Part shown: positions 1 to 64,000 of the stretch, one piece after another
Numbering within the stretch: the first letter of the stretch is position 1
How the letters are laid out: the number at the start of each line of letters is the position of its first letter
NCBI GenBank assembly: GCA_020628095.1
Contig: JAHDFP010000009.1
Location: 62,001-126,000, forward strand
From: Saprospiraceae bacterium
GTDB taxonomy: Bacteria; Bacteroidota; Bacteroidia; Chitinophagales; Saprospiraceae
Direction of reading: 5' to 3'
Length of the DNA stretch: 64,000 nt
The notes under the pieces: generated by a model
What the model was told of the DNA's origin: nothing
Databases searched by the model: none
What the model saw: only the letters and a program-made list of their open reading frames with translations
Made by a program: the position numbers and the translations under genes

Positions 1-234
1 ATTAGTTTCTTCTTCGAATTTCTTAGTGAATAACTTGTCTGTTCGCGCATAGACTTTCCAGTCAATATTTTTAGTGGATTCGCCCTGATTATATATGCGA
101 TGCTCCGCAAACTCCACAGAAAATCCATGAAAAGGACTCTTATGCAATCCTATGATAAAACCCTCCACCACTTGATTGGCAAGGAGTTCCAGGTTCTCCA
201 GTTGTTTAAGATCAAAATTGTCGAAAAAGCTCAT
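1..234 (-). CDS. DUF58 domain protein, N-terminal fragment (runs off window)
   Basis: An open minus-strand frame starts at an ATG at 232-234 and stays open to the window edge, giving the first 78 residues. The residues MSFFDNFDLKQLENLELLAN, then GFIIGLHKSPFHGFSVEF, AEHRIYNQGESTKNIDWKVY and ARTDKLFTKKFEEETN, match the start of the Bacteroidota DUF58 family, where the GxHxSPxxGxSxEFxExRxYxxG and DWKxxARTDxxxxKxxExET signatures are characteristic. DUF58 proteins lie in aerotolerance-type operons with MoxR ATPases and VWA proteins and are thought to be involved in envelope or metalloprotein assembly; the rest of that operon would lie to the left. The N-terminus is complete and the C-terminus missing. 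Family assignment is firm, function is not. Confidence 0.85.
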   Translation of the reverse strand, partial: MSFFDNFDLKQLENLELLANQVVEGFIIGLHKSPFHGFSVEFAEHRIYNQGESTKNIDWKVYARTDKLFTKKFEEETN

Positions 235-254
235 TATCTATTTTGGAAAAGAAA

Positions 255-283
255 AAGCTCTTAGATGATGTATCTAAGAGCTT
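255..283 (-). terminator. Intrinsic terminator downstream of thioredoxin
   Basis: A perfect 12-bp inverted repeat (AAGCTCTTAGAT / ATCTAAGAGCTT) with a 5-nt loop. Read on the minus strand it is followed by a TTTTTCTTTT tract, which fits Rho-independent termination of the thioredoxin transcript and separates it from the DUF58 gene. Confidence 0.85.
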
Positions 284-317
284 GTAATATCTTAATTTTT
301 ATAGAAATAATACAGTA

Positions 318-635
318 CTACATGTGTGCTGCAATTTTTTCTTGTAATACAGCCTTAGTCGTCGCTCCGACGTGTTTGTCTACGATTTCTCCGTTTTTGA
401 GGAATAGTATCGTAGGAATACTTCTGACGCCATATTTCATGGATACAGAGCCATGATGATCTACATTGACCTTTCCTATGACGGCTTTGCCTTCGTACTC
501 GGTAGAGAGTTCGTCTATTATCGGACTTATCATCTTACAAGGTCCGCACCATTCCGCCCAAAAGTCCACTACCACCAATTTATCCGAATCTAATGCTGAT
601 TCTTGAAAATTTGTATCCGTAAATTCGAATGCCAT
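318..635 (-). CDS. trxA: Thioredoxin
   Basis: A 105-residue thioredoxin that reduces disulfides in cytoplasmic proteins. The active site WAEWCGPCKM (CGPC) follows a VVDF strand, and the cis-proline segment RSIPTILFLKNGE is intact, so it should be catalytically competent. The frame extends 17 codons upstream, but the start MAFEFTDTNF at 635 gives the normal family length with no N-terminal extension, so I chose it. It is a single-gene unit with a -7-like box at 669-676 and a strong terminator at 255-283. It is divergent from the DUF3810 gene. Confidence 0.95.
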   Translation of the reverse strand: MAFEFTDTNFQESALDSDKLVVVDFWAEWCGPCKMISPIIDELSTEYEGKAVIGKVNVDHHGSVSMKYGVRSIPTILFLKNGEIVDKHVGATTKAVLQEKIAAHM

Positions 636-668
636 GTTCTTATATTTAAATTTGTTATTATAATTCAC

Positions 669-676
669 CAAAACTA
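669..676 (-). promoter_or_regulatory. Bacteroidota -7 box (TAGTTTTG) for trxA
   Basis: Minus-strand TAGTTTTG matches the TAnnTTTG consensus of the Bacteroidota primary sigma factor and lies 33 nt upstream of the chosen trxA start. No convincing -33 TTG was seen at the expected distance. Confidence 0.4.
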
Positions 677-738
677 ACAAGCTCATCTCATTAAAAGTTC
701 TACCTGCAATTAGAAAATTGATTTTCGATAGATTATCT

Positions 739-1755
739 ATGGGAATAATAGGACTTGTTTTGGTTGTCGTACTTTATCAGCTATTTAGGTTATCACCGCA
801 ATTATATGATGTTCTGTATCTCAAAGGGGTGTTTCAAGCCTTTAGGATTGTCCACGCCGCGACAATCGGGGCATTGTTTATCCCGTCTCTATTTATAATC
901 GTTCCGCTATATTTTTGGTTCTTTTTCAATGGTAAAGCGCGGAAAAAACATGGTTGGATAAAGAGCACGATGAGCTGTTTTATCTGGATCGTGGTACTCT
1001 TTTATGTAACATGGGGATTCAACTATACCCAACCCAGTTTGATGACGAGACTCAGTTATGATAAGCCGATTATTGACTCTGCTTACATATCCCAGGCTTT
1101 CAAGCATCAAACAACCCTCCTGGTCGAACTCAAAGACAAAATGACGGGCAATCAATATGCCAGAGACAAGCAGCATGACATCAGAAATATCCAGGAATCA
1201 ATTCTAAAAGACATGGGTTATCCTACATCCGGTTATGTCAAAGTGCGCAAGCTCAAAAGTGGGTCATTACTACATTTCAGGACATCAGGAATATATATAC
1301 CGCACAGTTTTGAGGGACATATAGACAATGGACTATATCAGGTCCAGCATCCTTTTACTATCGCCCATGAGATGTCGCATGGTTACGGAATTACAGATGA
1401 GAGTGAGGCCAATTTTATAGCTTATCTTACCTGTCAGCGTTCGGAGGACTTAGAGACAAGATATAGTGGAGAATTAGCCTATTGGCGTTATCTGGCGAAA
1501 TATTACCGCCATTTCCATCCAGAAACATGGAAAGATGAATACTACTCAATGGATACCCGTATCATCCAAGACCTCACCATGATAGACCATCACATCTCCA
1601 AGTATAAAGAATGGATGCCCAAATACAGAGACAAAATCTATGACTCCTATCTCAAATCACACGGTGTCAAAGCAGGTATCAAGAGTTATGATCTCATGGT
1701 GGTGCTTATCGCAGCTTGGAAGGAGCGGAGGGAAACAAGCGACTTAGTAGATTAG
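739..1755 (+). CDS. DUF3810 membrane protein with HExxH-like metalloprotease motif
   Basis: A 338-residue protein of the Bacteroidota DUF3810 family. Three hydrophobic segments occupy roughly the first 100 residues, followed by a soluble domain. A zinc-protease-type motif, TIAHEMSHGYGITDESEANF, lies near the middle: HExxH-type AHEMSH plus a downstream ESEANF that could supply the third ligand, so peptidase activity is plausible but unproven. I chose the ATG at 739; a TTG seven codons upstream (718) is in frame and adds a short leader. Divergent from trxA. No substrate is known to me. Confidence 0.8.
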   Translation: MGIIGLVLVVVLYQLFRLSPQLYDVLYLKGVFQAFRIVHAATIGALFIPSLFIIVPLYFWFFFNGKARKKHGWIKSTMSCFIWIVVLFYVTWGFNYTQPSLMTRLSYDKPIIDSAYISQAFKHQTTLLVELKDKMTGNQYARDKQHDIRNIQESILKDMGYPTSGYVKVRKLKSGSLLHFRTSGIYIPHSFEGHIDNGLYQVQHPFTIAHEMSHGYGITDESEANFIAYLTCQRSEDLETRYSGELAYWRYLAKYYRHFHPETWKDEYYSMDTRIIQDLTMIDHHISKYKEWMPKYRDKIYDSYLKSHGVKAGIKSYDLMVVLIAAWKERRETSDLVD

Positions 1756-1770
1756 TATTATTGATTAATT

Positions 1771-1880
1771 TGTGTTGCTTTTCTTATCAATAGACTTAAA
1801 ATCTGACTAAGCTATCACTCCTCTTAAGTCTCTAATGTAGGGTCTATCAATAATAATAAAATTGACAAGTAGGCAACACA
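1771..1880. repeat. Nested inverted repeats between DUF3810 and SUKH genes
   Basis: Within this non-coding stretch TGTGTTGC (1771-1778) pairs with GCAACACA (1873-1880), AGACTTAA (1792-1799) pairs with TTAAGTCT (1824-1831), and TTATCAATAGAC (1784-1795) pairs imperfectly with GTCTATCAATAA (1842-1853). The nesting suggests a folded RNA leader or a small miniature-transposon remnant. Seen by eye only. Confidence 0.4.
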
Positions 1881-1946
1881 TTATAATATTATCGTATCTA
1901 TCCAGTAGATAACGCAAATAATTCAAACTTAGAACGCCTTACAAGA

Positions 1947-2366
1947 ATGAAAAAACTGACTAAAGTCAGGAACGAAACGTTTCCTACTAAATACGAGATA
2001 TCTGCTTTTGAGGTACTAAATGATTTTCGATTTCCCGATGTATTCCGTTACTTTCTGATGACGCAAAATCCGCATGTCGTAGAAGAGCAATTGCTCCAGA
2101 TACAAAATGATGAGCTGCTCGTTTTTGGATTTATTCCGTTTTCTACTAAAGAAGATTCATCTTTTCAGCGTGTTTTTCGTAAGACGCATCCTTATCTAAA
2201 GGGTCAGTACATCCCTTTTGCCAATTGTGCCTTTGGACAACTTATCGTGATAAGTACTAATCAAAAAGACTTTGGTAGCATATTTCTCTGGCAAAACGAA
2301 TCAAGTATAGACCAAATGACCTTCGTGGCAGAAGATATTACTGCTTTCGTCAATGCCCTGAAATAA
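1947..2366 (+). CDS. SMI1/KNR4 (SUKH) family protein
   Basis: A 139-residue protein. The C-terminal half, YIPFANCAFGQLIVISTN then FGSIFLWQNE, fits the core of the SMI1/KNR4-SUKH fold (IPxxxxxxGxxIxLS...GxIYxWxxE), and the N-terminal FPDVFRYFLMTQN fits the 'P..yr.FL...NGG' helix although the usual NGG turn is absent. SUKH proteins are often immunity proteins against nuclease-type contact toxins; others are housekeeping regulators. No toxin gene is next to it here, so it is an orphan and the immunity role is only a family-based possibility. It ends 3 nt from the convergent copper-monooxygenase-like gene. Confidence 0.65.
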   Translation: MKKLTKVRNETFPTKYEISAFEVLNDFRFPDVFRYFLMTQNPHVVEEQLLQIQNDELLVFGFIPFSTKEDSSFQRVFRKTHPYLKGQYIPFANCAFGQLIVISTNQKDFGSIFLWQNESSIDQMTFVAEDITAFVNALK

Positions 2367-2369
2367 TCT

Positions 2370-3956
2370 TTAGTCGACTTTGATAAATTTTTGACTCACG
2401 CTAAATTCTTTGCCTGACATTTTCATAATATAAGCCCCTGCTTCTAGTCTGGACGAATTAAAGTGGACGGTGTGCGTTCCCGTATGGAAGTACTCACCAT
2501 CTCTCAATGTTCTGACCAGATTGCCGCTAATATCATATATGCTCATATTGACTGGTCCTCCCTTCTTCATTGCGAAATTAACTTGTACATAATCATCGAC
2601 TGGATTAGGTGAGATGGAGAAAATATGATAATTATCATTAATCTCTTCCGTGCTCACCGTCTGATCATCAAATACAATGTTTTCGTCACCGTCCTGATAT
2701 GGCACATGCAATACAGGCATGTAAAACATTTCGTCATTAGTTCCTTCTCCCCATGTCACAAATGTCGGCGGATCACTAGGGTTGTCAGGATTGAGGCTGG
2801 TGTTATCATACACAGCCCTGGCTTTTATCACCGACCCTTTTTCTGCTTTTATAAACTTTGGAAAATAAAAAGAACCTTGCCAGTTGAAATCCCAATCAGG
2901 GATGCTAATAAGGTTAGTTCTTGATCCATCTGTATGTTCTATCCATGCTTCCCATTCTTCACCTAATAGATGAGAATGTGGCGCGATACCCACAAGGCTC
3001 TTGTCATATTCCATAGTCCAAACTCCAACAAATTCTTTGATTGTATTAGGGAGCATGAAAAAACTATTGAAGCCTGTAACAAGATTGTCTGGAAGGAATA
3101 AGTCCTGACCGATAAGTCGATCTATTTCTTCCTCTTCGTCTGCGAAGAATATATTTACTGAGCTGAGGTCCGTTTCGTCATTAGGTACTGGAGCGTAGTG
3201 TATCTGAATGGCTAAGTCAGCCCCGGCATGCAATACTTGACCGACACCTTCTGGATAGCGTAATGCCTTTTGACCAGGTGCATAGGCTGGAAATTGTTTT
3301 TCTTCTCTAAAATCAAAATTGAACGAACCACGGAAACTTCCAAATTCCTCGAAACCATATTCTGGAGTCTGAGCATCTCGTTGTTTGGCAATGCCCTGCG
3401 TATCTTCAAATATCAGCGCGTGATGCACAATCTTAGTATTACCTGGACGGAACTCCATCGCCTTGATGACTTTGTCCTCAGGGAAGTCTGTAGACAAGAC
3501 AAAGTAGTAATAGGAATCCTGATTATTGCCCTTATGCAGATGTGCTTGCTCCATGGTCAAAACCAAATCTGGCTCGCCAAGTAAGGAACCACTCGGATAA
3601 TCTGGAAAATCTGGCTCTAAAGCCAAGTCCCCTCTCTCCATACCATTGTCTACCCATTCTCCGATCATATCTATCTCTGATTGCTCCAGATATGTTTCTG
3701 CTATAAAATTGGAATAGCCAGGATCTGCTTTCCATGGGGGCATATACTTAGATGCTGTCACTTGCTTTATCATAGGAGCCCAGTCTCTGATCTGCTCATA
3801 ATTAGTTAGTTCCATCGGGCCAATTTCTCCTGCTCTGTGGCAGTTAGAGCAATTTTTATAGATAATGGGTGCGATGTCCTCAGCAAAATTAGCTTGCGCT
3901 ATACCTGAGGTCATAATGATAAGTGAAAGCAAAGCGGATAGGAATCCAGATTTCAT
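2370..3956 (-). CDS. Secreted cytochrome c / type II copper monooxygenase-like protein with T9SS tail
   Basis: A 528-residue secreted protein. Order: signal peptide (about 1-22); a c-type heme site CSNCH (36-40) with a downstream YMPPW giving a possible Met ligand; then a peptidylglycine-monooxygenase-like copper region with KIVHHALIFED, IQIHYAP, APHSHLLGEEW and NDEMFYMPVLHV, which supply the His-His, His, His-x-His and Met ligands expected of CuH and CuM; and a C-terminal type A sorting domain (SISPNPVDDYVQVNF ... GAYIMKM). The protein should be exported by Sec, receive heme in the periplasm and be moved through T9SS. Fusion of a heme domain to this copper domain is common in environmental bacteria; substrate unknown. 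Followed downstream at 53 nt spacing from the next minus-strand gene. Confidence 0.85.
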   Translation of the reverse strand: MKSGFLSALLSLIIMTSGIAQANFAEDIAPIIYKNCSNCHRAGEIGPMELTNYEQIRDWAPMIKQVTASKYMPPWKADPGYSNFIAETYLEQSEIDMIGEWVDNGMERGDLALEPDFPDYPSGSLLGEPDLVLTMEQAHLHKGNNQDSYYYFVLSTDFPEDKVIKAMEFRPGNTKIVHHALIFEDTQGIAKQRDAQTPEYGFEEFGSFRGSFNFDFREEKQFPAYAPGQKALRYPEGVGQVLHAGADLAIQIHYAPVPNDETDLSSVNIFFADEEEEIDRLIGQDLFLPDNLVTGFNSFFMLPNTIKEFVGVWTMEYDKSLVGIAPHSHLLGEEWEAWIEHTDGSRTNLISIPDWDFNWQGSFYFPKFIKAEKGSVIKARAVYDNTSLNPDNPSDPPTFVTWGEGTNDEMFYMPVLHVPYQDGDENIVFDDQTVSTEEINDNYHIFSISPNPVDDYVQVNFAMKKGGPVNMSIYDISGNLVRTLRDGEYFHTGTHTVHFNSSRLEAGAYIMKMSGKEFSVSQKFIKVD

Positions 3957-4008
3957 GATTACATTTTTTAATAAAGATACAAAACCAAAACTTGGTTAGA
4001 AAGACGGC

Positions 4009-4605
4009 TTAGGGTCTATTCTTATTTTTGACAGCATGCATGTGCGGCTGATAATCTTTAGGTTTAGGGGAAGCGAAATGATCGGACTGGAAGTTGGCCA
4101 CAAATTTTTTCCACGGCATCTTCTTATAGTTGTCCTCTGCAAAATACTTCATAATCATCTCGAATGTCTTGACATCTTGGAAACCAGGTAGGGGCTGTAT
4201 GACCTTTAGATTTTCATCTATGAATACAAGGGTAGGATACCCGACGTTACCATTCATTATTTCTATGGCCAATTCGTGGGTCGGTTTTCTACCGAAACTT
4301 TTGATTTGCTTATAAATCTTATTGTTGTAGATGATATCGTCTTTTTGCTCCGCATCGAATTTGACCGAAATATAGTTATCGTTCATGTAATCGACGATAA
4401 AGGATTCTGAGAGGGTAGACCCCTCTAATTTCTTGCACCACATACACCAATCAGTGTATACATCCACAAAAATCTTTTTATTCGTCTCGGCCTGTAGCTC
4501 CAGCGCTTCTTCCCAGCTCAGCCAATTAATAGACTTCTGAGAACAGACTAACTGAGACAGAAACAAAAAGAGTGTAATATGTAAAATCTTGTACGGAACT
4601 TGCAT
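4009..4605 (-). CDS. Thioredoxin-fold protein, exported
   Basis: A 198-residue protein with an N-terminal signal peptide (to about residue 22, ending VCSQ) and a thioredoxin-7/DUF255-like domain. WEEALELQAETNKKIFVDVY leads into TDWCMWCKKLE, so the active site is CMWC, and VGYPTLVFIDEN supplies the cis-Pro loop. Likely a periplasmic thiol-disulfide enzyme. It lies 52 nt upstream of the heme/copper monooxygenase gene on the same strand, suggesting a role in its heme or copper-site maturation (inference). Confidence 0.8.
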   Translation of the reverse strand: MQVPYKILHITLFLFLSQLVCSQKSINWLSWEEALELQAETNKKIFVDVYTDWCMWCKKLEGSTLSESFIVDYMNDNYISVKFDAEQKDDIIYNNKIYKQIKSFGRKPTHELAIEIMNGNVGYPTLVFIDENLKVIQPLPGFQDVKTFEMIMKYFAEDNYKKMPWKKFVANFQSDHFASPKPKDYQPHMHAVKNKNRP

Positions 4606-4722
4606 GTGCAGAATCTACATTCAAAAAAACAATATTGTAACTACAATTCCAACCCCAACGCGGATGTAGGGCAGTGCTTTAAAACAACATTAACGTTTCA
4701 GTAGACATATTAAGATTTTTAT

Positions 4723-5760
4723 CTAATTGTGATTGTATATATATGAAATCTTGTCATATATAACTTGTTCTTCTTGATATGGGTAGCCACTTATTCTTGG
4801 TGCTCTTATTCCTTTACCAAGTGGGGTGTTATTGGTTATGATTCGGGCCTCATCCCAGAGCTTATGATTGATAAAATGATTGATCGTCTTTGCGCCTCCT
4901 TCGACTAATAATCTATTAATACCTATATCGAATAATTGACTCATCAAGTGACCAAGATTTAGCTCTTCTGACTCTTGATAGATTAGAAATTTATTAGGTG
5001 GTAGTTGTTGATTATAGTTAGTATTAGTTACGAAATATGTAGGATTTTCATTAGTCCAAACTAACAGATTTCTAGGTAATTCCAGTTTTAGATCAATTAC
5101 TATTCTTATCGGATTTGTGCCAGGATGTACACGTGTGGTTAACATGGGATTGTCTATCATCGCGGTATGGTATCCTATCAGAATGCCGTCTATCTCTGAT
5201 CGCCATTTATGTACTAATACCTGAGAGTACTTATTGGATAGCTGTACACGCTGTCCACGTTTGCCAAAGTATCCATCCTTAGATTGGGCAAATTTGATAA
5301 TGATATAAGGTCTTTTACTCAGATTAGCTGCGAACGGTTTTATGAGTTGGTCTCCCTTTTTCTGTAGTATACCATGTATAACTTTGATTCCCTCATCTTC
5401 AAGAATTTTAAGTCCTTTACCACGCATGGGTTGATGCGGATCGGAGGTAGATACGACAACCTTCTTGATACCACTTTTTATAATGGCGTTTGTACACGGT
5501 GGTGTTTTGCTATCTATACAGCAAGGTTCTAAGGAGACATATAACGTAGCATCTTTCAGCAGATGCCTATCTGAAGGATTGACAGAAGCTAAGGCATTAA
5601 CCTCTGCGTGTGCTTGTCCATATTCTTTATGATATCCTTCTCCTATTATATTATCCTTATAAACTATCACCGCACCGACGTTGGGATTAGATTTGACCTT
5701 ATTCTTAGCTAATAAGGCAAGATCAAAGCATCTCTGCATGTAGACCTGATGATCAGCCAT
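4723..5760 (-). CDS. ribD: Bifunctional riboflavin biosynthesis deaminase/reductase
   Basis: A 345-residue RibD carrying out the second and third steps of riboflavin synthesis. The N-terminal deaminase has the zinc motif HAEVNAL and LEPCCIDSKTPPCTNAI; the C-terminal reductase domain starts near SKRPYIIIKFAQSKDGYFGK and includes LLVEGGAKTINHF. The frame is open for 36 codons upstream, but MADHQVYMQRCFDLA at 5760 matches the family start. Its ATG overlaps the stop of the cysteine desulfurase gene by 8 nt, so the two are translationally coupled. It is the last gene of the glmM operon. Confidence 0.95.
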   Translation of the reverse strand: MADHQVYMQRCFDLALLAKNKVKSNPNVGAVIVYKDNIIGEGYHKEYGQAHAEVNALASVNPSDRHLLKDATLYVSLEPCCIDSKTPPCTNAIIKSGIKKVVVSTSDPHQPMRGKGLKILEDEGIKVIHGILQKKGDQLIKPFAANLSKRPYIIIKFAQSKDGYFGKRGQRVQLSNKYSQVLVHKWRSEIDGILIGYHTAMIDNPMLTTRVHPGTNPIRIVIDLKLELPRNLLVWTNENPTYFVTNTNYNQQLPPNKFLIYQESEELNLGHLMSQLFDIGINRLLVEGGAKTINHFINHKLWDEARIITNNTPLGKGIRAPRISGYPYQEEQVIYDKISYIYNHN

Positions 5761-6889
5761 CGTTCTTTGTTGGAGTGATTTTTTTGAGTTGTTCGATGAC
5801 GTAGTCGACCTCTTCTTTTGTATTGAGATGTGAAAAAGAAAATCTAACGGTTTTGCGTTTTGGGTCATGTCCTATGGCTTGGAGTACGTGGGATTCGTTT
5901 TCGACTCCTGAGCTACATGCGCTACCAGCCGAAGCCGCGATACCAGCAATGTCCAGATTCATCATCATCATGTCAGACTTGTCGGTAGATGGAAAGGATA
6001 CACTCAGGATATTATACAATGCGGGTTCTCCTCCATTGATAATAATATCGTCCAACTCTGCTTGTATTCTAGCTTGGAAATATGATTTAACTTCCTCGAT
6101 TTTTGTCTTTCTATCAGCCATGTTATCCATAGCTAATTGATACGCTTTTGCCATACCCGCTATCCCATAGATGTTTTCCGTTCCAGAGCGCATACCTCGT
6201 TCTTGACTGCCTCCATGTATAAGCGGTTTGATCATATTGTCATTATTGACATAGATAAAGCCCACACCTTTAGGTCCAAAAAACTTATGCGCTACTCCGC
6301 ATACAAAACTTACTCTGGTCGTCGATAGATCAATAGGTAGTTTGCCTATAGATTGTGCTGTATCGCAAAGGAACAATGCCTTATGCTCTTCGGCTATAAG
6401 GCTGAGCTTGTTTATATCATTGATAACACCGATTTCGTTATTGACATGCATGAAACAAATCATTGTCTTGACTTCGGACTCAGATAAAGTAGATTTCAGT
6501 TTTTCGTAATCTAATGATCCGTCACTTAATACATCTATGATTGTGACCTTAGCCAGACCATTTTCTCGGACATAATCTAGTGTATGCAATATGCAATGAT
6601 GCTCTATGTTACTGGAGATAATATGCCTCACACTATGATCTCTGATACTGCATAGGATGGACATATTATTGGCTTCTGTCGCTCCAGAGGTGAAAAATAT
6701 TTCTCCCGTAGAGGCTTTGAGGCCTTGGGCTATGATACGACGTGCATCTTCGACTATGATTTTGGCTTCGCGTCCTTTTTTGTGTATCGAAGATGGATTG
6801 CCATAATGCTGATCTATGACCGCGATCATGGCTTCTTTTACTTCGGGTAACAAAGGTGTCGTCGAAGCATTGTCAAAATATACCTGCAC
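5753..6889 (-). CDS. Cysteine desulfurase (IscS/NifS family)
   Basis: A 378-residue PLP enzyme that takes sulfur from cysteine for Fe-S clusters and thio-modification. Visible signs: YFDNASTTPLLPEV start, GATEANN, the PLP lysine K202 in VAHKFFGPKG, the GMRSGTENI phosphate loop, and the persulfide cysteine C325 in AGSACSSG. All key residues are present. It sits between a second class V aminotransferase (3-nt gap) and ribD (8-nt overlap), so it is in the same operon. No IscU gene is in the window, though fdx and iscX are at 15.5-16.2 kb. Confidence 0.93.
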   Translation of the reverse strand: MQVYFDNASTTPLLPEVKEAMIAVIDQHYGNPSSIHKKGREAKIIVEDARRIIAQGLKASTGEIFFTSGATEANNMSILCSIRDHSVRHIISSNIEHHCILHTLDYVRENGLAKVTIIDVLSDGSLDYEKLKSTLSESEVKTMICFMHVNNEIGVINDINKLSLIAEEHKALFLCDTAQSIGKLPIDLSTTRVSFVCGVAHKFFGPKGVGFIYVNNDNMIKPLIHGGSQERGMRSGTENIYGIAGMAKAYQLAMDNMADRKTKIEEVKSYFQARIQAELDDIIINGGEPALYNILSVSFPSTDKSDMMMMNLDIAGIAASAGSACSSGVENESHVLQAIGHDPKRKTVRFSFSHLNTKEEVDYVIEQLKKITPTKNDG

Positions 6890-6892
6890 TTA

Positions 6893-8410
6893 TTAACTCA
6901 AACTTTTATCAAACCATTGGTCTACCATCTTTGATTCCATGATGCCTTTTTCGCGATGGACGAACTCGTTGATATTGGAATCATAGGTGTAGTCTTGAGA
7001 CCATTCTTGGAAGTTAGCGGCCGTCTCTGTCAATGCATTGGCAATGAAGTCACATTCTTCATCAGTCAGTAATGGATGGAGTGATAATCTCACCCAACCA
7101 GGCTTAGTGGTCAGATCACCCATATTGATCCGATCTGTTATACTCTTAGAATGATCCTTGGTTACGTGTAGCAGATAATGACCGTAAGTACCCGCGCAAG
7201 AGCAACCTCCTCTGACTTGTATACCATATCGGTCATTGAGTATTTTAACACACAGGTTATAGTGTAAGTTCTCTATATAAAATGAGATAACTCCGATTCT
7301 TTCTTCGACATTATCGGCTAAGATGTGGAGATTGGGTATAGACTTGAGTTTAGGCCAGATTCTGCTCAGTAGTTCTTTCTCGCGAGCCGTAATCTTATCC
7401 ACACCCATTTCCTGCTTGAGCTTGATGGATAGACCCACCTTTATGGTCTGCAAAAATGGTGGAGTTCCTCCATCTTCTCTGGCTTCTATTTCGTCATGAT
7501 ATTTGTGCTCTCCCCAGGGGTTAGTCCAGTCGACAGTGCCACCTCCAGGATTATCAGGTATTTTGTTATTATAAAGTTCTTTTTTGAATATTAAAATACC
7601 CGTACCTCCAGGACCTCCTAAAAACTTATGCGGCGAAAAATATATCGCATCCAAATAGGCCTCAGGTCTGTCCTCAGGATGAATATTAATATCTATGTAA
7701 GGCGCGGAACAAGCAAAGTCTACAAAACACATTCCACCTGCTGCGTGCATTATCTCAGCAATATCATAATATGGTGTCATAATGCCTGTAACATTACTAC
7801 AAGATGTAACGGCAGCAATTTTTATCTTCCTATCTGGATATTGATCTAATAATTTTTTCAGATTATCACAGCAGAATTTTCCTTCTGGACAAGGATCGAC
7901 AGTCACCACATCACAGATGGTTTCTAACCAAGTTGTCTGATTAGAATGATGCTCCATGTGCGTAATTATAATCAAAGGACGATCTTCTATCGCCAGATCC
8001 TTCTTGTAGTTCTCATGGATTCTGAATCCCAGTATACGTTGGAATTTATTGACTACACCCGTCATGCCACTATTAGATGAGATGAGTACGTCATCTTCAT
8101 TGGCATTGACATGATCTTTTATTATTTCTCTAGCTTTCTTATAGGCCAAGGTCATACTGCAACCCGTTGTCGTTGTATTAGTATGCGTATTGCCGACCAA
8201 GGGGCCAATATCATTAGTTATAAATTCTTCTATCGGACCATATAACCGACCACTTGCAATCCAGTCAGCATAGATGAGTTTCTTTTGTCCATAAGGTGTT
8301 TCGATCAGATGATTATGGCCGATAACATGTTTTCTGAACTTATCAAAGTAAGTCTGTAGATTCAGATCATCTTCTTTGTGTAGAGATTCTTTTAGTTGGT
8401 CTTTATTCAT
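6893..8410 (-). CDS. Aminotransferase class V-fold PLP enzyme
   Basis: A 505-residue protein related to cysteine desulfurases/SufS-like enzymes. IYADWIASGRLYGPIEEFI at the start, HMEHHSNQTTWLE (PLP-stacking His region), DFACSAPY and the Schiff-base lysine K262 in FSPHKFLGGPGGTG identify the fold. A RGGCSCAGTYGHYLL segment near residue 410 carries cysteines where SufS enzymes have their persulfide Cys, so desulfurase or lyase activity is possible, though the family is poorly characterised. Its start overlaps the glmM stop by 8 nt. Confidence 0.85.
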   Translation of the reverse strand: MNKDQLKESLHKEDDLNLQTYFDKFRKHVIGHNHLIETPYGQKKLIYADWIASGRLYGPIEEFITNDIGPLVGNTHTNTTTTGCSMTLAYKKAREIIKDHVNANEDDVLISSNSGMTGVVNKFQRILGFRIHENYKKDLAIEDRPLIIITHMEHHSNQTTWLETICDVVTVDPCPEGKFCCDNLKKLLDQYPDRKIKIAAVTSCSNVTGIMTPYYDIAEIMHAAGGMCFVDFACSAPYIDINIHPEDRPEAYLDAIYFSPHKFLGGPGGTGILIFKKELYNNKIPDNPGGGTVDWTNPWGEHKYHDEIEAREDGGTPPFLQTIKVGLSIKLKQEMGVDKITAREKELLSRIWPKLKSIPNLHILADNVEERIGVISFYIENLHYNLCVKILNDRYGIQVRGGCSCAGTYGHYLLHVTKDHSKSITDRINMGDLTTKPGWVRLSLHPLLTDEECDFIANALTETAANFQEWSQDYTYDSNINEFVHREKGIMESKMVDQWFDKSLS

Positions 8411-9773
8411 GGATTAGGTCTATTATTGTTTGAGCTAAAGTCTCTGCTTTTTCTACTGTTGTCGATTCTGCGATAACTCTGATGATAGGCTCTGTATTGG
8501 ATTCTCTTAGGTGTACCCAGCCATCATCATAGTCTATCTTTAAGCCATCATTCTCGTTAATTCTCTCATTAAGATACTTATTTTTCACTTTATCTATGAG
8601 GGCAGCCACGTTGGTGTCTTTGTCCAGTTCTATTTTCGATTTTATAATACTGTACTGAGGGTATTGTTTTTTTAGTTCTGAAAGCGACTTGCCAGTATCT
8701 ACCAGATGATTGAGCATCAATGCAATACCTGCGATAGCATCCCGTCCATAGTGAAGATCAGGTAAGATAATACCTCCATTTCCTTCTCCGCCGATGGTAG
8801 CCTTGACCGCCTTCATCTTATTGACGACATTGACCTCACCCACGGGTGCGGCATGATATTCTACGCCATGTTTTGCTGCCACATCGGCAAGTGCTCGGGT
8901 GGAAGAAAGATTAGATACCGTATTACCCGGCTTATGCTTCAATACATAATCTGCAATTGCTACTAGCGAATATTCTTCACCAAATATAGACCCATCTTCG
9001 CACACAAAAACCAATCTATCCACATCTGGATCAACCGCGATACCCATATCGGCTTGTTGATTTTTTACAGCTTCGCTGAGTTGAGTCAGATTCTTAGGTA
9101 CAGGTTCTGGATTATGAGCAAAATCACCAGTGACTTCTTCATTTATGAGATGATATTTACAGTTTAACTTGTCTAGTAAGGGTGGTATAGATATGGTGCC
9201 AGTAGAGTTAATACAATCCACAACCACCGAAAAGTTAGCCGCTCTTATTTTTTCGACATCTACATAGGGTAGTCTAAGAACCTCATCTATATGATAATCG
9301 ATCATAGAGTCATCCTGAGTTATTTTACCCAGTTTGTCTATTTGCGCATAATCGAACTTCCTTTCTTCCGCAATCGTCAGAATAGTCTGACCATCCTCCG
9401 CTGATATAAATTCACCTTTTTCGTTGAGCAGTTTGAGAGCGTTCCATTGCTTGGGGTTGTGGCTGGCTGTAAATATGATGCCTCCACCAGCATTCAGTTT
9501 GGGTACAGCCATCTCTACAGTCGGGGTAGTGGATAAGCCTAGATCTACGACGTCTATGCCGAGACTTATCAATGTGTTGACGACCAGATCAGAGACTAAT
9601 TGGCCTGAGATGCGACCATCTCTGCCGACGACTACTTTAGGAGCATTCCCTTTATTACTTAGCCAAGTGCCATAAGCACTTGCCATTTCTACGATGTCTA
9701 TAGGTGTCAGATTATCCCCAGGAACACCACCTATCGTTCCACGCATTCCTGAGATTGATTTTTTTATTGCCAT
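8403..9773 (-). CDS. glmM: Phosphoglucosamine mutase / phosphohexomutase
   Basis: A 456-residue alpha-D-phosphohexomutase. The phosphoserine loop TASHNPKQWNALK (Ser104), the metal loop DPDVDRLVF, the sugar loop GEGNGGII and the C-terminal phosphate-binding RESNTEPIIRVIAES are all present. GlmM makes glucosamine-1-phosphate for peptidoglycan; the related PGM/PMM function cannot be excluded from sequence. An in-frame upstream start at 9785 exists, but a TAnnTTTG box at 9783-9790 overlaps it, so the ATG at 9773 is preferred. First gene of the operon glmM - class V aminotransferase - cysteine desulfurase - ribD. Confidence 0.9.
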   Translation of the reverse strand: MAIKKSISGMRGTIGGVPGDNLTPIDIVEMASAYGTWLSNKGNAPKVVVGRDGRISGQLVSDLVVNTLISLGIDVVDLGLSTTPTVEMAVPKLNAGGGIIFTASHNPKQWNALKLLNEKGEFISAEDGQTILTIAEERKFDYAQIDKLGKITQDDSMIDYHIDEVLRLPYVDVEKIRAANFSVVVDCINSTGTISIPPLLDKLNCKYHLINEEVTGDFAHNPEPVPKNLTQLSEAVKNQQADMGIAVDPDVDRLVFVCEDGSIFGEEYSLVAIADYVLKHKPGNTVSNLSSTRALADVAAKHGVEYHAAPVGEVNVVNKMKAVKATIGGEGNGGIILPDLHYGRDAIAGIALMLNHLVDTGKSLSELKKQYPQYSIIKSKIELDKDTNVAALIDKVKNKYLNERINENDGLKIDYDDGWVHLRESNTEPIIRVIAESTTVEKAETLAQTIIDLIHE

Positions 9774-9782
9774 AAGTGGTAA

Positions 9783-9790
9783 CAAAGCTA
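9783..9790 (-). promoter_or_regulatory. -7 box (TAGCTTTG) of the glmM operon
   Basis: Minus-strand TAGCTTTG is an exact TAnnTTTG match 9 nt before the glmM ATG, which implies a transcript with almost no leader. Confidence 0.55.
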
Positions 9791-9835
9791 TAAAAGTGCG
9801 TTATAAAACCCCCATTATTCCATTATTTTGCGACT

Positions 9836-10399
9836 ATGGAAGCGTTATTGCAGATGGACGCCAGTCTTTTTAAGTTGATTAATGTTGGATTCTCTAATGT
9901 CCTCTTTGATATGCTGCTTGTGCCTCTGAGACATAAGTTGTTTTCGGTTCCCTTATATCTTTTTCTGATACTCTATGTCTATAAGAATTACATTAACCAG
10001 AGATGGCTCATTTTTGCAGGATTCGCATTGACGATCTTTATGTCTGATACGATAAGCAGCAAAATAATCAAGCCATCTATCCAGCGCACCAGACCATGCC
10101 ACGAGGTGGAATTACAAGCCAACAAAAGAATACCCTGCAGTCATGGGTTTAGTTTTACTTCTTCTCATGCGACTAATCATTTTGCCATAGGGACGTTTTT
10201 GTTTTTGTTGTTTGCATGGACTGTATGGCGATATGGTTTTATGTTATGGGCAGGTAGCATATCATTTGCTCAGATTTATGTCGGTGTCCATTATCCGCTG
10301 GATGTAATCTGTGGTAGCACAATAGGAATATTAATAGGAGTTTTTACATTCGCAGTTTTTAATAATTTATCCAAAAGGTATTACACAGAAATCGCTTGA
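9836..10399 (+). CDS. PAP2-family membrane phosphatase
   Basis: A 187-residue membrane protein with about five hydrophobic helices. The three PAP2 signature parts are seen: KPSIQRTRPCH (KxxxxxxRP), FTSSHATNHF (PSGH-like, catalytic His) and VGVHYPLDVICG (SRxxxxxHxxxD-like, nucleophile His). It probably dephosphorylates undecaprenyl pyrophosphate or phosphatidate-like lipids. Divergent from glmM (63-nt gap) and followed after one base by folD, so the two form an operon. Confidence 0.88.
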   Translation: MEALLQMDASLFKLINVGFSNVLFDMLLVPLRHKLFSVPLYLFLILYVYKNYINQRWLIFAGFALTIFMSDTISSKIIKPSIQRTRPCHEVELQANKRIPCSHGFSFTSSHATNHFAIGTFLFLLFAWTVWRYGFMLWAGSISFAQIYVGVHYPLDVICGSTIGILIGVFTFAVFNNLSKRYYTEIA

Positions 10400-10400
10400 T

Positions 10401-11291
10401 ATGTCAGCAACTATATTAGATGGTAAGCATCTGTCCAAAGTACTAAAACAAGAGATGAAGGATGAGGTGGAGCAAATTATCAAGCAGGGTGGAAGACCAC
10501 CGCACCTATCGGCCATCCTTGTGGGAAATAATCCAGCGAGCGAATCATATATGCGCAACAAAGTGCGGTCATGCGCTGAGGTGGGGTTTACATCGCAGCT
10601 CATCCGTGAGACAGCCGATATATCAGAAGCAGATCTCATAAAGATGGTGCATCACCTCAACGAAGATCCGACAGTAGATGGATTCATAGTACAACTGCCA
10701 TTACCAGATCACATAGACGGAGATAAAATATTACTGGAAGTAGCCCCTGAGAAAGATGTGGATGGTTTTCACCCATATAATTTTGGGTGCATGGCGCAGG
10801 GCTTAGATAGTTATTTGCCAGCCACGCCTTATGGTATTCTCATACTGCTCGAAAGATATAATATAGACCCCACTGGTAAGCAAGCCGTGGTGATAGGAAG
10901 AAGTAATATAGTAGGTACACCGATCTCTATCTTACTCAGTAGAAAAAGTAAGAATGGTAATGCCACAGTTACTTTAGCGCACTCCAGAACTAAGAACCTG
11001 AGAGAGCTCTGCCTTAGTGCTGATATTTTGATTTCTGCTCTTGGCAAACCATTTTTCGTGACCTCTGACATGGTCAAAGAAGGGGCTATTGTCATAGATG
11101 TCGGTATCAATAGAATAGATGATCTATCCAGGAAATCTGGTAGTCGACTGGTCGGTGATGTAGATTTTGAGAAAGTATCTCAGGTCGCTTCTTATATTAC
11201 TCCAGTACCTGGTGGCGTGGGGCCTTTGACAGTTGCTTCTTTGTTGTTGAATACTTTGAAGGCTTATAAGAGACATCAGCTGAAATCTTAA
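10401..11291 (+). CDS. folD: Methylenetetrahydrofolate dehydrogenase/cyclohydrolase
   Basis: A 296-residue FolD that interconverts 5,10-methylene- and 10-formyl-tetrahydrofolate in the cytoplasm. Diagnostic segments: YMRNKVRSCAEVGF (catalytic Lys region), DGFIVQLPLPDHID, KDVDGFHPYN, VVIGRSNIVGTP (dinucleotide binding) and PGGVGPLTVASLL. Length and motifs are normal. Its ATG begins one base after the stop of the PAP2 gene. Confidence 0.96.
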   Translation: MSATILDGKHLSKVLKQEMKDEVEQIIKQGGRPPHLSAILVGNNPASESYMRNKVRSCAEVGFTSQLIRETADISEADLIKMVHHLNEDPTVDGFIVQLPLPDHIDGDKILLEVAPEKDVDGFHPYNFGCMAQGLDSYLPATPYGILILLERYNIDPTGKQAVVIGRSNIVGTPISILLSRKSKNGNATVTLAHSRTKNLRELCLSADILISALGKPFFVTSDMVKEGAIVIDVGINRIDDLSRKSGSRLVGDVDFEKVSQVASYITPVPGGVGPLTVASLLLNTLKAYKRHQLKS

Positions 11292-11353
11292 TTGTTAGCC
11301 TTTACTGAAAGCATCTATAAGCATGCATGAACCCCAAAATGGCCAAAGTAAAA

Positions 11354-11385
11354 AAGAGACCGCCTCAGTTATAAGACAGTCTCTT
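11354..11385 (-). terminator. Terminator after the 11.4-12.9 kb T9SS gene
   Basis: AAGAGAC / GTCTCTT stem with partial extension. Read on the minus strand it runs into TTTTTT, so it terminates the minus-strand gene; it may also slow folD readthrough from the other side. Confidence 0.7.
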
Positions 11386-11409
11386 CAGTAATAAATCTTT
11401 ATTGGTAAA

Positions 11410-12891
11410 TTACTTAACCACAACAAGCTTTTTGTTTATTATCTGATTATCTCTTCTGCATTGCAAATAATATAATCCCTGAGGCAAATCTTTAGTATTA
11501 AATATGTAAGATTCTGAACTATCCCAAAGGTCAAAAGAATGAACCAGCCGACCACTTCCAGTTATAATTGAACAAGAAAGTCGGCTTCCACTATTATTTG
11601 TAATAAAAATTCTATCTACCATAGGATTAGGGTAGACTTCGACCTTGATTTCATCATCTATGATAACAGAATTAGTACCAAAACTACCTATTGGAATGCC
11701 TTCTTCATCTATTCTAGCGATTATTATACTACTATGTGCTTTTCCTTCGGGGGTAGGAACCCAATAATCATCAAACCCTGCAACGATATATCCTCCCTCT
11801 GGATGGGGAATTATATCATAAAAGACATGATATGCTTTATTAGTATCTAAAGATGTAAATCTTCTATACCAAATACTATCACCTTCCAATGAAAGCTTGG
11901 CAACAACAGCATAACTTAGCAAAGTATCTCTTTGCGGCGCTTCTATCAGAGCAGAACCAGAGATAATGTATCCATCTTTGTTATTAGATTCTTTTATTCC
12001 ATGCCATTGTGAATCTAATGTAAATTCTTGCTCAATTCTTCCTATAACTCTCTCCCAATATACATTCCCATTAGTGTCTAGCTTAGTCACCATGGGCTTG
12101 TAACCAGTTCTACCCTCATCTACTAGTAGACTGCTATGTACAATGTCTCCATGTTGATCTACAAGCTGGGTAGCAAAGTGTACTTTGAATAATTCCGATT
12201 TTTCTTCTACTCTTCCCAGCAAGTTTAAGTCTTCATCAAATCGATAAAGTATAGCTTTTGCCTCGTTCGTATCATTGAAGTATGAATGAACAAGAAATTC
12301 GCCTTCTTCTTTTCTAAATATCCGTTCACCATTTGCAGAAATTGAATTATCTATTTCTCGGAATGATTTTATTATGGAATCTTTCGAAACTTTAATAATA
12401 CCAAAATCTGAATTACTATTTGATACTCTAAAAAATCCAGAAAATAAATACTCATCGTTATCTAAAACAATATAGTCTTTAGAATTAAAATCGGAAAGAT
12501 ATGAGTCAAGAGTATCCAAAGTGTTTAAGTCATTTTCACCCCAGTCATAAGAATACATTATAGTTCGACCAGAGCCAATACTCATCCAAAATATTTGATT
12601 ATCCTTGTAAGTAATGTCATTAAAAACAAACATTAGATAATCAATTTCTGGTATGGTGTCGAAGTGTATAAGATTACAACTATAGTCATACGTAGCCATG
12701 AACATGTGTCTATAATCCAATGAATCAAAATAGGCCAGTCCACCCATTATAAAAACATCTTCCATTGGGTATAAGCCATAAGGCGTTGTCCAGCTAGTTC
12801 CAATATGCTTTTGATCTGCTTCAAAAACCTGACTAGATAATTCGTTGCAGAATAACGCTATAAACAGAAATAAATACTTTTTCATTTTCAA
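11410..12891 (-). CDS. T9SS-secreted protein of unknown function
   Basis: A 493-residue protein with an N-terminal signal peptide (MKMKKYLFLFIALFCNELSS) and a C-terminal type A sorting domain (VEVYPNPMVDRIFITNN ... LPQGLYYLQCRRDNQIINKK). The middle has repeated strands with 'GGYIVAGFDDYW' and 'DGYIISGSALIEA' type motifs, like the beta-propeller-like repeats of many Bacteroidota surface proteins. No catalytic motif recognised. A terminator lies just downstream, so it is probably a single-gene unit. Confidence 0.8.
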   Translation of the reverse strand: MKMKKYLFLFIALFCNELSSQVFEADQKHIGTSWTTPYGLYPMEDVFIMGGLAYFDSLDYRHMFMATYDYSCNLIHFDTIPEIDYLMFVFNDITYKDNQIFWMSIGSGRTIMYSYDWGENDLNTLDTLDSYLSDFNSKDYIVLDNDEYLFSGFFRVSNSNSDFGIIKVSKDSIIKSFREIDNSISANGERIFRKEEGEFLVHSYFNDTNEAKAILYRFDEDLNLLGRVEEKSELFKVHFATQLVDQHGDIVHSSLLVDEGRTGYKPMVTKLDTNGNVYWERVIGRIEQEFTLDSQWHGIKESNNKDGYIISGSALIEAPQRDTLLSYAVVAKLSLEGDSIWYRRFTSLDTNKAYHVFYDIIPHPEGGYIVAGFDDYWVPTPEGKAHSSIIIARIDEEGIPIGSFGTNSVIIDDEIKVEVYPNPMVDRIFITNNSGSRLSCSIITGSGRLVHSFDLWDSSESYIFNTKDLPQGLYYLQCRRDNQIINKKLVVVK

Positions 12892-12942
12892 TAAGCAGTT
12901 AGTACGAATTTAGGCATGCTTCAATCTCATACAAGTTGACGA

Positions 12943-13203
12943 TTATTTACTAATCGTTATCCTCTCTGTTCTAAGGATATTCATTTGACTATCTGTAATT
13001 TTTAATATGTAAGTACCGGAATCAATATTATCAGTATTAATCACATGATGTCCCTTAAATGTGTTCTGCAAAAGTAGCTTGCCATCTAAATTATACATTG
13101 TAAGTGTAGACAGATCAACATTTGGCATAGAAATGTTTACTAAGTTTTTCGCAGGATTCGGATAAATAAGAACCTCTATTTCTTCTTTATCTTTATCGAT
13201 TCC
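12943..13203 (-). pseudogene. Remnant: C-terminal T9SS sorting domain without a body
   Basis: The minus-strand frame runs from just after an in-frame TAA (13204-13206) to the stop at 12943 and reads as a complete type A sorting domain: EIEVLIYPNPAKNLVNISM, LTMYNLDGKLLLQNTF, DSGTYILKITDS. There is no start codon before the domain; the first ATG lies inside it (13128). A sorting domain alone has no known function, so this is best read as the tail of a lost secreted protein. It is distinct in sequence from the tail of the neighbouring gene, so it is not a duplication of it. Confidence 0.7.
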
Positions 13204-13265
13204 TTAGTTTTTGTGTTGTTTTAAATTTAGGTATAATCATTGGCAAATCTTTAGTCTTATTAATA

Positions 13266-14099
13266 ATGCAAAAAAACTGGTCCAAAATATCCCTACACTT
13301 CGATCCAGATATAGACAAAGAAGTATTAATTGCCTGGCTGGATGTCTATGAAGTGGATTCCATCGTGGAGTATGATGATTATTTTGAAGTCTATTGCGCT
13401 AAGGAAAAGGTAGAAGAATTGATTAAGCACATAGAGGTGAATGATGCCTTACAGATAGATTCTATAGCCGCGGAAGTTGTCGAGAACAAAAACTGGAACG
13501 CCGTCTGGGAATCAAATTTTGAACCGATCACAATCAATGATCTATCTATCAGAGCTACTTTTCATGATCCATTGGGTACGAAGGAAGAGTTGGTCATTAG
13601 CCCTAAGATGGCTTTTGGCACTGGACATCATGCGACGACTTATATGATGATAGAGCAGATGCAGTCACTTGGTCTATCGGGAGACAGGGTGCTGGATTAT
13701 GGTTGTGGTACGGGTATACTGGCTGTGTATGCTTTGATGTGTGGAGCGGAGCATGTAGATGCCATCGACATACAAGAAGAAGCTATAGAAAACACATTGG
13801 AGCATCTTGATCTTAATAGTCAAAGTCGTGATAAGGCGACGGTGCAACAATGTGATATTATGGATATGCCTGTGGAGCAATATAATACCATACTGGCGAA
13901 TATTAATCATGGCGTCCTGAGTCAAAATAGGGACGAATTATATAATAGACTAAAGGATGATGGCAGGCTACTTATATCTGGAATATTGATAGAAGATCAG
14001 GATCGCATACTGGCACATTATCTAAAGGGTGGATTTTATTTTTGTGGTCATGAGCAAAGAGGCGAGTGGTCTTTGCTATCCTTTACAAAAACGTCCTAG
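13266..14099 (+). CDS. prmA: Ribosomal protein L11 methyltransferase
   Basis: A 277-residue SAM-dependent methyltransferase that trimethylates ribosomal protein L11. The family segments NWNAVWESNFEPI, KMAFGTGHHATTYMMIEQM and the SAM loop VLDYGCGTGILAV, followed by IDIQEEAIENT and LANINHGVL (catalytic NIN-like motif), are all present. Its 3' end overlaps the convergent maf gene by 24 nt. Confidence 0.93.
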   Translation: MQKNWSKISLHFDPDIDKEVLIAWLDVYEVDSIVEYDDYFEVYCAKEKVEELIKHIEVNDALQIDSIAAEVVENKNWNAVWESNFEPITINDLSIRATFHDPLGTKEELVISPKMAFGTGHHATTYMMIEQMQSLGLSGDRVLDYGCGTGILAVYALMCGAEHVDAIDIQEEAIENTLEHLDLNSQSRDKATVQQCDIMDMPVEQYNTILANINHGVLSQNRDELYNRLKDDGRLLISGILIEDQDRILAHYLKGGFYFCGHEQRGEWSLLSFTKTS

Positions 14100-14657
14100 A
14101 GCCTCGTAAGTCTGAGACATGGGTAGTCCGAGTATGTTAGTGTATGAGCCTTTGATCCATTCTATCTTGGTCTGACCTATCCAGTCTTGTATTCCATAGC
14201 TGCCTGCCTTATCTAAAGGCTTGTCTTTCTCAAAATAGAATATAGCCTCCTCTTCTGTGAGCTCACTGAGTTTGACTTCACTTTTGACAGTAAAGGATTC
14301 TTTTTTATCGCTAGAAAATATGCATACGCCTGTATATACATAATGTGTCTGATCCGATAAGGTAAGCAAGGTATTGACAGCGTCTTTTTTATCTTTTGGC
14401 TTTCCGTATATCCTGTCATCGTAGGCCACTACTGTGTCTGCTGTGAGGATCACTTCGTTGGCTTCGGCGATGCCTTGGTGTGCTAATGCTTTATTGTTGG
14501 CAATGTATTCGGCTACAGTATCTATAGCCAGATCATCTGGAAAAGATTCGTCTATTTCTACGACCCTTTTAGTGAAAGGAATATTCGATTTCTGTAATAA
14601 CTCGGCTCGTCGAGGAGAGTTGGAGGATAAGACGAGCTTGTACGGACCTAATATCAT
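14076..14657 (-). CDS. Maf-like nucleotide pyrophosphatase
   Basis: A 193-residue Maf/HAM1-like enzyme that hydrolyses non-canonical nucleoside triphosphates. LVLSSNSPRRAELLQ gives the N-terminal SxSPRR motif; LTADTVVAYDDRIYGKPKD the central metal site; DKAGSYGIQDWIG the C-terminal segment typical of the dTTP/UTP-type YhdE group. Start chosen at MILGPYKL (14657), which overlaps the ubiA-like stop by 4 nt (ATGA), showing coupling; a longer frame upstream would only reuse ubiA sequence. Confidence 0.92.
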   Translation of the reverse strand: MILGPYKLVLSSNSPRRAELLQKSNIPFTKRVVEIDESFPDDLAIDTVAEYIANNKALAHQGIAEANEVILTADTVVAYDDRIYGKPKDKKDAVNTLLTLSDQTHYVYTGVCIFSSDKKESFTVKSEVKLSELTEEEAIFYFEKDKPLDKAGSYGIQDWIGQTKIEWIKGSYTNILGLPMSQTYEALGRFCKG

Positions 14658-15532
14658 AGCACAAAGAAAAAGAGAAATAATCCAGACAACATCATAATCT
14701 TGAAGTAAATGCTGAGTCGCCTGAAATCTTTCTGACTCGCACCTCTTAGAATGAGAAAAATAGCCAATAGAGACGGCAGCACTATCATAAGAAAACACGA
14801 CAGTAATACCCTATAATCATCTACCATACTAAATATGGAAAAAATGAATATCATCAAGAAGAAAACCAGATTAATAGCACAGAGAACCTTGGCTCTATCG
14901 ACGCCAGCGGAGATCGGAAAAGTGTTATAGCCAACGGACTTATCACCATTGATATCTTCTATATCCTTAATGATTTCTCTGACAAGGCTGATGAAAAATA
15001 TAAAGGCGGATAACAAAATTCCTTTGCATAAAATATTGTGGTCGGTATCCATCTCCACTAAATACTGTCTCTCAGCAAATAGAATTATCAATATAACAGA
15101 TGCCGAGAACATGGCGACAGTAATATTACCCACAAGTCCCTTAGACTTGAGTATGGCAGAGTAGATAAATAGGATGGCTACAGCAATTATATAGATGGTA
15201 CTCAGATACATATTACCGACCTGGTAGGCCACCCTTATAGCAATGCCATATCCTAACAGCACAGTGATAGTGTATAAGAAGAGATAAGCGGATTTGCTTT
15301 CCATTCTTTTCTTCTTGTTGACTAGATCAGAGGCAAAATCGAAATAGTCATTGATATAGTAACCAGAGGCCGTGATCAGGGTTGTTACGATGATAAATGG
15401 CAACAAGAGAGTATGGGCGAGGACTAAAGCGTCCTTGTCGCCTAGATCAAAATTCTGAGTATAAAATAAATATTGGGTTACGAATACTATGAATAGATTC
15501 AGTGGTCGTGCGGCCTTAACCCATCTTAGCAT
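14654..15532 (-). CDS. UbiA-family prenyltransferase
   Basis: A 292-residue integral membrane prenyltransferase with about nine hydrophobic helices. Both Asp-rich motifs are present: NDYFDFASDLVNKKKR (NDxxDxxxD) and DIEDINGDKSVGYNTFPI (DxxxD). In Bacteroidota such proteins beside maf are usually annotated as geranylgeranylglycerol-phosphate geranylgeranyltransferase-like; the acceptor cannot be told from sequence. Part of the fdx - iscX - ubiA-like - maf operon (10-nt gap to iscX, 4-nt overlap with maf). Confidence 0.87.
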   Translation of the reverse strand: MLRWVKAARPLNLFIVFVTQYLFYTQNFDLGDKDALVLAHTLLLPFIIVTTLITASGYYINDYFDFASDLVNKKKRMESKSAYLFLYTITVLLGYGIAIRVAYQVGNMYLSTIYIIAVAILFIYSAILKSKGLVGNITVAMFSASVILIILFAERQYLVEMDTDHNILCKGILLSAFIFFISLVREIIKDIEDINGDKSVGYNTFPISAGVDRAKVLCAINLVFFLMIFIFSIFSMVDDYRVLLSCFLMIVLPSLLAIFLILRGASQKDFRRLSIYFKIMMLSGLFLFFFVL

Positions 15533-15542
15533 GGTCTTGAGA

Positions 15543-15788
15543 TCATTGGTTGTCTCTCCACTCGTAGACCCATTTGGCTTGGATCATTTCGAGATGTCCT
15601 TCGTTGCAGTCTTCTCTTTTGCCTTCAAAGTTTTTGATTTCTAATACCCACTCGATAAGATCAGTAAACCTGATACGGTATATTTTACCCTCATTGAACT
15701 CATCACCAAATTTCTCATATAACTTGATGGCGATGTCCTCATAGTCGTTCCATTTTATCGGCAGATTATCAAAATCTTCAAAACTCAT
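15543..15788 (-). CDS. iscX: Fe-S assembly adaptor IscX
   Basis: An 81-residue protein whose middle, KWNDYEDIAIKLYEKF ... IRFTDLIEWVLEIKNF ... NEGHLEMIQAKWVYEW, matches IscX (WxDxxxIAxxLxExxPxxxPxxxRFTDLHxWVxxLxxF...NExxLExIxxAW). IscX binds the cysteine desulfurase IscS and tunes cluster assembly. It directly follows the ferredoxin gene (30-nt gap), as at the end of classic isc operons, although hscBA and iscU are not here. Confidence 0.88.
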   Translation of the reverse strand: MSFEDFDNLPIKWNDYEDIAIKLYEKFGDEFNEGKIYRIRFTDLIEWVLEIKNFEGKREDCNEGHLEMIQAKWVYEWRDNQ

Positions 15789-15818
15789 ATTGATTTGTAT
15801 TGCGCTGTGGTAATGATA

Positions 15819-16160
15819 TTAGTGTTCGTGTCCTATAATTTGACTTTGATCAGGTATAATGACCTCTATGTCAGCATCGTCCTTTAGTATAACGCATTGA
15901 CATCCTAATCTGGATTCTATGCGCGGATTTATAGCCCGATCTATAAAGTCCTCTTCGCGATCCGTGATCTCCTGAAGAGTGTCTTCTCCTTTTTCTATGT
16001 AGACATGGCAGGTAGAACATGCACATACACACCCACAGTTATGGTTGAGATGTATGTCATTATCCTCCGTAACCTCCTGTATCGTGTATCCTGCTTCTAC
16101 GTTTTCTACCACCTTAGAGGGGATATCTTTGTCTTCAAACTTGAAAGTGATTCTTGCCAT
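15819..16160 (-). CDS. fdx: 2Fe-2S ferredoxin, ISC (adrenodoxin) type
   Basis: A 113-residue adrenodoxin-type ferredoxin. The cluster ligands are in NCGCVCACSTCHVYIEKG and RLGCQCVILKDDADIEV (C-x5-C-x2-C ... C, with additional cysteines nearby). IPDQSQIIGHEH at the C-terminus is typical of the ISC-linked group that donates electrons during cluster assembly. First gene of the operon with iscX. Confidence 0.9.
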   Translation of the reverse strand: MARITFKFEDKDIPSKVVENVEAGYTIQEVTEDNDIHLNHNCGCVCACSTCHVYIEKGEDTLQEITDREEDFIDRAINPRIESRLGCQCVILKDDADIEVIIPDQSQIIGHEH

Positions 16161-16291
16161 TAAGAGTTAAAAAAGTCAGTGAATTAAAAGTAACTTGACG
16201 TTATTAGACAGATCAGAGGAACTTATTAATTAAAAAAGATTTTTATCAATTATATAATTAACTTACCTATTAGAAAGTTCATAAAAATTGG

Positions 16292-18910
16292 ATGGGCGAA
16301 GATAAGACTAATAAAGGAGAAAAGAATTACAAATTTAAGGACTTAAATGTCTACTCATCTACCGAGTGGCTGGCGAACAATACCAAGAAGTATAGACAGG
16401 TATTCAGTGCTCAGGAGTCCTCATATATCTATGCAGAGCTTTCTTTCTATAATAAGAAATTTGATAAGTCTGCTTGGGCGGTCAAGATAGGACTGAGATG
16501 CTACGAGGTCAATAAGAAGAAACGCATCTGTAAGCTGGACTTTGAGAAGAAAATCAGCAAACGGGATAATATAGTTCATATCAGAGAGGGATGGGGTAAT
16601 AAGAAGATCGGGTCATTCTGGAAAAAAGGTACTTATTATTGGGAGGCTTATATCGACGAGGAGAAGGTTGCCACTAAGTATTTTTATGTAGAAGATTACC
16701 ATTCGGATTGGTCATATATAGAAAAATCTAAAATAGAGTTGACCTCTATGAAGCTATATGAAGGTTCTTTCCATGACGTGCCTGAAGAGAAAAGAACCTT
16801 TCTGACCACGTTTTCTGACGAAACGACGCGATATGTATATGCCGATATCGTCCTCAATAACAAGGATGTAAAGAATAATTGGAATCTGGAGGTGTTCCTC
16901 AAATATTACAATCACTCCAGAGAACTAAAAGGTCAAGTCTCAAAACTGATCAAAATAAAACCCAATGAGGAGATCATCAAGATAAGCGCGGGATGGGGTA
17001 GCAATATCGCAGGATCATGGCGGATCGGTTCTTATACGGCAGAGTTGATTATCATGGATCGCTTGCTTGGTATAATCCCATTTGATGTGGATGTGGAGAA
17101 TATAGAAGGGACGACTTCCTTTCAGCTTATCAAAGGTGACGAATCTGTACTGGTCGAAGATGGAAAGCCATTGAGTCAGGATATAGAAGATGTACAAAAT
17201 AAACTGAAGAGTCTGATAGGTCTGCAATCGATCAAACGACAAATCTCTGATCATAGCAATTATATCAAGTATCTCCAGTTACGGAAAGACAAGGGACTGA
17301 AAGAAGAGGATGAGATTAATATTCATTCCGTATTCACGGGTAATCCGGGAACGGGTAAGACGACTGTGGCGCAAATGATGGGCGCACTTTATAAGGATAT
17401 GGGACTGTTGACCAAAGGACATGTGCATGAAGTGGATCGTAGTGATTTGGTCGGAGAATATATTGGTCAGACGGCACCTAAGGTCAAGAAAGCCATAACT
17501 AAAGCGCGCGGTGGGGTATTATTCATAGATGAGGCCTATGCGCTTGCCAGATCTAATGATGACAGTAAGGATTTTGGACGCGAAGCGATAGAGATATTGG
17601 TCAAAGAGATGAATAACGAGAAGGGAGATCTCGCCATTATCGTCGCCGGTTACCCTAAGGAGATGGATCACTTCATTAATTCTAACCCTGGCTTGAAATC
17701 GCGATTCAAACATTTCTTTGAATTTCCTGATTACCTTCCTCAGGAGTTAAAGGAAATTGCCATTCATGCCGCCAAGGAAAAGGGTGTCTATTTCTCTAAG
17801 GGCTCTAAGGATAAGATCAATGAGATCATAACAGAAGCCTATCGTAATCGAGATAATCAGTTTGGGAATGCAAGATTTGTCTATGATCTTGTAGAGAAAG
17901 CGAAGGTTAACCTCGGTCTCAGAGTCATGGATACTGATGACCCTAATGCTCTCACTGATAAGCAACTTAACCTTATAAAAGTAGAGGACGTCAAGAAGAT
18001 AAAGCTGAAATTCCAAAAGCTCAAACCAGACATACCTGTGGACAAAGATTTGCTCAAAGAATCGATGTTTGAGCTAGACAGCCTTATTGGTATGGATAAT
18101 ATCAAAAAGGAAATCAAGGAGCTGGTTAAGATCGTCAATTACCATAAAAACTCAGATAGAGATGTTCTCAATAACTTTTATCTGCATACAGTTTTCGTAG
18201 GTAATCCTGGGACCGGTAAGACCACGGTAGCCAGAATATTGACCAAAATATATAAGGCGCTGGGCTTGTTAGAGAGAGGTCATATCGTGGAGACTGATAG
18301 ACAGGGACTCGTCGCGGGATATATCGGTCAGACCGCTATCAAAACGGACGAACGTATCAATGAGGCGATGGGTGGTGTCTTATTCATAGATGAGGCTTAT
18401 GCTCTGAGTAACTTCAATGGACTGCAAGGAGACTACGGTAACGAATCGATCCAGACCATCCTCAAGCGTATGGAAGATAATAGGGGAGAGTTCTTTGTAT
18501 TTGCAGCGGGCTATCCTGACAATATGGAGAAATTCCTCAAAGCCAACCCTGGACTTAAATCAAGATTTGATAAGATTTTGAAATTTGAGGATTATCAAGC
18601 GGCTGAGTTGTTAGATATTGCCTTGTCCATGATAGAGCATCAGTCTTATCATATTAATCAGCCTGCAAAGGATTACTTGCGAGATCACTTACGAGATATG
18701 TACGAGACGCGCAATAAGTATTTTGGCAATGCAAGGGAAGTCAGAAAACTGGTCCATGATATCATCAAAAATCAAAACCTCCGCCTCTCAGAATTAGGCA
18801 TTGACAGCCAAACGAATAGTAATGAGATCATCATGACGGATGTCAAAGCCGTTACGGCACATTCTGACTCTGATGTATTTAATAAAGAGACGATTGGTTT
18901 TAAGAAGTAA
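16292..18910 (+). CDS. Tandem CbxX/CfxQ-type AAA+ protein with duplicated N-terminal beta domain
   Basis: An 872-residue protein. Residues about 15-135 and 146-270 are two copies of a beta-rich domain, each ending in a G-W-G ... G-S-[FW]-[WK] ... G-[TS]-Y pattern (REGWGNKKIGSFWKKGTYYW and SAGWGSNIAGSWRIGSYTAE). Two AAA+ modules of the CbxX/CfxQ (SpoVK) class follow: Walker A GNPGTGKT at 350-357 and 637-644, Walker B GGVLFIDEAYA at about 407-417 and 694-704, arginine-finger segment NPGLKSRF in each (about 465-472 and 752-759). Both modules keep all catalytic residues. CbxX proteins remodel Rubisco or act in spore and secretion contexts; the partner here is unknown. Likely cytosolic, no signal peptide. 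Single-gene unit. Confidence 0.88.
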   Translation: MGEDKTNKGEKNYKFKDLNVYSSTEWLANNTKKYRQVFSAQESSYIYAELSFYNKKFDKSAWAVKIGLRCYEVNKKKRICKLDFEKKISKRDNIVHIREGWGNKKIGSFWKKGTYYWEAYIDEEKVATKYFYVEDYHSDWSYIEKSKIELTSMKLYEGSFHDVPEEKRTFLTTFSDETTRYVYADIVLNNKDVKNNWNLEVFLKYYNHSRELKGQVSKLIKIKPNEEIIKISAGWGSNIAGSWRIGSYTAELIIMDRLLGIIPFDVDVENIEGTTSFQLIKGDESVLVEDGKPLSQDIEDVQNKLKSLIGLQSIKRQISDHSNYIKYLQLRKDKGLKEEDEINIHSVFTGNPGTGKTTVAQMMGALYKDMGLLTKGHVHEVDRSDLVGEYIGQTAPKVKKAITKARGGVLFIDEAYALARSNDDSKDFGREAIEILVKEMNNEKGDLAIIVAGYPKEMDHFINSNPGLKSRFKHFFEFPDYLPQELKEIAIHAAKEKGVYFSKGSKDKINEIITEAYRNRDNQFGNARFVYDLVEKAKVNLGLRVMDTDDPNALTDKQLNLIKVEDVKKIKLKFQKLKPDIPVDKDLLKESMFELDSLIGMDNIKKEIKELVKIVNYHKNSDRDVLNNFYLHTVFVGNPGTGKTTVARILTKIYKALGLLERGHIVETDRQGLVAGYIGQTAIKTDERINEAMGGVLFIDEAYALSNFNGLQGDYGNESIQTILKRMEDNRGEFFVFAAGYPDNMEKFLKANPGLKSRFDKILKFEDYQAAELLDIALSMIEHQSYHINQPAKDYLRDHLRDMYETRNKYFGNAREVRKLVHDIIKNQNLRLSELGIDSQTNSNEIIMTDVKAVTAHSDSDVFNKETIGFKK

Positions 18911-18925
18911 GAAAACTCTATTAGC

Positions 18926-21900
18926 TTATCTTACTATAGTTATCGTTCCTTTGTCTTGTATAAGCTCTCCGTTTTTGAATCTTCCGGACATAACGTAAGT
19001 ATAGACACCTGTTTCTATTTCGTTACCATTAGAAGTTCCATCCCATAATAATGGTTCGTCTACTACATTCAGGTTAGTTACAGAATGTATTAATCCTCCC
19101 CATCTGTCATAGATATGGAAAAACTCAATCGTAGGTTCTGCACCAACCGAGAAAAAGACTTGAAAAACATCATCTATATTATCGTCATTAGGAGAAAAAA
19201 TATTAGGAACATAATAATTACAAGTCCAGTATAGTTTCAGATCTACCTCCGCAGAACAATCCGTCGTGTCACGGACAAGGAACGAGTAATCTCCTACAGA
19301 TAGATTTTGGTAAATATGGCTTAGGTCATAAACTTCACTATTGCTAAAAACGGTAAGGTCTCCTGCTCCTCCATTGGCGATAATTTGTATTTCCCCATTT
19401 TCTTGATCACAATCTGGGTGTTCGTAGATGACTTGCTCTACTGTGATAGGGACAACTGATTTAATGTAAATGTTGGTTTCTGCGATGCAACTAATACTAT
19501 CAATTACTGAAATGGAGTGATAACCGGAATCAAGACTATTGTATACAGCTTGCGATTGGTATGATTGGTTATCTATGGCATATCTATATGGTGGATAACC
19601 ATTGCTAACATTTATTCTAATCTGATTAGTGTTTTCTAAGCAAGGAGAATATGTAATTTCAACATCATCAATGATTGGTCTGCGCTGCTGTATTTCTAGT
19701 TTCATATCATCCTCACAACCATATTCGTTCCGAACCAATAGATTATAAATTCCAGAAGGTAGGCTTTCTATTTCTGGGTTTTGACCATCATAATTATTAT
19801 TTATAAAATACTGATTATTATAATCAGAACTAGGTGTAACGATAATGCGACCATTATTTTCATTGCAGGTTGCATCTTCTACAATTGTATTGATATTAAG
19901 GGTAAATAGAGAATCGATATATAATTCTTCTGTCCATATACACCCATTGCCATCCAAAATGTTTAACGAATAAAAGCCATATTGCAAATTCTCAAAAATG
20001 TTTGATTGTTGGAAGTTTAAACCATCTAAAGAGAACAAAAATGGTGGAGTACCAGATTCTATATTTTCAATTAATACCATTCCAAGGGAATTGGTACATG
20101 TGTCCCCCGCCGTCTGTATAATTATGCTTTCATAGGGCAAGTAATCTTTGATGGATATAGTTGTATCTTTTATGCATAGATTTTGGTCCTTAACAATGAT
20201 ATTGTAGTCATTACTTGATAAGTCTGTAAAGGTTGAATCTATAACAAAGTCAACTCCACCATTTATAGAATATTCGTATCTACCATATCCACCACTGGGT
20301 AAGATATTAATAACTCCATTATTTAATCCAGGGCAGTTGTAAAATTGACCAGAAATTTCTGCTTCTATAGGATCTGGTGAAGTAACTTGATAGGTGAAAG
20401 AATTGGTGCAGGCGATTTCGTCTGTAATTGTAACTTCATAAATTCCATTTTTTAAATCAAATAAATTCTGAGTTGTATCTCCATTAGACCAGTTATACTC
20501 ACGATTAAGCGCGTTATTGGACGGATCGGATATCTGTATTGATCCATCTTCTGAATAATCACATTGATTATCAATAATAAGTGCTACTGATTGTGGCAAG
20601 CTGCTATCTTCTATATCTATGATAAGAGAGTCACTGCATCCAAACATGTTCTCTACTCGCAGACCGTAAATATTTGCTCCTAAGCCATCTATTATAGAGT
20701 CTCTTCCTACATGTTGTTCGTTTAGATAGTAGGTGTTATTAAAATTGGAGCTAGGAAAGACTTGTATGATTCCGTTATCTTCTTCACAAGTAGTATTATA
20801 GCTATAGGCGTTAATATTTAAGGTGAATACAGTGTCTATATTAAAAGGTCTTTCCCATTTACAACCATTACCATCTTCTATATAAAGTGTATAATCTCCG
20901 TAAGGAAGATTATTAAAATTTCCATTTGTCTGATATTGAAATCCATCTAATGAATAAAGAAAAGGCGGCCTTCCATTCAATATGTCTTCAATTGTCAGAC
21001 CTCCTAAAGAGGCTGCGCAAGTATCTCTTATAACTGTTTGTATAACCTCTATTTCTTCTTCGTTATACAAGTTAAAATTTACCACAACAGTATCTCGACA
21101 ACCCTCTGCATCTTGTGCAATAACAATACTTTTGCCAAGAGGGAAGTCGGAATAACTTCTGCTTCTATTGAATGTTTGTCCTTCGTCGAAAGAAAACTCC
21201 ACTGGCCACAAACCGCCGCGGAAATCGAATCTTGCACTCCCTGTTTCACCTCTACAAATAAAATTATCCTGTACAACATTTATAATTAAAGGGTCAGGAT
21301 CGAAAAGTTCAAATTCTCTTTCTATAGTACAATCGCCATTACTCACAGTCACGGAGTAACATCCCTCTGATATATTTTCTAAATAAGATGTTTCTTCACC
21401 ATTATCCCATTTGTAACTATAAATATCTTCTTCTATCAATGGGCTTAAAAATATGGAGCCTGAGGGATCATTGTAACATTTAGGGTTAACAATGGATTCA
21501 CTTATATAGGGAAGGCCTTTAAAATAATGTGTTACAGTATCTAAAGGACAACCAGAATTCGAATAAGCAATAAATGTGTAACCACTTCTCAAAATATTAT
21601 TGACAACCATGGAATCTATAAACTGTCCCAATTCTACAGAATAAACTTTGTGAAGATTAGTGCCTGAAGGGCTGAACCAAAATGCTGTATCACTGCAAAA
21701 TACCCTCGTTATTGACGGATCAAATATAGGTGGGTCTTCAGGTGTATAAGCAGGTATCGTATCGCTTAGTACAAGGTCACAGCCAGTGGCACTAGTGACA
21801 GTCACATAATAAGTGTCACCTACTACTGGGTCTTGTATAAATATTTCGTCAGAGGTATCTCCTGTATTCCATAGATAACTATCAAATCCCGATGTAACAC

Positions 21901-22651
21901 GCATACGAGCTAAGGAATTCTCATCACAGTTATCAAATAGTTCTATTTGTAGTGGTTTGCAGTTCGCATCTAGATAGGCATACCCCGCATGACCACCACG
22001 AGAGCAATCGTTAGTGCGCATCTCTATATTGATTCTGTCACCGAGGTAAGATTGTAATTCTATACCGATGGTTGTCCAGGGTCTTACTTTCCAGTTGCCA
22101 TCACAGTTTTCAAAGTTTTCTATGTTTCTTGCTGCTGCTACTTCGTAATATCCGCAAGGATACTCTTCGCCTTGAGAATCTTTGATGCTTAATCGAAATC
22201 TAGGTTGCTCATAAGGTTCATGATTGGGGTCGTTTAGCAGTACGGCGTAATTAAGTAGAAAGAAGGAATTTTCAGGAGTCACGGTAAAGCTGATTGTAAC
22301 TTTTTCCGCGTTTGCTCCTGTTTGACTATTTCCGAGCCTGAGGGCAAAAGCACCACCGCCCGGTGGGACTAAAGGAAGTTCTTTGTTTTCTGTACAATAT
22401 TGTTCTGCGATGGGATCGTTTCCGTCCAGTATGAAAAATACTTTGTGTTGCTCTTCAGAATATCTTTGGTCATCTACTGTAATGGTCCCATCATCTGCGA
22501 TTTTGCCTACGAAGGATGAATATCCGCTCAAATTACCTGTTTCAAAATTGGAGTTGAAGCAATTTTGTCCACAGGCGATCAGAGGGAATATTAATGCAAT
22601 AGATAAAACTAATAGTGGGGACTGGATAATTGATCTAATGTAGAAAGTCAT
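18926..22651 (-). CDS. Large adhesin-like protein with SprB-type repeats and CHU_C gliding C-terminus
   Basis: A 1241-residue surface protein. A signal peptide (SPLLVLSIALIFPLIACGQ) leads to a lectin/jelly-roll-like N-terminal domain, then many SprB-like repeats (e.g. SVTVSNGDCT, VTITDEIACTNSFTYQV, INILPSGGYGRYEYSINGG) and a C-terminal CHU_C gliding-motility domain NYYVPNIFSPNDDNIDDVFQ ... FHIYDRWGGLIH ... ETGVYTYVM. Such C-termini direct T9SS type B secretion and anchoring. Two adjacent ~290-residue blocks (starting TCAASLGGLTIEDI and TCTNSLGMVLIENI) are near copies of each other. Probable gliding or attachment role. Ends 16 nt from the end of the AAA gene (convergent). Confidence 0.88.
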   Translation of the reverse strand: MTFYIRSIIQSPLLVLSIALIFPLIACGQNCFNSNFETGNLSGYSSFVGKIADDGTITVDDQRYSEEQHKVFFILDGNDPIAEQYCTENKELPLVPPGGGAFALRLGNSQTGANAEKVTISFTVTPENSFFLLNYAVLLNDPNHEPYEQPRFRLSIKDSQGEEYPCGYYEVAAARNIENFENCDGNWKVRPWTTIGIELQSYLGDRINIEMRTNDCSRGGHAGYAYLDANCKPLQIELFDNCDENSLARMRVTSGFDSYLWNTGDTSDEIFIQDPVVGDTYYVTVTSATGCDLVLSDTIPAYTPEDPPIFDPSITRVFCSDTAFWFSPSGTNLHKVYSVELGQFIDSMVVNNILRSGYTFIAYSNSGCPLDTVTHYFKGLPYISESIVNPKCYNDPSGSIFLSPLIEEDIYSYKWDNGEETSYLENISEGCYSVTVSNGDCTIEREFELFDPDPLIINVVQDNFICRGETGSARFDFRGGLWPVEFSFDEGQTFNRSRSYSDFPLGKSIVIAQDAEGCRDTVVVNFNLYNEEEIEVIQTVIRDTCAASLGGLTIEDILNGRPPFLYSLDGFQYQTNGNFNNLPYGDYTLYIEDGNGCKWERPFNIDTVFTLNINAYSYNTTCEEDNGIIQVFPSSNFNNTYYLNEQHVGRDSIIDGLGANIYGLRVENMFGCSDSLIIDIEDSSLPQSVALIIDNQCDYSEDGSIQISDPSNNALNREYNWSNGDTTQNLFDLKNGIYEVTITDEIACTNSFTYQVTSPDPIEAEISGQFYNCPGLNNGVINILPSGGYGRYEYSINGGVDFVIDSTFTDLSSNDYNIIVKDQNLCIKDTTISIKDYLPYESIIIQTAGDTCTNSLGMVLIENIESGTPPFLFSLDGLNFQQSNIFENLQYGFYSLNILDGNGCIWTEELYIDSLFTLNINTIVEDATCNENNGRIIVTPSSDYNNQYFINNNYDGQNPEIESLPSGIYNLLVRNEYGCEDDMKLEIQQRRPIIDDVEITYSPCLENTNQIRINVSNGYPPYRYAIDNQSYQSQAVYNSLDSGYHSISVIDSISCIAETNIYIKSVVPITVEQVIYEHPDCDQENGEIQIIANGGAGDLTVFSNSEVYDLSHIYQNLSVGDYSFLVRDTTDCSAEVDLKLYWTCNYYVPNIFSPNDDNIDDVFQVFFSVGAEPTIEFFHIYDRWGGLIHSVTNLNVVDEPLLWDGTSNGNEIETGVYTYVMSGRFKNGELIQDKGTITIVR

Positions 22652-22756
22652 CTAATGGGTGTTATAATGATCTATAATCGAAAATTACGATAATTATAAT
22701 ATTCTGCCCTTAATTACTCGCGACTTTTTTGATACTAAAAAGGAGTTTTTTGGAAT

Positions 22757-22939
22757 CTACTCTTCCTCTTCTGATAATTCGTTTTCGATTGATCTTAGTT
22801 TTTCGCGGCAATACTTGACAAGTTGTGCGGCTTTTTTTGTCTGTGCGCTGAGCTTGTCTATACTGATTTCCTGAGTTTGTATTTCTTCTATAATTGCCTG
22901 TAATTCGCTGAATGCCTTGTCGAAACTTTTCTTAGCCAT
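22757..22939 (-). CDS. xseB: Exodeoxyribonuclease VII small subunit
   Basis: A 60-residue helical protein, SFDKAFSELQAIIEEIQTQE ... KTKKAAQLVKYCREKL-like, matching XseB (normally 60-80 residues). It starts one base after the xseA stop (TAG-ATG adjacent), a fixed pairing in this family. XseB wraps XseA to form the single-strand-specific exonuclease. Confidence 0.9.
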   Translation of the reverse strand: MAKKSFDKAFSELQAIIEEIQTQEISIDKLSAQTKKAAQLVKYCREKLRSIENELSEEEE

Positions 22940-24163
22940 CTACTTATTTTTTATGATTTGCTCGCCATCATAGAACTGTACGGTTAGCTCTTTATTGGCT
23001 TGGAGTTCTTGTTTTCTCGTAATATATTTTTCCTCTTGCTTTATCAGGGAGAATCCTTTTCTTAGTATCGTATCAGGAGTCAGAGACTCAATGAGCGTGT
23101 CGTAGTTTTTTAATTGTTCTTTTTTGTATTGCACCAGTTGATTAGATTGTGACCAGAGATTTTTTTCTAGAAAAGTGATTTCTTGATTTATAAGATTAAG
23201 TATGGAGAGAGGAGCCGTCTTTAGTTTTTCTTCTATACGGCTGAGTTCTTCCTTTTTGTATTGTATTATTTCCTTGACTTCTGACTGGAGGTACCTGTAT
23301 AACTCAGATATATAGGCTTCGAACTGACCATTGTGTTCTATAATGAAATCCGCCACTGCCGTCGGTGTCTTGAGATTATTATAGGCGACCATATCCGCCA
23401 CGGTCTGATCTATGTCATGACCTATACCTGTAATGACAGGCTGATCCATCGTGGCAATCTCAAAGGCGATATTATAGTTATCAAATGCCGATAAATCCAA
23501 CTTAGAGCCACCCCCTCTTATAATGGTCACCAAGTCAAAAGGTGTTGATTTTTTTATAGTCTCAAAAGCGGCCACTACCTCCCTCTCTGTTTTCTGCCCT
23601 TGCATAGCCGACTGAAACAACACCACCTCGAATTGGTAGCCATATATATTATCGAATAGTTGCTGGACGAAATCCTGATAGCCTGCTGCTGTCTCTGAAG
23701 ATATCACGGCTATTCTTTGGATGACGGTAGGTAGGGTGGTCTGAGCATTGAGATCTAGGAGTTCCTTGTCTCGGAGCCCGGAAATTATCTTTTGTCGCTC
23801 CATCTCATAATGACCAAATGTATAGGCTGGGTCAATATCTTGAATATTAAGACTATAACCATATCGCTCCGAGAACTCGACCTGCGCCTTCATCTTGACC
23901 TTGATACCTTCTACTATGATCGAGTCCGTAAGTTTACCCAACTTCTTTTTTATAAAAAGGTATTGACGATACCAGATAGTCGCGGTGGCCTTGGCAATTA
24001 TGTCGTCTTTATCTTCTGATTTTTGGATAAGATCTAGGTAAAGATTGCCTTTAGAATTAGACACAGAGCTGATCTCACATTCTATCCATATTGGCTCTTC
24101 GAAATTGAGCGCAATAACCCGTCTTATATATTGATTAACCTCAAAGAGAGAGTAAGCTTCCAA
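22940..24163 (-). CDS. xseA: Exodeoxyribonuclease VII large subunit
   Basis: A 407-residue XseA: N-terminal OB-fold (YSLFEVNQYIRRVIALNFEE ... IWIECEISSVSNSKGNLYLD), catalytic core with RIAVISSETAAGYQDFVQQL, TIIRGGGSKLDLSAFDNY, PVITGIGHDIDQTVADMVAY and KTPTAVADFIIE, then a long coiled-coil region and short C-terminal domain (RKGFSLI). Length is normal. The only plausible start is TTG at 24163; no ATG is in frame nearby, and this start lies within the stem-loop at 24149-24195, so initiation may be weak or regulated. Confidence 0.93.
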   Translation of the reverse strand: MEAYSLFEVNQYIRRVIALNFEEPIWIECEISSVSNSKGNLYLDLIQKSEDKDDIIAKATATIWYRQYLFIKKKLGKLTDSIIVEGIKVKMKAQVEFSERYGYSLNIQDIDPAYTFGHYEMERQKIISGLRDKELLDLNAQTTLPTVIQRIAVISSETAAGYQDFVQQLFDNIYGYQFEVVLFQSAMQGQKTEREVVAAFETIKKSTPFDLVTIIRGGGSKLDLSAFDNYNIAFEIATMDQPVITGIGHDIDQTVADMVAYNNLKTPTAVADFIIEHNGQFEAYISELYRYLQSEVKEIIQYKKEELSRIEEKLKTAPLSILNLINQEITFLEKNLWSQSNQLVQYKKEQLKNYDTLIESLTPDTILRKGFSLIKQEEKYITRKQELQANKELTVQFYDGEQIIKNK

Positions 24164-24195
24164 TCTTTTTTATGCTAAGATAGAAAGCTTACTCT
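24149..24195 (-). promoter_or_regulatory. Stem-loop spanning the xseA start
   Basis: AGAGTAAGCTT (24149-24159) and AAGCTTACTCT (24185-24195) form a perfect 11-bp inverted repeat with a 25-nt loop. In the minus-strand mRNA the left arm covers xseA codons 2-5 and the loop contains the TTG start, so folding could limit xseA translation or act as an attenuator after the upstream TonB-like gene. Confidence 0.55.
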
Positions 24196-24202
24196 TTTTA
24201 TT

Positions 24203-25234
24203 TTATCCGCCGAAGGCGTTTATAGTTTGTAGCCTAATTTTTAGTTTACCGCATTGCTCAGCAGGCGCGTCTGCTTGAGGTTCTACGGTATAACCATAGA
24301 TACCTCTTAAGACATCTTTTGCTTTTCCTTCCGGAATAATTGCCGTGGTCTCAAAGTCTAATAGTTCGGCGAAGGTCACAATTCCCTTTCTATTGACACA
24401 AAACTTAGCTACTATGAGTTTGCCCTCTTGATTTTCAAAGCCTACACGCAATACTTCGTTGATATTTCTGTTTTTAATTCTACGACCAAAAACCCCATTG
24501 CCCGTACCGTCATATTCCCCTGTGCCTGCACCGCCAGATCCTGATCCGCTATCACCATCATCACCGGATTTGTCTCGGCCTGCGCCATCACCTTTGCTTC
24601 CTTCTCCTGTGCCGTCTTCTGTTCCTTTGGATCGAGATGGATCACCATCTGGATTGCCTTGGTCATCTGATCCTCCCTTCTTTATTTCTTTGAGAATTTT
24701 TCCCAGTTTGGATTTTATATCCACTTTAGTTTGCTCTGGTACAGGTTCTGGTTCTGGCTCGACGACCTCTGGTTCTGGAGCAGGGTCTGGTATCGGCTCA
24801 GGATCTGGATCTTCTATTTCTATTTCTTCCTCTGCCGCGGTTATCTCTGTTTCTTCTTCCATCGTTGTTTCTGATACCACAGGATCAGTTGGTGTCGGAG
24901 GAGTCGGCGTCGGTTTAGGAAGTTTTATTTCTGGTTTTTTGACCTCTACAGTCTTAGTTTGCTGATTTTTTATTTCAGCGACTCTATCCGCATCCTTTCT
25001 CGCTTTACCTTCTTTTTCCTGAGCTTTATTACTCTGCGAGGATTCTTTAAATTCTTCCAATTTGGGAGGTACGATTTCTTCGAAATTAATCGCTACAGCA
25101 TATTGGTTATCTGCGGCTTTCTCATAGTTACATGTGCTGAAAAAAGCCAGTAGAGCTAATAATAGATGAATAATCATCGATGTACGGGCACTTTTCCTAC
25201 GATGCGTTCTTTCGATAGCTATTTCGTCAATCAT
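24203..25234 (-). CDS. TonB-like energy-transducer protein
   Basis: A 343-residue protein built like TonB: a cytoplasmic stub, one N-terminal membrane helix (SMIIHLLLALLAFFSTC), a long Pro/Glu-rich periplasmic stretch (about 90-170), a Gly/Asp/Ser-rich segment (about 195-250) and a C-terminal domain with GKLIVAKFCVNRKGIVTFAE and CGKLKIRLQ. In Bacteroidota such proteins lie next to ExbD and transmit proton-motive force to outer-membrane receptors; no exbBD is visible here. The low-complexity region produces spurious long open frames on the other strand. Placed 39 nt upstream of xseA. Confidence 0.65.
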   Translation of the reverse strand: MIDEIAIERTHRRKSARTSMIIHLLLALLAFFSTCNYEKAADNQYAVAINFEEIVPPKLEEFKESSQSNKAQEKEGKARKDADRVAEIKNQQTKTVEVKKPEIKLPKPTPTPPTPTDPVVSETTMEEETEITAAEEEIEIEDPDPEPIPDPAPEPEVVEPEPEPVPEQTKVDIKSKLGKILKEIKKGGSDDQGNPDGDPSRSKGTEDGTGEGSKGDGAGRDKSGDDGDSGSGSGGAGTGEYDGTGNGVFGRRIKNRNINEVLRVGFENQEGKLIVAKFCVNRKGIVTFAELLDFETTAIIPEGKAKDVLRGIYGYTVEPQADAPAEQCGKLKIRLQTINAFGG

Positions 25235-25531
25235 GAATATTAGTTTATTGGAAGACCTTTCTATGATCTTATTAACTGTTAAAATATCAATAAAATTATC
25301 TCGATAATCTATTGATAGGTACTTAAGACGGCAATTTGCTGAGTAATACTTTATAAATCAATAGATATGCCAATAAAATCAAGACGATACTAAAGTCTTG
25401 TGAGGCACTTACATGGGCTTTCATACCATGATTTATTGATCGAAATTTACTTTACGTCTGTAAGTAGTCCTCATAAAGTTACATATATAAATATTTTATA
25501 TATAATTTGTCTCCAGTAAATCTGATGTATC

Positions 25532-27799
25532 ATGAGAATATTGTCCATTCTTATCTTTTGTGTGCTTTCTTTATATATAAATGGTCAGGACTTTTCCAGT
25601 TTTGATTGTCCTGTGCGAATAGATGGCAATACATTGAAATATCCTTTTACAGGTGGATTTGCCAGTCCTCAGTTATCAGAGGCGGACTTTGATGGTGACG
25701 GTGATATGGATTTGTTTGTGTTCGATCGTGGCGGATTTGTTACGATGCGGTTTTTGAGAGAAAGACCTGGTTTCTCAGATGCCTATGTATTAGATAGAAG
25801 TGATAAGGTAGAGTTTCCTGTGATCTATAATTGGGCTTTGATGAGGGACTTTAATCATGATGGTATCGCAGATATATTTTCTAATCCTACTCAGGGATGC
25901 TCATGTGTACAATTACATGAGGGATATATGGATAATGGTGTATTAAGATACAAGCTAAGACCGATGAAATTTGAAGAGGATAAGCCCTTTGATATAATCT
26001 ATACTGAGATACCTGGCGGTGGCGATACTAATATCTATGTGCCCTTCACAGATATACCGGATGTGGTAGATATAGATAACGACGGAGATTTGGACATCAT
26101 ATCATTTGAAGGTTCTTCCGGCAGCTTTGTTTATTATTATAAAAATGAGCAAGTGGAAAGAGGTCTGCCGCAGGATACCATGTTATTCACCATTGAGGAT
26201 TTTTGTTTCGGGAAATTCAAAGAAAGCGGAGTCAACTCTTCGATATTTCTAAGTGATGATGGAAGCTGTGCTTCGGAGTTTCATGATCCAGACCAAATTG
26301 CTCCAAAGCATCATGCGGGTTCCACCATTATGGCTTTCGATTATGATGAGGATAACGATCAGGATTTGTTGATAGGTGATCTGACTAATAATAACTTAGT
26401 TTTCTTACATAACGGGGGTACACCAGAAGACAATCTTATGACCTCGCAAGATCCGACTTTCCCTTCTAATAACATCATAGCGGATATGCCCGTTTTCTTG
26501 TCTTCTTTTTGGGTGGATGCGGATGCTGACGGTCTCAAAGACGTCGTAGTAAGTGTCAACAATTTCTCCAGTGTCCAAAATGTCAATAACACCTGGCTCT
26601 ACAAAAACTCAGGCAATCCTGATAACCAGTTTAACTTAGTACAAAAAGACTTCCTCAGTGAGCAGACGATAGACTTTGGAAGCTTTTCTTATCCTGCATT
26701 TGCTGATTATAATCAAGATGGTCTGATGGATTTGTTTGTTGCGTCAGGTGGCGTATATAGTACTGGTAGGCCAGAGATAAGAATTTATTTATTTGAGAAT
26801 AAGGGTTCTGCTACCACCCCAGAATTTGAATTGGTGGATGAGGATTACATTGGATTTAGTGCTTACTCTAGTACTTCACGTAATCCATCTTTAGCCTTTG
26901 GTGATCTTGACCAGGATGGGGACGAAGACTTGCTTATAGGCGAAGAAGAGGGACATCTGTATTATGTCGAAAACAGGGCAGGAGAGGGCGAGACATTTTC
27001 TTTCGGTACACCGCGCTATCAGTACATGGATATCAATGTATCACAAAAGAGCCGACCCTTCATCGCCGACCTCAATCAAGATGGACTAAATGATATCATA
27101 CTTGGTCAAAAGAAAACTGCGGGTCGTGATACCTTATTCGGTAACGTGCATTTTCTTCCCAATATCGGAACTGAGGGCAACCCTTTCTTTAGTGCAGACA
27201 TAACCCAATCGCCTAATATTGCAGTACTCGGCGGTATGACAACCAGAGCAGGATTATCAACCGCTTTGGCAGGGTCGCCAGCACCCTTTGTGTATAAGTA
27301 TAATGGCTTATGGAATTTTATTTTGGGGTCGGAGTCAGGTTTCCTTAAGCACTATGCCAGTGATGGTGAGGACTTAGAAGCGATATTTGATGAGGTCGAT
27401 TCTGATTTCGGAGAAGTCAGAGAGGGACTGCAAAGTGCGCCAGCACTTCATGACATAGATAATGACGGCTATTTGGAAATGGTCATCGGTAACCTAAGAG
27501 GCGGATTGAGTTTCTTTAATACAGATTTGTTAGTGGATATGGTGTCAGCGGATGAGGTGGTGATCGCTCCTGAGGAAATCCGCTTATTCCCTAATCCATC
27601 ACAATCTCAGATTTACCTATCAAGAAACAGGCAAAGCACTAACTCCTTACACTATCAAATCTTTGATTATAATGGTCGAATGGTATTACGTGGAAAGGTA
27701 ACAGACAATATTGATATCTCGGGATTGGAATCAGGTGTCTATATGGTAAGGCTTACGGGTGATGACCTTAATATGACACGGGTGATAAGTAAGATTTAG
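25532..27799 (+). CDS. FG-GAP/VCBS-repeat secreted protein with T9SS tail
   Basis: A 755-residue exported protein. Signal peptide MRILSILIFCVLSLYING, then repeated Ca-binding-like FG-GAP/VCBS blades such as ADFDGDGDMDLFVFD, VDIDNDGDLDIISF, ADADGLKDVVVS, GDLDQDGDEDLLIG and ADLNQDGLNDIILG, and finally a type A sorting domain (IRLFPNPSQSQIYLSRN ... ESGVYMVRLT). Such propeller proteins are usually surface-attached binding proteins. No enzyme motif seen. Confidence 0.88.
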   Translation: MRILSILIFCVLSLYINGQDFSSFDCPVRIDGNTLKYPFTGGFASPQLSEADFDGDGDMDLFVFDRGGFVTMRFLRERPGFSDAYVLDRSDKVEFPVIYNWALMRDFNHDGIADIFSNPTQGCSCVQLHEGYMDNGVLRYKLRPMKFEEDKPFDIIYTEIPGGGDTNIYVPFTDIPDVVDIDNDGDLDIISFEGSSGSFVYYYKNEQVERGLPQDTMLFTIEDFCFGKFKESGVNSSIFLSDDGSCASEFHDPDQIAPKHHAGSTIMAFDYDEDNDQDLLIGDLTNNNLVFLHNGGTPEDNLMTSQDPTFPSNNIIADMPVFLSSFWVDADADGLKDVVVSVNNFSSVQNVNNTWLYKNSGNPDNQFNLVQKDFLSEQTIDFGSFSYPAFADYNQDGLMDLFVASGGVYSTGRPEIRIYLFENKGSATTPEFELVDEDYIGFSAYSSTSRNPSLAFGDLDQDGDEDLLIGEEEGHLYYVENRAGEGETFSFGTPRYQYMDINVSQKSRPFIADLNQDGLNDIILGQKKTAGRDTLFGNVHFLPNIGTEGNPFFSADITQSPNIAVLGGMTTRAGLSTALAGSPAPFVYKYNGLWNFILGSESGFLKHYASDGEDLEAIFDEVDSDFGEVREGLQSAPALHDIDNDGYLEMVIGNLRGGLSFFNTDLLVDMVSADEVVIAPEEIRLFPNPSQSQIYLSRNRQSTNSLHYQIFDYNGRMVLRGKVTDNIDISGLESGVYMVRLTGDDLNMTRVISKI

Positions 27800-27915
27800 G
27801 AGTGCTGGATGATCAGTTTTATTACATAAAAAAGACTCTTACAAAAACATCTTCATAAGAACCTTCTAAAGGTCAATAGGAGATATGAATTTGTTGCTTT
27901 TATAATATTCACCCA

Positions 27916-28509
27916 CTAGTCATCCTGCGCTTTTCTCTTATTAAGTTCGTCTCTGATTTTGGCGGCTTTTTCGTAGTCTTCTGTCTCTAGGACGTCTTCC
28001 AGCATTTGGTTGAGAGCTTTGACGGAATATTGGTCGTAGGAGTCTGGTTTGTGTTGCTCTGAGACGATGGATTTTTTGGATTTGACACCGCTTTCTTCAT
28101 CTTCTAATACGACGCCCGCCTGTTCCATTATAAAGTCAAAAGTATATATCAGACACTTAAATCTTACCGCCATCGCGATGGCATCCGATGTCCTGCTATC
28201 TATGACGAACTCGTGACCATCTTTTTCGCAGACGAGCTGTGCATAGAATATACCGTCCAGTAGATTATTGATAATGACTTCTTTGAGAGAAATCTCAAAG
28301 GTATCCAGTGTATTTTTAAATAGATCGTGAGTCAGTGGTCGATTAGGTGTCATACGCTCCATAGCCACAGCAATCGCCTGCGCCTCAAAACCTCCTATCA
28401 CGATAGGCAACCGTCTATTACCATCGGATTCTCCCAGCACAACGGCATAATTATGAGACTGCGTGACACTGTGTGATAAAGCCACAATTTCTAAAGCAAC
28501 TTTCTTCAT
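27916..28509 (-). CDS. Bifunctional nuclease (DUF151) with UVR motif
   Basis: A 197-residue protein. The N-terminal DUF151/BFN domain is clear (VVLGESDGNRRLPIVIGGFE, FVIDSRTSDAIAMAVRF) and the C-terminus carries a UVR/UvrB-C motif, LEDVLETEDYEKAAKIRDEL. This pairing is common in Bacteroidota. DUF151 proteins have nuclease-like activity in plants; the bacterial role is unclear. Confidence 0.88.
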   Translation of the reverse strand: MKKVALEIVALSHSVTQSHNYAVVLGESDGNRRLPIVIGGFEAQAIAVAMERMTPNRPLTHDLFKNTLDTFEISLKEVIINNLLDGIFYAQLVCEKDGHEFVIDSRTSDAIAMAVRFKCLIYTFDFIMEQAGVVLEDEESGVKSKKSIVSEQHKPDSYDQYSVKALNQMLEDVLETEDYEKAAKIRDELNKRKAQDD

Positions 28510-28560
28510 CTTATAAATATAGGGTTATCCCATCTAATAGGGGATAATTGCAAAATGTAA

Positions 28561-29517
28561 TTACTGAGCTGCTTTAAACTTCTTTAATGATTCTGTCAGT
28601 CTCGGTACGACATCAAATAGATCTCCCACGATACCATAATCCGCTGCCTTAAAGAAAGGGGCTTCAGGATCTTTATTGATAACGACGATGGTCTTACTAC
28701 TATTGACACCAGCAAGATGCTGTATCGCACCAGATATGCCTATGGCGATATATAGATTAGGTTTGATAGCGATACCTGTCTGACCGACGTGCTCGTGGTG
28801 TGGTCTCCAGCCTATATCTGAGACAGGTCTAGAACAGGCTGTCGTGGCGCCCAGTGTGTCCGCTAGCTCATCTATGATGGTCCAGTTTTCTGGGGCTTTC
28901 ATACCCCTTCCAGCAGAGACGACCAGTTCCGCTTCTGGCAATGGTACGACACCTTCTACACGCTTCACCTCGACCAGTTTTACCTTAGATTCTACGGCAT
29001 CTGGCGTGTAGGCTTCGGCTTCTACGGCAGCACCTGATTCTTCTACGCCAACGGCATTACGCGCGACGGATATAATTTTGTTATCGGCTTGTAAGCTATA
29101 TGTCGCAGACGCTTTTCCAGAAAATACGCCACGAGATACCTGATAACCCGCAGTCATATCTGGTAGTCCATTAGCGGCACTTATATAGCTTGCGCCCAGC
29201 TTGACAGCCAGTCTACCGATCAGTGATTTGCTCTTAGAGTTATCAGCCAGTACTATTGTATTAGCACTGACATCACCATAGGCCTTGGTCAGTATAGCGG
29301 ACAGAGCCTGTCCATCATGCATCGCATCAGAGCTAAAAGAAAGAACACGCTTAGCTCCATATACACCGAGCTGACCCGCGACAGAACTATCACCATTAGT
29401 AATAGCAACACATTCTGTCTGGCTCATAGCGGCCAATTTAGCACCATAGGTCACAGCCTCGTAAGAGGCCTTTTTATATTTATTGTTTATTGCTTCTGCA
29501 AATACTAAAATTGCCAT
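28561..29517 (-). CDS. etfA: Electron transfer flavoprotein alpha subunit
   Basis: A 318-residue EtfA. The C-terminal FAD domain is intact: VVSAGRGMKAPENW, GATTACSRPVSDIGW, HVGQTGIAIKPNLYIAIGIS, GAIQHLAGVNSSKTIVVINK and PFFKAADYGIVGDLFDVVP. It pairs with EtfB to accept electrons from acyl-CoA dehydrogenases and pass them to the quinone pool. Starts 2 nt after etfB. Confidence 0.96.
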   Translation of the reverse strand: MAILVFAEAINNKYKKASYEAVTYGAKLAAMSQTECVAITNGDSSVAGQLGVYGAKRVLSFSSDAMHDGQALSAILTKAYGDVSANTIVLADNSKSKSLIGRLAVKLGASYISAANGLPDMTAGYQVSRGVFSGKASATYSLQADNKIISVARNAVGVEESGAAVEAEAYTPDAVESKVKLVEVKRVEGVVPLPEAELVVSAGRGMKAPENWTIIDELADTLGATTACSRPVSDIGWRPHHEHVGQTGIAIKPNLYIAIGISGAIQHLAGVNSSKTIVVINKDPEAPFFKAADYGIVGDLFDVVPRLTESLKKFKAAQ

Positions 29518-29519
29518 AG

Positions 29520-30260
29520 TTATATCACTTTTGCTTCTTGGTTCAATAATCTGACTAGCTCATCCATGTTTTCTGGGTCTAGCATTTTTACTCCCGCTTT
29601 TTCTGATGGAAGGCCGTAGGCTGCGACACTCGTGTTTTCGCTATAGTCTACAGGCGCGACCACATTGAGTGGTTTTCTTTTGGCCATCATGATGCCTCTC
29701 ATATTAGGGATACGCTGTTCTGCCATTCCTTTGGATGCAGAGACGACGATAGGGCCAGAGGTCGATAGGACTTCTACGCCACCCTCTATATCGCAAGTGA
29801 CTGTCACCTCATTATCGCTGCACTCCAGAGCACTCGCATGAGAAAAGAAAGGTATATCCAGATGAGCTGCCAACATACCACCCATCAGCGCTCCATTATA
29901 ATCTATGGTCTCTTTACCCATAAAGATGATATCAAAGCCTTTGTCCTTGGCATAATCGGCGATCTGTGCCGCCACATAGCCAGGCGATGTGGGTTCTCCG
30001 TCTATTCTGACTGCCTCATCAGCACCTATGGCGAGGGCTTTTCTTATGACAATATCATTAGAGGCAGGGCCTACATTAATAGCCACTACTTTTCCTCCTG
30101 ATTTTTCTTTGAGTTCTATCGCACGGACGAGGGCATACCACTCATCATAGGGATTCATAATATACTGTACGCCTTCTGGATTGAACTTCGTATTATTATC
30201 AGAAAAGGAGATTTTGGCCGTTGTTTCTGGGGTCTTGCATACACACACCAGCAGATTCAT
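29520..30260 (-). CDS. etfB: Electron transfer flavoprotein beta subunit
   Basis: A 246-residue EtfB with the AMP-binding and contact segments VCVCKTPETTAKISF, NPYDEWYALVRAIELKEKSG, IFMGKETIDYNGALMGGMLA and the recognition-loop region NMRGIMMAKRKPL. First gene of the etfB-etfA operon; a TAnnTTTG box lies 20 nt upstream. Confidence 0.95.
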   Translation of the reverse strand: MNLLVCVCKTPETTAKISFSDNNTKFNPEGVQYIMNPYDEWYALVRAIELKEKSGGKVVAINVGPASNDIVIRKALAIGADEAVRIDGEPTSPGYVAAQIADYAKDKGFDIIFMGKETIDYNGALMGGMLAAHLDIPFFSHASALECSDNEVTVTCDIEGGVEVLSTSGPIVVSASKGMAEQRIPNMRGIMMAKRKPLNVVAPVDYSENTSVAAYGLPSEKAGVKMLDPENMDELVRLLNQEAKVI

Positions 30261-30280
30261 ATCTCTAAATTTTTAGGCTG

Positions 30281-30288
30281 CAAATATA
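30281..30288 (-). promoter_or_regulatory. -7 box (TATATTTG) of etfBA
   Basis: Exact TAnnTTTG on the minus strand, 20 nt before the etfB ATG; no clear -33 TTG seen. Confidence 0.5.
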
Positions 30289-30334
30289 TATAAATAAAGA
30301 GTTCTATATTGCTGTAGAAATAAGACATTATTCC

Positions 30335-30664
30335 ATGAGTCAGGATAGATTATCACAATTATTAGCATACCTCAAGGAAAGTCCCGAGGATAGCTTCCTT
30401 ACATTCGCTGTGGCTAAGGAGTACGAATCACAGGATCAGGCGGATAAGGCCCTCTTATACTACCTGAAACTCAGAGACTCAGACCCCAAATACGTCGGAT
30501 TATACTATCATCTGGCTAAATTATACGAGCACATAGAAGAACCCCGACTATCCAAAGAAACCTACGAACAGGGCATCATCGTCGCCAAGGAATCAGGAGA
30601 TTTTCATGCCTTATCAGAGCTCAATAATGCCCTGACTAATCTTAAGCTCTCCATGGATAACTAA
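30335..30664 (+). CDS. Small TPR protein
   Basis: A 109-residue all-helical protein with about two tetratricopeptide repeats (DSFLTFAVAKEYESQDQADK then YVGLYYHLAKLYEHIEEP), divergent from etfB by 74 nt. No signal peptide, so probably a cytosolic scaffold. Function unknown. Confidence 0.75.
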   Translation: MSQDRLSQLLAYLKESPEDSFLTFAVAKEYESQDQADKALLYYLKLRDSDPKYVGLYYHLAKLYEHIEEPRLSKETYEQGIIVAKESGDFHALSELNNALTNLKLSMDN

Positions 30665-30754
30665 GGATATTAAGAATTAACATAAGTGACTTCTTTAATA
30701 TCTCTGACTATCTTAAAGGCAGCCTGACCCTAAGATCTTTATTCTAATCCTTCC

Positions 30755-30860
30755 TTCATTTTTTTCATTCGATAAAAAAACGAAGCAAAAAAATCTTGTC
30801 GAATGTAAGGCTCTACTCTTTGCCGCCCCCGCCACCCATAAACATTCGACAGGCTCGGCT
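30755..30860 (+). repeat. Intergenic repeat family, copy 1
   Basis: Starts TTCATTTTTTTCATTCG, continues with ATAAAAAAACGAAGC and ATCTTGTCGAATGTAAGGC, then TGCCGCCCCCGCCACCCA, and ends near AACATTCGAC. The same order recurs at 31168-31302 and, inverted and more diverged, at 42192-42302. It is part of the 30.7-31.5 kb non-coding island (about 900 nt without a gene), which holds only repeats and hairpins. Confidence 0.8.
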
Positions 30861-30915
30861 TCTTTATTTTAATATGACGTATATATTTTCATATTTTTAG
30901 TTTGATACTCTGAAA

Positions 30916-30936
30916 ATTTTTCGACAAGCTCAGAAT
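30916..30936 (+). repeat. Short module TTCGACAAGCTCA, copy 1
   Basis: TTTTTCGACAAGCTCAGAAT. The same module recurs as TTTTTCGACAAGCTCAAAAT near 31373-31392 and inverted near 42112-42130, always next to other shared intergenic modules. REP-like dispersed unit. Confidence 0.6.
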
Positions 30937-31028
30937 AAAAAAAGATATAAAAGCGGGAGGCCTGTCAAAAATCTGTTCGACGGAGGAGTTATTTTTGACG
31001 AGCATTTTTTGGTTCGTTTTTTTTGCGA

Positions 31029-31055
31029 CTGAAAAAAATGAACGAAAGATATGAG
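31029..31055 (+). repeat. Repeat module with inverted copy at 42.4 kb
   Basis: A segment containing TGAAAAAAATGAACGAAAGA followed by TATGAG; its reverse complement occurs at 42396-42422. Confidence 0.7.
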
Positions 31056-31167
31056 TGGAAAAATAATCGTTGTCGCATACGATCTGTTATAACATGAAAC
31101 CTGCCTTGTCAAACCTCCTAATTACATAAAGTAATTTAAAAAACACGCTTCATCCTATTCCTTTATT

Positions 31168-31302
31168 TTCATTTTTTTCATTCGATAAAAAAACGAAACA
31201 AAAACCTGCCTGAGCTACCGTCAGGTAGGCAGGAATCTTGTCGAATGTAAGGCTCTACTCTGTGCCGCCCCCGCCACCCACAAACATTCGACTTTGCTCG
31301 AC
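31168..31302 (+). repeat. Intergenic repeat family, copy 2 (carries an inserted hairpin)
   Basis: Same unit as 30755-30860 (TTCATTTTTTTCATTCG, ATAAAAAAACGAAAC, ATCTTGTCGAATGTAAGGC, TGCCGCCCCCGCCACCCA, AACATTCGAC). Relative to copy 1 it carries an extra 29-nt palindromic block at 31205-31233. Confidence 0.8.
31205..31233. repeat. Palindromic block CCTGCCT...AGGCAGG inserted in repeat copy 2
   Basis: An imperfect hairpin whose arms are CCTGCCT and AGGCAGG with a partly complementary centre. Copy 1 of the host repeat lacks it at the equivalent point, so it looks like a nested REP-type insertion. Confidence 0.65.
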
Positions 31303-31315
31303 TTGTTTTTTAAGT

Positions 31316-31350
31316 TTTTTCATCTCGACCATGTGGAGAGATCTTCAGAT
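31316..31350 (-). repeat. Module ATCTCTCC...TCGAGATGA (inverted copy)
   Basis: CATCTCGACCATGTGGAGAG followed by ATCTTCAGAT; reverse-complement relatives (AGATCTCTCCGCAAGG-type) occur near 42161-42176 and 42449-42472. Another member of the mosaic shared by the two islands. Confidence 0.55.
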
Positions 31351-31430
31351 ATGTATATCCAGTGACTTAAGATTTTTCGACAAGCTCAAAATGAAAAAAG
31401 TGTTGATACCAGAGCATATCTATTCATGCC

Positions 31431-31486
31431 GTTGTCGGCGCCCGCGCCGACAACAATACGAAGTTTGCTGGCGAAGACGCCAGCAA
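31431..31486. repeat. Two adjacent perfect GC-rich hairpins
   Basis: GTTGTCGGCGC / GCGCCGACAAC (11-bp stem, 2-nt loop, 31431-31454) and TTGCTGGCG / CGCCAGCAA (9-bp stem, 4-nt loop, 31465-31486). GC-rich stems stand out in this AT-rich island. They are not followed by T-tracts, so not classical terminators; REP/BIME-like elements fit better. Confidence 0.7.
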
Positions 31487-31571
31487 GGGCAGATGGTCCT
31501 TAGTCCGTTCATTATGTAGACTGCAAAGTAACATACCAAAAGGGAAAAGTTACTTCTTATAATATCTCTGA

Positions 31572-32372
31572 CTAGATCGTGACCTCTCCCTCATACACAG
31601 GTACGGCAGGACCGCATAGCCAGATGTCGTGGTAGTTTTGGTCAGTTTTAGTCAATCGGACGGTGAGTATTCCACCCTTGGTATGGACGGAGATCTCGTG
31701 GGTGCCATCTATACCTTTTTCAGAAATATAAGATATAGCACTCGCCACCACACCAGTACCGCAGGAGCAGGTTTCGGCCTCGACGCCTCTTTCGTATGTC
31801 CTGACTGTCAGGTGGTTATCCTGTCTCTCTACAAAGTTTACATTAACGCCTTTTTCCCTATAATGGTCAGAATATCTTATCTGATGAGCAGCAGTTATAA
31901 GGTCTACTTTCTGCACATCGTCTACATAGATCATATAGTGCGGAGAACCCGTATCTATCAGTGGACAGGCCTCGGCGTCGAAAGCTATATTATGGATGTC
32001 GGCAAATTGCACTGAGATTTGATCTTGGGAGATCTTTTCCTGTATCGTGGCATTATGAGGACCATCTACCGCTAAGAAGGTCGTTTTGTCTTTTATATAT
32101 CCTCGTCTATATGCAAAATGGACGATACATCGACTGCCATTACCGCAAAGGCTACTTTCGCCACCATCGGCATTATAATAGAGCATGTTAAAGTCCTCAG
32201 ACTCCGTAGGTTCTATAATCATCAGCCCATCCGCACCGATGCCAAATCGACGATCACAAAGTCCAGCGATTACCTTCTGCGTCAGACAGGAAAGATCCAG
32301 CCTGTTATGATAATTATCAATGATAATAAAGTCATTGCCCGTCCCGTGATATTTACTGAATGCCAGTCGCAT
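31572..32372 (-). CDS. dapF: Diaminopimelate epimerase
   Basis: A 266-residue DapF converting LL- to meso-diaminopimelate for peptidoglycan and lysine. Both catalytic cysteines are visible: C76 in SLCGNGSRC and C204 in ETCSCGTGVVAS; the start FSKYHGTGNDF and GIGADGLMII are diagnostic. Length normal. It reads into the repeat island at its 3' side. Confidence 0.96.
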   Translation of the reverse strand: MRLAFSKYHGTGNDFIIIDNYHNRLDLSCLTQKVIAGLCDRRFGIGADGLMIIEPTESEDFNMLYYNADGGESSLCGNGSRCIVHFAYRRGYIKDKTTFLAVDGPHNATIQEKISQDQISVQFADIHNIAFDAEACPLIDTGSPHYMIYVDDVQKVDLITAAHQIRYSDHYREKGVNVNFVERQDNHLTVRTYERGVEAETCSCGTGVVASAISYISEKGIDGTHEISVHTKGGILTVRLTKTDQNYHDIWLCGPAVPVYEGEVTI

Positions 32373-32524
32373 CGCTACCTTATTCTTTTTTTTATACCTT
32401 ATAAAAGTAGTATTAAATCTATTCTGTTATAAATGTTATTATTGATTAGTTAAAAACTTGATTATCAAATCAATATACATATCGAAGATTTTTAACATTA
32501 ATGGAATTATTTCTCTGATGATAT

Positions 32525-32532
32525 TATCTTTG
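32525..32532 (+). promoter_or_regulatory. -7 box (TATCTTTG) of the htrA-like gene
   Basis: Exact TAnnTTTG, only 6 nt before the ATG at 32539, implying an almost leaderless transcript. Confidence 0.55.
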
Positions 32533-32538
32533 TCGTAG

Positions 32539-33954
32539 ATGAATCTCGCTAAAACCATATTGACAGCCCTCCTCTGTAGTGTATCTTGTCTGGTGGTGTA
32601 TCATTTTGTATGTAATCAAAAGCAAATTATCGAAATACAAGATGACCTCTCCAGATACATTGCTCGGACGGATGGTCAGGAAATAAGGTCTTATCGAGAG
32701 GCACATTACCATGATGCGCCTGATGATTTTGTCATACCGGCTAATCAAGCCCGACGCGCGGTCGTCTCCGTCAAAGCCATCAAAATAAAAGGACGCGGAT
32801 ACAAAAATGACCGATACTCCAAGACCAATGCCTCGGGCGTCATCATCTCGTCTAATGGATACATCATCACGAACCATCACGTCGTAGAGGATGCGGACAA
32901 TATAGAGGTGACTCTGGATAACAAGAGAGAATATGATTGTCAGATGATCGGTTATGATAGATCGACCGATCTTGCCCTGCTCAAGATAGAAGAAGAGAAT
33001 CTCGATTTTCTGAGGTGGGGAGACTCTGATTCTTTGCAGATCGGCGAATGGGTACTGGCTGTAGGCAATCCATTTAAGCTTAATGCCTCAGTGACCGCAG
33101 GTATCGTCAGTGCCAAAGGACGCGAGATCAATATATTCGATAGGCAGGGTGTCGAGTCATTTATACAAACAGATGCCGCGATCAATCCTGGCAATAGCGG
33201 AGGCGCACTGATCAATACCAACGGACAGCTCATCGGTATCAATACCGCGATACTAACTTATAGCGGAAAGTACGAAGGGTTTTCTTTCGCTATACCGAGT
33301 ACCATCGTCCGCAAGGTCGTCAATGATCTTAGAGAATATGGTGCTGTGCAGCGTGCCTGGCTCGGTGTTGGTATCTTAGATCTGGATGATCAGCGCGCTA
33401 AGCAACTAGGTCTCGATATCGTCGAAGGGGTCTACATAGACCTCGTAGAGAAAAACGGTGCGGCACAGAAAGTCGGCATCCGATCAGGCGATGTTATTAT
33501 CTCGATGGAAAACAAACCGACACTATCCAAGCCTGACTTCTTAGAAGTTATCAGTCAGAAAAGTCCGGGTGATTTGATAGAACTGACCATACTCAGAAAT
33601 GGTAAAAGACTCACCAAAAAAGCCACCCTACAAAATCAACTTAATACCACCGACCTTATCGGCGTCAGAAAAGATCAGATATTGACCAAGCTGGGATTTG
33701 AGCTAAGGGAGCTGGCCTCCAAAGAAAAACAAGACCTCAATATAGAAGGGGTCATGGTCGTCAGCATCCAAAAAAATAGCACCATCGGAGAAACCAATAT
33801 GGAACCCGGCTACGTCGTCACCTCCATCAACAACGAGCGCGTCAAAACCGTCGACCAACTCATCTCCAAGCTCACAGCGATGGATGGTCTCATCCGACTC
33901 AAAGGCATCTACGAGCACTATCCGAGCGAATATCCATACGAGTTTTATAAGTAA
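32539..33954 (+). CDS. HtrA/Deg-family serine protease, two PDZ domains
   Basis: A 471-residue envelope protease. An N-terminal membrane anchor (TILTALLCSVSCLVVYHFV) is followed by the trypsin-like domain with triad H114 (ITNHHVVEDAD), D144 (STDLALLKI) and S220 (NPGNSGGAL), then two PDZ domains (about 275-365, GVYIDLVEKNGAAQKVGIRS, and 385-460). It degrades or refolds misfolded periplasmic proteins. Complete and catalytically intact. Divergent from dapF. Confidence 0.94.
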   Translation: MNLAKTILTALLCSVSCLVVYHFVCNQKQIIEIQDDLSRYIARTDGQEIRSYREAHYHDAPDDFVIPANQARRAVVSVKAIKIKGRGYKNDRYSKTNASGVIISSNGYIITNHHVVEDADNIEVTLDNKREYDCQMIGYDRSTDLALLKIEEENLDFLRWGDSDSLQIGEWVLAVGNPFKLNASVTAGIVSAKGREINIFDRQGVESFIQTDAAINPGNSGGALINTNGQLIGINTAILTYSGKYEGFSFAIPSTIVRKVVNDLREYGAVQRAWLGVGILDLDDQRAKQLGLDIVEGVYIDLVEKNGAAQKVGIRSGDVIISMENKPTLSKPDFLEVISQKSPGDLIELTILRNGKRLTKKATLQNQLNTTDLIGVRKDQILTKLGFELRELASKEKQDLNIEGVMVVSIQKNSTIGETNMEPGYVVTSINNERVKTVDQLISKLTAMDGLIRLKGIYEHYPSEYPYEFYK

Positions 33955-34071
33955 TCTGTTCTATTGTACTTCTGGAGGTAACATTATCTTCTTTATTATC
34001 TCTTATGGTAGGTAAGGTTTTGTTATTACATCATTCCCTATCTTGTTAGCCTAACTAGATCATAACACATC

Positions 34072-34518
34072 ATGTCCACAGACATCACAGAAATAAAAAT
34101 GAAACGCCTCGATGACCATGTCCACTTTCAGGCGACCTCCGCTAACGGGCAATCTATACTTATGGATGGCTCACCCGCTATCGGTGGCAAAAATCAGGGC
34201 GTCAGACCCATGGAGACCTTGCTGATGGGCGTCGCAGGCTGCAGCAGTATAGACGTCGTCCTCATCCTCAAAAAAATGAAACAATCCATCGACGATATCT
34301 CTGTGCACGTCACCGCCGAAAAGATAAAAGTAGACGACCACACCGAGTTCCGCACGATCAATATCCATTTTGATGTCAAAGGCGATATCAAAGAAAAAAA
34401 ACTCCAGCAAGCCATCGACATGTCTACGGAGAAGTATTGCTCGGTATCAAAGATACTAGAGAAAAGTGCGGAGATCACGACGAGTTATGTGCTTAATGGG
34501 GAGATTACACCATTTTAG
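34072..34518 (+). CDS. OsmC-family peroxidase
   Basis: A 148-residue OsmC/Ohr-family protein. The peroxidatic cysteine C57 is in LLMGVAGCSSIDVVLILKKM and the resolving-type C123 in EKYCSVSKILE. Reduces organic hydroperoxides. Follows the HtrA gene by 117 nt on the same strand and precedes the ClpC-like gene by 31 nt. Confidence 0.92.
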   Translation: MSTDITEIKMKRLDDHVHFQATSANGQSILMDGSPAIGGKNQGVRPMETLLMGVAGCSSIDVVLILKKMKQSIDDISVHVTAEKIKVDDHTEFRTINIHFDVKGDIKEKKLQQAIDMSTEKYCSVSKILEKSAEITTSYVLNGEITPF

Positions 34519-34549
34519 AAGCAAGTAATCACAACTCTAAAGACATAGT

Positions 34550-36271
34550 ATGGCCAAGAAAAGAGTACCGGTTTTAGAAAATTTTAGTACGGAACTTAAT
34601 CATTTGTACTTAATTAATAAACTTCCAGATGTTGTCTCTCGCGACAAGGAAATAGATTTAGTCAATGCATGTCTCAGACGTGCTGCGAGTAAAAGCGTAC
34701 TTATTGTCGGAAACTCTGGTGTGGGGAAAACGGCGTTAGTCCATGGACTGGTTGCTAAGCAATTTGATGAAAATATCACCACCAAATTAAAAAGACGTTT
34801 TTATGAGTTGGATCTTGTATCTCTACTTTCGGGGACAAGATACAGAGGCCAGTTTGAGGAGCGGGTTAAGGCCATAGAACATGAATTAACTAAGAATAGA
34901 GATGTCACCATTTTTATCGAAAATTTTTCGGATCTATTCTTAGATGAGTACTATGAATATAATGATGACAAGGAGGAAACCATTAAGCAAAATTATACCT
35001 TGTATGATATCCTCAAAAAGAAAATACGCGAAGGCGAAATATCATTAGTCACTTGTACGGATATAAGGTATTATGAGGAAATCTGTGAATTACATCCAGA
35101 TATAAACAGCATATTTTTAGTCGTAGATATAGATGAGTTATCTACTGACCAAATTGCTCTGGTTGTAAAAGAAAACATTCAGAGATTTGAGTTATTTCAT
35201 AAGGTTTCTTACAACAATTCGGTAGTAGAACTTATAATGGAGTTGTCGGATTTGTACCTGACGGAGATGAGTAACCCTGGCCGTGCCTTGCTCCTCGTAG
35301 ATTCTGTCGGCGCGAAGGTTAAAGAACGTATAGATTCTAATCTTCCAGATTATCTGAAAGACTTATTTACAAGGGTAGAGAATGCCAGGAATCTGAAGGA
35401 TGATGCTGTAAAGAATCAACAATACGAAAAAGCAGCTGACCTAAGAGACCAAGAATCTAAGCTGCTCAGAAAATATGAAGAAGCCGAAAAGTCCTGGATG
35501 GAAGAGAAAGAAGAAATAATAACGGAGATCGTCGAAAATGACATTTACGAAGTACTTGCTGAAATCAAAGGTGTAGATTCAGATATTATAAGACGCAGGG
35601 AGCGAATAGGGAAAAATGAAAATGCCTCTGAGTACTTTAAAAATAGATTGAACGACTTTGAGCTAGATGGTAAAAGTTCTATTGTCATAGATAAGATACC
35701 AGAGGTGTTGAAAACCTGTCTACAGCAATACATTCTATTTTTTAAAGAGTTTCTCAAAAAAGTAAAAGGTAAAGAAATATACTTTAATGTCACGTCTATA
35801 GCTGTCGGACTCAGGATAGATATAGATCCTAAAGAAATTGGGGACTTTGAAGAGTTACAAAAATGGTTTGACGAATACATGGGTTACATCTATGAAAGAG
35901 GCAAAGAATTTAAAGTGGAATTTGAAAAGGAAGTCAGCGATATAGAGGCTAAGTTAGCCATGGCAGAACTTAAAAATCAAATCAGATACCTAGAGGGTCA
36001 ACTTGAGATCAATAAATTAACCATCGAAAATTTGAGAATCGGTAATGAGTCCAATGCCATTAAGCACAGATTAGAGATACCCCAAAAATTAAATATAGAG
36101 TCTTGCTCTTCCGATAATAGAAAGGCTTTTGTAAGTGAAATGAAAATTCTTTTGGGGAAGGCAAAGACTGAAACTGTTATAGATGAGATCATAGCGAAAG
36201 CCAGGATCTGGGATTACCCAATGATACAATTGATACCGTATTTATACTTAAATCAAGACTTGCTACCGTAA
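34550..36271 (+). CDS. ClpC-like single AAA module with degraded catalytic motifs, UVR motif and coiled-coil tail
   Basis: A 573-residue protein. Residues 1-270 resemble the first AAA ring of ClpC/ClpB (VSRDKEIDLVNACLRR; Walker A GNSGVGKT 54-61; TRYRGQFEERVKAI; SNPGRALLLVDSVGAKVKER), but the Walker B segment is TIFIENF (120-126) instead of the usual IDE, the sensor-1 GATT is TCTD, and the arginine-finger ERRF is replaced around residues 183-190 (HPDINSIF). A UVR motif (NQQYEKAADLRDQESKL, about 289-305) follows, then a long helical/coiled region (about 310-500) and a small C-terminal domain. There is no ClpC N-domain and no second AAA ring, so it cannot act as a normal unfoldase. Probably ATP-binding but weakly hydrolytic. 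Unknown role. Confidence 0.8.
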   Translation: MAKKRVPVLENFSTELNHLYLINKLPDVVSRDKEIDLVNACLRRAASKSVLIVGNSGVGKTALVHGLVAKQFDENITTKLKRRFYELDLVSLLSGTRYRGQFEERVKAIEHELTKNRDVTIFIENFSDLFLDEYYEYNDDKEETIKQNYTLYDILKKKIREGEISLVTCTDIRYYEEICELHPDINSIFLVVDIDELSTDQIALVVKENIQRFELFHKVSYNNSVVELIMELSDLYLTEMSNPGRALLLVDSVGAKVKERIDSNLPDYLKDLFTRVENARNLKDDAVKNQQYEKAADLRDQESKLLRKYEEAEKSWMEEKEEIITEIVENDIYEVLAEIKGVDSDIIRRRERIGKNENASEYFKNRLNDFELDGKSSIVIDKIPEVLKTCLQQYILFFKEFLKKVKGKEIYFNVTSIAVGLRIDIDPKEIGDFEELQKWFDEYMGYIYERGKEFKVEFEKEVSDIEAKLAMAELKNQIRYLEGQLEINKLTIENLRIGNESNAIKHRLEIPQKLNIESCSSDNRKAFVSEMKILLGKAKTETVIDEIIAKARIWDYPMIQLIPYLYLNQDLLP

Positions 36272-36414
36272 AAAGTCAAGAAAATAGACTTTTGCTTACC
36301 CCTTTTGATAACGAAGAACGACATCGTATAACTGATGCAGTTATGAGAATCCTAAATGACCTATAACCGGATTTAATTGTTTTTGTTAAGTCAACGATCA
36401 CGTGATCAACAACC

Positions 36415-36454
36415 AAAAAAAAAAGCGAGACCCCATCAAGGCCTCGCTTTTTTT
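36415..36454. terminator. Bidirectional terminator
   Basis: A(10) - GCGAG - 13-nt loop - CTCGC - T(7): symmetrical A and T tracts flank the hairpin, so it can end both the ClpC-like (plus) and TonB-receptor (minus) transcripts. A perfect 12-nt palindrome, GATCACGTGATC, sits just before it at 36396-36407. Confidence 0.85.
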
Positions 36455-36473
36455 ATATCCTACAGATTATAAC

Positions 36474-39365
36474 CTAATAGATGCTATATCCAAGGCTGAT
36501 TCCGAAAGTCGTACCAGGGTACAATCTCGAAAATATCTCGTCGGGTGCATCGAATGCGTTATAGATGCTTTCTCTTCTGGAGTTAAGCAGGTTGTCTATG
36601 TTGAGGCCGAGTTTGATTTTGTCGTCTTTTCCGAGTGCGTAGTTAGCGCTGAAATTAAGACTATGGAAAGGGGCACTGTAGACGTCAGGGAATAAGCTGC
36701 CGCCTGTGATCTCCAGCGTACGACCTTTGACATTATAGTATAGACCAAAATCCCATGGCTTCTCTCCGTGGACGAATGTCGCTCCCGCATTGATAATAAA
36801 AGGGGCTTGCCCTGCCATCTGACGTGTCCTTGTGATGGTCTGATTATCTTTCTCGAATGCTTTTCTGGAGTTATATTCTACCTCACTCATCGTTAGCTCT
36901 GATTTGACGAAAGTGATATTAGAGCTGAGGTTAAGGCTATTCTTACGGAGTGGGACGTTGCGTCTGATCTCTAGCTCGACACCATAGACCTTACTGTCAC
37001 CGACGTTACGCGTCTGAAACTCATTAGACGTCTGTGCCTGTGGAATACGGACCAGCTCGATAGGATCTGCAAAGGTCTTGTAGAAGGTACTCAAGGAAAT
37101 CAATTGTCCGCCCTCGCTGAACATTTCCCATCGTACATCAAAGTTATTAATACGTGTCTCTACCAGATTGCCATCCCATAAGATATTCCCATCACGATCG
37201 CGATACTCAAAGAGTGATCCATTGAATATTCTGTCTGTGATCGGATCTAATATAGAGGCATAAGATAACTCCTTGAACGATGGTCTGGCGATCGTTCTGG
37301 AGAAAGAGGCTCTGACATTCTGCTTATCAGATATGCTGAATATCAAGTTAAGCGATGGAAAGAAATCCAAGGCGTCTAGTACCTTTTCGTTATCCAGACT
37401 ATTGCCTGTAGGTTCGCCATTAGCAGCTAACTGATCGCGACCTGTGTGTCGCTGTACATATTTCTCTGCTCTTAGTCCGACCGTGGCTTTGAGGCTAGAT
37501 AGGGGATTGAATTCGTTAGATATATAAAAGGCGGTGTTGTTGACCGTGGAGTTATATTGATTAGGATTGGGTGTGTTATTACCGGACTGATAATAGATCG
37601 ATCCATTAGGGAAAAGATTATCCTGCGTCAGTACATTATTAGCGTCTGCACCCCAGTCAGCCTGCGTACCAAAGAATGCCATGTTATAAGTGAGGATATT
37701 ATAGTCTCTTTCTTTGTTGACATAGCTGGCACCTATTTTTAGTTTGGCATCTTCTCCGAGTAGGGTATAGTCCTTAGTGATGTCTAGTTTTCCTACATAA
37801 TTGACCTCATCTAAGAATCTCCATCTTCTGCTCGGAAATCCACCTGCTCCTGCTGCAAACTGAAAATCATTATCCTCTGTAAAAGCGGTTTTTCTGATGT
37901 CAGGATCGGTAAGCTCCGATATGGTAGAGGAGGCATTCCACTCCACTTTCCAGTCGTTATCCAGCGCGTAGCTACCATTGAGCAATATATTAGTCAGTGA
38001 TCTTTGGCTATACTCCAGGTTATCAGAGATCGCTGTATATCCCGATTGCCCTGCCGCTTCTTCGTTGTTATCTAAACTAAACTGTGCCGCTTTGCTTTCT
38101 CCGTTTTGTAGGTGGATAAGATTTATTTTGTGTTTTGTCCTAGCGGTTTTATATGCGAGACCCGCCATACCACCGACGAGTATATTCTCTTCTCCTATCG
38201 AGCCGATGATGCTGTTAGCGCGTGTCAGGGCGTTTTGATCCGATTCTGTTTCCAGTTGATATTCGCCGAATGTCGCATCAGAATAAAAGTTACGAGAAGA
38301 CTTATAGGTGCCTGATAATACATAACCGATCTTATGATCGTTGCTCAGTGTCTTTTGATCTCCGAATGAAGCGCCTATAGAAAAATCTGGCATCGAGGTC
38401 GTCGTTGTCGCTCCGAGTATCGGAGAAAATTTATTGAGGAAACCATTGACGTCTGCATCATTATGACGGCCACTGAGTGGGCTTGGGATAACTTCGTTTC
38501 TCGCTCTATTAGGTAGTGCGCGTGTCCCATCATCAAACCCTAACCAGTCTGTCGATCCACCTTCATAAGTAAGGTAGTCTGAGTTAAAGTGCATGTCTGG
38601 ATTAAAACCCAATCCGAGTGAGATGTCCAGAGTCTTTTCTTCCGGAAAATCCTTGGTTTCTATATTGACTAATCCACCTGTAAAATCGGCTGGCAAATCT
38701 GCGGCGGCCGTTTTGTAGACCATCATATTATTAAGGAGATTAGTCGGGAAGATATCTATCTGTAGACTGTTTCTATCAGGGTCTAGACCTGGAATGTCTA
38801 CATTGTTAAGTATGGTTTTAGTATACCTGTCACCAAGTCCTCGTACGAATACATATTTGCCACCCTCTACAGAGACACCTGTGACTCTTTTGACAGCATC
38901 ACCCGCATTGGAGTCTCCTATTTTTTTAAATCGGGAAGAAGATATACCATCCACTAGTGTAGATGATTTTCTTTTGATGGTCATCAGTGCGGCTTCTGAG
39001 CTTCTGATGACCTCTGCCGTGATGACAACCTCTTGTGTGATCTCAGAGGCCGTCTCCATCATAATGTTATCTAGTAGTGTAACTTCTCCTGCCTTGACCT
39101 CTACGTCTGTGATAGTTATAGTCTGGTAAGAGATATAAGATACTTCCAGATTATAAGTACCTGCAGCTATCGGAAGATCAAACGATCCATCGAGATCAGA
39201 TACCGTACCCATACCCGTCCCTTGCACGGCTATGGTCACAGCGATGAGTGATTCGCCACTCTCGCTATCGAAAACTGTACCTCTGATATTACCGTCCTGA
39301 GCAGATAAGCTCATGCCACATATCAGAAATAAAAACAACACAAATGATTTTTGCAATTTCTCCAT
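36474..39365 (-). CDS. TonB-dependent outer-membrane receptor with carboxypeptidase-regulatory-like N-domain
   Basis: A 963-residue receptor. Signal peptide MEKLQKSFVLFLFLICGMSLSA, a CarboxypepD_reg-like domain (GNIRGTVFDSESGESLIAVT ... GTMGTVSDLDGSFDLP-type), then a plug domain (KIGDSNAGDAVKRVTGVSVE, YVFVRGLGDRYTKTILNNVD) and a C-terminal beta-barrel ending GTTFGISLGYSIY. The frame opens 33 codons earlier, but MEKLQK at 39365 carries the signal peptide. It lies downstream of the beta-helix lipoprotein at 39497-40816; the pair is probably co-transcribed, so the lipoprotein may be its surface partner. Substrate unknown. Confidence 0.92.
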   Translation of the reverse strand: MEKLQKSFVLFLFLICGMSLSAQDGNIRGTVFDSESGESLIAVTIAVQGTGMGTVSDLDGSFDLPIAAGTYNLEVSYISYQTITITDVEVKAGEVTLLDNIMMETASEITQEVVITAEVIRSSEAALMTIKRKSSTLVDGISSSRFKKIGDSNAGDAVKRVTGVSVEGGKYVFVRGLGDRYTKTILNNVDIPGLDPDRNSLQIDIFPTNLLNNMMVYKTAAADLPADFTGGLVNIETKDFPEEKTLDISLGLGFNPDMHFNSDYLTYEGGSTDWLGFDDGTRALPNRARNEVIPSPLSGRHNDADVNGFLNKFSPILGATTTTSMPDFSIGASFGDQKTLSNDHKIGYVLSGTYKSSRNFYSDATFGEYQLETESDQNALTRANSIIGSIGEENILVGGMAGLAYKTARTKHKINLIHLQNGESKAAQFSLDNNEEAAGQSGYTAISDNLEYSQRSLTNILLNGSYALDNDWKVEWNASSTISELTDPDIRKTAFTEDNDFQFAAGAGGFPSRRWRFLDEVNYVGKLDITKDYTLLGEDAKLKIGASYVNKERDYNILTYNMAFFGTQADWGADANNVLTQDNLFPNGSIYYQSGNNTPNPNQYNSTVNNTAFYISNEFNPLSSLKATVGLRAEKYVQRHTGRDQLAANGEPTGNSLDNEKVLDALDFFPSLNLIFSISDKQNVRASFSRTIARPSFKELSYASILDPITDRIFNGSLFEYRDRDGNILWDGNLVETRINNFDVRWEMFSEGGQLISLSTFYKTFADPIELVRIPQAQTSNEFQTRNVGDSKVYGVELEIRRNVPLRKNSLNLSSNITFVKSELTMSEVEYNSRKAFEKDNQTITRTRQMAGQAPFIINAGATFVHGEKPWDFGLYYNVKGRTLEITGGSLFPDVYSAPFHSLNFSANYALGKDDKIKLGLNIDNLLNSRRESIYNAFDAPDEIFSRLYPGTTFGISLGYSIY

Positions 39366-39396
39366 TGTTGTATTGAATGTGTTAATAGTTATGAAA

Positions 39397-39432
39397 GGGA
39401 GCACCTTTAGTCTCTGGCTAAAGGCTGCTCCC
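39397..39432 (-). promoter_or_regulatory. Stem-loop between beta-helix lipoprotein and TonB receptor genes
   Basis: GGGAGCA ... CTTTAG pairs with CTAAAG ... TGCTCCC (13 bp with one bulge). On the minus strand it lies between the two co-directional genes and is followed by only a short T-run, suggesting attenuation or mRNA end-protection rather than full termination. Confidence 0.65.
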
Positions 39433-39496
39433 TGTGTTTTATTTATAAAAAAATTGGTTGCCATATATGGGCAAATAGTAATTGTTATCTTCTTAA

Positions 39497-40816
39497 TTAT
39501 AATCCGATAGAACTAAGTGTACCCGTCGCTGCGCCCATCGTCCAGCCAAATCCTTCTGTAGTCGCGCCTACATTGTTAGCATTCATACCTACTTCTGTTG
39601 CCTCTGATCCTGCTGCCTCAAACATAGCTGCCGGACCTGTATACTCCCAGCTACCAGATGCACAAGCCCCATTACCACCAAAAGACTCAAATCCTTTAGC
39701 GATATCATAATCTGCATCCACGCCGTAGACATACAGACCTGTTACGCCCGTATTAGTGCTATCATCCCAGTCTATAACATGATCTATATCATCACCACAG
39801 TAGATTGTCCCATCTACAAAGTTGTTACACTCTCCTGTAGAGACGTCACCTTCTGGTCCATCTAGCTCCATCGCGCTACCACCTGATGGCACGGCGACGA
39901 CCCAGTTAGTTACCGTTCCTGTATAGTCCTGATCTGTGTCCATGCCGTCATCTCCACAAGCCCACACTAAGAGGTTAGTACAATTAACAGTCCCACCAAA
40001 CCACTCTATACCATCATCATTATTAGCCACGATCTCTATATTATCTATTGTAGTACCGTTACCGACACCACCTAGAGTTAGACCATTGATCTCATTACCT
40101 TCTCCTATGTTAGTACCTCCATGTCTTATAGAGATATAGCATAGACTACCTGAGTTATCATCTTCCACAGTACCTCCGTACAATCCATTAGTATCCGTCG
40201 TCGGTATACCTTCTATCTGTGCTTCTCCGCCATCTCCTTCTACAGAGATAGGTGCATTACCCAGGACGATAAGTCCACCCCATAGACCCTTGATAGAGGC
40301 ATCGAGGTTAGGCGATGCAAAATCACCTGATGCAATCATACTGGATGAGATGTTATCAGCGACAGATGTCATCACGATAGGAGCCGCGGCTGTACCGCAA
40401 GCATTGATTTTAGATCCTCTGGCGACGATAAGGGCTTTGGCATTGGCTTCTGCACCTGCACCGCCTTTGATAAGTGTCCCTGGTTCTATGGTGAGCGTTG
40501 CGCCATTAGTGACAGTGATTCTACCTTCGAGTAAGTATGTTTTGTCAGATGACCATGTTGTATTTTCTGTAATGTTGCTCGTGACCATGACATTATCAGA
40601 TAAAGAAGGATCGTCTATACAACTGCAATCGGATAATTGGATTTGTCCTTCTGGACACTCGATGCCCTCACAAGGCTCTGTCATTATGGTGATACAATTG
40701 CAATCATCATCTAATTCCTGACCCGTTGGGCAGATAGTATCACAATCAGAACTGCATGATGCGAAGAATAAGGCCAGAACGAAAACAGAAGTGAGTAGGC
40801 TAAGTAAGTTTTTCAT
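39497..40816 (-). CDS. Lipoprotein with right-handed beta-helix-like body
   Basis: A 439-residue protein. Lipobox FFASC with Cys at residue 21, then two Cys-rich repeats (CDTICPTGQELDDDCNC and CEGIECPEGQIQLSDCSC), then Gly/Thr/Asn-rich beta-helix-type turns (GRITVTNGATLTIEPGTLIK, NEINGLTLGGVGNGTTIDNI, NCTNLLVWACGDDGMDTDQD). Automated annotations sometimes call this family 'multidrug transporter', which the sequence does not support. No pectate-lyase catalytic residues identified. Directly upstream of the TonB receptor, so it plausibly acts as a surface binding partner (inference). Confidence 0.78.
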   Translation of the reverse strand: MKNLLSLLTSVFVLALFFASCSSDCDTICPTGQELDDDCNCITIMTEPCEGIECPEGQIQLSDCSCIDDPSLSDNVMVTSNITENTTWSSDKTYLLEGRITVTNGATLTIEPGTLIKGGAGAEANAKALIVARGSKINACGTAAAPIVMTSVADNISSSMIASGDFASPNLDASIKGLWGGLIVLGNAPISVEGDGGEAQIEGIPTTDTNGLYGGTVEDDNSGSLCYISIRHGGTNIGEGNEINGLTLGGVGNGTTIDNIEIVANNDDGIEWFGGTVNCTNLLVWACGDDGMDTDQDYTGTVTNWVVAVPSGGSAMELDGPEGDVSTGECNNFVDGTIYCGDDIDHVIDWDDSTNTGVTGLYVYGVDADYDIAKGFESFGGNGACASGSWEYTGPAAMFEAAGSEATEVGMNANNVGATTEGFGWTMGAATGTLSSIGL

Positions 40817-40897
40817 AAAGAGATTAATTATTTTTAGAATTAGTTAGTGACATGAGTTTTTGCAATTTTTCCATATCCTTTGCTCTAAAAATCGCTG

Positions 40898-40905
40898 CAA
40901 ACTTA
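40898..40905 (-). promoter_or_regulatory. -7 box (TAAGTTTG) of lipoprotein/TonB receptor unit
   Basis: Minus-strand TAAGTTTG, an exact TAnnTTTG match, about 81 nt upstream of the lipoprotein start. The 337-nt gap 40817-41153 holds this and no gene that I can support. Confidence 0.45.
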
Positions 40906-41153
40906 GTCTTGTAATGTGTGTACCAGATTATGCTCATATTAAATCAATATTAATGTGTCACGCCCCGTTGATAACCTTGAGTTAACATAAGCTGTGAAGC
41001 CTGGATTAGCTGCCATTTTGATGTTTTTTTATTCATAAAAATCAGGCTTGCAGGAACTTTCTGAGGTCGGTCATTAACAATTAGTTCGTATCTCGTTAAC
41101 GGCACATCGGCGGTGCAATAGATAAGTTTACAGTCCAATTAAACTTATGAGCT

Positions 41154-42053
41154 ATGATTATCAGACAATTATTATTTATCCTATTTATAGGATATACGCT
41201 ATCCCTATCATCACAGACCTACACCGACAAAAAGGGCAACGAGCAATTATGGGGCGAGGTAAACTTATCAGTATTGACAGAGGCCCCTTATAATTCTTGG
41301 TATGAAAAAAATATCAAAGACTACAAGACCGATCTATCCAGAACCGATGCAAAGCCATTCGATGAGATGACGGTCAAGGTCTTTATAGGTACCTGGTGTG
41401 GAGATACTAAATATCTACTTCCCAAATTTATGGAGACATGGAAGTCTATGGGACTTTCACAGGACAAGTTAGAGGTCATAGCCCTTCATAACGAAGACGA
41501 ATTATACAAGCAAGGACCAGAAGGGGAGTCCAAAGGTTTCGATATACACAAAGTGCCGACTTTTATCTTTTATAAAAATGGAGAAGAACAGGGTCGTATC
41601 GTAGAGCGTACCGTCTTTGATCTGGATACGGATATGCAGTTAATAGCCAAAGGCAGACCTTACAAGCATCGTTACCAAGGCGTACCGATCGTCAGCGAAT
41701 TAGCGGATAGCAATCCAGACTCGTTGACCTCAGAGAGTTACCTCAAGAAAGCAATCAAAAAGACAAGAAGGGAACTGAGTACCTCTACGGAACTCTACGT
41801 CTATGGCTTTACGCTATTATACGCAGGAGAGGTGGAGAAGGCACGATTCGTATTTACTATAAATCAGTCGATCTTTCCGCATGATCCATACACCAGATAT
41901 GGTTTTGGAAAATTACGATACATGGAAGCAGACTACGAAAAAGCACGAAAATCATTTACCGAAGCTATACGGCTTAAGCCTGATTTTGACGGTGCCGTCA
42001 AATACCTCCACGAGTCTAATCTTAAGATAAAAGAGCAAAAGGAAAATGGATAA
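41154..42053 (+). CDS. Exported thioredoxin-fold / TPR protein
   Basis: A 299-residue protein: signal peptide (to about 20, SLSSQ), a thioredoxin-like domain with a single-Cys active site VFIGTWCGDTKYLLPKFMET and the cis-Pro loop IHKVPTFIFYKNGE, and a C-terminal TPR (YTRYGFGKLRYMEADYEKAR). With one active-site cysteine it could form mixed disulfides but not a standard dithiol cycle. Followed by a strong terminator. Confidence 0.82.
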   Translation: MIIRQLLFILFIGYTLSLSSQTYTDKKGNEQLWGEVNLSVLTEAPYNSWYEKNIKDYKTDLSRTDAKPFDEMTVKVFIGTWCGDTKYLLPKFMETWKSMGLSQDKLEVIALHNEDELYKQGPEGESKGFDIHKVPTFIFYKNGEEQGRIVERTVFDLDTDMQLIAKGRPYKHRYQGVPIVSELADSNPDSLTSESYLKKAIKKTRRELSTSTELYVYGFTLLYAGEVEKARFVFTINQSIFPHDPYTRYGFGKLRYMEADYEKARKSFTEAIRLKPDFDGAVKYLHESNLKIKEQKENG

Positions 42054-42075
42054 TAAGAGGTTGTAATAAGTGTTT

Positions 42076-42106
42076 ATGTGCAGGTGTGGTGCCTGCGCAT
42101 TTTTTG
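42076..42106 (+). terminator. Terminator of the thioredoxin-TPR gene
   Basis: ATGTGCAGG - 7-nt loop - CCTGCGCAT followed by TTTTTTG; a 9-bp stem with one G-T pair. Confidence 0.8.
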
Positions 42107-42111
42107 TTTTT

Positions 42112-42174
42112 TTCATTTTGAGCTTGTCGAAAAATACTCAGAATGTCTTTGTATGACTTAAGATCTCTCCGCAA
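42112..42174 (-). repeat. Inverted short repeat modules
   Basis: TTCATTTTGAGCTTGTCGAA (inverse of the 30.9 and 31.37 kb modules) then an AGATCTCTCCGCAAGG unit. The whole 42054-42513 gap (460 nt) holds a terminator and repeats, no gene. Confidence 0.6.
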
Positions 42175-42191
42175 GGAAAGGGTAAAATAAA

Positions 42192-42302
42192 AGAAGTCGA
42201 GCCAAGTCGTATCCAGTGGGTTGCGGGAGCGGCACAGTGTATAGCCTAGGAGACGACAAGATTTTTTTTGATTCGTTTTTTTATCGAATGAAAAAAATGA
42301 AT
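42192..42302 (-). repeat. Intergenic repeat family, inverted diverged copy 3
   Basis: Its reverse complement reads ATTCATTTTTTTCATTCG, ATAAAAAAACGAATC, ATCTTGTCG, then a diverged TGTGCCGCTCCCGCAACCCA and TTGGCTCGACTT, the same order as the copies at 30.8 and 31.2 kb. Confidence 0.75.
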
Positions 42303-42395
42303 ATAAAGAATAAGATAAAGAATGTGTCTTGTGATAGTTTCAGTAATTAGAAGGTTGTTTGCTTAATCTAATATGATAGAAAAGAGTACATCCTA

Positions 42396-42474
42396 CTCAT
42401 ATCTTTCGTTCATTTTTTTCAGTCAAAAAAACACGATAAGAGACTGAAGATCTCTCCGCAAGGTCGAGATGAAA
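42396..42474. repeat. Inverted copy of 31.03 kb module plus ATCTCTCCGCAAGG unit
   Basis: CTCATATCTTTCGTTCATTT onward (42396-42422) is the reverse complement of 31029-31055, and GATCTCTCCGCAAGGTCGAG (42450-42469) is the inverse of the 31316-31350 unit. Confidence 0.65.
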
Positions 42475-42513
42475 ATAAGATATAATTATCAGAAATTTTG
42501 GTCAGCTATTACT

Positions 42514-43530
42514 TTAGATTACCCCACCTAGCACTTCCATCAGTCTCTGCTCCATGTCCTCTGTATAATCCAGATGCGTTACAAAACGTACCTGTTTCTC
42601 TCCGAAAGCGGAACAAATAACATCCTGGTTTTTCATCTTATTGACGTATTCCGCCGCGGTCATATCCTTAAGCGTAAATATGACGATGTTAGTCTTGACG
42701 GGATTAACGCTATCGACGTAGTCCAGCGTAGAGAGATGATCCCCGATGGCTCTAGCCCGTCGATTATCATCGGCGAGTCGTTCTATATTATTATCCAGTG
42801 CATAGTGGCACGCAGCAGCAATAATACCCGCCTGTCTCATACCACCACCCATCACTTTCCTGAATCGTCTCGCCTTATCTATAAAGGCTTGATTGCCGAT
42901 AAGTACGGAGCCGACAGGTGCACCGAGCCCCTTGGACAGACAGATGGACACGCTGTCAAAAAGTGCCCCCACTTCCTGTGTCGATTCCTGTGTCTCCACC
43001 AGTACATTGAATAATCTGGCACCGTCCAGATGCAGGGATAATCCGCAATCAGTACATAGTTGTCGGATGGGCTGGACCTCATCGAGCGTGTAGTAGTTGC
43101 CACCGCCCTTATTAGTGCTATTTTCTAACACCACGAGTCGTGATGTCGGCAACCAGTCATAGGATGGTTTGATGGCCTTGCTGATCATCTCGGCGGTAAT
43201 CTTACCGTACTGACCATGCAATAGATTGACCGATATGCCAGAGTTAAAGGCGTAGCCGCCCGTCTCATACTGGTAGACATGAGAGGTATAATCACAGATC
43301 ATTTCGTCTAGTGGTTGGGTATGGACTTTGATGGCGATCTGATTAGTCATAGTGCCGCTGGGGCAGAAAAGAGCCGCCTCTTTGCCGAACATGGTGGCCA
43401 TCTTTTCTTCTAGTGCATTGATGGTTGGGTCTTGTCGGAAGACGTCATCACCGACTTGGGCTTGGCTCATGACTTGTCGCATGGCATCACAGGGTTGGGT
43501 CACGGTATCACTAATTAAATTTATGAGCAT
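42514..43530 (-). CDS. Low-specificity L-threonine aldolase (GntG/LtaE type)
   Basis: A 338-residue PLP enzyme cleaving threonine/allo-threonine to glycine and acetaldehyde. INLISDTVTQPCDAMRQVM and QVGDDVFRQDPTINALE open the fold; the PLP lysine is K200 in ICLSKGLGAPVGSV; HLDGARLFN gives the PLP-binding Asp. I chose MLINLISDT at 43530; the frame is open 66 codons further but that stretch has no family similarity and overlaps the divergent gene. 39 nt separate it from the Nudix-type gene start. Confidence 0.92.
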   Translation of the reverse strand: MLINLISDTVTQPCDAMRQVMSQAQVGDDVFRQDPTINALEEKMATMFGKEAALFCPSGTMTNQIAIKVHTQPLDEMICDYTSHVYQYETGGYAFNSGISVNLLHGQYGKITAEMISKAIKPSYDWLPTSRLVVLENSTNKGGGNYYTLDEVQPIRQLCTDCGLSLHLDGARLFNVLVETQESTQEVGALFDSVSICLSKGLGAPVGSVLIGNQAFIDKARRFRKVMGGGMRQAGIIAAACHYALDNNIERLADDNRRARAIGDHLSTLDYVDSVNPVKTNIVIFTLKDMTAAEYVNKMKNQDVICSAFGEKQVRFVTHLDYTEDMEQRLMEVLGGVI

Positions 43531-43569
43531 GTGATGTTTTTTATATTTGCACCAAAATATGAAGACTTC

Positions 43570-44265
43570 ATGCCATTTCAGAGCCAAATAAATAAGTATC
43601 AGACGGCATTTTCTGTCGATAACATCATATTTGGATTTGACGAAGGTAATCTCAAAATACTCCTTATCAAGCGTCGCGAAGATCCTTTTGCAGGTATGTG
43701 GGCATTGCCCGGTGATATAGTGCGCCATGACGAAAATCTCAAAGATGCCGCCTTCCGAGTGTTGGATCAGTTGACAGGGGTCAAGGATTTATTCTTGGAA
43801 CAGGTCTTTACCTTTGGTAAGGTAGACCGTCACCCCAAAGGTCGCGTCATCACAGTGGCCTACTATTCATTGATTAACATTGCTGGGGTGGATATTCGTC
43901 CGGCCTCATTTGCAGAGCAGGTGGCATGGCGCGAGGTCAGAGCCATCGAGTCACTGGCCTTCGACCACTATAAGATTATGAATACTTGTCTGGCCAAGCT
44001 CAAGCGTGAGGTGAAGTTCAGACCGATAGGATTTGAGTTATTGCCACAGAAATTTACACTTTCGCAATTGCAGTCCCTCTACGAGGTGGTGCTGGAAAAA
44101 GAACTGGATAAGAGAAATTTCAGAAAAAAATTACTCAGTATGAATGTCCTAGAGACCAGCCATGAAACTCAACAAAACGTCGCTCATCGCCCAGCCAAAT
44201 TATATTCCTTTGATGCAGATAAATATGAGGAAGCGAAGAGGAATGGATTTATTTTCGAATTGTAA
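43570..44265 (+). CDS. NrtR/AraR-type Nudix-domain transcriptional regulator
   Basis: A 231-residue protein: an N-terminal Nudix-like domain and a C-terminal winged-helix (LLPQKFTLSQLQSLYEVVL, KRNFRKKLLSMNVL). The Nudix box reads GDIVRHDENLKDAAFRVLDQLTG, interrupted here for length only in its description: the catalytic REUxEE glutamates are replaced (RVLDQL), so it probably binds rather than hydrolyses its nucleotide ligand. EQVFTFGKVDRHPKGRVITV is characteristic of the NrtR group. Start chosen at MPFQSQINKY (43570). Divergent from the threonine aldolase, which could be its target. Confidence 0.85.
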   Translation: MPFQSQINKYQTAFSVDNIIFGFDEGNLKILLIKRREDPFAGMWALPGDIVRHDENLKDAAFRVLDQLTGVKDLFLEQVFTFGKVDRHPKGRVITVAYYSLINIAGVDIRPASFAEQVAWREVRAIESLAFDHYKIMNTCLAKLKREVKFRPIGFELLPQKFTLSQLQSLYEVVLEKELDKRNFRKKLLSMNVLETSHETQQNVAHRPAKLYSFDADKYEEAKRNGFIFEL

Positions 44266-44274
44266 CGGACTAAC

Positions 44275-45072
44275 TTAGCCTGAGATATTTTCACCATCCC
44301 ATCTGGTGAAAGAATAAATTATTTCTGGGAAATTGGTTTTGTATTCTTCTAGTACACGCTGTAGTTCTGCCCATCGTGCTGGGTCTTTCCCATTGAAAAT
44401 ATATAACTCTGCTGTAGGGGTTGCATCCGCTACTTGTACGATACTTTCATTTTCTAATGAAAAATATCCATAGTCATCTCCTTGCAGATTGTATATATTG
44501 AATGGAGATTCTACATCAAGGGCGGTGACAGACTGGAGCAAGGCTACATCGACATTAGCCGCCTGACTATAATCAAAGTACCCCCATGCTAATCCTTCTG
44601 GTATTAAAAAGATATGGTCATCAGATAGACCTATGGACACTGTATTCTCAAAACCTTCGATAAACAAAGAGCGATCTTCAAAATTAAGCACCGATTCTAT
44701 AACGCTCTGATCCTTAATATCTATAGACAGATTATAACTCCCTGGTGCGGGATTACCCAGGTCGAGATATGACAGAGGATAAGAAGGCATATCCTGACAA
44801 GGCGAAGGCACTATAATATCTCCTATGATAACTGAGACATCACCATTACTTTCTGTAAGCATCGCATCTATTGTCGCTTGCTCACAATCATATTGTATCA
44901 GAGAGCTGATGCGTAGCTGGTATTGGCCACCTGTGGGTGTTAGCTTTTGCCAGGGTCTGATCTGGTACTCATCTTGTATGGTCGTCACCGTAATAGGATC
45001 TGGTGTAGTTGTGCACTGGCAGAGCATTATTACTATCAGTGAGATGTAACCGATGAGGTGCTTTTGATTCAT
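44275..45072 (-). CDS. Lipoprotein of unknown function
   Basis: A 265-residue protein with a lipobox (YISLIVIMLCQCTTTPDP). The mature part has beta-rich segments (QYQLRISSLIQYDCEQATID, PGSYNLSIDIKDQSVIESVL) and no recognised catalytic motif. Ends 9 nt from the convergent regulator gene; its start lies 6 nt after a TAAATTTG box, divergent from lepA. Confidence 0.72.
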   Translation of the reverse strand: MNQKHLIGYISLIVIMLCQCTTTPDPITVTTIQDEYQIRPWQKLTPTGGQYQLRISSLIQYDCEQATIDAMLTESNGDVSVIIGDIIVPSPCQDMPSYPLSYLDLGNPAPGSYNLSIDIKDQSVIESVLNFEDRSLFIEGFENTVSIGLSDDHIFLIPEGLAWGYFDYSQAANVDVALLQSVTALDVESPFNIYNLQGDDYGYFSLENESIVQVADATPTAELYIFNGKDPARWAELQRVLEEYKTNFPEIIYSFTRWDGENISG

Positions 45073-45078
45073 TCATAC

Positions 45079-45086
45079 CAAATTTA
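45079..45086 (-). promoter_or_regulatory. -7 box (TAAATTTG) of the lipoprotein gene
   Basis: Exact TAnnTTTG on the minus strand, 6 nt before the ATG at 45072, so the mRNA would be leaderless or nearly so. Confidence 0.5.
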
Positions 45087-45152
45087 GAGGTTTCGCACTA
45101 AATAAGCACGAAGCTAGGCTTTAAAAAAAATACGAATGTATCCGTTATAGAC

Positions 45153-45160
45153 TATCTTTG
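45153..45160 (+). promoter_or_regulatory. -7 box (TATCTTTG) of lepA
   Basis: Exact TAnnTTTG, 7 nt before the lepA ATG. Confidence 0.6.
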
Positions 45161-45167
45161 CTGCACA

Positions 45168-46961
45168 ATGAAGGAGTTAAGGAATTTTTGTGTCATTGCA
45201 CATATAGATCATGGGAAAAGCACCCTATCAGATAGATTACTAGAGCATACGCAGACTATCTCAGAGCGAGAGATGAAGGATCAGGCGCTGGATGATATGG
45301 AACTGGAGAGAGAACGTGGTATCACTATAAAAAGTCATGCGATCCAGCTCAATTATCTGCATACGGATGGCAACACATATACCCTTAACCTCATAGATAC
45401 GCCTGGACACGTAGATTTTTCTTACGAGGTCTCACGATCTATTGCGGCTTGCGAGGGAGCCCTCTTACTTGTCGATGCCAGTCAGGGCATCCAGGCACAG
45501 ACGATATCCAATCTCTATCTTGCACTAGAACACGACCTCGAGATTATCCCTGTGCTCAATAAGGTAGATATGGAGAGTGCCATGATAGAGGAAGTCTCTG
45601 ATCAGATCATAGACTTACTCGGCGTCGATCTAGAAGACATTGTCCACGCCAGTGGCAAGACAGGACTGGGCGTAGAAAATGTACTGAGTCATATCGTCGA
45701 GCGCATCCCTCCACCCAAAGGAGATATAGAGGCACCATTGCAGGCATTGATCTTTGATTCTTTGTTCAATCCATTCCGAGGGGTGGTGGCCTATTTTAAG
45801 ATCATCAATGGAACGATGAAAAAAGGAGAGAAAGTCCGTTTTTTCAATACGGGAAAAGAATATGCAGCGGACGAGATAGGAATACTCAAGCTGGACATGC
45901 ACCCACGCAAAGAACTATCCTGTGGACATGTGGGATATATTATAACTGGCATCAAAGAAAGTAAAGAAATAAAAGTAGGTGATACCATTACCAGTATGGC
46001 TAATCCTTGCAGTGAGGGTATTGTTGGATTTGAAGAGGTCAAGCCGATGGTATTTGCGGGAATCTACCCTATAGATAACGATGACTTTGAGGATCTCAGA
46101 GATAGTCTGGAGAAATTACAGCTCAATGATGCCGCACTGGTCTTTGAGCCAGAGTCTTCGGCGGCATTAGGTTTTGGATTTAGAGTTGGTTTTTTGGGAA
46201 TGCTCCATCTGGAGATTGTACAAGAAAGACTCAGTCGCGAATACGATCAGGAGGTCATCACGACAGTACCGAACGTATCCTATTATGCCTACACTAAGAA
46301 AGGCGAAGAACTGATAATCAATACTCCCAATGATCTCCCTGATCCCACGCTCATAGATCGAGTGGAAGAACCTTATATCAGAGCACAGATCATTACGATG
46401 CCAGAGTATATAGGTAGTATAATGACCCTGTGTATGGAAAAGAGAGGAACGCTGACCAAACAAAATTATCTGACCACAGATCGGGTCGAGTTGAGCTTTG
46501 AGTTGCCATTGGCGGAGATCGTATTTGATTTTTATGATAAGCTGAAATCCATCTCTAAGGGATACGCTTCTTTTGATTATGTACAGACAGATTATAGACC
46601 CTCAGATCTCGTACGTCTGGATATCAGGCTCAATGGGGATAGCGTGGACGCCATGTCCTCACTGGTCCACCGCACAAAGGCAGAATCATTCGGTAGAAAA
46701 ATATGTAAAAAGCTCAAGGATCTATTGCCTCGACAGCAGTTTATGATAGCCATACAAGCCTCTATAGGTGCCAAAATAATCGCCAGAGAAACCATCTCTG
46801 CACTCCGGAAAGATGTCACAGCGAAGTGCTACGGAGGAGACATCACTCGAAAGAGAAAACTGCTCGAAAAGCAAAAGAAAGGAAAGAAGAAAATGAGACA
46901 AATCGGGTCTGTACAGGTCCCACAGAAGGCCTTCTTAGAGGTACTCAAGATTAATGATTAG
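45168..46961 (+). CDS. lepA: Elongation factor 4 (ribosome back-translocase)
   Basis: A 597-residue translational GTPase. G1 [16 protein letters not shown], switch [13 protein letters not shown]3 DTPGHVDF, G4 NKVD, then the LepA C-terminal domain ending [20 protein letters not shown]. Normal length (about 600). Helps ribosomes under ionic stress. Confidence 0.98.
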
Positions 46962-47082
46962 CGGCTCGAAAAGACAAAAACAGTACTTTATCTAGCTTAA
47001 AGGAAAGTTAATAACTGCAAATTATGGTGCAAGCCAATAGATTTGTCACTAATTTGTAAAATAATTAAATCAATCATTTGAT

Positions 47083-47835
47083 TTGTTGAACTTTTCCTAC
47101 AAAATATCATTTCCGACTTTCCAGCATGTCCTAGGTCTGCTTATAGGCTTGTGCTTTTCTTGTTCGGCTTTCTCCCAGTCCCATGTCCTTTTACTCAAAA
47201 ATGGATCTATCATCAAGTGCGATGTCCTAGAAGAAACAGATGAGTATGTCAAAATCGTTATGACCACAGGAGATACTATGCAGATGGGTTATAAGCATGT
47301 CGATAGGGTTGTCAATGATGGTGATATAGATCTGCTAGACCGACAGTCTAAGGACATTGTCCTACAAGGTCCTAAGTACCATAAGACCACGGGGACTTTT
47401 GTAAATCTGGATTTGATATCAGTACCCTTTAGTGTAGAAGTGGGCAAAAGAATGACGCCGACATTGAATGTAGGTGGTGTGATGTTATATGGCATAGATT
47501 CCCGCAGTAATCTTATCGCCATAGGACCTTATATCCAAAAATATCTTAGTCAGAGTACATCGACGCCAAGAGCATACGTCGAACTATATGGTGGGATAGG
47601 CTTCAGAACAGATGATTTCTTTTCCGATGCGCTCACTAAATACCCTCCTGTGGGAGGATTTGCCCTGGGCTTTCAGATTCCTAATCGTAAGAAAACCAAA
47701 ATATATTTTGAGATGGGATTATTTGCGACGATGGTAAAAGAGGAATTTGAGCTCAATGATCCTTTCAGGACAAGGATCGTGGATAGAGAGTCCAGTTTGA
47801 CGCCGTACCTGACATTACTCGGATTACAATTTTGA
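47083..47835 (+). CDS. Exported hypothetical protein, probable outer-membrane beta-barrel
   Basis: A 250-residue protein with a signal-like segment (VLGLLIGLCFSCSAFSQ), an N-terminal 'LLLKNGSIIKCDVLEETDEY' type motif common in Bacteroidota outer-membrane proteins, and alternating beta strands ending in an aromatic residue (LTLLGLQF), typical of outer-membrane barrels. No ATG is in frame near the 5' end; the best start is TTG at 47083 (a second TTG follows directly). Function unknown. Confidence 0.7.
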   Translation: MLNFSYKISFPTFQHVLGLLIGLCFSCSAFSQSHVLLLKNGSIIKCDVLEETDEYVKIVMTTGDTMQMGYKHVDRVVNDGDIDLLDRQSKDIVLQGPKYHKTTGTFVNLDLISVPFSVEVGKRMTPTLNVGGVMLYGIDSRSNLIAIGPYIQKYLSQSTSTPRAYVELYGGIGFRTDDFFSDALTKYPPVGGFALGFQIPNRKKTKIYFEMGLFATMVKEEFELNDPFRTRIVDRESSLTPYLTLLGLQF

Positions 47836-47902
47836 ATTAAGTGTATTACTCAATATATTCATATAACTTTCGTTTTGATAACAGAACATTAAATCAAAAA
47901 TC

Positions 47903-48958
47903 ATGAGATACTTAGGATTAATTTTCATTCTCGCCATGTTATTTGCCTGCTCAGAGTACAATGTGACGCAGGGAGAAGTGGTTGAGTTTAAAAACTTGGA
48001 CTTCGATTATAGTGACAATATGATGGAGCAGCAGTTTGACGAAGAAGCGGTCCAATTAGGTCGTGTCCTTTTCTACGACAATATATTATCTAAGAATGGT
48101 AATGTATCCTGCGCAAGTTGCCATAAGCAAGAGTTTGCGTTTAGTGATGATGTGGCATTTAGTATTGGCTTTTTGGATGGAGAAACATTCAGGAATACAC
48201 CGACACTTATCAATAATCAATTCAATACGACATTCTTCTGGGATGGCCGGGCTTCTCGATTAGAGCAGGCGGTGGCGCTACCTATTTTCGATCATAATGA
48301 GATGGGTATGTCCGAGTCGGACCTCATCCAGCGCATTAATAATGCAGAGTACTATGACGATCTGATTATGGATGCCTTCGGTAGACCAGATATCAGCAGA
48401 CATGATATATCTTTTGCTTTGGCTCAGTTCGTGGGTAGTATCATCAGTATAGATTCGAGATTGGATAAGTTTATGAAAGATCGTAGTGATGATATCTTAG
48501 ATAAAGATGAGCATGCAGGCTTGGAGTTGTTTGAGACGCACTGTAATACTTGTCATTCGGCATTGGGAGAGCGTGTAGATAATGGCCAGACGCAGGTCGT
48601 CAGTGATGACCCTTATATGGGAACAGGCTCCAGGAGTCTTGTCGATATAGGCTTGCCTGTAGATTTTACAGGAACCCGTGATACAAGAGTCAGAATACCT
48701 TCTCTTCGTAACCTAAGTAAGACGGCCCCATATATGCATGACGGTCGATTCGAGACTATAAGGGAGGTAATAGATCACTATAATGACGATATAGAAGACA
48801 GACCTACATTAGATAGCCGACTCAAAGACCAATTTGGTCAAGTCGTCGACATGAATATGACAGAGAAAGAGAAAGATCAGTTAGAGAAATTCTTATTGAC
48901 ACTCAGAGATACAAGAGTAGAAACTGACGAAAGATGGAGTGATCCATTCGTGAGATAA
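47903..48958 (+). CDS. Di-heme cytochrome c peroxidase (MauG/CcpA-like)
   Basis: A 351-residue lipoprotein (lipobox LFACS, Cys16). Heme sites CASCHKQ (70-76) and CNTCHSA (214-220), with SRLEQAVALPIFDHNEMGMS and TAPYMHDGRFETI as the expected peroxidase segments. Reduces peroxide in the periplasm with electrons from a cytochrome or copper protein. Followed by a strong stem-loop. Confidence 0.93.
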   Translation: MRYLGLIFILAMLFACSEYNVTQGEVVEFKNLDFDYSDNMMEQQFDEEAVQLGRVLFYDNILSKNGNVSCASCHKQEFAFSDDVAFSIGFLDGETFRNTPTLINNQFNTTFFWDGRASRLEQAVALPIFDHNEMGMSESDLIQRINNAEYYDDLIMDAFGRPDISRHDISFALAQFVGSIISIDSRLDKFMKDRSDDILDKDEHAGLELFETHCNTCHSALGERVDNGQTQVVSDDPYMGTGSRSLVDIGLPVDFTGTRDTRVRIPSLRNLSKTAPYMHDGRFETIREVIDHYNDDIEDRPTLDSRLKDQFGQVVDMNMTEKEKDQLEKFLLTLRDTRVETDERWSDPFVR

Positions 48959-48984
48959 TCTATTTGTTATTATAAAATAATGGA

Positions 48985-49020
48985 CGAAGGCTTCTCTGAT
49001 TCTGATCATAGAAGCCTTTG
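48985..49020 (+). terminator. Stem-loop terminator after the peroxidase gene
   Basis: CGAAGGCTTCT / AGAAGCCTTTG, 11 bp with one G-T pair and a 14-nt loop; followed by a weak T-containing stretch. Confidence 0.65.
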
Positions 49021-49045
49021 TTATATCTGATAAAAATGGTCAATT

Positions 49046-49261
49046 ATGAATAATACTTATATAAAAGCGGATGGACACATCCCAGAGGGACTTGCTTACA
49101 GAAATGAGCTAAGAAAGATAATCTCTGATCCCAGCACACCTTGGTGGAAAAGGATGAAGGCGAATTTTGCTCTCTATACATACAATGAATCCACTACTGC
49201 GGCTGAATCAATATGGAATCCTAATAAGACCAGAAAACTATATAATAACTCAGATAATTAG
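49046..49261 (+). CDS. Small hypothetical protein
   Basis: A 71-residue soluble protein with PWWKRMKANFALYTY in the middle. Starts 87 nt after the peroxidase stop, past its terminator. No family recognised; codon use looks coding, but it is short and unsupported by a family. Confidence 0.45.
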   Translation: MNNTYIKADGHIPEGLAYRNELRKIISDPSTPWWKRMKANFALYTYNESTTAAESIWNPNKTRKLYNNSDN

Positions 49262-49364
49262 ACGTCTAATCCATATTCTTATCATACAATGGCACTCCTA
49301 AATAGATTTTCAATTAAGACGAAAATCTTGAAAACAAAATCATACAAATAAAAAATACTATACA

Positions 49365-49372
49365 TATATTTG
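49365..49372 (+). promoter_or_regulatory. -7 box (TATATTTG) of tRNA-Lys
   Basis: Exact TAnnTTTG, 19 nt before the mature tRNA 5' end. Confidence 0.6.
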
Positions 49373-49391
49373 CACCGCTTTAATAGTGGAG

Positions 49392-49464
49392 GACCGGTTA
49401 GCTCAGTTGGTAGAGCAACGCCCTTTTAAGGCGTGGGTCCTGGGTTCGAGCCCCAGACCGGTCA
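49392..49464 (+). tRNA. tRNA-Lys (anticodon TTT)
   Basis: A 73-nt cloverleaf: acceptor GACCGGT / ACCGGTC, D-arm GCTC...GAGC, anticodon stem ACGCC / GGCGT with loop CTTTTAA (anticodon TTT), variable GGGTC, T-arm CTGGG TTCGAGC CCCAG with the GTTCGAG loop, discriminator A. CCA is not encoded. Confidence 0.97.
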
Positions 49465-49469
49465 CTTAT

Positions 49470-49503
49470 AGCCTCTGAAACGTAATGTTTTAGGGGCTTT
49501 TTT
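49470..49503 (+). terminator. Terminator of tRNA-Lys
   Basis: AGCCTCTGAAAC / GTTTTAGGGGCT (12-bp stem including G-T pairs, 5-nt loop) followed by TTTTTT. Confidence 0.9.
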
Positions 49504-49537
49504 CATGGAAGCTCTAAGTATTTATTACATTGTAATA

Positions 49538-50320
49538 ATGAACATTGAGTTTAAGGAGACTATAGTATACGAAGCAGCCCTGCTCACAATTCGATTGGGT
49601 AAATATGATGCACACTACCTTACACGAAGCCTGCCCATAGAAATATTTGATGCCGTCATTCTTCGAGAGCATTTCACTAAGCTTTCTATAATAGATAAAA
49701 ATGGATTTGCAATATTTGAGGATGAGCAATTGCTAAAGGATAAGATTCTCGATAAAAAAGATGCCACTCAGTATGAATTAAAACGAAATTATTATGATGA
49801 ATTAAGTGCCTTTACCCATAAGTGCCGAAAAGTGATTGCTGAAATACTCAGTGATAATATCTTACTAAGTAAGTTCACCAGTGAGATAGAGGTAAAGTCG
49901 CTGATAATCCATGACATTACTCATATCTCTAAGTTGGTAGATGATCTCAATGATCATACTAACTTGATAGAGTTAGGTTATTGCTACATTTTGCATTTCT
50001 CTGACTTGATGGATTTATCTGAGCTATTTGCATGTGATGCATATTCTGATATTCAGGATGCCTTTAATAAGCCAGACTTCAGGGCTTCGTTCTCATCGTC
50101 TGTTGCCAGTTTTCAGTCAGGAGTATATAATAATACGGTCGGTAACCCAGACACCACCTTAGCCCTTACAGATATATTAGCGCAACTGGATCATGCGGAT
50201 TTTAACGATTATGCCTTACTGATGATTAAGCTATCTAATCTCTTGGCGTATGCCGATGATTACTTATCCGTCTCCGAGAGCAAACTACTCAGCGAACTAC
50301 AAAATAATATAATCGGCTAG
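49538..50320 (+). CDS. Hypothetical protein
   Basis: A 260-residue protein, mostly helical, with no signal peptide and no recognised motif. An upstream ATG at 49505 is in frame but sits directly after the tRNA terminator, so I chose MNIEFKETIVYE at 49538. Segments such as IHDITHISKLVDDLNDHTNL and LSNLLAYADDYLSVSESKLL suggest a helical bundle. It lies upstream of the exporter gene on the same strand (about 200 nt to the first standard start) and may or may not belong to the lasso cluster. Confidence 0.6.
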   Translation: MNIEFKETIVYEAALLTIRLGKYDAHYLTRSLPIEIFDAVILREHFTKLSIIDKNGFAIFEDEQLLKDKILDKKDATQYELKRNYYDELSAFTHKCRKVIAEILSDNILLSKFTSEIEVKSLIIHDITHISKLVDDLNDHTNLIELGYCYILHFSDLMDLSELFACDAYSDIQDAFNKPDFRASFSSSVASFQSGVYNNTVGNPDTTLALTDILAQLDHADFNDYALLMIKLSNLLAYADDYLSVSESKLLSELQNNIIG

Positions 50321-50525
50321 ACTTGATCCCCCGTTACAAGGCAATGAATACCTTATCAGGTATATGTAAGCCCTTTTTAGTACATTGAGCCACAGACTCT
50401 TTTAGTAAAAAAACAACACAGGAATCAATCAAGACATCTTAAAGGCGATCAAGCTAGTATGGAGTGCAAGCAAACCACTGACCATACTGAGCATCGGTCT
50501 ACAGCTTACGCAGGCTGTTATACCC

Positions 50526-52187
50526 TTGATTATATTGTATCTGACTAAAGTTATTATAGATACCTTGACCTTGAGGAGTCAGGAGGTGTCGTTTGACTAT
50601 ATATTGTGGTTGATGATAGGATTGGGTGGTGTGTATTTAGTGCAGATAATCATCCAGAATGTCCAGCAGCTTGTCTCAGAGTCTCAGCAGCAAAAGGTGT
50701 CCGATAGTCTGTCCGTCAAGGTCATAGATAAAGCGATCAATCTGGATATCAGTTTTTACGAAAATCCAGCTTTCTACGATACACTGCATCTTACGCAGTC
50801 TCAAGCTATGTATAAGCCCATCAGGATATTACAGAATCTGACCGATCTGATGAGGCATATCTTTACTTTGTTGTCACTTAGCGCCTTGTTGTTATTATTG
50901 CATTGGTCGATAGGGTTGGTTCTTATAATATGTGCAATACCAGTTGCTTTTGTCAAACTATATTATTCTAAAAAGCTATTCCTCTGGGAAAAACAAAGAG
51001 CCTTCTTACAAAGACAGTCTAACTATTTTAATCGTATTCTGACTTCTGATAGATACGCTAAGGAGTTGCGCATATTTGGATATGGAGAAAAACTTAAAAA
51101 CCAGTTTGTAACCATCAGAGAGCGGTTGTATGGTGAGAAGTATAAGATCGGCAAAGGCACGGCACAATCGAGTATATTGGCTAAGAGCCTCGAGATCATT
51201 GCCTTAGTGGGGGTATTTACATTTACTGCATGGAGAGCAGTACAAGGTCATATTACAGTAGGAGATGTGGTTATGTATTTTCAAGCATTCCAAAAAGGTC
51301 AATCTAGTATACAGAGTGTTATGGCGTCATGGGTATCTCTATATAGTAATAGGCTCTTTATATCACATCTTTTTGACTTGCTGGAGTTAGAGTCACGATT
51401 AGAAACTGTCGATAATCCAATCGTATTAAAGCCACTGACTCATCAAATAGAGCTGAGTGGTGTCCACTTCCATTATCCCGATCATGACAAGACGGTACTA
51501 AACGATGTTAACTTGACATTCGAAAAAGGAAAAATATATGCGCTCGTCGGCGAAAATGGCTCAGGTAAGACATCCCTTATCAAGTTACTTTGTAGGTTCT
51601 ATGATCCATCGGAAGGCACTATTAGTTGGGATAATGTGGAGTATAAACAGGCCAGTCTTGATTCCTTATACGATAAGATTACGGTGATCCATCAGGATTT
51701 TAGGACTTACCAGATGACAGTAGGTGAGAATATAGAAATCAGCGACTCCTCCCTAGATGACAATTACGATCAGGCAAGAGTAAGACACGCCGCGATAAGT
51801 GCAGGCGCAGACGAATTTATATCCACACTCTCAGAGGGCTATGAGCAAAAGGTGGGACGATGGTTTAATAATGGGGTAGAGCTGAGTGGTGGACAATGGC
51901 AAAAGTTAGCTCTGAGTCGCGCTTTTTATAAGAAAGCCGATGTCATTGTTTTAGATGAGCCGACCTCTTCTATCGATCCGATATCTGAGGCAAAGATCTT
52001 TGATAATCTTAGGTCCATAGCAGAAGATAAGATTTTGATTTTGATATCACATCGGATTTATAATTTGGAGTCAGCGGATGAGATTATTGTTTTTGATGAT
52101 GGACGAGTAGTACAGCATGGCGGGCATAATGATCTGATCTCTCAGGAAGGCCTATATAGAAAAATGTATCATAGCCAGAAAAGATAA
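50526..52187 (+). CDS. ABC exporter of the lasso-peptide cluster (lasso D)
   Basis: A 553-residue half-transporter: membrane domain (about 1-270), then an ATPase domain with Walker A VGENGSGKTSLIKL, signature ELSGGQWQKLALSRAF and Walker B VIVLDEPTSS. Equivalent D proteins export lasso peptides and confer self-immunity. The first standard start is TTG at 50526, but the frame is open to 50409 and encodes NQDILKAIKLVWSASK and IGLQLTQAVIPL, which looks like the family's first helix; that part has no ATG/GTG/TTG. It is followed after 10 nt by the cyclase. Confidence 0.88.
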   Translation: MIILYLTKVIIDTLTLRSQEVSFDYILWLMIGLGGVYLVQIIIQNVQQLVSESQQQKVSDSLSVKVIDKAINLDISFYENPAFYDTLHLTQSQAMYKPIRILQNLTDLMRHIFTLLSLSALLLLLHWSIGLVLIICAIPVAFVKLYYSKKLFLWEKQRAFLQRQSNYFNRILTSDRYAKELRIFGYGEKLKNQFVTIRERLYGEKYKIGKGTAQSSILAKSLEIIALVGVFTFTAWRAVQGHITVGDVVMYFQAFQKGQSSIQSVMASWVSLYSNRLFISHLFDLLELESRLETVDNPIVLKPLTHQIELSGVHFHYPDHDKTVLNDVNLTFEKGKIYALVGENGSGKTSLIKLLCRFYDPSEGTISWDNVEYKQASLDSLYDKITVIHQDFRTYQMTVGENIEISDSSLDDNYDQARVRHAAISAGADEFISTLSEGYEQKVGRWFNNGVELSGGQWQKLALSRAFYKKADVIVLDEPTSSIDPISEAKIFDNLRSIAEDKILILISHRIYNLESADEIIVFDDGRVVQHGGHNDLISQEGLYRKMYHSQKR

Positions 52188-52197
52188 TCCACCATAG

Positions 52198-53829
52198 ATG
52201 TCTGAGCATTCCTATACCATATTAGAATCATGGCATAAGTCAGAAAACGACATAAGCGTATATGGAGGAACGTTAGGTTTGCACCACCCGATTTATCAAC
52301 ACATTGACAAGATCAATGATCCTGATTATACGGATAATTATAAGTATCTAAAGGATTCCTATGTTCTCTATTATTACCATAATCAAAATCAAGTTCTATC
52401 ACTATTACGAGATATCATAGGTGGTCTTCCTCTATATTATACCATCATAGATAATCATCTTTATGTCGCTAATTCTATTACCAAAATATTAGACTGCACA
52501 TCTGTCTCGCACGCACCAGATAAGAAATACAAAACCGACTATATCTGTCGCTCTTTTTCTAAAAATGACTATACCTACTATAAACATATCAAGATCCTGC
52601 CTGCAGGACACCTTTTGCTATGGTCTCAAGGAAAACTAGAGATACGGCCTCAACTCTCTTGGCAAGTGGAGGAGCAGACCTTATATGATAATAGGCCAGA
52701 TTATATCTCCTATCTACAAGGCCTCATGGAGGAAAGTATCTATCACCAAGTCAAAGACAAAAAGAAAGTGGCTGTAGAGTTCAGTGGAGGTCTGGATAGT
52801 ACAAGCATCACAGGGGTATTACAACATCTACGAGAGACCAGATTGCCTGATCTAGAGATCTATACATACTCTCATGCGCAGTCGCTGACTCCTTTGTATA
52901 ATGAGATCGATGACGAGAGAGACCTTATAGAGATTTCGCGCAAAGCCATGGGGATAGATCCTAACTATCATGTCATCTTGGATAGACAAGACAAGAGTAT
53001 GCGTGCGCTTTATATGCATGCTTATCGCCTGGGTAATTGCATCAGCAAATCGCATTATGCCATCTACTCTAAAAGCATCTATGAGCAAGCACAAAAAGAT
53101 GGCATCGATCTAATTTTATCTGGGTTTGGCGGAGATCAGATCATCAGTACGCGCAAGGTGAAGCTCAGACCAAATATCAATACTCAATCCCTGAAAGAAT
53201 ATCTTAAGACCACATCTAGGCAGGGGATAAGATATGGGATGGATAGAAGCTATATTTTCAGAAAGCTCTATGGCTATGTCCGTAAGAGAATACTCATGGC
53301 TAAGAAAAAGCCTATTATAGATATAAGAGCTAGCTATGGACAAATATGGCCTGACCTCAAGGGTTATTTAGACCCTGTCTTACAATCTATACAACCCCAA
53401 TTAGGTCAACAAACCCAAAAGAATATCAAACATCTTATGCGTTACGACTTATTGCGTATGGGGCTCATGGAGCGTCTGGAGGCGACCTATCATGCGGCAG
53501 AGCATTATGGTGTGCGGTATGCTTATCCTTTGCTCGATCCCAGACTGGTGCAGACAGTACTGGAGATGCCGATGGATTATGTCACGGGTTATCATAAGCG
53601 TAAACTATTCCGTGATATTATCAGCAAATGGTTGCCGCCTATCGTCTATAACCGTATAAAAAGAGGAACCGATATGTATGGGTGGGTGATGGATAACTAC
53701 TACTACGATTATCTCCATAATATTCCCTATGACAGAACAGACATGGACGCGGAACAATTATTTTATATCGAAGTGGAAGAAATGTTTGATAGGCCCTTAT
53801 GGAAGTCTTTCGATAAAGAAAAGGTCTGA
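52198..53829 (+). CDS. Lasso cyclase (asparagine-synthetase-like, lasso C), intact PP-loop
   Basis: A 543-residue asparagine-synthetase B homologue. The N-terminal glutaminase-like domain lacks the Cys2 nucleophile (starts MSEHSYTILES), as expected of cyclases; GGLPLYYTIIDNHLYVANSI marks its end. The ATP-pyrophosphatase domain has the intact loop VEFSGGLDSTS (about 193-203). Lasso cyclases adenylate a Glu/Asp side chain and join it to the core N-terminus. It directly follows the exporter (10-nt gap), so the two are one operon. Confidence 0.85.
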   Translation: MSEHSYTILESWHKSENDISVYGGTLGLHHPIYQHIDKINDPDYTDNYKYLKDSYVLYYYHNQNQVLSLLRDIIGGLPLYYTIIDNHLYVANSITKILDCTSVSHAPDKKYKTDYICRSFSKNDYTYYKHIKILPAGHLLLWSQGKLEIRPQLSWQVEEQTLYDNRPDYISYLQGLMEESIYHQVKDKKKVAVEFSGGLDSTSITGVLQHLRETRLPDLEIYTYSHAQSLTPLYNEIDDERDLIEISRKAMGIDPNYHVILDRQDKSMRALYMHAYRLGNCISKSHYAIYSKSIYEQAQKDGIDLILSGFGGDQIISTRKVKLRPNINTQSLKEYLKTTSRQGIRYGMDRSYIFRKLYGYVRKRILMAKKKPIIDIRASYGQIWPDLKGYLDPVLQSIQPQLGQQTQKNIKHLMRYDLLRMGLMERLEATYHAAEHYGVRYAYPLLDPRLVQTVLEMPMDYVTGYHKRKLFRDIISKWLPPIVYNRIKRGTDMYGWVMDNYYYDYLHNIPYDRTDMDAEQLFYIEVEEMFDRPLWKSFDKEKV

Positions 53830-53846
53830 GCAAGAGATATTAGTCA

Positions 53847-53951
53847 TTAATTCGTGTTCTTTTTGCTTTTCCTTTTTTTGAAAAATAGTATCCAGATAAT
53901 TTCTACAATGATTACACCCAAAATCCCTACAATAATGTTTGTCGAATCCAT
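53847..53951 (-). CDS. 34-residue single-span membrane microprotein
   Basis: ATG at 53951 to TAA at 53847. Sequence MDSTNIIVGILGVIIVEIIW followed by ILFFKKRKSKKNTN: one hydrophobic helix of about 20 residues and a strongly basic tail, predicting N-out/C-in topology. It begins 18 nt after the stop of the degenerate cyclase homologue on the same strand, so the two are likely co-translated. No family recognised; could be an immunity or scaffold peptide, or a chance frame. Confidence 0.5.
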   Translation of the reverse strand: MDSTNIIVGILGVIIVEIIWILFFKKRKSKKNTN

Positions 53952-53969
53952 ACTAATTGATTTACTATT

Positions 53970-55796
53970 TTAAACTGACTTATTCATCTTTTTATTATTA
54001 CTAATAAAACGCTGGACTAGTAAAAGATAGTTAAATCGTAAGTAATTTTTTCTGTAGATTTTATTGGTTTTATCGGCTTTCATTTTTTGGATGAGGTCGT
54101 CTGATTTTTTTCTATCTACAATATCCCATATCGGGTCATCGTCCTTGATCTTGTCATACTCAGAGTACATGGCTGGCATGATAGAGAAATATCTTTGTGG
54201 CCAGTCGATGGGCCAGGACATCGGTCTAGCTTGCCAAAACTTGTCAGGTATCCCAAGTGATCTATACAATCTATGTACCAGCGGTGGCGTGTCGCCATAG
54301 CCTAGATACTCCTTGGCGTCTATACTGTCTAGTAGGACTTGTAGTCTGGGATGATTGATGAGGGCTATGCGTAAGATGTTATACCTCCTCTCTATAGAGC
54401 TATGGGGTTTGATTATACCTTTGGGGATATTCTTTTTTCTTGAGGATATTTTAGAGAGGTCAATCTTATACTTATGGATGAGTTCTTGTCTGCATAGGGA
54501 AGAGCGATGAGGATTGTAGTTATGACTCAGTATTTTTCTTTTGGTATGGATAAGGGTGTCAGGTAATTTAGATTTGATGAGTTGTTTTAGGGTTGCCGAT
54601 TTATTTTTTAGATAGAAAAAGTTGCGGAAGAAAAAGCGCATCTGTTCTCCATAGATGCGGCTATACGCCTGAGGTTCGATTTGATTGTCGGTTATATTAC
54701 CTGCAATATATCGACAACCCACCTTACGCAAAGCTCCATAGATGACCTCATGGTCTGTCCCTATGGGATTGACAGTTGGCGTGTCATTGACCCACATTTT
54801 GTAATCTACACTGTCGTCCATTTCTGTAGGTAGAGGGTCATTGTATCCGTGCAATAGCTGGAAAGGAAATAAGGACTGGAACTCCTGTAGACGCTGATGC
54901 ATATCATCCGATCGTGGATTACGACCCTGCGGTAATATATATGACGACCCATAAATGGTCATATCGGGTAGAACCTTTCGCAGAAGCGCAATAGATAATA
55001 ACGTACTTGGTCTATCAGATGCAAAACAGCCTATCTTATCTATCTCCTGATCCTGTACCACCTGCCGTAGATTGTGCTCAACTATATGGAGTATCTGAGA
55101 TTCTAGAGATATAGATTTATCGGTATATAGATTATATCTGGTGATGTGATCTTGTATGGTCGTAATATGGTATTTTCCTTGGTTGAAATCTAACCACTGA
55201 TAAGATGCCAGAGCTTTGACATGATGATAAGCCGTACGTCCGTCAGGGATGTCGGATATTGTAATAATACGACTTAGTGTATGTCGGTCCAGTTCTTTTG
55301 TTGTGGTTGATGCCTGTAAGATGGCTTTGATTTCTGTCCCAAAATAGAGGGAGTTATCTTGCACAGTATAGAAGAGACTCCTTCCTTTGTTACACAATAC
55401 GCACGTCTGTTGTTCTGCATTATATATGGCAAAAGCATAATGGCCAGAGACATATTGATAGAGAGATTTTCCCCATTTGATATAGGCCTTAAGGAGAATC
55501 ATGTCCTCCACATCGTATGCCTCCTGAGTTTGGTGTATATCCAACTGAGCACATAATTCTTTTCTGTTATAGATGATGCTGTCGCTGGTAATGGTCCATT
55601 GTCCTTCTGAGTATACTTTTGTGAGGATGCTGTGATGTGATTGACCGAATAAGATGATTTTGGCTAGGCTCGTGTGCGCATCGGGTGTATAACAAAGCCT
55701 TGAGACCTCGGAGTTGCCTAGGGACTCGGCCATCTTGCGGATATCTTCTGGTCCAATGACTGGACAAGATATATAACCTGCTATACCACCTATCAT
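53970..55796 (-). CDS. Asparagine-synthetase-like protein with degenerate active sites
   Basis: A 608-residue homologue of lasso cyclases/AsnB. The N-terminus is MIGGIAGYIS, without the Cys2 glutaminase nucleophile; the domain still has the usual VSGHYAFAIYNAEQQTCVL and YFGTEIKAIL segments. Where the PP-loop SGGLDSS should be, it reads FASDRPST (258-265), so ATP binding and adenylation are probably lost. It is coded opposite to the intact cyclase and followed by the 34-residue membrane protein. It may be an accessory subunit or a dead paralogue; retention of full length argues for selection. Confidence 0.82.
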   Translation of the reverse strand: MIGGIAGYISCPVIGPEDIRKMAESLGNSEVSRLCYTPDAHTSLAKIILFGQSHHSILTKVYSEGQWTITSDSIIYNRKELCAQLDIHQTQEAYDVEDMILLKAYIKWGKSLYQYVSGHYAFAIYNAEQQTCVLCNKGRSLFYTVQDNSLYFGTEIKAILQASTTTKELDRHTLSRIITISDIPDGRTAYHHVKALASYQWLDFNQGKYHITTIQDHITRYNLYTDKSISLESQILHIVEHNLRQVVQDQEIDKIGCFASDRPSTLLSIALLRKVLPDMTIYGSSYILPQGRNPRSDDMHQRLQEFQSLFPFQLLHGYNDPLPTEMDDSVDYKMWVNDTPTVNPIGTDHEVIYGALRKVGCRYIAGNITDNQIEPQAYSRIYGEQMRFFFRNFFYLKNKSATLKQLIKSKLPDTLIHTKRKILSHNYNPHRSSLCRQELIHKYKIDLSKISSRKKNIPKGIIKPHSSIERRYNILRIALINHPRLQVLLDSIDAKEYLGYGDTPPLVHRLYRSLGIPDKFWQARPMSWPIDWPQRYFSIMPAMYSEYDKIKDDDPIWDIVDRKKSDDLIQKMKADKTNKIYRKNYLRFNYLLLVQRFISNNKKMNKSV

Positions 55797-56005
55797 ATCT
55801 GAGACGTCATGGGCGAATGTGAATCAATAATCGGATATAATACCCCTCGTGAATACACGATATTACTCACAAATCCAGTTAAAAATGCCAAAAAATGCCT
55901 TTATTTCCTTTTTCTCATTAAAAAAATCATCATACAGCGATTTAGTTATTATCTTCATACTTTGAATTAATATAACTAACTACCAATAGTCAAAAAACCA
56001 AAAAA

Positions 56006-56173
56006 ATGCAAGACAAAAAACAATGGAAAACACCGACAATCACTGAATTAGATCATAAGGATTCTGCTGGCGGTGCTGGCGGTGCAGAAGGTGCACATAA
56101 TCCTGGCTCTACATATCACACTGGGTTTTCTTTCACTGTAGTAATAGGGGCTACTGGAGTTTTAGGGTCATAA
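56006..56173 (+). CDS. Lasso-peptide precursor A1
   Basis: A 55-residue peptide too short for standard gene calling. The leader MQDKKQWKTPTITELDHKDS has the W-x-x-P-x-I-x-x-L-D motif recognised by PqqD-type B1 proteins (the usual form is Y/W-x-x-P-x-L). The core starts around A21/G22 with GGAGGAEGAH; Glu28 would be ring residue 8 or 7. The remaining tail is long (core 34-35 residues against the usual 15-26) and ends in GVLGS with a C-terminal Ser. It is close in leader and core to A2. Exact cleavage cannot be fixed from sequence: Ser20 is where many precursors have Thr at -2. Confidence 0.75.
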   Translation: MQDKKQWKTPTITELDHKDSAGGAGGAEGAHNPGSTYHTGFSFTVVIGATGVLGS

Positions 56174-56331
56174 TCTTATCATGATTATTATAGAAGTAGC
56201 TAAGTAAAATACTTATAGAACTACTGACCATTCTATTCTCAAAAAAAGGCTGCTACAAATTTAATATTGGACATTAGATATGCCCTCTATATGTATTAAG
56301 CATTGTGTCTAATGAAAAAACTAACAAGCCT

Positions 56332-56505
56332 ATGGAGAATAAAAAGGAATGGAGACCTCCTACCATTAAAGACTTAGATCATAGTCTAGCTGAGACAGGT
56401 GCAGGTGGTGGTCCTGAGGGAGCGCACTCTGAAGGTGCTGTCGTGCATAATTCCATATCATTTTCTGATCTGGTCGGTGGATCTGGCGTACAGGGTATGT
56501 CTTGA
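56332..56505 (+). CDS. Lasso-peptide precursor A2
   Basis: A 57-residue peptide. Leader MENKKEWRPPTIKDLDHSLA aligns with A1; then ETGAGGGPEGAH, where a core starting at G23 puts Glu29 at ring position 7 with Thr22 at -1. The core (about 35 residues) ends GVQGMS, again a C-terminal Ser. An in-frame GTG at 56305 would add nine residues not matched in A1, so the ATG at 56332 is preferred. A1 and A2 are 158 nt apart on the same strand. Confidence 0.75.
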   Translation: MENKKEWRPPTIKDLDHSLAETGAGGGPEGAHSEGAVVHNSISFSDLVGGSGVQGMS

Positions 56506-56706
56506 TTTATTTTAAGTTATTTCCTATATAATTGATAGATTTTAAAGGAAATATTAATAAATCCTCTGGGATCATAATTTACCGATATTTCTTAATAAGT
56601 AATTGCTTGGATGTTCTCTACAGAATAAGCTCTTACATCTTAGCCTTCGAGTAGATTTAGGATTGATAAGCCCTGTCAGATTATTCATCTGGTGCTTGGT
56701 AGTCTA

Positions 56707-57777
56707 TTAGAGTATTCTCTCTATTTTATTTTTAATATTTTCTTTAGCCGTAATGATAATTTTTCTTTTCGCGTATTTGTATAGATTGTAATGCAGGTAC
56801 GGGACTTCTGATTTTATATAATTAAGATAGATAACTAAGTCGGCTGGCTTATGCTCACTGCGCAAAGAGCCACTAGCCCATGATACATTTCTTGCATCCA
56901 AAAAAGTGGTTAGTGCTGCGTATGTTTCCATCCGATCATCAGAATGATGTATGAGCAAAACTGATCCCAATGCATTGTATGATTTTAGATATTGGATTAT
57001 GAGCTCTTGTAGTTCTTCTTTGTTCTTTTGATAATATATCTTATCCACGGTAGGACATTGTCCGTCGTGATATAGTCTTGGTCCTATTTTGGCAAATGCA
57101 CTGAAGTCGTTTTTGGCATTGATCTTCTTGTCCTTCTCTTTTTTGTTCTCTGCGATAAGGAATACATTATGATTGCTCCATCTCATATTAGGATAAAACG
57201 ATTCTGTGCAGGTGGCCCAGCTTTTTATAAGTAAGGGATATAGCGGTACTCTGGACATCATAAGACCTAACTTATGGAATAAGTACATGGTCTTCTTGTT
57301 AATATGACTATGAAAGTAGGTCACAGATACGGTGTCATATTCCGTCAGTAGCATCTGACGAATGCGATCTACATTTATTCGTTTGGGACTTTCTATCAGA
57401 AGATGACCACCTGGACTGACCATATCAGATAGTTTTTGGATAACGCCTACAACTGGTCGCGGAGGCAAGTATATAAGTGTGAAACTACAGACCACCATAT
57501 CCACAATATTCTTTAACGGTGGAAGATTGGCAATGTTACTTTGTACAGCGATATTTTTGCCCTGATATCTAGCTAATGATTTTTGTAGGCTGTTTTGCTT
57601 GATGTCCGCACCGATATATAAGACATCCTCGCCGAACATAAACCGATTAATAAACTGTGCCGAAGCAATATCCAATACTCTTTTGGGCTTATGTTTTTTG
57701 GCAAATTGGTGTATACGCTTATAGGCATAATGCGCATAAGGGAGGTGACTGTAGAGTTTTGTTTTGGGGTTTCGCAA
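56707..57777 (-). CDS. SAM-dependent methyltransferase-like protein with extra C-terminal domain
   Basis: A 356-residue protein. Residues 1-about 200 form a class I methyltransferase: RVLDIASAQFINRFMF (motif I), DIKQNSLQ (acidic end of strand 2), VVCSFTLIYLPPRP and GGHLLIESPKRIN. About 230-356 is a second alpha/beta domain (LGSVLLIHHSDDRMETYAAL, DLVIYLNYI) of unknown type. The only in-frame start is TTG at 57777. Within the lasso cluster it could methylate the peptide, but motif I lacks the usual GxGxG. Confidence 0.7.
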   Translation of the reverse strand: MRNPKTKLYSHLPYAHYAYKRIHQFAKKHKPKRVLDIASAQFINRFMFGEDVLYIGADIKQNSLQKSLARYQGKNIAVQSNIANLPPLKNIVDMVVCSFTLIYLPPRPVVGVIQKLSDMVSPGGHLLIESPKRINVDRIRQMLLTEYDTVSVTYFHSHINKKTMYLFHKLGLMMSRVPLYPLLIKSWATCTESFYPNMRWSNHNVFLIAENKKEKDKKINAKNDFSAFAKIGPRLYHDGQCPTVDKIYYQKNKEELQELIIQYLKSYNALGSVLLIHHSDDRMETYAALTTFLDARNVSWASGSLRSEHKPADLVIYLNYIKSEVPYLHYNLYKYAKRKIIITAKENIKNKIERIL

Positions 57778-57810
57778 GTATCTATGTTATTGAGGTCGGT
57801 ACAAGATAGA

Positions 57811-60800
57811 TTATTTTCTAGTGATCTGATAGAGTTGTCCAGAGGACAGGGATTGGTCTATGGCATTATGTTGACCATCTGCCCACACAACTTCCATTCT
57901 ATCTATAGATGTTGACTTACCGATACCAAAGTATGCGACTGGAATATCAAAGGACTTATAACCACCAGAGGCTAGTATCTCTCTGATTTGGTTTTCTCCA
58001 TTATTATAGTGTATGTAGATCTTCGCATTGATGCCGTGACTATTACCTTTTTTATCATTGAGTCGGAAGGCGATGCTATGGTTGTCTGTTCCTTGGTTAT
58101 TATATATTGTTACTGGTCCAATACATGGAGCCATGATGATATCGAGATCACCATCCAAATCATAATCCACATAAGTATAACTGGTTGCTGGTAGATGGCT
58201 CTCTATTCCATGGTCTGTTGTCTTATCGCTAAATTTTTCGCCACCTTCATTTTTCAGAAATGTATTCCTAAATTGATTTTTCGTCAACAAATAACCATTG
58301 ACAACAAACAAGTCCTGGTAGCCATCATTGTCCACATCAGCAAATTTACTATTCCATGTCCAGCCTAGATTTTTGAGGTTTATTTCCTCGTTATCTAATA
58401 TTTTGTATCTATCTCCATCGAGTTTGTATAGGTTAGATTCCCCCTGTACTGTGGTTTGTTTGTATAGCGTGGTAGTGTCAGCTAACTCAACATTATTAAG
58501 GTCTAGACTATAAAGAGTTGACAAGAAAGGAGATAACACTTGGGGAAGATTCTTTTTCATGTAGTTGACATAGCTCGTATCATCAAACCATAGATATTGG
58601 TTATATGCAGAAATATAACATTCTGCCTTATGCTTTGTAGGACAGATAGATATGTCTCTTTGGGTGGATGCCGTCAGATACATCTTATGTAATGTCATGA
58701 TGTCCTCGCAAGTGGCTCTTTCTTTGGGGTCTATTATGGACTTACAGGTTAGTTTAGGGTTATAAAAATAGGTATGATCCGAAGGTGAAATTTGAGTCTC
58801 TAATATTTCCAGTTCCAGATCATTATCGAGGTCAGCTGATATAAAAGACATCGTTGTCTGCGTAGAGAAAGGTATAAGACTATCTGCTCTTATCGATAAG
58901 CGGAGTTGCTTGCCATCATTAATGTACAAGCTATTGCTTACCATAAAATCATTACCCACCCATAAGTCTATATCCTTATCCTGGTCCAGATCGGATAAGA
59001 GTACGCTCAAGGTTTCGCCATCAGGTCCAGCCAAGGTGTCGGTGCTATAACTCTGACCATCATAGAGATGCCAGTAATTTTTGGAAGTTGGTATAGAGTG
59101 TAGACTGACTAAAGGACCATAAGACCAATTACCCGTAAAGACATCCAGATAACCATTATTATCAATATCTGCAAAAGCAATCGCGGACGTGTATATATGA
59201 TCGTAAGGCATCTCGAATGCCCTCATCTCACCTGTCTCAAAAACACCTTCCTTGTTATATAGGATATAGTTGCCTTGATCGTAGGTCGAGATAAATATAT
59301 CCGTCCAGCCATCATTGTCGAGATCGGCTGGTGCGGCATTAATTATATTAAGAGTGTCTGGTAGGCTTAGGGTCAGTTCGTAAAAAGATTCTCCTTCGTT
59401 ATTATAAAATAGCTGTAGGCTCAGATTAGATGCGATGACAAGATCAGGCCAGCCGTCATTATTGAGATCAGAAGAAGAGATAGTACGACCTGTATTGTAT
59501 GGAGATATACGACTATAGACAGAGAATTCGTAAGGACAATGTATTCCTATGTCAGGACCTTCTATCTGGCTAAAAAGGGTCTCGCTCTCTTTTTTCTTAT
59601 TATCAAAAAATGGATGTGTCGACACCTTAATATTGTCATCATCCAATAAAAGGGTAGGCTCAATTTTATTTTTCATAAGCTGTGATCTGAGATCTGTGGT
59701 AAGGTACTGGCGATCTCTGATCGGTGATGAGATGGTAAAGAGTTCGGTTAGTCTGGGTAGATGATAATGCAATAGTTCTAGGTCATTCTTTTTGATTTTC
59801 TTTTCGGCGATATGACTGATCATTCCACTGCCTATCCCTAGTCCTACAATACATAGTAATAACATAAATGCTAGCTTCTTAGAAAAATGCTGATGCACTA
59901 TGAAATAAGGATACAAAGAAAAACTACTCAAAGTAATAAGGAGTATAGCCACATACTTAGTCTCTAGTCCCAGCCCCCACAGCACGAAACAAATGATAAT
60001 ATCAAAGGTCATAGGAACAGGTAATAAAGTCCCTATAAGAGAAACCAAGACCATCGCTGCCAATATTGTTTTTCGGCTGGCGACTTGCGGCATCATATCT
60101 ATGAGACTATCTAGAGGTAGATATGTAATAATCACATTACCTAAGAAACCAGCCAGTAGCATAAGTGGAACGGCTAGTATAATAATTGTCCATAGGTGTT
60201 TCGCATAGCTCTTGATAAGCCAGATAATAGGATTGTCGTCGGTGTCACACAGGTCTCTATTACATTTGTCATCGGATGTGCTTAACGTCGTGCCGAGCCA
60301 TCGGTCCAGTAGAGAAGGTGCACGTACGACCATCAACTGATCTGCTGGAAAAAAACGAACGAGCAAAGGAATACAAACCAGTAATATGACGAGCAATGTA
60401 CCAAACTTAATCAGTATCAGATAGAGCGGAAACATACTGAACAGCATCGACAGAGCAATGGGGTTAAGATTAGGCGAACTGATCATGGTGGCTAAGGCTG
60501 TCTCAGGTCTGGCGCCAGATTTTTTCATGCCGAGTGCGATGGGTGCAGCACAGTTGACACAGACGCCCAATGGAGTGCCTATGATCGTACCGAGCATAGA
60601 ATTAATCCATCTGTTATTACTCGAAAATTTTTTAAGCTCCTGAAATAAGACCATCAGCGCCGCTGCAAATAGCAAACCGAAGAGCATACCTTTTTTGTTG
60701 GTTTCTATCCAGTTGAGCGTATGATATATGACGGCTTGAGCCTTGGGTGTATTATCGTCTATACGAAAAGGCATATCAAAGCTCAAGCCCTGAAAAGGTG

Positions 60801-60924
60801 TTTCGCCAGCCATCATGGCTTTTTCGTTGAGTTGCGGATACCGTGATCCCAGCCAAAAGAATGCGGTAATGATAACCAGCCAGATTATTGATAGCGCGAT
60901 TCTGATTTTCTGAGTCTTGGTCAT
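57811..60924 (-). CDS. Permease (DUF318/ArsP-like) fused to FG-GAP propeller and ASPIC/UnbV domain
   Basis: A 1037-residue fusion. Residues about 1-370 are a membrane permease of the DUF318/ArsP class with at least eight helices and the motif GTPLGVCVNCAAPIALGMKK (116-135), then SSPNLNPIALS, the class's Cys and Ser-Pro signatures. From about 465 onward come FG-GAP/VCBS blades (SSSDLNNDGWPDLVIASNLS-type, PADLDNDGWTDIF, FADIDNNGYLDVFTG) and a C-terminal ASPIC/UnbV domain (ILASGGYKSFDIPVAYFGIG). I chose ATG 60924 over an upstream TTG. Such a fusion could couple export to an extracellular binding propeller. Its place inside the lasso gene set suggests product handling (inference). Confidence 0.85.
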   Translation of the reverse strand: MTKTQKIRIALSIIWLVIITAFFWLGSRYPQLNEKAMMAGETPFQGLSFDMPFRIDDNTPKAQAVIYHTLNWIETNKKGMLFGLLFAAALMVLFQELKKFSSNNRWINSMLGTIIGTPLGVCVNCAAPIALGMKKSGARPETALATMISSPNLNPIALSMLFSMFPLYLILIKFGTLLVILLVCIPLLVRFFPADQLMVVRAPSLLDRWLGTTLSTSDDKCNRDLCDTDDNPIIWLIKSYAKHLWTIIILAVPLMLLAGFLGNVIITYLPLDSLIDMMPQVASRKTILAAMVLVSLIGTLLPVPMTFDIIICFVLWGLGLETKYVAILLITLSSFSLYPYFIVHQHFSKKLAFMLLLCIVGLGIGSGMISHIAEKKIKKNDLELLHYHLPRLTELFTISSPIRDRQYLTTDLRSQLMKNKIEPTLLLDDDNIKVSTHPFFDNKKKESETLFSQIEGPDIGIHCPYEFSVYSRISPYNTGRTISSSDLNNDGWPDLVIASNLSLQLFYNNEGESFYELTLSLPDTLNIINAAPADLDNDGWTDIFISTYDQGNYILYNKEGVFETGEMRAFEMPYDHIYTSAIAFADIDNNGYLDVFTGNWSYGPLVSLHSIPTSKNYWHLYDGQSYSTDTLAGPDGETLSVLLSDLDQDKDIDLWVGNDFMVSNSLYINDGKQLRLSIRADSLIPFSTQTTMSFISADLDNDLELEILETQISPSDHTYFYNPKLTCKSIIDPKERATCEDIMTLHKMYLTASTQRDISICPTKHKAECYISAYNQYLWFDDTSYVNYMKKNLPQVLSPFLSTLYSLDLNNVELADTTTLYKQTTVQGESNLYKLDGDRYKILDNEEINLKNLGWTWNSKFADVDNDGYQDLFVVNGYLLTKNQFRNTFLKNEGGEKFSDKTTDHGIESHLPATSYTYVDYDLDGDLDIIMAPCIGPVTIYNNQGTDNHSIAFRLNDKKGNSHGINAKIYIHYNNGENQIREILASGGYKSFDIPVAYFGIGKSTSIDRMEVVWADGQHNAIDQSLSSGQLYQITRK

Positions 60925-60970
60925 TTTGGTTATCAAAGGGTATGTGAGTATCAGATGATAGTTGATAGGC

Positions 60971-61855
60971 TCAGACTAGTAACTGACCATCAGGACTAAT
61001 GTAATTATATTTTTCCATAAGCGGACGGTGCTGGTCTATGATACGCTGGGCTTGATCTTCTGAGAGGTCGTCACGCCAGCTTCCGACGACACCTTTCCTA
61101 AAAAATCTCTTGGCCCGATGAGTTTTCTCATTGAAGCCATATTCGTCTTCTTGCTTTTGTAGCTTTTCTATTTTGCTTTTGTCCAGAGCTTCTGCAACCT
61201 CCTCTTTAGTATAATCTAAACCAGAAAACTTCACAATTTTATAGAAGGTCTCGACCGAGTCCTTCTTCATGTCTTCGTAGCGGACGACGTGTATTTTCTC
61301 GTCTAGCATGTTCTCTGTCCAGCTTAGTACATGATCTGTCCAGCTTCCCATGTATTGATGGATTTGGAGATTGACCTTTTTTTTTGATTTGGCCAATGTG
61401 AGATTGGCGCTTGACATATGCTGGATTGTAATATCAAATTTGTCATGCCCACTATGATAAGCGTACGATACACAGACATCGAGAGGATTACGGATCAGAT
61501 AGATCACCTTATAGGTAGCAGATAAGGGGATAAGCCAGTTGCCATCTTGATTTTTAGTCAGTGCGTCATGAGTTTTGACGAATTGTATTTCATCTAATTG
61601 CGAGGATCGCAACTCATGTACTCTGGGAAGGTAGTAGTCTATCTCTTCCGCACGCATATCTGAAGAATCTACACCGACTAACTCATCAAATAGATGCCGC
61701 GAAGATGAGATACTTCCTGTCTCGGTAAGCATATTAATATAGACGGGTTCTTCATTCTTGGACATTAGATTATTGAGGAAAATTCTGAGCCATGTATTTC
61801 CTGATTTAGGATAGGAGGCGAGCCATATTATTTTTCCTGCCTCAGCTTGTAGCAT
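60971..61855 (-). CDS. Sulfotransferase
   Basis: A 294-residue PAPS-dependent sulfotransferase: 5'-phosphosulfate loop IIWLASYPKSGNTWLRIFLN near residue 10, 3'-phosphate segment VIYLIRNPLDVCVSYAYHS, and a late FRKGVVGSWRDDL (the RKGxxGDWK motif). Its start overlaps the HPr-kinase-like gene by 14 nt, tying it to the lasso operon; it could sulfate a Ser/Thr/Tyr of the core. Confidence 0.88.
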   Translation of the reverse strand: MLQAEAGKIIWLASYPKSGNTWLRIFLNNLMSKNEEPVYINMLTETGSISSSRHLFDELVGVDSSDMRAEEIDYYLPRVHELRSSQLDEIQFVKTHDALTKNQDGNWLIPLSATYKVIYLIRNPLDVCVSYAYHSGHDKFDITIQHMSSANLTLAKSKKKVNLQIHQYMGSWTDHVLSWTENMLDEKIHVVRYEDMKKDSVETFYKIVKFSGLDYTKEEVAEALDKSKIEKLQKQEDEYGFNEKTHRAKRFFRKGVVGSWRDDLSEDQAQRIIDQHRPLMEKYNYISPDGQLLV

Positions 61856-62771
61856 CTTCTGCTATTTTGAAGAGGTCTTTTTCTATCAGGTCTACTACCT
61901 CATCGAGGCAGAAAGCGTGTGATCTTCTGATGCGTTTGACTGGAATAAGATTAGCGAGTCTAGTCGCGTCCATAAAGTGATGATTGATCGCGCCGATATC
62001 CTTGAGTAGATATTTTCTGTAGGTCATGTTTTTGATCAATCGGAACTTGTTGACATTTTCTACATCGAATAGTTCGACACCATCTCTAGTGGATGGCTGT
62101 AAGATATATAAAGCTTTCACAGGGAGTGGGGTGGAGACGAATTGTTCGGTTATGGGGATGGCCCTTTTGTTAATTTTGTTTCGGATCATTTTGAGGTTTT
62201 CGTATTCCACCTCAAGTCTATGCAGAGTGTCATCCCAGAGTTTGGATTGTGGATAACCTGGCAGAGCAAAGGGGTTTCCACCTTGGAATATAATAGGACA
62301 GACATCATCTGTCAGCATCTTATATCCTTTAAGGCGGAAGGCATTGGCTGTGGAAGATTTTCCAGCACCTGAGATGCCTGTAAAGAGAACCGCTTCACCA
62401 TTATAATCGATAGCACTCGCATGCATCGGTAGGACTTTTCTTTGTTGTAGTATCGCGCCTAGGCAAGATCCTAGTAAGAAGATGCGGATATCATCATCCA
62501 GACTATTTTCTTTTCTGTCTATAATAATCTGGTTACCATGGGATATGTAATATCTGGCTATGTCCTTTAGGTCTAAGAGAAATTGATCTTTGGCGATCTC
62601 ATAGGTGACACCTTTCTTAGTGCAATCGGGTAGGGATGTCGGTGCTGGTCCATATTTGATAATCAGATCGCTATCGCCAGTATGGTCTGATGACAATAAT
62701 TCTGGCAGCTCGATTTGTGATTCTATCGTTAGCCCAAAAGTTTTATATCTGTAATAACCCGTCTTTGTCAT
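61842..62771 (-). CDS. HPr-kinase-like protein (candidate lasso-peptide kinase)
   Basis: A 309-residue protein related to the C-terminal part of HPr(Ser) kinase. P-loop LFTGISGAGKSSTAN (about 129-143), the preceding LPMHASAI with a conserved His (117), and LTDDVCPII with the acidic residues. In the paeninodin-type lasso clusters this protein phosphorylates a C-terminal Ser; both precursors here end in Ser. It overlaps B2 by 4 nt and the sulfotransferase by 14 nt. Confidence 0.85.
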   Translation of the reverse strand: MTKTGYYRYKTFGLTIESQIELPELLSSDHTGDSDLIIKYGPAPTSLPDCTKKGVTYEIAKDQFLLDLKDIARYYISHGNQIIIDRKENSLDDDIRIFLLGSCLGAILQQRKVLPMHASAIDYNGEAVLFTGISGAGKSSTANAFRLKGYKMLTDDVCPIIFQGGNPFALPGYPQSKLWDDTLHRLEVEYENLKMIRNKINKRAIPITEQFVSTPLPVKALYILQPSTRDGVELFDVENVNKFRLIKNMTYRKYLLKDIGAINHHFMDATRLANLIPVKRIRRSHAFCLDEVVDLIEKDLFKIAEDATS

Positions 62772-63208
62772 ATTATTTTTTGGACAGGTGTAAAATTATC
62801 TGATACGTCATCACCAATGATAACCTTACCCTGATGCTCTATCCAGGCATGTGCTTCCAGGTCTATTTCTGCGGATGTCGCCACACCAAGACATAAGGCG
62901 GACGGGATTTCCTTTTTGTTCAGAAAATATTTGAGCGTCAAGGCACGATCATAACAATTACTCTTGAATGGTGCTCTCCGTGATAGCCCTTTTATATATC
63001 GTACTGTCTTAGCTATGTAATGACTGTCTTTATTATTAGATGTATAATTACTGGGCAGGTTAGGTTTGGATATTTTGGCTACGATTTTTTTGAGAGGCAG
63101 ATTATTGATATTCCTTCTGGACTGAAACATAACGAAGAAAATATGGATTATAAAGTGCAAATCAAAAACGGTAATTTTTTTACTGGGATTCTGCATGGTT
63201 GGTGCCAT
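62768..63208 (-). CDS. Lasso-peptide B2 leader peptidase (transglutaminase-like)
   Basis: A 146-residue protein with the B2 triad: Cys in FKSNCYDRALTLKYFL (85), His in LEAHAWIEHQGK (120), and Asp in IIGDDVSDN (133/134). ALCLGVATS and HAWIEHQG are characteristic of the transglutaminase-like lasso B2 family. ATG at 63208 chosen; 63196 is possible. It overlaps the B1 gene by 29 nt and the kinase gene by 4 nt. Confidence 0.88.
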   Translation of the reverse strand: MAPTMQNPSKKITVFDLHFIIHIFFVMFQSRRNINNLPLKKIVAKISKPNLPSNYTSNNKDSHYIAKTVRYIKGLSRRAPFKSNCYDRALTLKYFLNKKEIPSALCLGVATSAEIDLEAHAWIEHQGKVIIGDDVSDNFTPVQKII

Positions 63209-63473
63209 CAATAACCTTAAGCAAATTATCAGATATTAATTTATCTAAAAAAGACGAAATATCAGCAACGCATTGGTCTTCAGTCACATTATAGTCTTGG
63301 ATTAGATAATCTTTGATTTCGGATATGCTTTTGGGCTTCTTGATATATTCCCAGATAAGACTGCCTATTTCGTCTATTTTGAAGTATTTTCCGCTCTCTA
63401 CTGTCAGTAGCACGATCTCATTTCCTATTTTGCTATATAGCAATTCAGGATCGAGCATATATCTCTCTTCCAT
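63180..63473 (-). CDS. PqqD-like leader-recognition protein (lasso B1)
   Basis: A 97-residue winged-helix RRE: GNEIVLLTVESGKYFKID, IDEIGSLIWEYIKKPKSI, SEIKDYLIQDYNVTEDQC and VADISSFLDKLISDNLLKV match PqqD/B1 proteins that bind the leader W/Y-x-x-P motif and deliver it to B2. First gene of the minus-strand lasso operon (B1-B2-kinase-sulfotransferase-permease fusion-methyltransferase). Confidence 0.9.
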   Translation of the reverse strand: MEERYMLDPELLYSKIGNEIVLLTVESGKYFKIDEIGSLIWEYIKKPKSISEIKDYLIQDYNVTEDQCVADISSFLDKLISDNLLKVIDGTNHAESQ

Positions 63474-63609
63474 GAGTGTTGTTAATTGGGGTTAAGTCTA
63501 AGAGCTAATATATGATGATTTTATTTCACAGATCGGACATTTAACTATTAAAAGAGTAGGTGTAAAAGGAGCGTAAGTCAGAGACAATGGCTATTTTTCC
63601 AGTGTTAGC

Positions 63610-64000
63610 ATGCAGCAAGAACTAAAAATCATCATACAACTTATAAGCGATGCCTTTGGGTTGTCAAAGTTCTCAGTGGATAATAATAATCAGGCTACCG
63701 ACTGGAAAGCGGTGCTGCAGACGGCTAGACAACATAAGGTGATTCCCATGTTATATACAGCTTGTCTTAATAATAGGTCATCCATCCCCACGCGAGTCCT
63801 GACTGCGATGGAACGAATGGTTATAAAGTCATCAAAGTTTAACCTCCTTCAAAAAAGAGAACTTCAGGAACTCATTCTTTTATTCCAAAAAAACAACATT
63901 CGTCTTATTCCCTACAAGGGTGTCATATTAGCCGAAGCTGTCTATGATGATTTATCCAGAAGAGATTTTACGGATATAGATCTTATCATAAAAGCAGATG
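63610..64000 (+). CDS. Nucleotidyltransferase-family protein, N-terminal fragment
   Basis: From ATG at 63610 to the window edge, 130 codons. QHKVIPMLYTACLNNRSSIP and IRLIPYKGVILAEAVYDD with SRRDFTDIDLIIKAD contain the D-x-D metal motif of the nucleotidyltransferase family (PF14907-type) found beside lasso-peptide kinases. Divergent from B1, so it likely belongs to the cluster. The C-terminus lies beyond the window. Confidence 0.85.
   Translation, partial: MQQELKIIIQLISDAFGLSKFSVDNNNQATDWKAVLQTARQHKVIPMLYTACLNNRSSIPTRVLTAMERMVIKSSKFNLLQKRELQELILLFQKNNIRLIPYKGVILAEAVYDDLSRRDFTDIDLIIKAD

Follow-up and report, generated by a model that had tools for sequence, protein, structure and literature searches.

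Gene content and layout

The DNA analysed here, hereafter called the window, is a stretch of 64,000 nucleotides taken from a contig of 155600 bases (its positions 62001-126000) that belongs to a genome of 4.2 Mb and 33 contigs. A candidate lasso-type RiPP cluster spans 50.4-64 kb of the window and extends along the contig to 64731 in window numbering. It contains two precursors, the proteins B1, B2, C1 and C2, an ABC exporter, an HprK-like kinase, a sulfotransferase and a nucleotidyltransferase, as well as a permease/beta-propeller fusion and a methyltransferase-like gene recognised by profile search. In window coordinates, the features are as follows:

50409..52187, + strand: ABC exporter, permease plus ATPase, gene D (ABC_tran 110.1 bits, ABC_membrane 42.9 bits)
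52198..53829, + strand: C1, asparagine-synthetase-like cyclase (Asn_synthase, PF00733, 87.3 bits, cut-off 21)
53970..55796, - strand: C2, cyclase homologue (GATase_7 52.5 bits)
56006..56173, + strand: precursor A1, 55 residues, ending in Ser (leader motif and alignment)
56332..56505, + strand: precursor A2, 57 residues, ending in Ser (leader motif and alignment)
56707..57777, - strand: methyltransferase-like protein with a further C-terminal part (Methyltransf_11 26.2 bits, cut-off 21.2)
57811..60936, - strand: ArsP-type permease fused to FG-GAP repeats and UnbV_ASPIC (ArsP_1 52.5, FG-GAP_3 109.1, UnbV_ASPIC 44.6 bits)
60971..61855, - strand: PAPS-type sulfotransferase (Sulfotransfer_1 124.8 bits)
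61842..62771, - strand: HprK-like kinase (Hpr_kinase_C 26.8 bits, below the cut-off of 33.3)
62768..63211, - strand: B2 leader peptidase (lasso_biosyn_B2, NF033537, 70.7 bits, cut-off 33)
63180..63473, - strand: B1, RiPP recognition element, PqqD-like (PqqD 60.7 bits, cut-off 23.4)
63610..64000, on to 64731 in window numbering, + strand: nucleotidyltransferase (NTP_transf_5 148.7 bits, cut-off 31.2)

The exporter, C1, both precursors and the nucleotidyltransferase lie on the + strand, and C2 and the run that begins with B1 on the - strand. This run is co-directional from 63473 to 56707 and consists of B1, B2, kinase, sulfotransferase, permease fusion and, as its last member, the methyltransferase-like gene. 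Neighbouring genes overlap by 32 bases (B1/B2), 4 bases (B2/kinase) and 14 bases (kinase/sulfotransferase), and gaps of 34 and 33 bases precede the permease fusion and the methyltransferase-like gene, respectively.

All of the genes that an earlier sequence-only reading had named at this locus are present, with profile matches for B1, B2, the cyclase, the exporter, the sulfotransferase and others, but its list lacked the second asparagine-synthetase-like gene, C2. For the exporter, which that list starts at the TTG at 50526, the true start probably lies further upstream: the open frame reaches back to 50409, related exporters already align ahead of that TTG, and the frame holds no ATG, GTG or TTG before the segment shared with relatives. 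The nucleotidyltransferase gene is likewise there, although its end falls outside the window. Chance or artefact as the origin of these assignments was ruled out by several independent profiles together with a leader motif that gave no reversed-control matches. Horizontal import is not seen from composition, the cluster having a GC of 0.395 against 0.404 and 0.406 in its flanks.

Leader processing, precursors and the kinase-sulfotransferase pair

A search of genome_contigs with a three-kinase alignment returned 37 loci, mostly titled Bacteroidota, with one each titled Acidobacteria, Aeromicrobium and Desulforapulum. The nearest are two Saprospiraceae MAG contigs, L079 (JAHDGF010000028.1) and L080 (CALDSS010000010.1), whose proteins are identical to those of the window at 51% (exporter), 57-59% (B1), 35-37% (B2), 53-56% (kinase) and 57-64% (sulfotransferase) of positions. 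Within the family, 13 of 398 genomes, own included, match the kinase with an E of 1e-25 or lower. Among 13 other listed genomes of the same genus the kinase occurs in one, G013, where the cluster is of another make-up, having one cyclase of 609 residues and, on its 17.1 kb contig, nothing that matches the permease fusion. Across the order, 15 of 348 genomes, counting the window's own, contain B2, with scores above the cut-off in 14.

The sequence-only reading had staked its lasso assignment on B1 and B2 being recognised in profile searches, and both are: B2 exceeds a lasso-specific cut-off, also matching Transglut_core3 (71 bits, cut-off 26), and B1 exceeds that of PqqD. Against lasso_PqqD_Bac (NF033536) B1 scores 73.7 bits, just under the cut-off of 80, and its relatives in L079, L080 and G099, a genome from another family of the same order, pass this lasso-specific threshold.

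Precursors A1 and A2 are 49% identical to each other, and both carry the leader motif [Y/W]xxPx[L/I], as WKTPTI and WRPPTI. The longer leader pattern KxWxxP(T/S)IxxL(D/N), searched as a 36-base degenerate DNA pattern with at most 1 mismatch permitted, was found at two sites in the window's own genome, three in that of L079, one in that of L080 and none in G099, every match having 0 mismatches, and the reversed pattern gave 0 matches in all 4 genomes searched. The six sites are the precursors of the window, L079 and L080 clusters. Conservation of the precursor frames in related genomes, on which the earlier reading had also relied, therefore extends to the leader in two related clusters but not to the cores. 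Alignment of A1 against 395 genomes of the phylum gave, besides the two precursors of the window, three weak matches (E 0.0025-0.0087), two of them with internal stops and one within a 623-residue frame. Scans with precursor patterns matched 148 stretches in genome_contigs and 76 in viral_contigs, none of which was confirmed.

In related precursors the core begins, judged by eye, mostly 15-16 residues from the leader Trp. The A1 core would then probably begin at residue 22 (Gly1, Glu7, 34 residues) and the A2 core, again probably, at residue 22 or 23 (Thr1-Glu8 or Gly1-Glu7, 36 or 35 residues). Assuming this cut, an acid falls within core positions 7-9 in both precursors, as Glu7 in A1 and Glu7 or 8 in A2, in each case after a Gly-rich stretch. 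The same spacing places an acid at core 8 in the precursors of L126 and of L159, the latter from the same genus as the window, and none at core 7-9 in those of L080 and of the G099 piece L136. The window cores are longer than in most related clusters. Thr at -2 is absent under the favoured cuts, with Ser in A1 and Ala or Glu in A2 taking its place; Thr is usual there and Ile also works, according to the available part of PMC10368454.

Across the window and 53 loci, a C-terminal Ser, as in A1 and A2, occurs in 39 of 98 short ORFs with the leader motif versus 118 of 1441 other short intergenic ORFs, a comparison in which the 98 were picked by a loose motif, include non-precursors and come from contigs some of which were counted twice. 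Exceptions exist, with several Chitinophaga precursors ending in Pro, Ala or Asn and one of G099 (L136) in Thr. Agreeing with what characterises paeninodin-type clusters, the window combines a C-terminal Ser in both precursors with an HprK-like kinase, the Pfam score of the latter being under the cut-off. The SxxGKS of the kinase P-loop and a DD pair are invariant among 11 kinases of such clusters, and the kinase pattern had no match in viral contigs.

The sulfotransferase gene directly follows that of the kinase on the same strand in 17 of the 37 fetched loci, a share that is biased upward and gives no population estimate, because the query favoured sulfotransferase-linked kinases and L091 and L096, both among the 17, share contigs with query kinases L056 and L053. 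B1 or B2 is visible on the fetched piece in 16 of these 17 loci. A profile of three sulfotransferases, with SYPKSGNTW invariant among them, matches PAPS sulfotransferases in the PDB, best of all Teg14 and Teg12, which act on glycopeptide antibiotics. As for the neighbouring enzymes, the HPr-kinase homologues found in such clusters add phosphate to the C-terminal Ser while the precursor is still linear, and hexoses can be attached to that phosphate by a nucleotidyltransferase; for Firmicutes clusters, the available part of the same paper mentions a sulfotransferase gene without a product of it (PMC8498205). A search of culture extracts for the mass of either core minus one water, as proposed earlier, would overlook a product modified by the kinase, sulfotransferase or nucleotidyltransferase.

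Two cyclase homologues and a permease fusion

C1 retains the SGGLDST loop, GGD, PLLD and the Arg/Lys region. The Ser of the loop falls at residue 196 in C1, compared to a median of 261 among the compared rows, so that some 60 residues of the amidotransferase domain are missing. Against lass_lactam_cya (NF033535) C1 scores 114.8 bits and C2 71.2, for a cut-off of 525, and the lasso-defining step would therefore rest on a divergent enzyme; the full-length cyclase on the G099 piece L060 is likewise under this cut-off (471.4 bits). In a comparison of C1 with 148 relatives, 83 genomes matched (own included), the best non-self match having an E of 7.7e-22 and 28% identity.

C2 is probably a pseudoenzyme. 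It retains an amidotransferase-type domain, gives no Asn_synthase match in the profile search and has lost all four inspected motifs of the synthetase half. The PP-loop S(G/S/A)(G/A)xDS is absent only from C2 among 48 compared rows, a set that includes 8 ordinary asparagine-synthetase-like outsiders forming one clade, and present in the other 47. C1 and C2 have the longest end branches in the cyclase tree (3.0 and 4.0), which gave no placement for either, both being long branches in an unresolved fork. AlphaFold models are of middling confidence (mean pLDDT 70.6 for C1 and 67.5 for C2), and the best PDB match of both is the asparagine-synthetase-fold 7ylz_B (TMq 0.57 and 0.67, respectively); this is support rather than proof, because the model alignments held intact full-length cyclases, favouring that fold. 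No other lasso-type locus among those compared, on pieces ending at 20 kb or at contig ends, has two adjacent cyclase genes, and no report of such a pair in a lasso cluster came up in searches of open-licence papers.

The permease fusion is a single protein of 1041 residues. Its C-terminal 532 residues (the propeller half, not the permease) were searched in 298 genomes of the order with at most 4 candidates per genome scored, and among the matches listed only the own genome and G099 had full-length ones (36-40%), the others being partial. On G099 piece L136, an Asp/Asn-hydroxylase-like gene, a kinase (40%), a sulfotransferase (41%), B1 and a precursor-like ORF are found together with an ArsP piece of 262 residues, 46% identical to the window fusion and cut by the contig end. 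Piece L060 holds an N-terminally cut fusion, an FG-GAP protein and a full fusion adjoining the cyclase, which groups with seven cyclases (99/93 support), six of them from kinase-sulfotransferase loci. Two further G099 copies lie elsewhere, by MBOAT- and SGNH-type genes (named by reading, not by profile). The fusion hence accompanies such clusters in both genomes where it was found, not exclusively, and the two copies elsewhere weaken a strict link to lasso clusters. No report of an ArsP/FG-GAP/UnbV fusion in a lasso cluster was met in searches of open-licence papers. Separately, an FG-GAP/UnbV protein stands beside the kinase-sulfotransferase cluster of L160; it is truncated, and its 758 residues do not match ArsP. 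The methyltransferase-like protein scores just under the cut-off of three other methyltransferase models, and its match in the PDB is weak (YecO, E 0.0024).

It may be that the cluster encodes a RiPP other than a lasso peptide, one that borrows the lasso leader-removal module and is still cleaved, phosphorylated, sulfated and exported, while C1 makes another amide or an unthreaded ring, or takes another substrate. C1 is very divergent and N-terminally shortened, as such a role would allow, and Thr is missing at -2 in the window. Not all members of the subfamily fit a lasso pathway either, because the L080 and L136 precursors are without an acid at 7-9 and the L079 locus is without a cyclase in 20.9 kb (PF00733 finds none on the contig bearing its precursors; that genome does have cyclases, on a different contig). 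At the same time, the catalytic motifs of C1 are intact, B2 is over the lasso cut-off, both window precursors offer a Glu at core 7 or 8 behind a Gly-rich stretch, and a single full-length cyclase lies near B1/B2 in many of the related clusters, all of which makes a non-lasso product improbable. We conclude that a lasso-type RiPP pathway in a Bacteroidota genome, as first proposed, is the best reading, with a probability of about 0.7, drawing on the B2 and B1 scores and the conserved leader.

Within the lasso-type reading, C2 could be a decaying, functionless duplicate, with C1 alone sufficing. The similarly shortened cyclases of L080 and L124 (562 residues, shortened in the same domain as C1), beside which no C2-like gene was seen, speak for this; the uninterrupted frame of C2 over 608 residues, a GC3 of 0.43 as in C1, a recognisable GATase domain and a fold predicted to be kept, in models whose alignment favours that fold, speak against it, and we regard decay as a serious but minority option. 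Somewhat less probable, and put forward only tentatively, is a two-protein cyclase in which C1 would be the ATP-using half and the pseudoenzyme C2 the amidotransferase-like half, in part missing from C1, neither working alone, as part of a distinct lasso branch with phospho-sulfo-modified long cores and a permease/propeller protein handling the product at the cell surface; L080 and L124 weaken the split as a necessity, since they have shortened cyclases and no C2. As to the permease/propeller and methyltransferase-like genes, we think it doubtful that they are unrelated neighbours. The contigs of the two further G099 copies give no match to the window kinase, sulfotransferase, B2 or cyclase, and the FG-GAP gene at the border of one published lasso cluster is presumed by the authors to play no part in it (available part of PMC10368454). 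However, both genes extend the B1 run at short gaps, the ArsP piece of L136 begins some 120 bases after the precursor-like ORF in a kinase-sulfotransferase-B1 run, and elsewhere in G099 a full fusion adjoins a cyclase.

Proposed pathway and known systems

We infer the following pathway from the genes, its chemical steps, cleavage site and less familiar players being read from sequence. B1 would bind the WxxPTIxxLD leader and the kinase would phosphorylate the still linear precursor at its C-terminal Ser, with the sulfotransferase, and perhaps the nucleotidyltransferase too, adding further groups. B2 would cut off the leader after ~21 residues, and C1 with ATP would activate Glu at core 7 (or 8) and join it to the core N-terminus in a ring that surrounds the tail, upon which the ABC transporter would export the product. 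C2 would most likely be a non-catalytic partner or scaffold of C1, and the permease/propeller protein probably handles the product after export or confers immunity. The outcome would probably be a decorated product, two small ring-shaped and perhaps knotted peptides with phosphate and sulfate, ring closure, threading, phosphorylation and sulfation all being predicted from the genes present.

Should a heteromeric C1/C2 cyclase prove true, it would tell apart the portions of the asparagine-synthetase fold that ring closure and threading require from those that can come in trans. With kinase and sulfotransferase genes recurring close together or overlapping, the idea of sulfated or phospho-sulfo-modified RiPPs can be put to a direct test.

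The cluster is ordinary in kind and belongs to a known class; what is unusual here is the degenerate second cyclase, the permease fusion in the B1 run and the long cores without Thr at -2. The L079 and L080 clusters share with it the exporter, B1, B2, kinase, sulfotransferase and leader motif, and differ in that the permease fusion, the methyltransferase-like gene and C2 are unmatched on the fetched pieces, L079 also having no cyclase on its piece. Further afield, and as far as the available part of PMC10368454 goes, the bsf cluster of Bradymonas sediminis is similar in its kinase, nucleotidyltransferase, B1, B2, C and D, in a leader without Thr at -2 (Ile there) that is still cut by B2, and in an FG-GAP gene at its border; unlike what we propose for the window, its kinase acts on Ser3, it has one cyclase, and the FG-GAP gene is presumably not involved according to the authors. 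The pseudomycoidin cluster of Bacillus resembles the window in a kinase and a nucleotidyltransferase, the latter adding hexose to the phosphate, whereas no sulfotransferase pair or second cyclase is mentioned for it in the available part of PMC8498205. From the paeninodin cluster of Paenibacillus, as described in that same part, the window differs in belonging to Bacteroidota, in its two cyclase homologues (one apparently dead), in its longer Gly-rich cores, and in the permease/propeller fusion and methyltransferase-like gene. Paeninodin is similar in its Ser-ended precursor, HPr-kinase homologue, B1 and core lasso and transport genes, and the Firmicutes clusters related to it are similar in carrying a sulfotransferase or nucleotidyltransferase gene (PMC8498205).

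Margins of the window cluster

At window positions 50409-50535, no in-frame ATG, GTG or TTG precedes the conserved N-terminus of the ABC exporter (50409-52187, +), which may start at an ATC or be a shorter protein. Immediately beyond the window, an aminotransferase-like gene, so named from a reading of its sequence (L003, 6728-7873), overlaps the end of the nucleotidyltransferase gene by 4 bases.

Cyclases and ATP-grasp genes in related clusters

L079, among the nearest Saprospiraceae clusters, combines an exporter, B1 (PqqD-like recognition element), B2 (leader peptidase), a kinase, a sulfotransferase and three leader-motif precursors within 7172-12695, and no cyclase was found there within 20.9 kb. 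The same genome holds two more lasso-type clusters, L126 and L127, with cyclases, on a different contig. In L127, and in L080, also a nearest cluster, a 562-residue, N-terminally shortened cyclase adjoins an ATP-grasp gene:

L080, 14613-15830, ATP-grasp gene (PF14397)
L127, 5128-6339, ATP-grasp-like gene (likeness to the L080 gene judged by eye)

Hydroxylase-like genes and long precursor-like frames

Aspartyl/asparaginyl hydroxylase-like genes are repeatedly present in kinase-type clusters:

L136 (genome G099), 1546-2199, PF05118
L126, 3069-3641, PF05118
L159, 4157-4741, BLAST
L158, 5295-5882, BLAST

A 9.3 kb G099 contig, L052, carries a B2-type gene (6029-6463) scoring above its cut-off, and no further lasso genes were seen on it.

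The L161 and L160 clusters encode a sulfotransferase and two tandem HprK-like kinases. Each also has an open reading frame with the leader motif:

L161, 12310-12570, 86 residues
L160, 406-675, 89 residues

Their cores are alike, contain Cys and end in Ser, and both frames are far longer than usual lasso precursors.
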